Shown: positions 1 to 36,864 of the stretch, piece by piece
Layout: each line of letters begins with the position of its first letter
How positions within the stretch are numbered: position 1 is the first letter of the stretch
Assembly: GCA_012519325.1 (NCBI GenBank)
Contig: JAAYQK010000340.1
Location: forward strand, 1 to 36,864
Direction of reading: 5' to 3'
Length of the DNA: 36,864 nt
Source of the DNA: Gracilibacteraceae bacterium
GTDB taxonomy: Bacteria; Bacillota; Clostridia; Lutisporales; Lutisporaceae
Position numbers and translations under genes: made by a program
The notes under the pieces: generated by a model
What the model was told of the DNA's origin: nothing
Seen by the model: the letters and a program-made list of their open reading frames with translations, nothing else
The model's database searches: none

Positions 1-749
1 CTTCCTATTTCATCGGTAGCCACTATCTCCGGAGACATAGATCTTATCATCATTATTATTCCTTCTGCTTTTGGGCAGCCATCCAGTACATCTGTCCTTA
101 TCCCTATGTCGTTTCTGGGAATTCCCATACTGCAGGCAGCTATTTCAGAGCGCTCATCAACTAATGAAATCTTCATTCCTTTGAACATCATATCTTCGCT
201 TCCACTGCTGAATTTTCTGACCAAATCTCTCAGTAATGTAGTTTTGCCGCATTGAGGAGGCGATATTATAAGAGTGTTGTATATACTGTCAGGATATTGT
301 ATCAGGTAACCTGCAATCTTATCTGAAGCGCCTATCACCTGCTTTGCTATTCTGAAATTCATATAGCTTATGTCCTTCAGAGTCTTTACCTTTCCGTTGT
401 CTACCACCGTACGGCCGCATACCCCTACCCGATGTCCTCCGCTAACAGTTATAAAACCGTTTCTCAGTTCCTCCTCCACCGAGTACATCGAAAAGTTGCT
501 TACAAGCTGCAACGCACATTTCAAGTCATCCTCCTTTACCAAATATGCTTTATCTGCCTCAGATACGGCATAACCCTCCTCAGTAATGAAAAACTCTGTA
601 CTGCTGCCTGTTATGCATAAGGGTTTTGCCAGTCTCAATCGGATTTCTTCCACATCCTCAAGTACTTTTTCAGGAATCCTCTTTATCATCGCTCTTATAT
701 GCTTCGGCAAATATTCCAGAACCTCAAGTATCTTAATACTATTGTTCAT
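1..749 (-). CDS. spoIIIAA: SpoIIIAA, 5' part (mirror copy)
   Basis: The sporulation secretion ATPase SpoIIIAA starts at 749 and is cut by the left window edge after 249 codons, at the same base as its twin. Walker A (SPPQCGKTT) falls near 237-263. Its 3' end and spoIIIAB onward would lie to the left of position 1. Confidence 0.93.
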   Translation of the reverse strand, partial: MNNSIKILEVLEYLPKHIRAMIKRIPEKVLEDVEEIRLRLAKPLCITGSSTEFFITEEGYAVSEADKAYLVKEDDLKCALQLVSNFSMYSVEEELRNGFITVSGGHRVGVCGRTVVDNGKVKTLKDISYMNFRIAKQVIGASDKIAGYLIQYPDSIYNTLIISPPQCGKTTLLRDLVRKFSSGSEDMMFKGMKISLVDERSEIAACSMGIPRNDIGIRTDVLDGCPKAEGIIMMIRSMSPEIVATDEIG

Positions 750-835
750 AAAACATCTGTCCTTTGTACAAATCTTAATTTGTTCTATAGATATGTCAGC
801 GGTTTTGAAATAATTACTGCGGTATAAAAAAGTAT

Positions 836-875
836 AAAAAAAGCTCCGATTGAATCTTGTATTCAATCGGAGCTT
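836..875 (-). terminator. Terminator after the CD1247-type gene (mirror copy)
   Basis: Perfect 15-bp stem with 5-base loop; the U-tract on the minus strand is read from the A-run at 836-840. Confidence 0.93.
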
Positions 876-896
876 AAGCCCAATTTTCTTTGTCGG

Positions 897-1319
897 TTAT
901 TCGTGGTCATGACCGCATTCGCAGCCGCATTCACATTCAAAATTGATGGACTCATGACAATTAGGACAACTAACGTTTTCACCGCTTTCCAAAAGTTTTT
1001 CGTCTAAATAAACAAACTCCTTGCAATGAGGGCACTCAACCTCAACATAGTCATAATCATCTTCGTCGTCAAGCTCTTCATATTCGTCATCTTCATCACA
1101 GCATAAGTCATCCTCTAATGCTGAAAGATCTTCATCTATAGCCTCCACATATTCATCCAGCTCATTCTGTGATTCGTTCAGCTCATTAACCGCATCTGCA
1201 AAATCACTTAATACATCTATAATTTTAGATATTAACTTGCCCTGATCTGTTGACTCATCTACTTTCATTCCTTCTGCCAGGCCTTTAAGATAAGCTACCC
1301 TTTCAAATAGGTATTCCAT
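897..1319 (-). CDS. CD1247-type zinc-ribbon protein (mirror copy)
   Basis: 140-aa protein with a helical N-terminus, Asp/Glu-rich middle, CPHC/CPNC zinc ribbon and a Cys/His-rich tail. No function is established for the family. It lies between efp and spoIIIAA, as in other Clostridia. Confidence 0.82.
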   Translation of the reverse strand: MEYLFERVAYLKGLAEGMKVDESTDQGKLISKIIDVLSDFADAVNELNESQNELDEYVEAIDEDLSALEDDLCCDEDDEYEELDDEDDYDYVEVECPHCKEFVYLDEKLLESGENVSCPNCHESINFECECGCECGHDHE

Positions 1320-1416
1320 ATGTACTCCTCCTTATTTTTATTTACTCTCTGTATTCTTTCCAGTATCGACTACTATATGCATTACGTGGGTTGCATATCA
1401 CCCGTATTTGTCCGGC

Positions 1417-1974
1417 TTAAAGTCTTTCCATATATTCTCCGGTTCTCGTATCTATTCTGATCATATCGCCAATGTTAACAAATAGAGGAACATTTATAAC
1501 TGCCCCTGTTTCTACAGTAGCAGGCTTAGTTGCTCCGGTAGCGGTATCCCCTTTGAAGCCTGGCTCCGTCTGAATTACTTCCAATTCCACAAAATTTTCG
1601 GGTTCTACTGAAAAAGCTTCACCCTTATAAAATTTTATATTGGCTGTGTCATTAGGCTTAAGATAAATAATTGCATCCTCTACCTGATCATTGTTAAGAG
1701 GTATCTGCTCATAGGTTTCATTATCCATGAAATAATAAAGCCCTCCGTCTTCATATAAATACTGCATGGCTTTTCTTTCAATATGTGCCTTGGGATACTT
1801 ATCTGTCGGATTAAATGTCCTTTCAGTTACTCCACCGGTTATTATATTCTTTATTTTTGTTCTTACAAATGCAGCTCCCTTTCCAGGCTTAACATGCTGA
1901 AAATCTACTATTGTATATATTTGTCCATCCATTTCAAAAGTAAGACCTTTTCTAAATTCACCAGCTGATATCAT
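1417..1974 (-). CDS. efp: Elongation factor P (mirror copy)
   Basis: 185-aa EF-P with the modifiable K32 in KPGKGAA, which relieves ribosome stalling at proline runs. Start ATG at 1974 after GGAGGG. Confidence 0.97.
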
Positions 1975-2010
1975 AAATCATATCCCTCCATATAATTGTT
2001 ATTTATTTAA

Positions 2011-3075
2011 TTATAGCTCTATCAGCTCCTTTGTTGACTTGCTGATGGTTTCAGCTCCGGTCTCTGTAATCAGTACCAGATCCTCTATCCTTACGCCGCC
2101 GAAGCCTGGAATATATATACCCGGTTCATCGGTTACTACCATACCTGCTTCCAGAACAATATTTCCAACAATGCTCAGCTTTGGATCCTCGTGAATTGCA
2201 ATCCCCACTCCGTGGCCGAGTCCGTGGCCGAAATACTCTCCATAGCCTGCATTTGAAATAATATCTCTTGCAATCTTATCCGCTTCTCTGCCGGTTATCC
2301 CCGGCCTTAAGCCCTTTAATACTTCTGCATTTGCTCTAAGTACGGTATCATAGATTTCCCTGTGCTTCCTGGTCGCTTTGCCTATAAATACTGTTCTTGT
2401 CATATCTGAACAATATCCATTATAAACGCAACCGAAATCCAGTGTCAAGAATTCCATAGCTTCTATTTTTTTCTCGGAAGCAATTCCATGGGGGAGTGAT
2501 GATCTTATACCGGAAGCTACAATAGTCTCAAAGGCAATACCGGAAGATCCCCTTTTCTTTATAAAATACTCCAGTTCCAATGCCACTTCTGCCTCACTCA
2601 AGCCGGGCCTGATATAGCCTAATATATGCTTAAAAGCTTCATCTGCAATAGCTGCAGCCTTGCAGATATTTTCTATTTCTGAATTATCCTTCTTAATTCT
2701 CAATTTTACAAATATACTTCTGGCCGGTATCAGCTTAATTTCCGGCAAGGACTTCTTTAAATCGTCACGAAACATCACGGTCATGAAATCCTCCTCAAAG
2801 CCCAGTCTCTTAATGCCGGCTTTGCTTATGACTTCGGCCAGCTTTTCCATAGGGTTGCCTCCATGTATGGCAACCTTCCAGCCTTTGCACTGGGATTCCG
2901 CCTGTTCCATATATCTGAAGTCAGTCACAAAATCCATGCTTTCTTTTCCGATTACTAAAAATCCTGCAGAACCTGTAAACCCGCTTAAATATCTTCTGTT
3001 TTCCGGAGAATATACAAGCACACCTTCCATCATATTTCCGGACATGAGTTTTCTCAGGTTTTGAATTCTATTCAC
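2011..3075 (-). CDS. Xaa-Pro aminopeptidase-type M24 peptidase (mirror copy)
   Basis: 354-aa pita-bread metallopeptidase cleaving before proline; D213, D224, E317 and E331 and the GHGLGHGVG histidines are intact. GTG start at 3075. Confidence 0.92.
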
Positions 3076-3141
3076 TTCAATACTAAACTCCTCCCAAAAA
3101 TTTAAGACATATTGCCAATTAAATTATCCGTTGTTTTAATA

Positions 3142-4023
3142 TTAACATAATTTTTCCAAAGGGTACAAGTGCTCCTTTGCCAATCCTTCGTATATTTTTT
3201 TTATCTTTATGGCATCCTCTGCCATAGTTCCTCTTGACTCGCAGATAATTGTTCCATGAATTTTATACTTTATAAGGCATTCCGCAAGAGGCTCGAATTC
3301 AGGGCCGTAGTCAGTATCCTCATAGGACCAGTGCTTTTTTTCTCCGCCTTTTTCAGTATACTCTACCCTGCTGTAATGCATATGTATCAATCTTCCTCTT
3401 TCTTCTCCAAGAACAGTGAATATCCTCTCAAATACCCTTTCATAATTACTCCTGTTCTTAAGAGCGCCTGAACCAAGAGCATGGAGATGTGCAAAATCAA
3501 TAGTGGGTATTAAGGAACTATCTAAGAGGCAAAGCTCCAGTATTTCCTCCAGCGTTCCCATTTGATTCTTCTTCCCCAAGGTCTCAGGACAAAGTGAAAC
3601 ATTAATCCCATTCTTATTTATTATTTCCAATACTTTATATAAATTACTCCGAATATTTGCCAAGGCTTTATCTCTGGTCAGCTTTCCCAGAGAACCCGGA
3701 TGAATTACAACACGTGATGCTCCCATCAGTTCTGCTGCACTTGAAGTATCAGTAATATATTTGAAGGATTTCTTAACAACTTCAGAATCCTCAGATGCAA
3801 GATTTATATAATATGGAGCATGCACACTCACACAGATTCCGTTTTCTTTTGCGGCAGCTCCCAGCTGTTCTGCAGTATCAGCCTTAATTCTGACTCCTCT
3901 TGCACAGGAGTACTCATAAGCATCAAGTCCCATGTTTCTAAGCCAGGCAGGCATATCCAGAGGGCTTTTATAGCCTTGCTTGTAAAAAATATCCGAATTA
4001 CCCGATGGTCCGAATTTTATCAT
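3142..4023 (-). CDS. Endonuclease IV-like TIM-barrel protein (mirror copy)
   Basis: 293-aa AP-endonuclease-2-superfamily barrel with most Nfo zinc ligands (H68, H108, E147, D176, H179, H216, H231, E262) and Lys in place of the DxH aspartate. The DNA-repair role is unproven. Confidence 0.78.
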   Translation of the reverse strand: MIKFGPSGNSDIFYKQGYKSPLDMPAWLRNMGLDAYEYSCARGVRIKADTAEQLGAAAKENGICVSVHAPYYINLASEDSEVVKKSFKYITDTSSAAELMGASRVVIHPGSLGKLTRDKALANIRSNLYKVLEIINKNGINVSLCPETLGKKNQMGTLEEILELCLLDSSLIPTIDFAHLHALGSGALKNRSNYERVFERIFTVLGEERGRLIHMHYSRVEYTEKGGEKKHWSYEDTDYGPEFEPLAECLIKYKIHGTIICESRGTMAEDAIKIKKIYEGLAKEHLYPLEKLC

Positions 4024-4047
4024 TTTGCGCTCCTTAAGCTGTTAATT

Positions 4048-4077
4048 ATAATACGCCATAGGTTTGTATGATTTCAA
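4048..4077 (-). promoter_or_regulatory. Candidate promoter of the TIM-barrel gene (mirror copy)
   Basis: Minus-strand TTGAAA at 4072-4077 and TATTAT at 4048-4053 with an 18-bp spacer, 24 bp before the start codon. Confidence 0.45.
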
Positions 4078-4108
4078 TTTACCCTTACATCCATCACTAT
4101 ATACATGC

Positions 4109-4384
4109 TTATTCCTCTATACTGTGCTTGGGGTTCTTGTTTACAAAAATCGCCGCTTTCACAATGGCAGTCTCAACATCTATGTCAAACTGCTGTTCCA
4201 ACTGTCTGACCTTTGCATATAGCTCCCCTTTGGCAGATACAACGTACTTTGAAGGAAGGCTGTTTAAAGACAATGCAATTACGTCCAGTCTGCATTTTTC
4301 ACATTTACAGATGTCCATAGTTTCTAATATTTCATCAGCCTTTTTCGATACCAAATCCTCCATATAGTTTTTTAATTTATACAT
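4109..4384 (-). CDS. ComFB-family small protein (mirror copy)
   Basis: 91-aa late-competence ComFB-domain protein with a CKCEKC cysteine cluster; the AAGGAGG binding site lies just above 4384. Single gene, with a terminator on its upstream side. Confidence 0.82.
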   Translation of the reverse strand: MYKLKNYMEDLVSKKADEILETMDICKCEKCRLDVIALSLNSLPSKYVVSAKGELYAKVRQLEQQFDIDVETAIVKAAIFVNKNPKHSIEE

Positions 4385-4465
4385 TTCCCGTCCTCCTTAA
4401 TTATTAATACAGACTGCCGGTTTTAAAAAATTTCCTGTTTTTTCAATGTTCTTCTTTCTACAAGT

Positions 4466-4507
4466 AATAAATAAAATCCTGCAAATACTCACAGGATTTT
4501 ATTTATT
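4466..4507. terminator. Terminator after yqeG (mirror copy)
   Basis: 16-bp perfect A/T-rich stem with 10-base loop between the yqeG stop and the ComFB-family gene. Confidence 0.75.
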
Positions 4508-4521
4508 GCCAATAATTCTTC

Positions 4522-5019
4522 TTATTCATTATTATGATATTTTTTCAGAATACGCCTTTCCAGCTTTCGGACTATTCTTGTCCATATAAATTCCTTATCG
4601 CTGATGGGTGACACAAGTATGGTAAACAATCCCATGCGATTTCCTCCCAGTACGTCTGTAAAAAGCTGATCTCCTATTACCGCCGTATCTGAAGGCGCCG
4701 AACCCATAAGCTTCATAGCCCTTCTAAAAGCTGTCTTGCTCGGCTTAATTGCTTTGTGAATTGCAGGCAGGTTCAAGCATTTATTGAATTCTTCCACTCT
4801 TTTTCTTGAATTATTTGATAAAATACAGATTTTAAAGCCTTCACATCCCAATCTTCGTACAAGCTCGTTTACCTTATCGTCCGGCTCTCTTGTATCCCAA
4901 GAAACCAAAGTATTGTCAATATCAATTATAATTGCATTGATTCCATATGCCTTCAATGAAGCCGTATCCAGTTCATATACCGAATTCAGATAAATATCCG
5001 GTTTTAACCTGTTCTTCAT
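4522..5019 (-). CDS. yqeG: YqeG-family HAD phosphatase (mirror copy)
   Basis: 165-aa HAD hydrolase with DIDNT (33-37), LSNN, the KPSK lysine and GDQLFTD. Started at ATG 5019 because of the adjacent GAGGGA; the frame itself opens 15 codons earlier at a GTG. Confidence 0.88.
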   Translation of the reverse strand: MKNRLKPDIYLNSVYELDTASLKAYGINAIIIDIDNTLVSWDTREPDDKVNELVRRLGCEGFKICILSNNSRKRVEEFNKCLNLPAIHKAIKPSKTAFRRAMKLMGSAPSDTAVIGDQLFTDVLGGNRMGLFTILVSPISDKEFIWTRIVRKLERRILKKYHNNE

Positions 5020-5094
5020 ATCTTCCCTCAATTGCATATATTGGATAAATGCTGCCGCAAACACCGCTCGTTACCCTGTATCTCTATTCTATTC

Positions 5095-5802
5095 TTAACT
5101 GTTTTCATTGTAAAGTTCTTTGTGCAGCTTTCTGATTGCTCTGTTTTCTATTCTGGATACATATGATCTGGAAATTCCCAGCATGTCGGCTATTTCCCTT
5201 TGAGTTTTGCTGATTCCGTTAAGCAGTCCGTACCTAAGCTCAAGAACCAGCCGTTCTCTTTTTTTCAGGGCTGTATCCATTCTTTGATACAGCTTCTTTA
5301 TCTGAATCTTGAGTTCTACCTCATCCAGTATTACGTCCGAATCGCTTCCTAATATATCAATTAAACTGATTTCATTTCCTTCTTTGTCAATCCCGATGGG
5401 ATCATGGAGGGAAACTTCAGTTTTTGTTTTCTTAGAAGCCCTGATAGTCATAAGAATCTCATTCTCTATGCATCTTGCGGCATAGGTTGCAAGTCTTGTA
5501 CCCTTCTCCTCGTCAAAGGTTATTATTGCTTTAATGAGGCCTATAGTTCCAATGGAAATCAAGTCATCAATTTCTCTTCCCGTATTTACATATTTTTTGA
5601 CTATGTGTGCGACAAGTCTTAGATTTCGTTCTATCAGTATATTTTTTGCGTCTTCGCTGCCCTTTTTGTATTCTTCAAGATAATACTGCTCCTCTTCAGC
5701 TGTAAGAGGCTGTGGAAATGAATTTACATTTTGGATATAACCGAATAAAAGGCATAGATCCTTGATTGTGAAAACGATAAGAGAGGCTATAAGGAAAAGC
5801 AA
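5095..5802 (-). CDS. sigK: Sporulation sigma factor SigK (mirror copy)
   Basis: 235-aa late mother-cell sigma factor: hydrophobic pro-sequence, NSFPQPL, sigma region 2 and a C-terminal helix-turn-helix. TTG start at 5802 behind GGAGGTG; not split by a skin-type element. Confidence 0.92.
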   Translation of the reverse strand: MLFLIASLIVFTIKDLCLLFGYIQNVNSFPQPLTAEEEQYYLEEYKKGSEDAKNILIERNLRLVAHIVKKYVNTGREIDDLISIGTIGLIKAIITFDEEKGTRLATYAARCIENEILMTIRASKKTKTEVSLHDPIGIDKEGNEISLIDILGSDSDVILDEVELKIQIKKLYQRMDTALKKRERLVLELRYGLLNGISKTQREIADMLGISRSYVSRIENRAIRKLHKELYNENS

Positions 5803-5890
5803 AGAAGCACACCTCCGAATTTTAAAGAAGTCTGCCATGTACAAGTCCATAAGAACAAGGTTTATACAGTGGAAAACTTCGCCTACTAGA

Positions 5891-5898
5891 ATTATATG
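5891..5898 (-). promoter_or_regulatory. Possible -10 element upstream of sigK (mirror copy)
   Basis: Minus-strand CATATAAT, compatible with sigma-A or sigma-E; no -35 recognised. Confidence 0.28.
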
Positions 5899-5934
5899 AT
5901 TTTCATTCTGAATGTGTGCCTGTATACATATTTA

Positions 5935-5952
5935 ACATAAAAATTTTTATGT
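5935..5952. repeat. 18-bp AT-rich palindrome between PBP and sigK (mirror copy)
   Basis: Self-complementary ACATAAAAA/TTTTTATGT, 14 bp past the PBP stop. Confidence 0.5.
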
Positions 5953-5966
5953 ATATCTAAATATTT

Positions 5967-7745
5967 CTACCTCTTAACGGTGGTTAGTATTTTTGAAGCC
6001 ACCTCCTTAAATAACTGAGCTGCTGCACTTCCCCCCGACTGTCCGTTATATATGAATACAGTTATGGCATACTTTGGATTTTTATATGGTACAAAACCTG
6101 CAAACCAACCATGAACAACCTCCCCTTCATTTATTCCAGTCTGGGCTGAACTGGTCTTGCCGCAGCTGCCTCCAAGTTCCTCGATATTTGCTTGCTTCCC
6201 GGTTCCTGATACTGTTACTTCACGTAGCATATACTTCAACAGCATTGAGGTAATGGGATTCAGTACAATCTGTGGTCTGGATCTTTCCAGCTTTTTAACT
6301 GTCAGCCCCTTTTCCGTAATAAGTGAATCTATTAGCTGCGGATCATTCCTGATACCATTGTTTGCAATAGTGGCCATCATACATGTTACCTGCAGAGGTG
6401 TAACCTGAATTTTCCCTTGTCCTATGGATATATTCCCTATGCCGTCCTCTTGAACGCCAGGTATGTAACCGGGTTTTTCTTCCGGTATGGTAAAGCACAG
6501 TTTTTGTCCGAAGCCCAGTTTTTCAGCCATTTCCAATATGTTTTCCGCACCTGTTTCCATCCCTATTTGTATGTATGTACTGTTGCAGGACAGGGCAAAA
6601 GCTTCTTTCATATTAATCTCTCTTCCTTCATGAGTTTTGTGAGTTGCACACTTTATCCTGCTGCCGCCTACATCTATATATCCATGGCATTCATATTTTT
6701 GTTCCGTATTTACATATCCTCCTTCTATTGCAGCTGCAGCCACAACAGTCTTGAATATTGAGCCCAGATCAAATTGCCAAATAGATTTATTGATAAGCTC
6801 ATTTCCGCTGCTCTTTATGTATTTGTCCACGCTATCCTGATCAAAATCAGGCTTGCTTGCCATTCCCAATATATCACCATTCTTGACATCCATTACTACA
6901 ATTGAGCCTTGAATATTTTCTCTTTCCATTGCAGTTTCTATTATGTTCTGAATATGATAATCAAGCGTAAGCTTCAAGCTGTAGCTTACACCGTCTTCTG
7001 AAGCTTCAACCTTCCTGAAGCCCAATCCCCGTATGATATTCTTTCCGCTGTCCACTACGGCTGCAATGCTGTCGCTGCCGCTGCTTTCCAAGTAACTGTT
7101 CATGCTTTTTTCAATACCCATTTGGCCTATTTTATCCGTTTTCCCTATATAGCCTATTACATGCCTTGCAATATTATCGTCGGAATACCTCAGCCTTTTT
7201 TCTACGGCTATCACACCTCTTATCCTGCCGCTTTCAATAAGAGACATATATTCGTTCTGCCCGGCCTCACATACGAACTCCACCGTATCTGCAGAACCTG
7301 TCATTTTCTTTTCAACATCTTCCTTTTTAATGCCGCAAGCTTTGGAAATACTTTCAATCGCCGCTGTTTTATCATGTACAAAAGTCGGATAAGCAATAAC
7401 AACTTTTTTGATTTCTCTATCAGTAATCGGTATCATATTTCTGTCATATATTATCCCTCTGTTTGAGGAAATAGGTATATGTACCATTCTCTGCCTAACA
7501 GCCCTTTCACTGTAGTATCTGCCCTTATATACCTGAATGTAGAAAAGCCTGCACAACAGAAGCCCGTATGCAGCAATGAACAAAATGCCTATTAGCTGAA
7601 GCCTTTTCTTATGAATGAGCATATAATTATTCTTTCTATACAGTCTGGTACCCGGAAGCGTAAGGAGCTCCATATCCCTGTTTTCTTCTCCTTTATTGTT
7701 CGCTGATTCAGCTTTTTTACTTAATAGCTTCATAATTCCGGTCAT
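5967..7745 (-). CDS. Class B penicillin-binding transpeptidase (mirror copy)
   Basis: 592-aa membrane-anchored peptidoglycan cross-linking enzyme with SIFK, SCN and an unusual KTS in place of KTG, and no PASTA domain. The ATG at 7745 lies just below the hairpin that contains its binding site. Confidence 0.9.
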   Translation of the reverse strand: MTGIMKLLSKKAESANNKGEENRDMELLTLPGTRLYRKNNYMLIHKKRLQLIGILFIAAYGLLLCRLFYIQVYKGRYYSERAVRQRMVHIPISSNRGIIYDRNMIPITDREIKKVVIAYPTFVHDKTAAIESISKACGIKKEDVEKKMTGSADTVEFVCEAGQNEYMSLIESGRIRGVIAVEKRLRYSDDNIARHVIGYIGKTDKIGQMGIEKSMNSYLESSGSDSIAAVVDSGKNIIRGLGFRKVEASEDGVSYSLKLTLDYHIQNIIETAMERENIQGSIVVMDVKNGDILGMASKPDFDQDSVDKYIKSSGNELINKSIWQFDLGSIFKTVVAAAAIEGGYVNTEQKYECHGYIDVGGSRIKCATHKTHEGREINMKEAFALSCNSTYIQIGMETGAENILEMAEKLGFGQKLCFTIPEEKPGYIPGVQEDGIGNISIGQGKIQVTPLQVTCMMATIANNGIRNDPQLIDSLITEKGLTVKKLERSRPQIVLNPITSMLLKYMLREVTVSGTGKQANIEELGGSCGKTSSAQTGINEGEVVHGWFAGFVPYKNPKYAITVFIYNGQSGGSAAAQLFKEVASKILTTVKR

Positions 7746-7750
7746 GACAA

Positions 7751-7790
7751 AACCTCCCTCAATCTTAGTATTGTCAGATTGTGGGAGGTT
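7751..7790 (-). promoter_or_regulatory. Hairpin enclosing the PBP ribosome binding site (mirror copy)
   Basis: Two stem segments (8 + 6 bp, one mismatch) with a 10-base loop. On the minus strand the GGGAGG site is at 7753-7758. Confidence 0.65.
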
Positions 7791-8424
7791 ATTCAATAAT
7801 CGATTTGACCTTTGTAACCATTATATCAATCGCTACTTTATTGTAGCCTCCTTCAGGTATAATGATGTCCGCATATCTTTTTGTAGGCTCGCAGAACTCG
7901 TTGTGTGCCGGCTTGACAACATTCAGGTATTGGTTGATTACTGATTCCAGTGATCTGCCCCTTTCCCTCATATCTCTGGTTATTATTCTTATAATCCTCA
8001 CATCAGCATCCGTATCAACAAAAATCTTAATATCCATTAATTCCCTTAGCTTTGGAGAATCCAGAATCAAAATGCCTTCCAGAATTATTACGTCTTTCGG
8101 CTCAACCATCAATGTTTCTTTTTTTCTGTTATGTACTGTGAAATCGTACTGAGGCTTTTCAATGGCTTGTCCATTAATAAGCTTTAATACATGGTCTATC
8201 AGAAGCTCATTATCAAAAGCCAGGGGGTGGTCATAATTCACATTCACCCTTTCTGCAGGAGGCAGATGGCTTTGATCCTTATAATAGCAGTCTTGTTCTA
8301 TTATCACTACATTTTTCTCCGGTATACTGTCCAAAATTGCCTTGGAAACAGTACTCTTGCCTGAGCCTGTTCCTCCTGCTATTCCAATTATAAGAGGTTT
8401 CTTATAATTTCCATCACTCACCAT
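7789..8424 (-). CDS. udk: Uridine kinase (mirror copy)
   Basis: 211-aa pyrimidine-salvage kinase with P-loop GGTGSGKS, overlapping trhP by 11 bp. Confidence 0.96.
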
Positions 8425-9649
8425 CTTTTCGCTCCCTTCTCAATATATCATGCCTTTCAACGGGCTTCTTCATTTTAATTGTTACAATTTGCTGAGGGTG
8501 CGGAGCGGCCGTTATTTCAATGCCCTCATCATTCCACATTTTTTCGATTATTTGGGTGAACATCTCCCTTCGGGGCCCGATTACCTCAATCTCGTCTCCT
8601 ACAAGCATTTTGTTTCTTTGCTCTACAGTTGCAATACCTGTCTTGTTATCATAATCCAGCACCAAACCCACAAAAGCATAATCCCTTATATATGAACCGG
8701 ATTCATAAATCTGTCCTTCCGGACCGGGCTTGCCGAAATAAAAGCCTGTGCCAAATTCTCTGTGGCTGGCCTTTGAAAGCTCATCAAGCCATTCTTTCCT
8801 GAATTCATATTTGGAAGGATCTGAAATGTAGCTGTCCAAAGCCATTCTGTATGCTCTGACAACAGATGCCACATAATATGAGCTTTTCATCCTGCCTTCA
8901 ATTTTCAGGCTTTTTAACCCTGACTCCACCAACTCCGGTATGTATTCGATCATGCATAAATCTCTGGAATTAAATATATATGTCCCTCGATTGTCTTCAT
9001 CAACCGGCATATACTGTCCGGGACGCTTTTCTTCCATAACATAGTACTTGTACCTGCAAGGCTGCGCACATTCACCCCTGTTTGCATCCCTGCCTGTCAT
9101 GTAATTGCTGAGCAAGCATCTGCCTGAGTATGAAATGCACATTGCTCCATGTACAAATGCCTCAAATTCCAAGCCTTCCGAAGACTTGCTTATGATTTCC
9201 CTTATTTCTTCAAAGCTTAATTCTCTTGCCAGCACAATCCTTTTTATTCCTTGAATGTGCCAGAACTCCGCACTTTTATAATTAGTATTGCTCGCCTGGG
9301 TGCTCAGGTGAAGCGGCATATCAGGCACTGCTTCCCTGGCCGTCATGATAATGCTGGGATCTGATACAATAAGTGCATCGGCTCCCGCATCTTCCAGGCT
9401 TTTTAAATATTCCTCCAATCCTTCCAAATCTTCATTATGGGGAATAATGTTTACGGTGACGTATACTCTTCTGCCGTTATCATGTGCAAACTTAGCACCT
9501 TCTTTGATTTCATCAAGTGTAAAATTTCCTGCGGCAGCCCTCAGGCCATATTTTTCACCGCCGATATATACCGCATCGGCTCCATAAATTACTGCCATCT
9601 TCAATTTTTCAAGATTTCCCGCGGGAGCGAGTATTTCCGGTCTATTCAT
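8414..9649 (-). CDS. trhP: U32-family tRNA hydroxylation protein, TrhP-like (mirror copy)
   Basis: 411 aa with [22 protein letters not shown] and the Fe-S-type cysteines C171, C178, C194 and C232. Expected to make 5-hydroxyuridine at tRNA U34 for the neighbouring methyltransferase. Confidence 0.88.
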
Positions 9650-10307
9650 TGAATTCCACCTCCTTAAGCTTGCAGCTTATGGATATGCCGTCCCCCATTG
9701 GGATAATCGCAGTCGCCAGGCTCTCACAAGAGGAAATGAAGCTCAGAAACTTTTTTAGCCTTTTTACAATGGTGATTTTTCTTCTGATAAGCAAACTCCT
9801 ATCGGCTACCATTCCTCTGAAAAGCACATTATCACATACGAACAATCCTCCGATCCTCAGCTTGTCTATGCTTTTCTTCATAAAATCCATATACTGCCCT
9901 TTAGCTGCATCTACAAATATCATATCAAAACTGCCGGGTATATCATTTAATATTACTTCTGCATCCCCTGTTACAATTTTGATTCTATCCTCCATACCTG
10001 CCTTCTTTATAAAATCCGATGCGATGCCTGCCGATTCCTCATTCCTTTCAATTGTAGTGATAGCGCATCCTTCTCCCGCACACAGGCACACATGAACGGC
10101 AGAATAACCTATTGCCGTACCTATCTCCAGTATTGTCCTTACATTGGCAGACTTTATAAGCACTGTCAGCAAACGTGCTATATCGGGAGTAATGATGGGA
10201 ACATTGTTCTCCTTTGCATACTCTTCCATTTCCTTTAATATCCCACTTTGTTCAGGTATCATTCCTAGCAGGAACCTGTCAATATAGTCGTAATTTATGT
10301 TTGCCAC
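9642..10307 (-). CDS. trmR: tRNA 5-hydroxyuridine methyltransferase, TrmR-like (mirror copy)
   Basis: 221-aa SAM-dependent O-methyltransferase with EIGTAIGYSA and the D133/D159/N160 metal site. GTG start at 10307 after AGGTGA; the longer ATG frame would run into the 27-bp palindrome. Confidence 0.85.
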   Translation of the reverse strand: MANINYDYIDRFLLGMIPEQSGILKEMEEYAKENNVPIITPDIARLLTVLIKSANVRTILEIGTAIGYSAVHVCLCAGEGCAITTIERNEESAGIASDFIKKAGMEDRIKIVTGDAEVILNDIPGSFDMIFVDAAKGQYMDFMKKSIDKLRIGGLFVCDNVLFRGMVADRSLLIRRKITIVKRLKKFLSFISSCESLATAIIPMGDGISISCKLKEVEFNE

Positions 10308-10324
10308 ATTATCACCTCGCATAA

Positions 10325-10351
10325 ATAGAAGAATGCGACGCATTCTTCTAT
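10325..10351. repeat. 27-bp palindrome between mltG and trmR (mirror copy)
   Basis: 13-bp arms around a single central base in the 54-bp mltG-trmR gap. Confidence 0.85.
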
Positions 10352-10361
10352 AGTTTTTGGA

Positions 10362-11384
10362 TTACTTTCTATATTTATTCTGGGCATTAATATGCTCATC
10401 AAAGGTCTTTGTAAAAACATGGGAACCGTCATTCCGTGCAAAAAAATATAAAAAGTCTGTTTTCTCAGGATACAGTGCTGCCTCTATTGCCGCAAGGCCT
10501 GGGGATGCGATGGGCCCTGGAGGCAAACCCGGGTATTTATATGTGTTATATGGCGAATCAATCTCCAAGTCCTCATAAAGCAATTCTTCCTTCGGCTCTT
10601 TTAGCAAATATTGAACGGTGGCGCAGCTTTGAAGCAGCATTTTCCTTTTCAGCCTGTTATGAAATACTCCTGATATAAGCTTTCTTTCCGAATCCAGCTT
10701 TGCTTCTCTTTCTATAATTGAAGCAAGGGTAACCACTTGATCGATGCTCATATTCAGTTCTTCCGCTCTTTTTCTGAATTCCTCCGTAAATACATCGTCA
10801 AAACGGCCCAGAAGCTTTTTGATAATGGCCTCTGCCGTTGTATCCCTGTATATTTCGTATGTGTCCGGAAACAAATATCCTTCCAGTTTGTTTTCCCTGT
10901 CAGGTATTTGTTCTATGAACTCATATTCATATCTGCCGGCTTTTAATGCCTCATTTATACTCTCGGAGCTTACAACCCCAAGACTGTTTATTTTATCAAC
11001 TATCTGAGCCAGATTGTATCCTTCGGGTATTGTGAACCTCACTGTATCAATAAGAGCTTTTCCTGAAACAAGGACTTCAACTATTTCAGGAACCTCCATT
11101 GAATTGCTGATTCGGTATTTACCTGCCTTTATCTTATCTGATTTTTCATTTATCTTGCAATACAGCTCAAAAACAAAGCTGTCCTTTATCATATTTTCAT
11201 CTTTAAGTATTTTAGATATTGATTTGACTGTACTGCCTTTTGGTATCACTATTTCTTTTGCATTTGCTTCAATTTTATTTAATGCGTCCAGCCCGTTGTT
11301 ATAATACATATAGGCAGAAGCTGCGGTAATCAGTAAGCAGAACAACAAGAACCTTAAAATGCTAAACCTTGCTTTTTTTCTCAT
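10362..11384 (-). CDS. mltG: Endolytic murein transglycosylase MltG (mirror copy)
   Basis: 340-aa single-pass membrane enzyme with catalytic E215 in ASIIEREAK; cuts nascent glycan strands. First gene of the operon behind the TTGTCA/TATAAT promoter. Confidence 0.93.
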   Translation of the reverse strand: MRKKARFSILRFLLFCLLITAASAYMYYNNGLDALNKIEANAKEIVIPKGSTVKSISKILKDENMIKDSFVFELYCKINEKSDKIKAGKYRISNSMEVPEIVEVLVSGKALIDTVRFTIPEGYNLAQIVDKINSLGVVSSESINEALKAGRYEYEFIEQIPDRENKLEGYLFPDTYEIYRDTTAEAIIKKLLGRFDDVFTEEFRKRAEELNMSIDQVVTLASIIEREAKLDSERKLISGVFHNRLKRKMLLQSCATVQYLLKEPKEELLYEDLEIDSPYNTYKYPGLPPGPIASPGLAAIEAALYPEKTDFLYFFARNDGSHVFTKTFDEHINAQNKYRK

Positions 11385-11480
11385 ATGCAAGCACTTCTTT
11401 CTTTAATATATATGTCACTAAAAACGATTTATCATTTCACGACATATGAATGAAAATGTTTAATGTAAAACATCTAATTA

Positions 11481-11509
11481 ATTATATAATGCTCAACATA
11501 TTTTGACAA
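11481..11509 (-). promoter_or_regulatory. Sigma-A promoter of the mltG operon (mirror copy)
   Basis: Minus strand: TTGTCA at 11504-11509, 17-bp spacer, TATAAT at 11481-11486; about 97 bp upstream of the mltG start. Confidence 0.75.
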
Positions 11510-11525
11510 GTTTAATAATAGCATG

Positions 11526-11574
11526 AAAAAGCCGGGCAGTTTGAAGGGTTTTCCTTCATAAACTGTCCGGCTTT
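11526..11574 (-). terminator. Terminator of the secreted-protein cassette (mirror copy)
   Basis: Long GCCGG-containing stem with one mismatch and a U-tract, 12 bp after the stalk-domain gene. Confidence 0.9.
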
Positions 11575-11586
11575 ATTAAAAGCAGC

Positions 11587-12297
11587 TTATTTGAAATAAG
11601 GTTCAGCAATTAGCATTTGATCTGGGTTTGTGGATTTTGGAACTCTATCGTAGACCAGATTCTGTATATAAAGGGTTTTTATGTTGGGAATATCAATTTC
11701 GAAGGGTATGGATTCACCCTTATGCACCACCAGCTCTTTAAGCACTTTACCCTCATAGTCCTTCTCTCTTATTCTTATTGTAACTTCATCAGTACTGTTG
11801 TCCATATCGTTCATGCAGGCCACCCCGCCGAATTTTTGATATTTGCCGTTAGGATATATAAAACCGCTGAATTCATAATAACCTTCTGTTCCTGTGTATA
11901 CTATACCCCAGTCATATTGCTTTCCATTTACATTTAGCTGGTTTTTGTCGGTACTGAACTGACTTGTATAGTTTTTTACATAGTCCTTACCTTCAAGAGG
12001 AATCCTGTCTTTTTCTCCAAGGTATATTACTCTGTTGACAGGATCATAATCCACGGCAACTGAAAGGGCGTTGGCTAATGCCCTTACCGGAAGATAATTG
12101 CTGCCCTTGTAGCTTATGGGATACATAGGGGAGCCGTCTACATTAATTGGAATAAAATCTTTCCCGTTCAGCTTTATTTTCACTTCATATTCAATTGCTG
12201 CAGTGATCTCTTCTCTTACGGCAGCTCCCGCTGCACCTGCTCCAATCCCTAGTATAAATACCATACATAGGGCAAATACCAATAATCTTTTATTCAT
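11587..12297 (-). CDS. Secreted stalk-domain (Cu-amine-oxidase-N-like) protein (mirror copy)
   Basis: 236-aa exported protein: signal peptide, then a stalk-type module (YLPVRALANALSVAVDYDP), then a beta-rich tail of unknown role. ATG at 12297 behind GGAGGAG. Confidence 0.8.
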   Translation of the reverse strand: MNKRLLVFALCMVFILGIGAGAAGAAVREEITAAIEYEVKIKLNGKDFIPINVDGSPMYPISYKGSNYLPVRALANALSVAVDYDPVNRVIYLGEKDRIPLEGKDYVKNYTSQFSTDKNQLNVNGKQYDWGIVYTGTEGYYEFSGFIYPNGKYQKFGGVACMNDMDNSTDEVTIRIREKDYEGKVLKELVVHKGESIPFEIDIPNIKTLYIQNLVYDRVPKSTNPDQMLIAEPYFK

Positions 12298-12369
12298 TCT
12301 TCTCCTCCTTATTCTATGATTTTTGTACACCGCGGGAAAGCAAGAATATGTGCTGGTATGAAAGCATCA

Positions 12370-15300
12370 TTACTGCATTATGTCTCCCGGGTTCATCTGG
12401 CCTGCACCCGGCAGCTGCTGAGCATCATACTGACGGCTTTGGAAGAACTGTCTCATTGTATTAAGTTTAGCCATATTGATCCTGCTCCATATCCTGTTTA
12501 TCATAAGCTCTGCAACAGGATTATTGATGTGTTCCATCTTGCGTCCCTTGGCGGGTTCCCCGATATCCTCAGGGTCGTATACTTCTATTGCCTCACCCTC
12601 ATGGTAAAAGGTTACTTTGCCTTGCCTGACTATTGAGTTAAGCCCTATCATTTTATCAATATCCATAAAATGGTCCTCAGCCGGCTTCGGCTCCTCTGAA
12701 GCATAAGTAAAGCTTATCGGTATAAGCTCAGCCTGAGATATCCAGCTGTCCTCAAGCTGTAACTGCGATGCCCAGTCCTCCGCAGGCTGCAATTGTGATG
12801 AAGCATTAACGCCCATTTGAAGCTGCCCTGTTGGTGAAAATGTAACTGCACCGCTGCTGCTGTAACCGTTCCAGCTCCATTCAGTAGTATAATTCTTTGA
12901 CAGCACAGAGGTTCCCTTGGCGTCAGGCAATGGAACTATACGTTCATTAAATTCTCTGCTCCCTACTGTCACCGGAGGAACCCAGGGCCTGCCGGATATG
13001 GGATCATAATGGTAAGAACCGGGGCTATATATACTATAGTAAGAATCATAATGTCCCTGAGTATCAACCTTCTTTGTTCCCCGCTGGTTTATTACAAGAA
13101 AGTGCTCAATTTCCCTCCTTTGATCAACAGGCCTGCCGTCTTCATCCGTATACTGCTTCCTGTCAATGGGTTCAACAATCCTTTTACCGGTAAAGCTCAC
13201 GTCAGGCTTTACCTTATTCCAGGACATTACGCTGAACCCGTCGCTTGAAATCATTCCGGACACCAGATGTTCGGGTCTGAAGGGATAGTATATAGTAAAT
13301 TCTCCTTTTTCGTCACATATTCCGGGGGCATAAAATGGCGGCTTTGTGAAATTCGTATTCTCAACCACCGGTTCCACATTCCCTCTGTAAGTGATGTATT
13401 CATATTCATCGGAAGGCCATTTTCTAACTTTAGCCTGACTTACATAGCCCTTGGCCTCATCATTGAAGAAATCGGCATAATCTATAGTTACAAAATTGAA
13501 GGGGAAGGTGGTTGTGACATATGCCTCTCCAAGGGACTCAAAATTCACCTTGCTTACCCATATCATATCGCCCTTTCTCATATCAAATCCCTTTTGCTTG
13601 ACATTCGTAAGCACAAAGTTCCCCTTAGAATCGCTGCTGACAGGAAAAGTCTTCGTATAACCCGCATCTTCTCCTTCCGTTCTTCTAAAGGTTATCTCCA
13701 GATTCCCTTTAAAGTCCTTTACACCTTCGGATTCACTTGGTCCCGTCCATTTTGCTATATGACCCCATACGCTGTCCCTGTACGCACAGGCTTCATTGAA
13801 TACAATCCTGTATCCCTTGGTATTGGGCTTCTGCATCTGATATAAATAACAAATATCGTTATAAATGTCTATCCGTTTACCAAACAAGGTGGCATAAATA
13901 TCAACAATAAAGTAGACATCGATATTAATTATAAGGTCCTGTGCAACGCAATTCATACCAATACCTGCCAAAGCGGCAGCTCCTACACATTCCCATCCAA
14001 GCACCTCAAGACCTAATATAACTCCGGCCCTCATATCCATATTTATTTCTCCCGCAAGGGAAACATCCACATCCACGCCTTTGTCATAAAACTCGCAAAT
14101 CGGTTTGGGAGGTGTTGGGAGATATACTACCGTACTGCCTTCGACCCCCAGCCTGTTTTTTGCCCATTGTGTCACCGAGGTAACAATCTCAATATCTCCA
14201 TTAACCCCCACTACCAGGAATATTCCTCCTGTAATGCGGGCAACCTTGGCATCCAGGTCAATTCCAAATATTGGTACTATAAGATCCTTCTGCCCCCTTA
14301 TCTCCGCATTGACTGTCAGATTGAGCTCCTGCCCGGTATTTACGGCAAAATAATAATCTCCTACGAATTCATACTCCGCATCAACAGTAATGCTGTCTAT
14401 GCCCAAATATCCGTCAAGGGTTATTTCAACATCAAAACCATCCTCATCATAGGCGGCAAGAGGAACATCATTAAATCTGAATTCCACCAGAGGGTCAGAT
14501 AAATGTTTGGGCACATATTCTTCTTTTTCCTTTTCCCCGCTTAACATACTTGTCAGCATCCTGCCGTTGTATGCTATATATTTTCTTTTTTTCAGCTGTT
14601 CCAGCCTTGACTGTTCAAGTTCAAGGTTTGGATGAAACTCACGTTTTATGGTACATTCCTCAACTCCGTTGGCATAGCCGGAAACATTACCTTTTGTCAA
14701 TTTTATAGACTGTTTCGCGATCTCAAAATCTTTAAAAACCTCGTTAAGCTGGGGCCTCTTGATGGAAACAAAGTTGCTTGCAGAAGCGGCACCGGGTTTC
14801 CTTAACTTTACTTTTTCTACGGTTTTCATTGCTACACCGTTTACAGTGTCAAAATATACCTTATCCTTTTCATAGCCGGGAATTTGGGATGCAAACAGGC
14901 TGTTGTCAACTAATGCGGATTTTTCCAGCTTATCTATATTTCTTATACCCGGTACCTGCGTATTTGTACTCAACTCCTCAGGCAGCTTAAGATTTTCAAG
15001 CACAATCCCAAGCTTGTTATCTGCAAGCACTACATTATCCTGCAATTTATAGTTTACATTGAAGGTAGCCGGAGCCTCCTGAGACTGAATCTTTGGTTTT
15101 ATGAATATCTCCTCAAGAGGCAAGTTGATTCCGGGGGCCGTCTGTACCTGCGGCATACTATCGGGAACTGTCTGAATAGGCAGCATATTTTGGGTGGGCA
15201 CAGGCTCCTTCGAAGTATAGTCCTCGGAGGAATCCGGCTTATCCGATGAGGCTGGTGCTTTTATCGGTTGTTTGGGCGTTAACGCCTTTGTGTCCTCTGA

Positions 15301-15417
15301 TTTTGTTCCTGGCTTTAATGACAGGTTCTGAGCTGCGTAGATAGGCTGTATTTGCGCAAATATCATAATAAAGCACAGAACAAAGGCGATAAATCTTCTG
15401 CTTTGTTCTCTCTTCAT
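12370..15417 (-). CDS. 1015-aa secreted protein of unknown function (mirror copy)
   Basis: Signal peptide ending near IYAA, Pro/Lys-rich linker, then a long beta-rich body without sorting motif or SLH domain. No family recognised. Start ATG at 15417 after AAGGAGG. Confidence 0.8.
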   Translation of the reverse strand: MKREQSRRFIAFVLCFIMIFAQIQPIYAAQNLSLKPGTKSEDTKALTPKQPIKAPASSDKPDSSEDYTSKEPVPTQNMLPIQTVPDSMPQVQTAPGINLPLEEIFIKPKIQSQEAPATFNVNYKLQDNVVLADNKLGIVLENLKLPEELSTNTQVPGIRNIDKLEKSALVDNSLFASQIPGYEKDKVYFDTVNGVAMKTVEKVKLRKPGAASASNFVSIKRPQLNEVFKDFEIAKQSIKLTKGNVSGYANGVEECTIKREFHPNLELEQSRLEQLKKRKYIAYNGRMLTSMLSGEKEKEEYVPKHLSDPLVEFRFNDVPLAAYDEDGFDVEITLDGYLGIDSITVDAEYEFVGDYYFAVNTGQELNLTVNAEIRGQKDLIVPIFGIDLDAKVARITGGIFLVVGVNGDIEIVTSVTQWAKNRLGVEGSTVVYLPTPPKPICEFYDKGVDVDVSLAGEINMDMRAGVILGLEVLGWECVGAAALAGIGMNCVAQDLIINIDVYFIVDIYATLFGKRIDIYNDICYLYQMQKPNTKGYRIVFNEACAYRDSVWGHIAKWTGPSESEGVKDFKGNLEITFRRTEGEDAGYTKTFPVSSDSKGNFVLTNVKQKGFDMRKGDMIWVSKVNFESLGEAYVTTTFPFNFVTIDYADFFNDEAKGYVSQAKVRKWPSDEYEYITYRGNVEPVVENTNFTKPPFYAPGICDEKGEFTIYYPFRPEHLVSGMISSDGFSVMSWNKVKPDVSFTGKRIVEPIDRKQYTDEDGRPVDQRREIEHFLVINQRGTKKVDTQGHYDSYYSIYSPGSYHYDPISGRPWVPPVTVGSREFNERIVPLPDAKGTSVLSKNYTTEWSWNGYSSSGAVTFSPTGQLQMGVNASSQLQPAEDWASQLQLEDSWISQAELIPISFTYASEEPKPAEDHFMDIDKMIGLNSIVRQGKVTFYHEGEAIEVYDPEDIGEPAKGRKMEHINNPVAELMINRIWSRINMAKLNTMRQFFQSRQYDAQQLPGAGQMNPGDIMQ

Positions 15418-15455
15418 TACAGAACCTCCTTATATATTGATATCCTAATAATATC

Positions 15456-15484
15456 ATTTTATGGTAAAATATGCTACTTGAAAA
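15456..15484 (-). promoter_or_regulatory. Candidate promoter of the secreted-protein cassette (mirror copy)
   Basis: Minus-strand TTTTCA (15479-15484), 17-bp spacer, TAAAAT (15456-15461). Confidence 0.4.
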
Positions 15485-15491
15485 ATTGCAT

Positions 15492-15542
15492 AAAAAAAGG
15501 ATGTTGCAATACCATAAAACTAGTATTTAACAATATCCTTTT
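15492..15542 (-). terminator. Terminator after typA (mirror copy)
   Basis: AAAAGGAT/ATCCTTTT outer stem with imperfect inner pairing, then a U-rich tail on the minus strand. Confidence 0.7.
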
Positions 15543-15571
15543 ACTTCGGGTTTCGGGGTTGCGAGGTATGC

Positions 15572-17137
15572 CTACTGTAAAAATTTATTTCTTGCCTTTG
15601 CCCGGAGGCTGCTGTCCAATATCTTCTTTCTAAGTCTTATTGACTCAGGAGTTACTTCTACAAGCTCATCTGCCGTAATAAATTCCAGGCATTCCTCAAG
15701 GCTCATCTGCTTATAAGGAGTCAGCCTCAATGCCTCATCCGACCCCGCAGCTCTCATATTTGTCACATGCTTTTTCTTGCAGACATTTACTTCTATATCG
15801 TCGGATTTTGCGTTTTCCCCAACAATCATTCCTTCATACACCTGTACCCCTGGGCCAATAAACAAGCAGCCCCTCTCCTGAGCATTGTAAAGTCCGTAAG
15901 TCGTAGTCTCGCCGCTTTCAAAGGCAACAAGAGAGCCCCGGGTTCTTTCGGGAATTTCACCCTTGTATTCCTCGTAGCCATGGAAAATATGGTGCATAGT
16001 GCCGTTACCCTTTGTATCGGTCATGAACTGTGACCTGTATCCTAATAACCCTCTTGCAGGTATTTTGAACTCAAGGCGCAAATATCCGTCGCTGCTGTTG
16101 CTCATATTCATCATTTCTGCTTTTCTGAGACCTAATTTTTCCATAACAACTCCCATGAATTCCTCGGGAATTTCAATTATAAGATGCTCTATGGGCTCGC
16201 AGATAACACCGTTTATATTCTTCATAATGACTTTAGGCTTTGATACCTGAAACTCATAACCCTGTCTCCTCATTGTTTCAATCAGTATTGAAAGGTGCAA
16301 TTCTCCTCTTCCTGAAACCTCAAAGGCGTCGGGAGAATCTGTTTCCGTAAGCTTCATTGCCACATTCGTTTCCAATTCCTTGAATAATCTTGCTCTTAAA
16401 TGCCTTGAAGTGACATAATTTCCTTCACGACCTGCAAAATGGCTGTCATTTACACTGAAGGTCATGGAAATTGTTGGCTCATCAATGTTGACGAAGGGTA
16501 TTGCTTCAGGATTTTGAATATCGCATATGGTTTCTCCGATATTAATATCTTCTATGCCTGAAACGGCAATTATATCTCCAAGAAATGCCTCCTGGACCTC
16601 TATCCTCTTGAGTCCCATGAAGCTGTAAATTCTGTTCAGCTTGACACTCTGCAGGGTTCCGTCCCTCTTGCAGATGGCAGCACTCATGCCCGAAGCTGCT
16701 CTTCCCCTTTCAATTCTTCCTATGGCAATCCTGCCGACGTATTCATCATATTCAATAGCAGTGACAAGCATCTGAAAAGGGCCTTCCACATCTCCACTGG
16801 GAGGTTCCACATAGGATATTATCGTATCAAAAATAGGCCTTAAATCGCAAGACTCAACCTTCATATCCATTTTTGCCACTCCTTGTTTTGCAGACACATA
16901 TACAATTGGAAATTCCAGCTGCTGGTCATCTGCACCAAGCTCTATGAACAAGTCTATTATTTCATCAATCACTTCTTCAATTCTCGAATCCGGCCTGTCA
17001 ATTTTATTTATAACTACAATGGGCTTTAATTTTAATTCCAAAGCCTTTTTCAGGACGAAACGCGTCTGCGGCATCGGCCCCTCTGCAGCATCTACAATCA
17101 GAAGCACGCTGTTTACCATCTTCAGAACCCGTTCCAC
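15572..17137 (-). pseudogene. typA: TypA/BipA, part after the premature stop (mirror copy)
   Basis: 521 codons carrying G4, G5, the EF-G-like domains and the TypA C-terminal domain, with no P-loop. The GTG at 17135-17137 directly follows the in-frame TAA. Confidence 0.85.
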
Positions 17138-17404
17138 TTAACCGCCAAAATCCGCATGCCCTGGAGTATCAACTATGTTTATCTTAATATTGTTATATAT
17201 TACCGCAGTGTTTTTTGCGAGTATGGTTATACCTCGCTCTCTTTCAAGATCATTTGAATCCATGACTCTTTCCAATACTTTTTCATTTGCCCTGAAGGTA
17301 CCGCTCTGTCTTAAAAGTCCGTCCACCAAGGTAGTCTTGCCATGATCCACATGAGCTATTATTGCTACATTTCTAATATCTTCTCTTATTGATTTTTTCA
17401 TCAT
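17138..17404 (-). pseudogene. typA: TypA/BipA, N-terminal piece (mirror copy)
   Basis: 88 codons with G1-G3 of the translational GTPase, ended by TAA (17138-17140) at the Glu after DFGG. Because the arms are copies, the same lesion here is not independent confirmation. Confidence 0.85.
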
Positions 17405-17424
17405 ATCTACTCCAGTATTTATTA

Positions 17425-18369
17425 TCAAGTAAGGATTTTCATAGCCTTCGGAATAAGTTCAAACATAGCATCAGCTCTGCCGGGGATTTCCCCATCCACT
17501 TCAATAAGGCCCCTGCCGCTGCTTGTTACCTTAACCCTGCTTCCTCTGTAATACTTAAGCTTTGGATGGCTCATATGCTTTCCTTTATATATCAGAGGAA
17601 AGCTCTTGATAATATCAGGCTTGCTTAAATTTCCCAGGATAATTATATCAAAAACCCCATCATCCGGCATGGCATCGGGGGCCACCATCATTCCGCCGCC
17701 AAAGTATTTTCCGTTTGCAACGACTACACTGCTAATAATCTCATTTAAAATGATTTTATCATCTATTATCACTTCAAAGTTCTTATTCTCATACATAAAA
17801 ACAGTGCTTATCGTTCCGAGCATGAAGGACAAAAAACCTGAAAACCTCTTTGAATGTTTGTTTACCCTGTCTGCAGTCTCTGCGCCTATGCCGATGTCCG
17901 CAACATTAAGAAAATATCTTACGGATTTATTCCCTTCCGCATCGAAAAAGCTCAAACGTCCAACATCTATTTGCCTTTCCCGGTTTCTTTGCAGAATTGC
18001 CAGAAAATCTTCTATACCTTTATTTATTCCGAGTGTTTTAATAAAGTCGCAGCCTGTTCCTCTTGAAAATACAACAAGCCTGGAATTCTCGTCAATGAGA
18101 CTGCCCTTCTCAAAAAAGCCGTTGGCTACTTCATTCATTGTACCATCCCCACCGACGGATACAATTGTCTTATATCCCATCTTTAATGCCTGCCTTGAAA
18201 GCTCAGATGCATGTCCAGGGTATTCGGTCATTACAGCCTCAAATTCAAAGCCTGCATCCGATAAAGCCTTTTTATATGCAGGCCATTCCCTGGCTGTAGC
18301 TTTATTTGCCGAAGCAGGATTTACTATTATATACATATTACTTATAACATCTGTATTCATTTTTTCCAT
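17425..18369 (-). CDS. Diacylglycerol kinase-family lipid kinase (mirror copy)
   Basis: 314-aa lipid kinase with GGDGT (73-77), GTGCDF (104-109) and VDGE (291-294). Its start codon faces the start of its twin across a 126-bp gap that holds only the two rnj tails. Confidence 0.88.
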
Positions 18370-18378
18370 AGCATTACC

Positions 18379-18432
18379 CTATATTTCCATAATAATCGGA
18401 AGAATCATTGGATTTCTCTTGGTCCTTTCATA
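18379..18432 (-). pseudogene. rnj: Ribonuclease J, last 17 codons (mirror copy)
   Basis: The minus-strand frame from the axis encodes YERTKRNPMILPIIMEI and a TAG. It meets its twin head-to-head at 18432/18433, so neither has any upstream coding sequence. Confidence 0.6.
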
Positions 18433-18444
18433 TATGAAAGGACC
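18421..18444. other. Palindrome axis / fold-back junction
   Basis: The central 12 + 12 bases are GGTCCTTTCATA and TATGAAAGGACC, joined without spacer. The right half is in-frame coding sequence for the C-terminus of ribonuclease J, so the axis lies inside a gene and not at a natural replicon end. No telomere-like, IS-end or recombinase-site sequence is visible around it. Confidence 0.9.
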
Positions 18445-18486
18445 AAGAGAAATCCAATGATTCTTCCGATTATTATGGAAATATAG
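18433..18486 (+). pseudogene. rnj: Ribonuclease J, last 17 codons only (cut by the junction)
   Basis: The frame starting at the axis reads YERTKRNPMILPIIMEI and stops at TAG (18484-18486). This closely resembles the conserved C-terminal tail of clostridial RNase J, a 5'-3' exonuclease/endonuclease of the metallo-beta-lactamase/beta-CASP fold that matures and degrades RNA. The identification rests on recall of that tail and on context: rnj often lies just upstream of the mltG-trmR-trhP-udk group in Clostridia. The catalytic domains are absent because the sequence folds back here. The lipid kinase start follows after 9 bases, suggesting one operon. Confidence 0.6.
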
Positions 18487-18495
18487 GGTAATGCT

Positions 18496-19440
18496 ATGGA
18501 AAAAATGAATACAGATGTTATAAGTAATATGTATATAATAGTAAATCCTGCTTCGGCAAATAAAGCTACAGCCAGGGAATGGCCTGCATATAAAAAGGCT
18601 TTATCGGATGCAGGCTTTGAATTTGAGGCTGTAATGACCGAATACCCTGGACATGCATCTGAGCTTTCAAGGCAGGCATTAAAGATGGGATATAAGACAA
18701 TTGTATCCGTCGGTGGGGATGGTACAATGAATGAAGTAGCCAACGGCTTTTTTGAGAAGGGCAGTCTCATTGACGAGAATTCCAGGCTTGTTGTATTTTC
18801 AAGAGGAACAGGCTGCGACTTTATTAAAACACTCGGAATAAATAAAGGTATAGAAGATTTTCTGGCAATTCTGCAAAGAAACCGGGAAAGGCAAATAGAT
18901 GTTGGACGTTTGAGCTTTTTCGATGCGGAAGGGAATAAATCCGTAAGATATTTTCTTAATGTTGCGGACATCGGCATAGGCGCAGAGACTGCAGACAGGG
19001 TAAACAAACATTCAAAGAGGTTTTCAGGTTTTTTGTCCTTCATGCTCGGAACGATAAGCACTGTTTTTATGTATGAGAATAAGAACTTTGAAGTGATAAT
19101 AGATGATAAAATCATTTTAAATGAGATTATTAGCAGTGTAGTCGTTGCAAACGGAAAATACTTTGGCGGCGGAATGATGGTGGCCCCCGATGCCATGCCG
19201 GATGATGGGGTTTTTGATATAATTATCCTGGGAAATTTAAGCAAGCCTGATATTATCAAGAGCTTTCCTCTGATATATAAAGGAAAGCATATGAGCCATC
19301 CAAAGCTTAAGTATTACAGAGGAAGCAGGGTTAAGGTAACAAGCAGCGGCAGGGGCCTTATTGAAGTGGATGGGGAAATCCCCGGCAGAGCTGATGCTAT
19401 GTTTGAACTTATTCCGAAGGCTATGAAAATCCTTACTTGA
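18496..19440 (+). CDS. Diacylglycerol kinase-family lipid kinase (YegS/BmrU/DgkB-like)
   Basis: 314 aa, a usual length for soluble bacterial diacylglycerol/lipid kinases. These use ATP to phosphorylate diacylglycerol or a related lipid at the inner membrane face, returning it to phospholipid or lipoteichoic-acid metabolism. Visible family signatures are NPASA near residue 17, the nucleotide-binding GGDGT at 73-77, GTGCDF at 104-109 (GTGND in most relatives), NVADIGIG at 155-162, the glycine-rich FGGG segment near 223 and VDGE at 291-294. There is no signal peptide or membrane helix. The ATG at 18496 follows a modest AGGG; a second ATG three codons in (18505) is possible. It begins 9 bp after rnj, and its stop is 20 bp before the typA ATG, so the three are probably co-transcribed. 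Substrate is not determinable from sequence. Confidence 0.88.
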
Positions 19441-19460
19441 TAATAAATACTGGAGTAGAT

Positions 19461-19727
19461 ATGATGAAAAAATCAATAAGAGAAGATATTAGAAATGTAG
19501 CAATAATAGCTCATGTGGATCATGGCAAGACTACCTTGGTGGACGGACTTTTAAGACAGAGCGGTACCTTCAGGGCAAATGAAAAAGTATTGGAAAGAGT
19601 CATGGATTCAAATGATCTTGAAAGAGAGCGAGGTATAACCATACTCGCAAAAAACACTGCGGTAATATATAACAATATTAAGATAAACATAGTTGATACT
19701 CCAGGGCATGCGGATTTTGGCGGTTAA
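19461..19727 (+). pseudogene. typA: TypA/BipA GTPase, N-terminal piece ending at a premature TAA
   Basis: These 88 codons are the start of TypA (BipA), a ribosome-associated translational GTPase related to EF-G and LepA that helps 50S assembly and stress or cold growth. G1 (AHVDHGKTT, 17-25), the switch I/G2 region (RERGIT) and G3 (DTPGH, 79-83) are intact. After [10 protein letters not shown] family members continue with EVERV; here the Glu codon GAA is TAA (19725-19727), a single G-to-T difference. The ATG ATG at 19461 follows a TGGAG site. Without G4 and G5 this piece should not be a working GTPase. A sequencing or assembly error is a real alternative, because the rest of the gene is undamaged. 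Confidence 0.85.
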
Positions 19728-21293
19728 GTGGAACGGGTTCTGAAGATGGTAAACAGCGTGCTTCTGATTGTAGATGCTGCAGAGGGGCCGATGCCGCAGA
19801 CGCGTTTCGTCCTGAAAAAGGCTTTGGAATTAAAATTAAAGCCCATTGTAGTTATAAATAAAATTGACAGGCCGGATTCGAGAATTGAAGAAGTGATTGA
19901 TGAAATAATAGACTTGTTCATAGAGCTTGGTGCAGATGACCAGCAGCTGGAATTTCCAATTGTATATGTGTCTGCAAAACAAGGAGTGGCAAAAATGGAT
20001 ATGAAGGTTGAGTCTTGCGATTTAAGGCCTATTTTTGATACGATAATATCCTATGTGGAACCTCCCAGTGGAGATGTGGAAGGCCCTTTTCAGATGCTTG
20101 TCACTGCTATTGAATATGATGAATACGTCGGCAGGATTGCCATAGGAAGAATTGAAAGGGGAAGAGCAGCTTCGGGCATGAGTGCTGCCATCTGCAAGAG
20201 GGACGGAACCCTGCAGAGTGTCAAGCTGAACAGAATTTACAGCTTCATGGGACTCAAGAGGATAGAGGTCCAGGAGGCATTTCTTGGAGATATAATTGCC
20301 GTTTCAGGCATAGAAGATATTAATATCGGAGAAACCATATGCGATATTCAAAATCCTGAAGCAATACCCTTCGTCAACATTGATGAGCCAACAATTTCCA
20401 TGACCTTCAGTGTAAATGACAGCCATTTTGCAGGTCGTGAAGGAAATTATGTCACTTCAAGGCATTTAAGAGCAAGATTATTCAAGGAATTGGAAACGAA
20501 TGTGGCAATGAAGCTTACGGAAACAGATTCTCCCGACGCCTTTGAGGTTTCAGGAAGAGGAGAATTGCACCTTTCAATACTGATTGAAACAATGAGGAGA
20601 CAGGGTTATGAGTTTCAGGTATCAAAGCCTAAAGTCATTATGAAGAATATAAACGGTGTTATCTGCGAGCCCATAGAGCATCTTATAATTGAAATTCCCG
20701 AGGAATTCATGGGAGTTGTTATGGAAAAATTAGGTCTCAGAAAAGCAGAAATGATGAATATGAGCAACAGCAGCGACGGATATTTGCGCCTTGAGTTCAA
20801 AATACCTGCAAGAGGGTTATTAGGATACAGGTCACAGTTCATGACCGATACAAAGGGTAACGGCACTATGCACCATATTTTCCATGGCTACGAGGAATAC
20901 AAGGGTGAAATTCCCGAAAGAACCCGGGGCTCTCTTGTTGCCTTTGAAAGCGGCGAGACTACGACTTACGGACTTTACAATGCTCAGGAGAGGGGCTGCT
21001 TGTTTATTGGCCCAGGGGTACAGGTGTATGAAGGAATGATTGTTGGGGAAAACGCAAAATCCGACGATATAGAAGTAAATGTCTGCAAGAAAAAGCATGT
21101 GACAAATATGAGAGCTGCGGGGTCGGATGAGGCATTGAGGCTGACTCCTTATAAGCAGATGAGCCTTGAGGAATGCCTGGAATTTATTACGGCAGATGAG
21201 CTTGTAGAAGTAACTCCTGAGTCAATAAGACTTAGAAAGAAGATATTGGACAGCAGCCTCCGGGCAAAGGCAAGAAATAAATTTTTACAGTAG
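19728..21293 (+). pseudogene. typA: TypA/BipA GTPase, remainder of the gene after the premature stop
   Basis: 521 codons continue TypA in the same frame directly after the TAA. G4 (NKID) is at about 44-47 and G5 (SAK) at 82-84, followed by the beta-barrel and EF-G III/V-like domains and the TypA-specific C-terminal domain (GLYNAQERG, GENAKSDDIEVNV). Joined to the upstream 88 codons and the missing Glu, the gene would make about 610 aa, the normal length. The first codon is GTG, and a weak GGCGG lies 5 bp before it, so stop-restart initiation is imaginable, but the product would lack the P-loop. The absence of other lesions implies a recent mutation or a base-call error. Confidence 0.85.
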
Positions 21294-21322
21294 GCATACC
21301 TCGCAACCCCGAAACCCGAAGT

Positions 21323-21373
21323 AAAAGGATATTGTTAAATACTAGTTTTATGGTATTGCAACATCCTTTTTTT
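21323..21373 (+). terminator. Terminator after typA
   Basis: AAAAGGAT (21323-21330) pairs with ATCCTTTT (21363-21370), with further imperfect pairing inside (TTGTT with AACA; AATAC with GTATT), and the 3' arm runs into a T-tract. It lies 29 bp past the typA stop and separates the rnj-kinase-typA unit from the secreted-protein cassette. Confidence 0.7.
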
Positions 21374-21380
21374 ATGCAAT

Positions 21381-21409
21381 TTTTCAAGTAGCATATTTTA
21401 CCATAAAAT
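21381..21409 (+). promoter_or_regulatory. Candidate sigma-A promoter for the secreted-protein cassette
   Basis: TTTTCA (-35, four of six consensus bases), a 17-bp spacer and TAAAAT (-10, five of six) lie just after the typA terminator and 38 bp before the next start codon. The overlapping CATAAAAT also fits the CATAnnnT -10 of sporulation sigma-E/K promoters, so control could be sporulation-linked. This is by-eye matching only. Confidence 0.4.
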
Positions 21410-21447
21410 GATATTATTAGGATATCAATATATAAGGAGGTTCTGTA

Positions 21448-24400
21448 ATGAAGAGAGAACAAAGCAGAAGATTTATCGCCTTTGTTCTGTGCTTTATTAT
21501 GATATTTGCGCAAATACAGCCTATCTACGCAGCTCAGAACCTGTCATTAAAGCCAGGAACAAAATCAGAGGACACAAAGGCGTTAACGCCCAAACAACCG
21601 ATAAAAGCACCAGCCTCATCGGATAAGCCGGATTCCTCCGAGGACTATACTTCGAAGGAGCCTGTGCCCACCCAAAATATGCTGCCTATTCAGACAGTTC
21701 CCGATAGTATGCCGCAGGTACAGACGGCCCCCGGAATCAACTTGCCTCTTGAGGAGATATTCATAAAACCAAAGATTCAGTCTCAGGAGGCTCCGGCTAC
21801 CTTCAATGTAAACTATAAATTGCAGGATAATGTAGTGCTTGCAGATAACAAGCTTGGGATTGTGCTTGAAAATCTTAAGCTGCCTGAGGAGTTGAGTACA
21901 AATACGCAGGTACCGGGTATAAGAAATATAGATAAGCTGGAAAAATCCGCATTAGTTGACAACAGCCTGTTTGCATCCCAAATTCCCGGCTATGAAAAGG
22001 ATAAGGTATATTTTGACACTGTAAACGGTGTAGCAATGAAAACCGTAGAAAAAGTAAAGTTAAGGAAACCCGGTGCCGCTTCTGCAAGCAACTTTGTTTC
22101 CATCAAGAGGCCCCAGCTTAACGAGGTTTTTAAAGATTTTGAGATCGCGAAACAGTCTATAAAATTGACAAAAGGTAATGTTTCCGGCTATGCCAACGGA
22201 GTTGAGGAATGTACCATAAAACGTGAGTTTCATCCAAACCTTGAACTTGAACAGTCAAGGCTGGAACAGCTGAAAAAAAGAAAATATATAGCATACAACG
22301 GCAGGATGCTGACAAGTATGTTAAGCGGGGAAAAGGAAAAAGAAGAATATGTGCCCAAACATTTATCTGACCCTCTGGTGGAATTCAGATTTAATGATGT
22401 TCCTCTTGCCGCCTATGATGAGGATGGTTTTGATGTTGAAATAACCCTTGACGGATATTTGGGCATAGACAGCATTACTGTTGATGCGGAGTATGAATTC
22501 GTAGGAGATTATTATTTTGCCGTAAATACCGGGCAGGAGCTCAATCTGACAGTCAATGCGGAGATAAGGGGGCAGAAGGATCTTATAGTACCAATATTTG
22601 GAATTGACCTGGATGCCAAGGTTGCCCGCATTACAGGAGGAATATTCCTGGTAGTGGGGGTTAATGGAGATATTGAGATTGTTACCTCGGTGACACAATG
22701 GGCAAAAAACAGGCTGGGGGTCGAAGGCAGTACGGTAGTATATCTCCCAACACCTCCCAAACCGATTTGCGAGTTTTATGACAAAGGCGTGGATGTGGAT
22801 GTTTCCCTTGCGGGAGAAATAAATATGGATATGAGGGCCGGAGTTATATTAGGTCTTGAGGTGCTTGGATGGGAATGTGTAGGAGCTGCCGCTTTGGCAG
22901 GTATTGGTATGAATTGCGTTGCACAGGACCTTATAATTAATATCGATGTCTACTTTATTGTTGATATTTATGCCACCTTGTTTGGTAAACGGATAGACAT
23001 TTATAACGATATTTGTTATTTATATCAGATGCAGAAGCCCAATACCAAGGGATACAGGATTGTATTCAATGAAGCCTGTGCGTACAGGGACAGCGTATGG
23101 GGTCATATAGCAAAATGGACGGGACCAAGTGAATCCGAAGGTGTAAAGGACTTTAAAGGGAATCTGGAGATAACCTTTAGAAGAACGGAAGGAGAAGATG
23201 CGGGTTATACGAAGACTTTTCCTGTCAGCAGCGATTCTAAGGGGAACTTTGTGCTTACGAATGTCAAGCAAAAGGGATTTGATATGAGAAAGGGCGATAT
23301 GATATGGGTAAGCAAGGTGAATTTTGAGTCCCTTGGAGAGGCATATGTCACAACCACCTTCCCCTTCAATTTTGTAACTATAGATTATGCCGATTTCTTC
23401 AATGATGAGGCCAAGGGCTATGTAAGTCAGGCTAAAGTTAGAAAATGGCCTTCCGATGAATATGAATACATCACTTACAGAGGGAATGTGGAACCGGTGG
23501 TTGAGAATACGAATTTCACAAAGCCGCCATTTTATGCCCCCGGAATATGTGACGAAAAAGGAGAATTTACTATATACTATCCCTTCAGACCCGAACATCT
23601 GGTGTCCGGAATGATTTCAAGCGACGGGTTCAGCGTAATGTCCTGGAATAAGGTAAAGCCTGACGTGAGCTTTACCGGTAAAAGGATTGTTGAACCCATT
23701 GACAGGAAGCAGTATACGGATGAAGACGGCAGGCCTGTTGATCAAAGGAGGGAAATTGAGCACTTTCTTGTAATAAACCAGCGGGGAACAAAGAAGGTTG
23801 ATACTCAGGGACATTATGATTCTTACTATAGTATATATAGCCCCGGTTCTTACCATTATGATCCCATATCCGGCAGGCCCTGGGTTCCTCCGGTGACAGT
23901 AGGGAGCAGAGAATTTAATGAACGTATAGTTCCATTGCCTGACGCCAAGGGAACCTCTGTGCTGTCAAAGAATTATACTACTGAATGGAGCTGGAACGGT
24001 TACAGCAGCAGCGGTGCAGTTACATTTTCACCAACAGGGCAGCTTCAAATGGGCGTTAATGCTTCATCACAATTGCAGCCTGCGGAGGACTGGGCATCGC
24101 AGTTACAGCTTGAGGACAGCTGGATATCTCAGGCTGAGCTTATACCGATAAGCTTTACTTATGCTTCAGAGGAGCCGAAGCCGGCTGAGGACCATTTTAT
24201 GGATATTGATAAAATGATAGGGCTTAACTCAATAGTCAGGCAAGGCAAAGTAACCTTTTACCATGAGGGTGAGGCAATAGAAGTATACGACCCTGAGGAT
24301 ATCGGGGAACCCGCCAAGGGACGCAAGATGGAACACATCAATAATCCTGTTGCAGAGCTTATGATAAACAGGATATGGAGCAGGATCAATATGGCTAAAC

Positions 24401-24495
24401 TTAATACAATGAGACAGTTCTTCCAAAGCCGTCAGTATGATGCTCAGCAGCTGCCGGGTGCAGGCCAGATGAACCCGGGAGACATAATGCAGTAA
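21448..24495 (+). CDS. Large secreted protein of unknown function (1015 aa)
   Basis: I do not recognise this family. The ATG follows an ideal AAGGAGG. Residues 1-29 form a Sec signal peptide: basic start (MKREQSRR), hydrophobic core, likely cleavage after Ala at IYAA. Residues 30-110 are a Lys/Pro/Ser/Gln-rich low-complexity linker. The next 250 or so residues look like mixed beta structure. Around 455-520 is a Gly/Ala-rich, more hydrophobic stretch with several Cys (WECVGAAALAGIGMNCV). Residues 530-800 are rich in aromatic beta-strand-like sequence. A short repeated SQLQ-type segment lies at about 873-897. There is no LPXTG sorting signal, SLH domain or C-terminal membrane helix, so it is presumably released or loosely surface-bound. 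It pairs with the stalk-domain gene 72 bp downstream, and terminators flank the pair. A spore-coat, adhesion or envelope role is conjecture. Confidence 0.8.
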   Translation: MKREQSRRFIAFVLCFIMIFAQIQPIYAAQNLSLKPGTKSEDTKALTPKQPIKAPASSDKPDSSEDYTSKEPVPTQNMLPIQTVPDSMPQVQTAPGINLPLEEIFIKPKIQSQEAPATFNVNYKLQDNVVLADNKLGIVLENLKLPEELSTNTQVPGIRNIDKLEKSALVDNSLFASQIPGYEKDKVYFDTVNGVAMKTVEKVKLRKPGAASASNFVSIKRPQLNEVFKDFEIAKQSIKLTKGNVSGYANGVEECTIKREFHPNLELEQSRLEQLKKRKYIAYNGRMLTSMLSGEKEKEEYVPKHLSDPLVEFRFNDVPLAAYDEDGFDVEITLDGYLGIDSITVDAEYEFVGDYYFAVNTGQELNLTVNAEIRGQKDLIVPIFGIDLDAKVARITGGIFLVVGVNGDIEIVTSVTQWAKNRLGVEGSTVVYLPTPPKPICEFYDKGVDVDVSLAGEINMDMRAGVILGLEVLGWECVGAAALAGIGMNCVAQDLIINIDVYFIVDIYATLFGKRIDIYNDICYLYQMQKPNTKGYRIVFNEACAYRDSVWGHIAKWTGPSESEGVKDFKGNLEITFRRTEGEDAGYTKTFPVSSDSKGNFVLTNVKQKGFDMRKGDMIWVSKVNFESLGEAYVTTTFPFNFVTIDYADFFNDEAKGYVSQAKVRKWPSDEYEYITYRGNVEPVVENTNFTKPPFYAPGICDEKGEFTIYYPFRPEHLVSGMISSDGFSVMSWNKVKPDVSFTGKRIVEPIDRKQYTDEDGRPVDQRREIEHFLVINQRGTKKVDTQGHYDSYYSIYSPGSYHYDPISGRPWVPPVTVGSREFNERIVPLPDAKGTSVLSKNYTTEWSWNGYSSSGAVTFSPTGQLQMGVNASSQLQPAEDWASQLQLEDSWISQAELIPISFTYASEEPKPAEDHFMDIDKMIGLNSIVRQGKVTFYHEGEAIEVYDPEDIGEPAKGRKMEHINNPVAELMINRIWSRINMAKLNTMRQFFQSRQYDAQQLPGAGQMNPGDIMQ

Positions 24496-24567
24496 TGATG
24501 CTTTCATACCAGCACATATTCTTGCTTTCCCGCGGTGTACAAAAATCATAGAATAAGGAGGAGAAGA

Positions 24568-25278
24568 ATGAATAAAAGATTATTGGTATTTGCCCTATGT
24601 ATGGTATTTATACTAGGGATTGGAGCAGGTGCAGCGGGAGCTGCCGTAAGAGAAGAGATCACTGCAGCAATTGAATATGAAGTGAAAATAAAGCTGAACG
24701 GGAAAGATTTTATTCCAATTAATGTAGACGGCTCCCCTATGTATCCCATAAGCTACAAGGGCAGCAATTATCTTCCGGTAAGGGCATTAGCCAACGCCCT
24801 TTCAGTTGCCGTGGATTATGATCCTGTCAACAGAGTAATATACCTTGGAGAAAAAGACAGGATTCCTCTTGAAGGTAAGGACTATGTAAAAAACTATACA
24901 AGTCAGTTCAGTACCGACAAAAACCAGCTAAATGTAAATGGAAAGCAATATGACTGGGGTATAGTATACACAGGAACAGAAGGTTATTATGAATTCAGCG
25001 GTTTTATATATCCTAACGGCAAATATCAAAAATTCGGCGGGGTGGCCTGCATGAACGATATGGACAACAGTACTGATGAAGTTACAATAAGAATAAGAGA
25101 GAAGGACTATGAGGGTAAAGTGCTTAAAGAGCTGGTGGTGCATAAGGGTGAATCCATACCCTTCGAAATTGATATTCCCAACATAAAAACCCTTTATATA
25201 CAGAATCTGGTCTACGATAGAGTTCCAAAATCCACAAACCCAGATCAAATGCTAATTGCTGAACCTTATTTCAAATAA
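24568..25278 (+). CDS. Secreted protein with copper-amine-oxidase-N-like (stalk) domain
   Basis: 236 aa from the ATG at 24568, which follows GGAGGAG; an upstream in-frame GTG (24535) has no such site and would spoil the signal peptide. The N-terminus MNKRLLVFALCMVFILG, then an Ala/Gly-rich stretch ending GAAGAA, is a typical export signal. The next 70 residues (VKIKLNGKDF, YLPVRALANALSVAVDYDP, VIYLGEK) carry the pattern of the Cu_amine_oxidN1/stalk domain common in clostridial surface proteins: a presented ligand loop, then VPVRxxxExLG-like helix and strand. It is a protein-interaction module, not an amine oxidase. The C-terminal 140 residues look like a beta sandwich of unknown function. Probably co-transcribed with the 1015-aa protein; a terminator follows directly. 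Confidence 0.8.
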   Translation: MNKRLLVFALCMVFILGIGAGAAGAAVREEITAAIEYEVKIKLNGKDFIPINVDGSPMYPISYKGSNYLPVRALANALSVAVDYDPVNRVIYLGEKDRIPLEGKDYVKNYTSQFSTDKNQLNVNGKQYDWGIVYTGTEGYYEFSGFIYPNGKYQKFGGVACMNDMDNSTDEVTIRIREKDYEGKVLKELVVHKGESIPFEIDIPNIKTLYIQNLVYDRVPKSTNPDQMLIAEPYFK

Positions 25279-25290
25279 GCTGCTTTTAAT

Positions 25291-25339
25291 AAAGCCGGAC
25301 AGTTTATGAAGGAAAACCCTTCAAACTGCCCGGCTTTTT
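25291..25339 (+). terminator. Strong terminator closing the secreted-protein cassette
   Basis: AAAGCCGG and CAGTTT (25291-25305, one mismatched A between them) pair with AAACTG and CCGGCTTT (25323-25337). An inner GAAGG/CCTTC extension tops the stem and TTTTT follows. It starts 12 bp after the stop codon. The A-rich 5' side would let it work on both strands. Confidence 0.9.
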
Positions 25340-25355
25340 CATGCTATTATTAAAC

Positions 25356-25384
25356 TTGTCAAAATATGTTGAGCATTATATAAT
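25356..25384 (+). promoter_or_regulatory. Sigma-A promoter of the mltG-trmR-trhP-udk operon
   Basis: TTGTCA (25356-25361, five of six), a 17-bp spacer and a perfect TATAAT (25379-25384) stand right after the cassette terminator. A start site near 25391 would leave an untranslated leader of about 90 bases before mltG. This is the best promoter match in the window. Confidence 0.75.
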
Positions 25385-25480
25385 TAATTAGATGTTTTAC
25401 ATTAAACATTTTCATTCATATGTCGTGAAATGATAAATCGTTTTTAGTGACATATATATTAAAGAAAGAAGTGCTTGCAT

Positions 25481-26503
25481 ATGAGAAAAAAAGCAAGGTT
25501 TAGCATTTTAAGGTTCTTGTTGTTCTGCTTACTGATTACCGCAGCTTCTGCCTATATGTATTATAACAACGGGCTGGACGCATTAAATAAAATTGAAGCA
25601 AATGCAAAAGAAATAGTGATACCAAAAGGCAGTACAGTCAAATCAATATCTAAAATACTTAAAGATGAAAATATGATAAAGGACAGCTTTGTTTTTGAGC
25701 TGTATTGCAAGATAAATGAAAAATCAGATAAGATAAAGGCAGGTAAATACCGAATCAGCAATTCAATGGAGGTTCCTGAAATAGTTGAAGTCCTTGTTTC
25801 AGGAAAAGCTCTTATTGATACAGTGAGGTTCACAATACCCGAAGGATACAATCTGGCTCAGATAGTTGATAAAATAAACAGTCTTGGGGTTGTAAGCTCC
25901 GAGAGTATAAATGAGGCATTAAAAGCCGGCAGATATGAATATGAGTTCATAGAACAAATACCTGACAGGGAAAACAAACTGGAAGGATATTTGTTTCCGG
26001 ACACATACGAAATATACAGGGATACAACGGCAGAGGCCATTATCAAAAAGCTTCTGGGCCGTTTTGACGATGTATTTACGGAGGAATTCAGAAAAAGAGC
26101 GGAAGAACTGAATATGAGCATCGATCAAGTGGTTACCCTTGCTTCAATTATAGAAAGAGAAGCAAAGCTGGATTCGGAAAGAAAGCTTATATCAGGAGTA
26201 TTTCATAACAGGCTGAAAAGGAAAATGCTGCTTCAAAGCTGCGCCACCGTTCAATATTTGCTAAAAGAGCCGAAGGAAGAATTGCTTTATGAGGACTTGG
26301 AGATTGATTCGCCATATAACACATATAAATACCCGGGTTTGCCTCCAGGGCCCATCGCATCCCCAGGCCTTGCGGCAATAGAGGCAGCACTGTATCCTGA
26401 GAAAACAGACTTTTTATATTTTTTTGCACGGAATGACGGTTCCCATGTTTTTACAAAGACCTTTGATGAGCATATTAATGCCCAGAATAAATATAGAAAG
26501 TAA
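25481..26503 (+). CDS. mltG: Endolytic murein transglycosylase MltG (YceG-like)
   Basis: 340 aa. MltG cleaves nascent glycan strands within the chain at the outer face of the membrane, releasing new peptidoglycan from its lipid anchor. A single N-terminal membrane helix (about 9-27) is followed by a LysM-like segment (IVIPKGSTVKSISKIL) and the catalytic YceG domain. EGYLFPDTY lies near 158-166, the catalytic Glu is E215 in ASIIEREAK, and the family tail YNTYKYPGLPPGPIASPG is present. I start at the ATG at 25481 rather than the TTG two codons before; the site upstream (GAAAGAAG) is weak. It heads an operon resembling B. subtilis yrrL-yrrM-yrrN-yrrO-udk, behind its own sigma-A promoter. Confidence 0.93.
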   Translation: MRKKARFSILRFLLFCLLITAASAYMYYNNGLDALNKIEANAKEIVIPKGSTVKSISKILKDENMIKDSFVFELYCKINEKSDKIKAGKYRISNSMEVPEIVEVLVSGKALIDTVRFTIPEGYNLAQIVDKINSLGVVSSESINEALKAGRYEYEFIEQIPDRENKLEGYLFPDTYEIYRDTTAEAIIKKLLGRFDDVFTEEFRKRAEELNMSIDQVVTLASIIEREAKLDSERKLISGVFHNRLKRKMLLQSCATVQYLLKEPKEELLYEDLEIDSPYNTYKYPGLPPGPIASPGLAAIEAALYPEKTDFLYFFARNDGSHVFTKTFDEHINAQNKYRK

Positions 26504-26513
26504 TCCAAAAACT

Positions 26514-26540
26514 ATAGAAGAATGCGTCGCATTCTTCTAT
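26514..26540. repeat. 27-bp palindrome between mltG and trmR
   Basis: ATAGAAGAATGCG (26514-26526) and CGCATTCTTCTAT (26528-26540) are exact reverse complements around one T. It starts 10 bp after the mltG stop and ends 17 bp before the trmR GTG. No T-tract follows. It could be an mRNA-stabilising hairpin or attenuator between the genes, or an operator. Confidence 0.85.
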
Positions 26541-26557
26541 TTATGCGAGGTGATAAT

Positions 26558-27223
26558 GTGGCAAACATAAATTACGACTATATTGACAGGTTCCTGCTAG
26601 GAATGATACCTGAACAAAGTGGGATATTAAAGGAAATGGAAGAGTATGCAAAGGAGAACAATGTTCCCATCATTACTCCCGATATAGCACGTTTGCTGAC
26701 AGTGCTTATAAAGTCTGCCAATGTAAGGACAATACTGGAGATAGGTACGGCAATAGGTTATTCTGCCGTTCATGTGTGCCTGTGTGCGGGAGAAGGATGC
26801 GCTATCACTACAATTGAAAGGAATGAGGAATCGGCAGGCATCGCATCGGATTTTATAAAGAAGGCAGGTATGGAGGATAGAATCAAAATTGTAACAGGGG
26901 ATGCAGAAGTAATATTAAATGATATACCCGGCAGTTTTGATATGATATTTGTAGATGCAGCTAAAGGGCAGTATATGGATTTTATGAAGAAAAGCATAGA
27001 CAAGCTGAGGATCGGAGGATTGTTCGTATGTGATAATGTGCTTTTCAGAGGAATGGTAGCCGATAGGAGTTTGCTTATCAGAAGAAAAATCACCATTGTA
27101 AAAAGGCTAAAAAAGTTTCTGAGCTTCATTTCCTCTTGTGAGAGCCTGGCGACTGCGATTATCCCAATGGGGGACGGCATATCCATAAGCTGCAAGCTTA
27201 AGGAGGTGGAATTCAATGAATAG
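26558..27223 (+). CDS. trmR: tRNA 5-hydroxyuridine O-methyltransferase (TrmR/YrrM-like)
   Basis: 221 aa from a GTG at 26558. That start has AGGTGA four bases upstream; the ATG at 26522 lies inside a palindrome and adds a non-homologous 12-residue lead. The protein is a class I SAM-dependent methyltransferase of the O-methyltransferase-3 (catechol-OMT-like) family: EIGTAIGYSA (61-70) binds SAM, E87 would hold the ribose, and D133, D159 and N160 form the usual metal site. In B. subtilis the gene in this position (yrrM/trmR) methylates 5-hydroxyuridine at tRNA position 34 to 5-methoxyuridine, widening wobble decoding. Its overlap with the trhP-like gene, whose family makes the hydroxyuridine, supports that role. 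A small-molecule substrate cannot be excluded from sequence alone. Confidence 0.85.
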   Translation: MANINYDYIDRFLLGMIPEQSGILKEMEEYAKENNVPIITPDIARLLTVLIKSANVRTILEIGTAIGYSAVHVCLCAGEGCAITTIERNEESAGIASDFIKKAGMEDRIKIVTGDAEVILNDIPGSFDMIFVDAAKGQYMDFMKKSIDKLRIGGLFVCDNVLFRGMVADRSLLIRRKITIVKRLKKFLSFISSCESLATAIIPMGDGISISCKLKEVEFNE

Positions 27224-28451
27224 ACCGGAAATACTCGCTCCCGCGGGAAATCTTGAAAAATTGAAGATGGCAGTAATTTATGGAGCCGATGCGGTATATA
27301 TCGGCGGTGAAAAATATGGCCTGAGGGCTGCCGCAGGAAATTTTACACTTGATGAAATCAAAGAAGGTGCTAAGTTTGCACATGATAACGGCAGAAGAGT
27401 ATACGTCACCGTAAACATTATTCCCCATAATGAAGATTTGGAAGGATTGGAGGAATATTTAAAAAGCCTGGAAGATGCGGGAGCCGATGCACTTATTGTA
27501 TCAGATCCCAGCATTATCATGACGGCCAGGGAAGCAGTGCCTGATATGCCGCTTCACCTGAGCACCCAGGCGAGCAATACTAATTATAAAAGTGCGGAGT
27601 TCTGGCACATTCAAGGAATAAAAAGGATTGTGCTGGCAAGAGAATTAAGCTTTGAAGAAATAAGGGAAATCATAAGCAAGTCTTCGGAAGGCTTGGAATT
27701 TGAGGCATTTGTACATGGAGCAATGTGCATTTCATACTCAGGCAGATGCTTGCTCAGCAATTACATGACAGGCAGGGATGCAAACAGGGGTGAATGTGCG
27801 CAGCCTTGCAGGTACAAGTACTATGTTATGGAAGAAAAGCGTCCCGGACAGTATATGCCGGTTGATGAAGACAATCGAGGGACATATATATTTAATTCCA
27901 GAGATTTATGCATGATCGAATACATACCGGAGTTGGTGGAGTCAGGGTTAAAAAGCCTGAAAATTGAAGGCAGGATGAAAAGCTCATATTATGTGGCATC
28001 TGTTGTCAGAGCATACAGAATGGCTTTGGACAGCTACATTTCAGATCCTTCCAAATATGAATTCAGGAAAGAATGGCTTGATGAGCTTTCAAAGGCCAGC
28101 CACAGAGAATTTGGCACAGGCTTTTATTTCGGCAAGCCCGGTCCGGAAGGACAGATTTATGAATCCGGTTCATATATAAGGGATTATGCTTTTGTGGGTT
28201 TGGTGCTGGATTATGATAACAAGACAGGTATTGCAACTGTAGAGCAAAGAAACAAAATGCTTGTAGGAGACGAGATTGAGGTAATCGGGCCCCGAAGGGA
28301 GATGTTCACCCAAATAATCGAAAAAATGTGGAATGATGAGGGCATTGAAATAACGGCCGCTCCGCACCCTCAGCAAATTGTAACAATTAAAATGAAGAAG
28401 CCCGTTGAAAGGCATGATATATTGAGAAGGGAGCGAAAAGATGGTGAGTGA
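27216..28451 (+). CDS. trhP: U32 peptidase-family tRNA hydroxylation protein (TrhP-like)
   Basis: 411 aa, ATG after AAGGAGGTG, overlapping trmR by 8 bp. The N-terminus [15 protein letters not shown] and GADAVYIGG mark family U32. The cysteines C171, C178, C194 and C232 match the pattern of the Fe-S-binding residues in E. coli TrhP (YegQ), with an extra C198 beside them. TrhP proteins use prephenate to install 5-hydroxyuridine at tRNA U34, despite the peptidase name. Translational overlap with trmR on one side and udk (11 bp) on the other indicates tight coupling. B. subtilis has two adjacent U32 genes (yrrN, yrrO); only one is present here and it is of the full YrrO/YegQ-like size. Confidence 0.88.
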
Positions 28452-29076
28452 TGGAAATTATAAGAAACCTCTTATAATTGGAATAGCAGGAGGAACAGGC
28501 TCAGGCAAGAGTACTGTTTCCAAGGCAATTTTGGACAGTATACCGGAGAAAAATGTAGTGATAATAGAACAAGACTGCTATTATAAGGATCAAAGCCATC
28601 TGCCTCCTGCAGAAAGGGTGAATGTGAATTATGACCACCCCCTGGCTTTTGATAATGAGCTTCTGATAGACCATGTATTAAAGCTTATTAATGGACAAGC
28701 CATTGAAAAGCCTCAGTACGATTTCACAGTACATAACAGAAAAAAAGAAACATTGATGGTTGAGCCGAAAGACGTAATAATTCTGGAAGGCATTTTGATT
28801 CTGGATTCTCCAAAGCTAAGGGAATTAATGGATATTAAGATTTTTGTTGATACGGATGCTGATGTGAGGATTATAAGAATAATAACCAGAGATATGAGGG
28901 AAAGGGGCAGATCACTGGAATCAGTAATCAACCAATACCTGAATGTTGTCAAGCCGGCACACAACGAGTTCTGCGAGCCTACAAAAAGATATGCGGACAT
29001 CATTATACCTGAAGGAGGCTACAATAAAGTAGCGATTGATATAATGGTTACAAAGGTCAAATCGATTATTGAATAA
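28441..29076 (+). CDS. udk: Uridine kinase
   Basis: 211 aa, the normal length of Udk. It phosphorylates uridine and cytidine with ATP or GTP in cytosolic pyrimidine salvage. The P-loop GGTGSGKS is at 17-24 and [10 protein letters not shown] and NYDHPLAFD are the nucleoside-binding segments. VILEGILIL holds the Walker-B-like strand, and [13 protein letters not shown] is the lid with its arginines. The ATG overlaps the end of trhP and is preceded by AAGGGAG. It sits last in the mltG-trmR-trhP-udk order conserved across Firmicutes. A hairpin starts at its stop codon. Confidence 0.96.
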
Positions 29077-29114
29077 CCTCCCACAATCTGACAATACTAA
29101 GATTGAGGGAGGTT
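29075..29114 (+). promoter_or_regulatory. Hairpin enclosing the ribosome binding site of the PBP gene
   Basis: AACCTCCC then CAATCT (29075-29089) pair with AGATTG then GGGAGGTT (29100-29114), with one A-A mismatch and a 10-base loop. The 3' arm contains the GGGAGG ribosome binding site (29107-29112) of the gene starting at 29120, and the 5' arm overlaps the last bases of udk. The structure could block translation of the PBP until opened, or act as a weak terminator (only TTTT follows). The pairing is seen; the function is inferred. Confidence 0.65.
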
Positions 29115-29119
29115 TTGTC

Positions 29120-30898
29120 ATGACCGGAATTATGAAGCTATTAAGTAAAAAAGCTGAATCAGCGAACAATAAAGGAGAAGAAAACAGGGATATGGAGCTC
29201 CTTACGCTTCCGGGTACCAGACTGTATAGAAAGAATAATTATATGCTCATTCATAAGAAAAGGCTTCAGCTAATAGGCATTTTGTTCATTGCTGCATACG
29301 GGCTTCTGTTGTGCAGGCTTTTCTACATTCAGGTATATAAGGGCAGATACTACAGTGAAAGGGCTGTTAGGCAGAGAATGGTACATATACCTATTTCCTC
29401 AAACAGAGGGATAATATATGACAGAAATATGATACCGATTACTGATAGAGAAATCAAAAAAGTTGTTATTGCTTATCCGACTTTTGTACATGATAAAACA
29501 GCGGCGATTGAAAGTATTTCCAAAGCTTGCGGCATTAAAAAGGAAGATGTTGAAAAGAAAATGACAGGTTCTGCAGATACGGTGGAGTTCGTATGTGAGG
29601 CCGGGCAGAACGAATATATGTCTCTTATTGAAAGCGGCAGGATAAGAGGTGTGATAGCCGTAGAAAAAAGGCTGAGGTATTCCGACGATAATATTGCAAG
29701 GCATGTAATAGGCTATATAGGGAAAACGGATAAAATAGGCCAAATGGGTATTGAAAAAAGCATGAACAGTTACTTGGAAAGCAGCGGCAGCGACAGCATT
29801 GCAGCCGTAGTGGACAGCGGAAAGAATATCATACGGGGATTGGGCTTCAGGAAGGTTGAAGCTTCAGAAGACGGTGTAAGCTACAGCTTGAAGCTTACGC
29901 TTGATTATCATATTCAGAACATAATAGAAACTGCAATGGAAAGAGAAAATATTCAAGGCTCAATTGTAGTAATGGATGTCAAGAATGGTGATATATTGGG
30001 AATGGCAAGCAAGCCTGATTTTGATCAGGATAGCGTGGACAAATACATAAAGAGCAGCGGAAATGAGCTTATCAATAAATCTATTTGGCAATTTGATCTG
30101 GGCTCAATATTCAAGACTGTTGTGGCTGCAGCTGCAATAGAAGGAGGATATGTAAATACGGAACAAAAATATGAATGCCATGGATATATAGATGTAGGCG
30201 GCAGCAGGATAAAGTGTGCAACTCACAAAACTCATGAAGGAAGAGAGATTAATATGAAAGAAGCTTTTGCCCTGTCCTGCAACAGTACATACATACAAAT
30301 AGGGATGGAAACAGGTGCGGAAAACATATTGGAAATGGCTGAAAAACTGGGCTTCGGACAAAAACTGTGCTTTACCATACCGGAAGAAAAACCCGGTTAC
30401 ATACCTGGCGTTCAAGAGGACGGCATAGGGAATATATCCATAGGACAAGGGAAAATTCAGGTTACACCTCTGCAGGTAACATGTATGATGGCCACTATTG
30501 CAAACAATGGTATCAGGAATGATCCGCAGCTAATAGATTCACTTATTACGGAAAAGGGGCTGACAGTTAAAAAGCTGGAAAGATCCAGACCACAGATTGT
30601 ACTGAATCCCATTACCTCAATGCTGTTGAAGTATATGCTACGTGAAGTAACAGTATCAGGAACCGGGAAGCAAGCAAATATCGAGGAACTTGGAGGCAGC
30701 TGCGGCAAGACCAGTTCAGCCCAGACTGGAATAAATGAAGGGGAGGTTGTTCATGGTTGGTTTGCAGGTTTTGTACCATATAAAAATCCAAAGTATGCCA
30801 TAACTGTATTCATATATAACGGACAGTCGGGGGGAAGTGCAGCAGCTCAGTTATTTAAGGAGGTGGCTTCAAAAATACTAACCACCGTTAAGAGGTAG
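29120..30898 (+). CDS. Penicillin-binding protein, class B transpeptidase (PBP2/SpoVD-like)
   Basis: 592 aa from the ATG at 29120, which has GAGGGAGG seven bases upstream; an upstream in-frame TTG (29069) lacks a site. A cytoplasmic tail of about 45 residues precedes one membrane helix (about 49-68), then the PBP dimerisation domain (RQRMVHIPISSNRGIIYDRN) and the transpeptidase domain that cross-links peptidoglycan outside the membrane. Active-site motifs are SIFK (nucleophile S329), SCN (386-388) and KTS (530-532), where most class B PBPs have KTG. There is no PASTA domain. The SpoVD/FtsI architecture fits cell-division or spore-cortex synthesis, and the neighbouring sigK makes a sporulation role attractive, but the assignment is open. 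A hairpin covers its ribosome binding site. Confidence 0.9.
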   Translation: MTGIMKLLSKKAESANNKGEENRDMELLTLPGTRLYRKNNYMLIHKKRLQLIGILFIAAYGLLLCRLFYIQVYKGRYYSERAVRQRMVHIPISSNRGIIYDRNMIPITDREIKKVVIAYPTFVHDKTAAIESISKACGIKKEDVEKKMTGSADTVEFVCEAGQNEYMSLIESGRIRGVIAVEKRLRYSDDNIARHVIGYIGKTDKIGQMGIEKSMNSYLESSGSDSIAAVVDSGKNIIRGLGFRKVEASEDGVSYSLKLTLDYHIQNIIETAMERENIQGSIVVMDVKNGDILGMASKPDFDQDSVDKYIKSSGNELINKSIWQFDLGSIFKTVVAAAAIEGGYVNTEQKYECHGYIDVGGSRIKCATHKTHEGREINMKEAFALSCNSTYIQIGMETGAENILEMAEKLGFGQKLCFTIPEEKPGYIPGVQEDGIGNISIGQGKIQVTPLQVTCMMATIANNGIRNDPQLIDSLITEKGLTVKKLERSRPQIVLNPITSMLLKYMLREVTVSGTGKQANIEELGGSCGKTSSAQTGINEGEVVHGWFAGFVPYKNPKYAITVFIYNGQSGGSAAAQLFKEVASKILTTVKR

Positions 30899-30912
30899 AA
30901 ATATTTAGATAT

Positions 30913-30930
30913 ACATAAAAATTTTTATGT
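30913..30930. repeat. 18-bp AT-rich palindrome between PBP and sigK
   Basis: ACATAAAAA is followed at once by its exact complement TTTTTATGT, 14 bp after the PBP stop. It could be part of a terminator or a binding site for a dimeric regulator such as SpoIIID or Spo0A upstream of sigK; neither can be shown here. Confidence 0.5.
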
Positions 30931-30966
30931 TAAATATGTATACAGGCACACATTCAGAATGAAAAT

Positions 30967-30974
30967 CATATAAT
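30967..30974 (+). promoter_or_regulatory. Possible -10 element upstream of sigK
   Basis: CATATAAT contains a perfect sigma-A TATAAT and also fits the sigma-E -10 pattern CATAnnnT, which is what sigK genes normally use in the mother cell. I see no convincing -35 at the right distance, so this is only a place to look. Confidence 0.28.
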
Positions 30975-31062
30975 TCTAGTAGGCGAAGTTTTCCACTGTA
31001 TAAACCTTGTTCTTATGGACTTGTACATGGCAGACTTCTTTAAAATTCGGAGGTGTGCTTCT

Positions 31063-31770
31063 TTGCTTTTCCTTATAGCCTCTCTTATCGTTTTCACAAT
31101 CAAGGATCTATGCCTTTTATTCGGTTATATCCAAAATGTAAATTCATTTCCACAGCCTCTTACAGCTGAAGAGGAGCAGTATTATCTTGAAGAATACAAA
31201 AAGGGCAGCGAAGACGCAAAAAATATACTGATAGAACGAAATCTAAGACTTGTCGCACACATAGTCAAAAAATATGTAAATACGGGAAGAGAAATTGATG
31301 ACTTGATTTCCATTGGAACTATAGGCCTCATTAAAGCAATAATAACCTTTGACGAGGAGAAGGGTACAAGACTTGCAACCTATGCCGCAAGATGCATAGA
31401 GAATGAGATTCTTATGACTATCAGGGCTTCTAAGAAAACAAAAACTGAAGTTTCCCTCCATGATCCCATCGGGATTGACAAAGAAGGAAATGAAATCAGT
31501 TTAATTGATATATTAGGAAGCGATTCGGACGTAATACTGGATGAGGTAGAACTCAAGATTCAGATAAAGAAGCTGTATCAAAGAATGGATACAGCCCTGA
31601 AAAAAAGAGAACGGCTGGTTCTTGAGCTTAGGTACGGACTGCTTAACGGAATCAGCAAAACTCAAAGGGAAATAGCCGACATGCTGGGAATTTCCAGATC
31701 ATATGTATCCAGAATAGAAAACAGAGCAATCAGAAAGCTGCACAAAGAACTTTACAATGAAAACAGTTAA
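31063..31770 (+). CDS. sigK: RNA polymerase sporulation sigma factor SigK (pro-sigma-K)
   Basis: 235 aa, matching known SigK. I choose the TTG at 31063 because GGAGGTG sits seven bases upstream; the longer frame from ATG 31015 has no binding site and adds 16 unconserved residues. The protein begins with a hydrophobic pro-sequence (LFLIASLIVFTIKDLCLLFGY), then NSFPQPLTAEEE where mature SigK starts. Region 2 (RNLRLVAHIVKKY, DLISIGTIGLIKAI, ATYAARCIENEILM) binds core polymerase and the -10. Region 4 ends in a helix-turn-helix (QREIADMLGISRSYVSRIE) for the -35. SigK drives late mother-cell genes for cortex, coat and lysis. The gene is continuous, so no skin-type element interrupts it. SigE is the main look-alike, but the short pro-sequence and NSFPQPL favour SigK. 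Confidence 0.92.
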   Translation: MLFLIASLIVFTIKDLCLLFGYIQNVNSFPQPLTAEEEQYYLEEYKKGSEDAKNILIERNLRLVAHIVKKYVNTGREIDDLISIGTIGLIKAIITFDEEKGTRLATYAARCIENEILMTIRASKKTKTEVSLHDPIGIDKEGNEISLIDILGSDSDVILDEVELKIQIKKLYQRMDTALKKRERLVLELRYGLLNGISKTQREIADMLGISRSYVSRIENRAIRKLHKELYNENS

Positions 31771-31845
31771 GAATAGAATAGAGATACAGGGTAACGAGCG
31801 GTGTTTGCGGCAGCATTTATCCAATATATGCAATTGAGGGAAGAT

Positions 31846-32343
31846 ATGAAGAACAGGTTAAAACCGGATATTTATCTGAATTCGGTATATGAACTGGATA
31901 CGGCTTCATTGAAGGCATATGGAATCAATGCAATTATAATTGATATTGACAATACTTTGGTTTCTTGGGATACAAGAGAGCCGGACGATAAGGTAAACGA
32001 GCTTGTACGAAGATTGGGATGTGAAGGCTTTAAAATCTGTATTTTATCAAATAATTCAAGAAAAAGAGTGGAAGAATTCAATAAATGCTTGAACCTGCCT
32101 GCAATTCACAAAGCAATTAAGCCGAGCAAGACAGCTTTTAGAAGGGCTATGAAGCTTATGGGTTCGGCGCCTTCAGATACGGCGGTAATAGGAGATCAGC
32201 TTTTTACAGACGTACTGGGAGGAAATCGCATGGGATTGTTTACCATACTTGTGTCACCCATCAGCGATAAGGAATTTATATGGACAAGAATAGTCCGAAA
32301 GCTGGAAAGGCGTATTCTGAAAAAATATCATAATAATGAATAA
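31846..32343 (+). CDS. yqeG: YqeG-family HAD phosphatase
   Basis: 165 aa from ATG 31846 with GAGGGA four bases upstream. The frame extends to a GTG at 31801, but homologues such as B. subtilis YqeG begin near the chosen Met. HAD motif I is DIDNT (33-37), motif II is LSNN, the motif III lysine is in KPSKTAF, and motif IV is GDQLFTD (from 116) with the family's GGNRMG after it. All catalytic Asp residues are present, so an active Mg-dependent phosphatase, possibly a phosphatidylglycerophosphatase-like enzyme (the family includes plant/yeast PGP phosphatases), is plausible. It follows sigK by 75 bp and a strong terminator comes 14 bp after its stop. Confidence 0.88.
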   Translation: MKNRLKPDIYLNSVYELDTASLKAYGINAIIIDIDNTLVSWDTREPDDKVNELVRRLGCEGFKICILSNNSRKRVEEFNKCLNLPAIHKAIKPSKTAFRRAMKLMGSAPSDTAVIGDQLFTDVLGGNRMGLFTILVSPISDKEFIWTRIVRKLERRILKKYHNNE

Positions 32344-32357
32344 GAAGAATTATTGGC

Positions 32358-32399
32358 AATAAATAAAATCCTGTGAGTATTTGCAGGATTTTATTTATT
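32358..32399. terminator. Terminator after yqeG (16-bp perfect stem)
   Basis: AATAAATAAAATCCTG (32358-32373) and CAGGATTTTATTTATT (32384-32399) are exact complements around a 10-base loop. The A/T-rich outer stem supplies a T-rich 3' side in both directions, although a clean run of T is lacking. It ends the sigK-yqeG unit. Confidence 0.75.
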
Positions 32400-32480
32400 A
32401 CTTGTAGAAAGAAGAACATTGAAAAAACAGGAAATTTTTTAAAACCGGCAGTCTGTATTAATAATTAAGGAGGACGGGAA

Positions 32481-32756
32481 ATGTATAAATTAAAAAACTA
32501 TATGGAGGATTTGGTATCGAAAAAGGCTGATGAAATATTAGAAACTATGGACATCTGTAAATGTGAAAAATGCAGACTGGACGTAATTGCATTGTCTTTA
32601 AACAGCCTTCCTTCAAAGTACGTTGTATCTGCCAAAGGGGAGCTATATGCAAAGGTCAGACAGTTGGAACAGCAGTTTGACATAGATGTTGAGACTGCCA
32701 TTGTGAAAGCGGCGATTTTTGTAAACAAGAACCCCAAGCACAGTATAGAGGAATAA
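32481..32756 (+). CDS. ComFB-family small protein
   Basis: 91 aa, ATG after AAGGAGGACGGG. The pattern MYKLKNYMEDLV, then CKCEKC (Cys 26, 28, 31), DVIALSLNSLPSKYVVS and a C-terminal helix (QFDIDVETAIVKAAIFV) is the late-competence ComFB domain. In B. subtilis ComFB lies in the comF operon without a clear DNA-uptake role. Work on homologues suggests the family binds cyclic dinucleotides; that is recalled literature, not visible here. The clustered cysteines suggest a metal site. It is a single gene between a terminator and the next likely promoter. The comF genes themselves are not nearby. Confidence 0.82.
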   Translation: MYKLKNYMEDLVSKKADEILETMDICKCEKCRLDVIALSLNSLPSKYVVSAKGELYAKVRQLEQQFDIDVETAIVKAAIFVNKNPKHSIEE

Positions 32757-32787
32757 GCATGTATATAGTGATGGATGTAAGGGTAAA

Positions 32788-32817
32788 TTGAAATCATACA
32801 AACCTATGGCGTATTAT
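32788..32817 (+). promoter_or_regulatory. Candidate sigma-A promoter for the TIM-barrel/peptidase/efp genes
   Basis: TTGAAA (five of six), an 18-bp spacer and TATTAT (five of six, overlapping a perfect TATAAT at 32815-32820) lie 24 bp before the next ATG. Spacing to the TATAAT would be 21 bp, which is too long, so TATTAT is the better -10. Confidence 0.45.
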
Positions 32818-32841
32818 AATTAACAGCTTAAGGAGCGCAAA

Positions 32842-33723
32842 ATGATAAAATTCGGACCATCGGGTAATTCGGATATTTTTTACAAGCAAGGCTATAAAAG
32901 CCCTCTGGATATGCCTGCCTGGCTTAGAAACATGGGACTTGATGCTTATGAGTACTCCTGTGCAAGAGGAGTCAGAATTAAGGCTGATACTGCAGAACAG
33001 CTGGGAGCTGCCGCAAAAGAAAACGGAATCTGTGTGAGTGTGCATGCTCCATATTATATAAATCTTGCATCTGAGGATTCTGAAGTTGTTAAGAAATCCT
33101 TCAAATATATTACTGATACTTCAAGTGCAGCAGAACTGATGGGAGCATCACGTGTTGTAATTCATCCGGGTTCTCTGGGAAAGCTGACCAGAGATAAAGC
33201 CTTGGCAAATATTCGGAGTAATTTATATAAAGTATTGGAAATAATAAATAAGAATGGGATTAATGTTTCACTTTGTCCTGAGACCTTGGGGAAGAAGAAT
33301 CAAATGGGAACGCTGGAGGAAATACTGGAGCTTTGCCTCTTAGATAGTTCCTTAATACCCACTATTGATTTTGCACATCTCCATGCTCTTGGTTCAGGCG
33401 CTCTTAAGAACAGGAGTAATTATGAAAGGGTATTTGAGAGGATATTCACTGTTCTTGGAGAAGAAAGAGGAAGATTGATACATATGCATTACAGCAGGGT
33501 AGAGTATACTGAAAAAGGCGGAGAAAAAAAGCACTGGTCCTATGAGGATACTGACTACGGCCCTGAATTCGAGCCTCTTGCGGAATGCCTTATAAAGTAT
33601 AAAATTCATGGAACAATTATCTGCGAGTCAAGAGGAACTATGGCAGAGGATGCCATAAAGATAAAAAAAATATACGAAGGATTGGCAAAGGAGCACTTGT
33701 ACCCTTTGGAAAAATTATGTTAA
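32842..33723 (+). CDS. Endonuclease IV-like TIM-barrel protein (AP endonuclease 2 family)
   Basis: 293 aa, ATG after AAGGAG. Length and metal-ligand spacing track E. coli endonuclease IV (Nfo), a tri-zinc enzyme that cuts DNA 5' to abasic sites: H68 (VHAPYY), H108 (IHPGS), E147 (PET), D176 and H179 (DFAHLHA), H216 (HMHYS), H231 and E262 (CES). The Asp that pairs with the H231 equivalent in Nfo (DxH) appears to be Lys here (KKH), so the third zinc site may be incomplete. DNA repair is therefore possible but not secure; a sugar isomerase-like role in the same superfamily is the alternative. It opens a run with the M24 peptidase and efp. Confidence 0.78.
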   Translation: MIKFGPSGNSDIFYKQGYKSPLDMPAWLRNMGLDAYEYSCARGVRIKADTAEQLGAAAKENGICVSVHAPYYINLASEDSEVVKKSFKYITDTSSAAELMGASRVVIHPGSLGKLTRDKALANIRSNLYKVLEIINKNGINVSLCPETLGKKNQMGTLEEILELCLLDSSLIPTIDFAHLHALGSGALKNRSNYERVFERIFTVLGEERGRLIHMHYSRVEYTEKGGEKKHWSYEDTDYGPEFEPLAECLIKYKIHGTIICESRGTMAEDAIKIKKIYEGLAKEHLYPLEKLC

Positions 33724-33789
33724 TATTAAAACAACGGATAATTTAATTGGCAATATGTCTTAAATTTTTGGGAGGAGTTTAGTATTGAA

Positions 33790-34854
33790 GTGAATAGAAT
33801 TCAAAACCTGAGAAAACTCATGTCCGGAAATATGATGGAAGGTGTGCTTGTATATTCTCCGGAAAACAGAAGATATTTAAGCGGGTTTACAGGTTCTGCA
33901 GGATTTTTAGTAATCGGAAAAGAAAGCATGGATTTTGTGACTGACTTCAGATATATGGAACAGGCGGAATCCCAGTGCAAAGGCTGGAAGGTTGCCATAC
34001 ATGGAGGCAACCCTATGGAAAAGCTGGCCGAAGTCATAAGCAAAGCCGGCATTAAGAGACTGGGCTTTGAGGAGGATTTCATGACCGTGATGTTTCGTGA
34101 CGATTTAAAGAAGTCCTTGCCGGAAATTAAGCTGATACCGGCCAGAAGTATATTTGTAAAATTGAGAATTAAGAAGGATAATTCAGAAATAGAAAATATC
34201 TGCAAGGCTGCAGCTATTGCAGATGAAGCTTTTAAGCATATATTAGGCTATATCAGGCCCGGCTTGAGTGAGGCAGAAGTGGCATTGGAACTGGAGTATT
34301 TTATAAAGAAAAGGGGATCTTCCGGTATTGCCTTTGAGACTATTGTAGCTTCCGGTATAAGATCATCACTCCCCCATGGAATTGCTTCCGAGAAAAAAAT
34401 AGAAGCTATGGAATTCTTGACACTGGATTTCGGTTGCGTTTATAATGGATATTGTTCAGATATGACAAGAACAGTATTTATAGGCAAAGCGACCAGGAAG
34501 CACAGGGAAATCTATGATACCGTACTTAGAGCAAATGCAGAAGTATTAAAGGGCTTAAGGCCGGGGATAACCGGCAGAGAAGCGGATAAGATTGCAAGAG
34601 ATATTATTTCAAATGCAGGCTATGGAGAGTATTTCGGCCACGGACTCGGCCACGGAGTGGGGATTGCAATTCACGAGGATCCAAAGCTGAGCATTGTTGG
34701 AAATATTGTTCTGGAAGCAGGTATGGTAGTAACCGATGAACCGGGTATATATATTCCAGGCTTCGGCGGCGTAAGGATAGAGGATCTGGTACTGATTACA
34801 GAGACCGGAGCTGAAACCATCAGCAAGTCAACAAAGGAGCTGATAGAGCTATAA
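33790..34854 (+). CDS. Xaa-Pro aminopeptidase-type M24 metallopeptidase
   Basis: 354 aa, a usual size for short PepP/PepQ-like enzymes that remove the residue before proline in the cytosol. The N-terminal creatinase-like domain ([20 protein letters not shown]) is followed by the pita-bread domain. Metal ligands are D213 (TLDFG), D224 (CSDMTRT), a His in the GHGLGHGVG segment near 288, E317 (TDEPGIY) and E331 (GVRIED), all intact. GTG at 33790 is the first usable codon; GGGAGGAG lies 12 bases upstream, a little far. The pairing of this peptidase with efp directly downstream is common in Firmicutes and fits with EF-P easing translation of proline runs. Confidence 0.92.
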
Positions 34855-34890
34855 TTAAATAAATAACAATTATATGGAGGGATATGATTT

Positions 34891-35448
34891 ATGATATCAG
34901 CTGGTGAATTTAGAAAAGGTCTTACTTTTGAAATGGATGGACAAATATATACAATAGTAGATTTTCAGCATGTTAAGCCTGGAAAGGGAGCTGCATTTGT
35001 AAGAACAAAAATAAAGAATATAATAACCGGTGGAGTAACTGAAAGGACATTTAATCCGACAGATAAGTATCCCAAGGCACATATTGAAAGAAAAGCCATG
35101 CAGTATTTATATGAAGACGGAGGGCTTTATTATTTCATGGATAATGAAACCTATGAGCAGATACCTCTTAACAATGATCAGGTAGAGGATGCAATTATTT
35201 ATCTTAAGCCTAATGACACAGCCAATATAAAATTTTATAAGGGTGAAGCTTTTTCAGTAGAACCCGAAAATTTTGTGGAATTGGAAGTAATTCAGACGGA
35301 GCCAGGCTTCAAAGGGGATACCGCTACCGGAGCAACTAAGCCTGCTACTGTAGAAACAGGGGCAGTTATAAATGTTCCTCTATTTGTTAACATTGGCGAT
35401 ATGATCAGAATAGATACGAGAACCGGAGAATATATGGAAAGACTTTAA
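34891..35448 (+). CDS. efp: Elongation factor P
   Basis: 185 aa, the standard length. EF-P binds between the P and E sites of the ribosome and rescues stalling at polyproline. It has the KOW-like N-terminal domain and two OB domains. The tip lysine that is modified in many bacteria is K32 in KPGKGAA, as in B. subtilis, where it carries 5-aminopentanol; no EF-P-modifying gene is visible nearby. The C-terminal signature lies around [14 protein letters not shown] and [12 protein letters not shown]. The ATG follows GGAGGG. It is 36 bp downstream of the M24 peptidase. Confidence 0.97.
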
Positions 35449-35466
35449 GCCGGACAAATACGGGTG

Positions 35467-35490
35467 ATATGCAACCCACGTAATGCATAT
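35467..35490. repeat. Small inverted repeat upstream of the CD1247-type gene
   Basis: ATATGCA and TGCATAT flank a 10-base spacer in the 97-bp gap after efp. The size and symmetry would fit an operator for a dimeric regulator or a weak hairpin. There is no other support, and no clear promoter in this gap. Confidence 0.3.
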
Positions 35491-35545
35491 AGTAGTCGAT
35501 ACTGGAAAGAATACAGAGAGTAAATAAAAATAAGGAGGAGTACAT

Positions 35546-35968
35546 ATGGAATACCTATTTGAAAGGGTAGCTTATCTTAAAGGCCTGGCAGAAGGAATGA
35601 AAGTAGATGAGTCAACAGATCAGGGCAAGTTAATATCTAAAATTATAGATGTATTAAGTGATTTTGCAGATGCGGTTAATGAGCTGAACGAATCACAGAA
35701 TGAGCTGGATGAATATGTGGAGGCTATAGATGAAGATCTTTCAGCATTAGAGGATGACTTATGCTGTGATGAAGATGACGAATATGAAGAGCTTGACGAC
35801 GAAGATGATTATGACTATGTTGAGGTTGAGTGCCCTCATTGCAAGGAGTTTGTTTATTTAGACGAAAAACTTTTGGAAAGCGGTGAAAACGTTAGTTGTC
35901 CTAATTGTCATGAGTCCATCAATTTTGAATGTGAATGCGGCTGCGAATGCGGTCATGACCACGAATAA
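35546..35968 (+). CDS. CD1247-type protein: helical N-terminus, acidic linker, zinc ribbon
   Basis: 140 aa, ATG after AAGGAGGAG. Residues 1-60 are helical with coiled-coil character (YLFERVAYLKGLAEGMKVDE is the recognisable start shared with clostridial CD1247 N-terminal-domain proteins). Residues 61-95 are a very acidic Asp/Glu/Tyr linker. C96, C99, C118 and C121 (CPHC and CPNC) form a zinc ribbon, and the extreme tail adds four alternating Cys and two His (129-139), an unusual extra metal-binding cluster. The family has no established function. Its place between efp and spoIIIAA recurs in Clostridia. A strong terminator follows 21 bp after the stop. Confidence 0.82.
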   Translation: MEYLFERVAYLKGLAEGMKVDESTDQGKLISKIIDVLSDFADAVNELNESQNELDEYVEAIDEDLSALEDDLCCDEDDEYEELDDEDDYDYVEVECPHCKEFVYLDEKLLESGENVSCPNCHESINFECECGCECGHDHE

Positions 35969-35989
35969 CCGACAAAGAAAATTGGGCTT

Positions 35990-36029
35990 AAGCTCCGATT
36001 GAATACAAGATTCAATCGGAGCTTTTTTT
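35990..36029 (+). terminator. Strong terminator after the CD1247-type gene
   Basis: AAGCTCCGATTGAAT (35990-36004) and ATTCAATCGGAGCTT (36010-36024) form a perfect 15-bp stem with a 5-base loop, followed by TTTTT. It ends the peptidase-efp run before spoIIIAA. Confidence 0.93.
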
Positions 36030-36115
36030 ATACTTTTTTATACCGCAGTAATTATTTCAAAACCGCTGACATATCTATAGAACAAATTAAGATTTGTACA
36101 AAGGACAGATGTTTT

Positions 36116-36864
36116 ATGAACAATAGTATTAAGATACTTGAGGTTCTGGAATATTTGCCGAAGCATATAAGAGCGATGATAAAGAGGATTCCTGAAAAAG
36201 TACTTGAGGATGTGGAAGAAATCCGATTGAGACTGGCAAAACCCTTATGCATAACAGGCAGCAGTACAGAGTTTTTCATTACTGAGGAGGGTTATGCCGT
36301 ATCTGAGGCAGATAAAGCATATTTGGTAAAGGAGGATGACTTGAAATGTGCGTTGCAGCTTGTAAGCAACTTTTCGATGTACTCGGTGGAGGAGGAACTG
36401 AGAAACGGTTTTATAACTGTTAGCGGAGGACATCGGGTAGGGGTATGCGGCCGTACGGTGGTAGACAACGGAAAGGTAAAGACTCTGAAGGACATAAGCT
36501 ATATGAATTTCAGAATAGCAAAGCAGGTGATAGGCGCTTCAGATAAGATTGCAGGTTACCTGATACAATATCCTGACAGTATATACAACACTCTTATAAT
36601 ATCGCCTCCTCAATGCGGCAAAACTACATTACTGAGAGATTTGGTCAGAAAATTCAGCAGTGGAAGCGAAGATATGATGTTCAAAGGAATGAAGATTTCA
36701 TTAGTTGATGAGCGCTCTGAAATAGCTGCCTGCAGTATGGGAATTCCCAGAAACGACATAGGGATAAGGACAGATGTACTGGATGGCTGCCCAAAAGCAG
36801 AAGGAATAATAATGATGATAAGATCTATGTCTCCGGAGATAGTGGCTACCGATGAAATAGGAAG
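36116..36864 (+). CDS. spoIIIAA: Stage III sporulation protein AA (SpoIIIAA), 5' part
   Basis: 249 codons from ATG 36116 run off the window; the full protein is usually 300-340 aa. SpoIIIAA is an AAA+/RecA-like secretion-type ATPase. With SpoIIIAB-AH it builds the mother-cell side of the channel into the forespore, needed for sigma-G activity. Walker A is SPPQCGKTT (163-171) and Walker B is ISLVDER (194-200). The N-terminal EEIRLRLAKPL and SGGHRVGVCGR segments are characteristic. A modest AAAGGA lies 10 bases before the ATG. spoIIIAB-AH should follow outside the window. The upstream gap holds an A/T-rich CATATC box that might be a sigma-E -10, as expected for spoIIIA, but I could not fit a -35. 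Confidence 0.93.
   Translation, partial: MNNSIKILEVLEYLPKHIRAMIKRIPEKVLEDVEEIRLRLAKPLCITGSSTEFFITEEGYAVSEADKAYLVKEDDLKCALQLVSNFSMYSVEEELRNGFITVSGGHRVGVCGRTVVDNGKVKTLKDISYMNFRIAKQVIGASDKIAGYLIQYPDSIYNTLIISPPQCGKTTLLRDLVRKFSSGSEDMMFKGMKISLVDERSEIAACSMGIPRNDIGIRTDVLDGCPKAEGIIMMIRSMSPEIVATDEIG

Follow-up and report, generated by a model that had tools for sequence, protein, structure and literature searches.

Gene organization and transcription signals

The question raised by this locus is why two genes for exported proteins of 1015 and 236 aa, both on the forward strand, stand between typA and mltG in a genome of the Lutispora family, and whether their products belong together. Both ORFs were found where the initial annotation had placed them, as a self-contained two-gene insert in a conserved housekeeping run, and 14 related genomes have typA followed by mltG without the pair. 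The window, i.e. the whole stretch of DNA analysed (36,864 nt, genome G000), is one perfect palindrome, an exact inverted repeat of 18432 + 18432 nt, and this palindromic contig is a fold-back misassembly; every feature is therefore present twice, and Table 1 gives the mirror copies of the two genes. None of 30 other sampled contigs was flagged as a palindrome; a further 11 of the 41 are masked to N, and counting these 11 as palindromic was rejected for that reason.

The start of the smaller gene was set at the ATG at 24568, while the mechanical ORF list uses a GTG instead and gives 247 aa. A terminator had been proposed on each side of the pair, and both hairpins fold far beyond shuffled sequence, with z -3.4 on the typA side (21318-21378) and z -6.0 downstream of the pair (25284-25345); a simple terminator scan lists neither of them. 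The gap between the two genes is 72 nt and contains no stable hairpin (83 nt across the gap, z +0.5 versus shuffles). A promoter candidate belonging to the pair had also been noted, and a site matching 9 of 12 positions is located at 21381-21409, but it is a weak one, as promoter-like sites around it are as dense as in shuffles (11 versus 11.5 +/- 3.8). A promoter-like site native to mltG is retained just 3' of the insert (Table 1), and a similar sequence precedes mltG in the insert-free genomes G001, G003 and G004.

Table 1. Features of the typA-mltG region, by position in the window or in the protein
Feature	Position	Strand	Remark
typA, flanking housekeeping gene	19464-21293	+	in-frame TAA at 19725-19727
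Tract nearly identical to G002, about 5.3 kb	21165-26515	+	typA 3' end to mltG stop
Terminator hairpin and T run, between typA and the pair	21323-21373	+	fold -15.8 kcal/mol
Gene for 1015-aa exported protein ("BIG")	21448-24495	+	ORF list
Gene for 236-aa exported protein	24568-25278	+	ORF, counted from the ATG
Terminator hairpin and T run, 3' of the pair	25291-25339	+	fold -25.9 kcal/mol
Promoter-like site TTGTCA-17-TATAAT	25356-25384	+	native to mltG
mltG (yceG), flanking housekeeping gene	25484-26503	+	inside tract common with G002
Mirror copy of 1015-aa gene	12370-15417	-	artefact of palindromic contig
Mirror copy of 236-aa gene	11587-12297	-	artefact of palindromic contig
1015-aa protein: signal-like helix	N-terminus
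1015-aa protein: low-complexity linker	residues about 30-115
1015-aa protein: family core	residues about 115-530
1015-aa protein: Ig-like tandem	residues about 534-742
1015-aa protein: tail	C-terminal

The 1015-aa protein and its family

The initial annotation could not assign the larger protein to a family, and the profile search agrees with this: neither it nor its relatives have a Pfam match above cut-off or any NCBIfam match, while known domains did match in the homologue of G150 and in SLH proteins encoded next to family members. Searched against PDB sequences to E 1, the core alignment of the family matched nothing. Relatives are present in 12 of the 22 Lutispora-family genomes and in two distant ones; another 16 genomes with weak matches (E between 1e-5 and 1e-3) were left out, and in 14 of these the alignment stays within the first 90 positions of the profile, at its signal-peptide end. 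The family is undescribed, and its members are probable bacterial surface proteins.

Structure models of the protein are poor (mean pLDDT 43.7 and 57.1 in two predictions), and in the low-confidence model residues 534-742 look Ig-like. Their best Foldseek match is the C region of Bap (E 7.5e-5; VIA Z 8.5, rmsd 9.5, 158 aligned residues), but tissue factor and other unrelated Ig/fn3 proteins tie with it (Z 8.2), and according to the structure-comparison tool a Z of 7-8 is typical without kinship. The lists of fold matches are dominated by Ig/fn3 domains, and the core at residues 115-530 is barely probed by them.

The 236-aa protein and its possible partnership

The label "stalk-domain" given to the smaller protein is a fair one in view of two matches just below the Pfam cut-offs, Cu_amine_oxidN1 (PF07833, stalk) at about residues 59-126 (E 1.2e-4, 22.4 bits versus 24.2) and NPCBM/NEW2 (PF08305) at about residues 112-234 (E 1.6e-4, 22.1 bits versus 23.9). 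Both domains are found in relatives, with 35.9 bits for Cu_amine_oxidN1 in L102 and 40.2 bits for NPCBM in L101. A search of PDB sequences gave two weak matches, the better at E 0.026.

That the two products work together is inferred from the surroundings of other family members. A gene for an SLH wall-anchor protein adjoins 7 of the 16 other loci of the 1015-aa family, where L021 (its neighbour is truncated at the end of the contig and shows just fn3) and L027 and L034 (short contigs) are counted as lacking one, and the distant homologue in G150 carries a fused PF07833 stalk domain (E 8.2e-33). The cultured species Lutispora saccharofermentans has both family members and SLH neighbours. Both are common modules, with 17-62 SLH and 5-14 Cu_amine_oxidN1 matches per genome, so fusion or adjacency alone weighs little, and no SLH neighbour was seen among the genes scanned around L022, L023, L024 and L032, the four relatives with the best E-values.

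The smaller gene might instead be a passenger that shares nothing with its neighbour except the insertion, with the large protein acting alone, e.g. as a secreted coat or binding protein, and to this we give a real, if minor, chance. Outside the window, the neighbourhood survey finds both genes together in G002 alone, on DNA that is almost identical to that of the window, so the two do not co-occur independently; the initial annotation had itself named rare co-occurrence as counting against the pairing, and that claim is weakened accordingly. In the loci listed, relatives of the large gene also lack an adjacent stalk gene of this kind. A remnant of a stalk gene (76% over 123 aa) is present on contig C4 of G021, where no remnant of the large gene was found nearby other than a chance match (E 0.35). 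Against the passenger stand the 72-nt gap without a stable hairpin, the terminators only outside the pair, the SLH genes at the other loci and the stalk fusion in G150.

Distribution and probable exchange of the gene pair

The pair occupies the typA-mltG slot in two of 22 Lutispora-family genomes, those of the window and of G002, which are placed in one genus. Six genomes are not resolvable at the slot, and among the 16 that are it is empty in 14, including G001.

From the 3' end of typA to the mltG stop, G000 and G002 are 98-100% identical outside two SNP clusters (23997-24619 and 25571-25642). Beginning at 21183, 11 consecutive 250-nt windows reach 98-100%, and of the 21 windows starting at 21183-26183 all but two are at 94.4% or higher. 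Well-aligned 250-nt windows outside the tract lie at 75-92%, and 48 windows taken as background on the other sampled contigs average 85%, with none above 94%. In typA the break lies near 21165, with 86.5% identity before and 99.2% after it, and the other lies near 26515, just past the mltG stop; an abrupt shift of this kind in the conserved genes at either end is what a recombination tract should show. Over its first 2448 nt the large gene has only 6 nucleotide differences in synonymous codons, compared with 162 in typA (1830 nt), an identity for which selection on the protein cannot account.

In the four genes just downstream (omt, prtC, udk and pbp) G002 is 92.6-95.6% identical to G001 and only 80-84% identical to G000, and within the tract its mltG (25650-26503) drops to 82.8% identity to G001. 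This phylogenetic conflict between mltG and its neighbours likewise fits a recombination tract. A small cluster in mltG, at 25560-25650, shows G002 with 82.2% identity to G001 but only 66.7% to G000, which makes the tract a mosaic. The spacer 3' of mltG is longer in G002, and an origin of the extra sequence as leftover mltG was rejected. Judged from these alignments, the pair appears to have passed recently from one bacterial species to another through recombination in the housekeeping genes around it, and with the closer relative G001 free of the cassette the transfer was probably from a lineage like G000 into G002.

No signs of a mobile element were detected. There are no bracketing repeats, those of at least 14 nt in 21150-26600 being short and imperfect; the pair fills the interval between the terminators and neither gene matches an integrase or transposase Pfam family. 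Plasmid and phage records gave no match to the large protein, and two peptide patterns confirmed no relative of it on viral contigs. Scans of the right arm of the window for RNA families and tRNAs were empty, which argues against insertion at a tRNA site.

A chimera of two co-occurring species in one or both of the metagenome assemblies, with only one species truly carrying the cassette, is conceivable given that G000 looks like a MAG (397 contigs, 4% contamination) and that its contig is misassembled at the centre. Both typA and rnj of G000 contain an in-frame stop, typA of G002 having an uninterrupted 609-aa frame, and G002 is a MAG as well. We nevertheless regard such assembly cross-talk as unlikely, since in both contigs the block is flanked on both sides by the genome's own diverged sequence, the block is non-uniform with scattered SNPs besides the two divergent clusters, and the G002 contig is 56 kb long with a coverage of 41.7 that agrees with the 42.9 of another contig in the same bin.

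A spore-coat or exosporium pair expressed in sporulation, as the initial annotation had suggested, is even more improbable. A few kb downstream are genes which we take to encode a sigma factor similar to SigK and a PBP similar to SpoVD, and these were counted in its favour, but the presence of SLH genes at other loci of the family speaks for the vegetative wall, and a spore role has no support. An ancestral cassette lost in most lineages and kept identical in two by strong selection hardly deserves credence, even with both carriers in one genus, as the near-identity extends to synonymous sites, intergenic DNA and mltG and the closer relative G001 lacks the cassette.

Proposed function and relation to known surface proteins

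The explanation that we find rather probable is that the two genes form a cassette which is insulated in transcription, encodes cell-surface proteins and moves by homologous recombination. The 1015-aa protein would be exported to form a long, beta-rich, Ig-like protein on or in the wall or S-layer, of the kind that serves adhesion or surface coating, with the 236-aa stalk and NPCBM protein as its wall- or glycan-binding partner, filling the place held by SLH proteins beside other family members. The cassette would pass between related species via typA and mltG without an integrase.

A wider reading, which we hold only tentatively, is an undescribed family of very large surface proteins with a beta-rich core of its own, modularly paired with varied wall-anchoring partners, the pair between typA and mltG being an insulated two-gene "surface identity" cassette that passes between species of this genus. 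The anchoring partner in this modular arrangement would be an adjacent SLH or stalk protein, a fused stalk domain or a membrane tail. If it is true, the cassette perhaps swaps phage receptors or adhesins.

Several known systems resemble the pair in part. The likeness to Bap (C region, BSP domain) and other Ig-like surface proteins is limited to the Ig-like part of the large protein, with a borderline Z and unrelated Ig/fn3 proteins close behind. SLH-domain/fn3 S-layer-type proteins of Clostridia are encoded beside 7 of the 16 other family loci, whereas in the window itself neither protein matches SLH at E up to 10 (Pfam scan). According to PMC3413522, the scaffoldin OlpC, a cell-surface protein, and its counterpart ScaG contain PF07833. 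Their resemblance to the pair would be a stalk-type domain on a cell-surface protein; the pair differs in having no cohesin or dockerin match and a stalk domain just under the Pfam cut-off.

A parallel in mode of exchange is the S-layer cassette of C. difficile, whose surface-protein genes are described in PMC7677006 as exchanged by homologous recombination within that species. Here the cassette differs in comprising two genes, for which the Pfam scan gives no wall-binding domain, in its apparent exchange between species with 80-84% identity in the genes nearby, and in a slot that is mostly empty. The fold-back assembly of the source contig is a warning to be kept in mind. The cargo is an unnamed protein family, a candidate addition to domain databases for both its Ig-like part and its unexplained core, and a case between species in the Lutispora family would extend this route to the cell surfaces of other, mostly uncultured Clostridia.

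The contig and the gene pair

The window is the complete contig C196 of its genome (G000), and positions 1–18432 and 18433–36864 are exact reverse complements of each other, with the loop absent. The RNase J gene is expected upstream of dgk, and its remainder is found on a separate contig, C292, which matches residues 1–544, with residues 540–562 in the window. C292 terminates in ...GTTCA, the related genome G002 reads GTTCATATATGAAAG at the same place and the window centre reads TTTCATATATGAAA, and the contig therefore turns back on itself at a short palindrome native to this place. From the sequence we infer that the left arm is an artefact, and the gene, insertion and transfer results all refer to the right arm. 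An in-frame TAA is located in typA at 19725–19727, where the G002 gene has an open frame of 609 aa, and the RNase J gene on C292 has an in-frame TAG; these stops may be either errors or real.

Two ORFs are present between typA and mltG. As judged by eye, both products carry a putative signal peptide with a basic start, a hydrophobic stretch and small residues ahead of the likely cut, and the sole added support is a helix at residues 2–23 in the predicted model of the large protein. T-run hairpins bound the pair on both sides (z -3.4 and -6.0, folding versus shuffles), and the gap between the two genes does not fold better than shuffles. There is no excess of promoter-like sites in the region (11, against 11.5 +/- 3.8 in shuffles), and the best of them, ahead of mltG, is common to relatives that lack the insert.

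Features of the typA–mltG interval
Feature	Coordinates	Strand	Location
Large exported protein, 1015 aa	21448–24495	+	ORF between typA and mltG
Small exported protein, 236 aa	24568–25278	+	ORF between typA and mltG
Best promoter-like site of the region, TTGTCA-17-TATAAT	25356–25384		upstream of mltG

The small protein consists of a stalk-type and an NPCBM-type domain, both slightly under the Pfam cut-offs, and relatives with the same domains are found at other loci where the large gene is absent. The cell-surface scaffoldin OlpC has a stalk domain of the same Pfam family (Cu_amine_oxidN1, PF07833), as does ScaG (PMC3413522). An orphan remnant of the NPCBM part of the small gene, 76% identical, is located at L099:8102-8470 in G021.

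Probable exchange of the cassette between lineages

The surroundings of mltG were compared across the 22 genomes of the Lutispora family (G000–G021), where obtainable. The pair is present in two of them, G000 and G002, while typA is followed directly by mltG in 13 loci holding both genes (G003, G004, G007, G008, G009, G012, G013, G014, G016, G017, G018, G019 and G021; typA is partly clipped by the contig end in some). The G001 contig starts in the final typA codons and continues to mltG, giving 14 genomes without the insert. Six genomes are outside the count, namely G005, with no typA match in the 233 bp upstream of mltG, and G006, G010, G011, G015 and G020, in which mltG is fragmented or absent.

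G000 and G002 are 98–100% identical over a block that begins near 21165 within typA and ends at 26515, immediately past the mltG stop, except in SNP clusters at 23997–24619 and 25571–25642; in well-aligned 250-nt windows outside this block identity is 75–92%. Identity is at least 94.4% in 19 of the 21 windows with starts at 21183–26183; as a control, other sampled contigs were compared (30 readable ones of G000 with a portion of those of G002), and the 48 aligned 250-nt windows had a mean of 85.3% and none exceeded 94%. In the large gene, six nucleotides differ in synonymous and six in non-synonymous codons over the first 2448 nt; for its last 600 nt, in the SNP cluster, the counts are 15 and 16, and for the 1830 nt of typA they are 162 and 68, respectively.

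The nearest genome to G002 is G001, with 95.6, 92.6, 94.5 and 94.9% identity in omt, prtC, udk and pbp, where G000 and G002 share 80.3, 83.6, 82.8 and 84.1%. Despite this closeness the cassette is absent from G001, and in mltG (25650–26503) G002 is just 82.8% identical to G001, equal to G000 versus G001. A tract imported into G002 from a G000-like lineage would leave such a pattern in the sequence; possibly a third donor supplied both genomes. At 25560–25650 G002 is closer to G001 (82.2%) than to G000 (66.7%), and the tract is therefore a mosaic, contrary to the simple picture. About 590 bp separate mltG from a methyltransferase ORF in G002 (L020:262-852), far more than in the window or G001, and the final 181 bp of this spacer are 95.6% identical to G001.

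Family and predicted structure of the large protein

In a single-protein search, 12 of 61 genomes contained relatives, and each of the 12 belongs to the family of the window (12 of its 22); a two-peptide-pattern scan of named genomes gave 11 loci, including Lutispora saccharofermentans and Lutispora sp. When 391 genomes of the class were searched with a profile, the only strong matches beyond the family were in G150 (E 8.9e-50) and G137 (E 6.2e-46), with 16 further genomes at E 1e-5 to 1e-3; plasmid, phage and viral searches gave zero matches. Apart from the G002 copy, relatives show 17–27% identity over the full length and 19–30% over the core, and invariant positions include G398, F400, G407, D649, N652, D653, G657 and V659. 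In the G150 homologue (L206:5058-8519) a clear Cu_amine_oxidN1 stalk domain (E 8.2e-33) is fused at the C-terminus, and the homologue of G137 ends, as judged by eye, in a hydrophobic segment and a basic tail. Tandem paralogues occur at L025, L026, L029 and L209.

The predicted models are weak, with a mean pLDDT of 43.7 for the full length and 57.1 for residues 112–790. The better-modelled part, residues 534–742, resembles tandem Ig-like domains, and residues ~311–526 are predicted, with low confidence, to form nine long strands in a meander. The top Foldseek match is the C region of Bap (E 7.5e-5 with the full model, 1.9e-3 with the core model), with VIA Z of 8.5 and 8.0, respectively. With the full model, other Ig/fn3 proteins tie with Bap at Z 8.0–8.7, and such values are commonplace.

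Among 16 family loci, surveyed with the window pair and the G002 copy left out, a gene for a protein with the SLH wall-anchor domain (Pfam) adjoins seven (L025, L026, L029, L031, L033, L209 and L210), and three of these neighbours (L025, L026 and L209) also have fn3 domains. The other nine were judged on scanned neighbours, a part of all neighbours. No SLH neighbour was found among the scanned genes of the four closest relatives by E-value (L022, L023, L024 and L032), and one is present at the fifth, L033. Since each family genome has 17–62 SLH and 5–14 Cu_amine_oxidN1 matches, adjacency of an SLH gene by chance should be rare, as judged from these counts alone. AraC-type regulators adjoin L022, L028, L030 and L032, the scanned neighbour at L023 is a 1648-aa LRR/RCC1/transglutaminase/dockerin protein, and that at L021, clipped by the contig end, has fn3 alone detected. 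Genes for proteins of ~150–300 aa with a GTH-x-H motif, judged by eye, adjoin the family members at L025, L026, L027 and L029.

A probable recombining surface cassette

The pair was not met in the literature on S-layer cassettes, Lutispora, stalk domains and OlpC, among the matches listed and with subscription journals thinly covered. The nearest described phenomenon to its exchange is recombination of the C. difficile S-layer cassette (PMC7677006). Within the limits of MAG data, exchange of the cassette between lineages is well supported; the surface location of the products and the partnership of the pair we infer. The simplest account is that the large product would be a surface protein and the small one a partner that binds the wall or a glycan, their two genes forming an insulated unit that may be exchanged by homologous recombination via typA and mltG.
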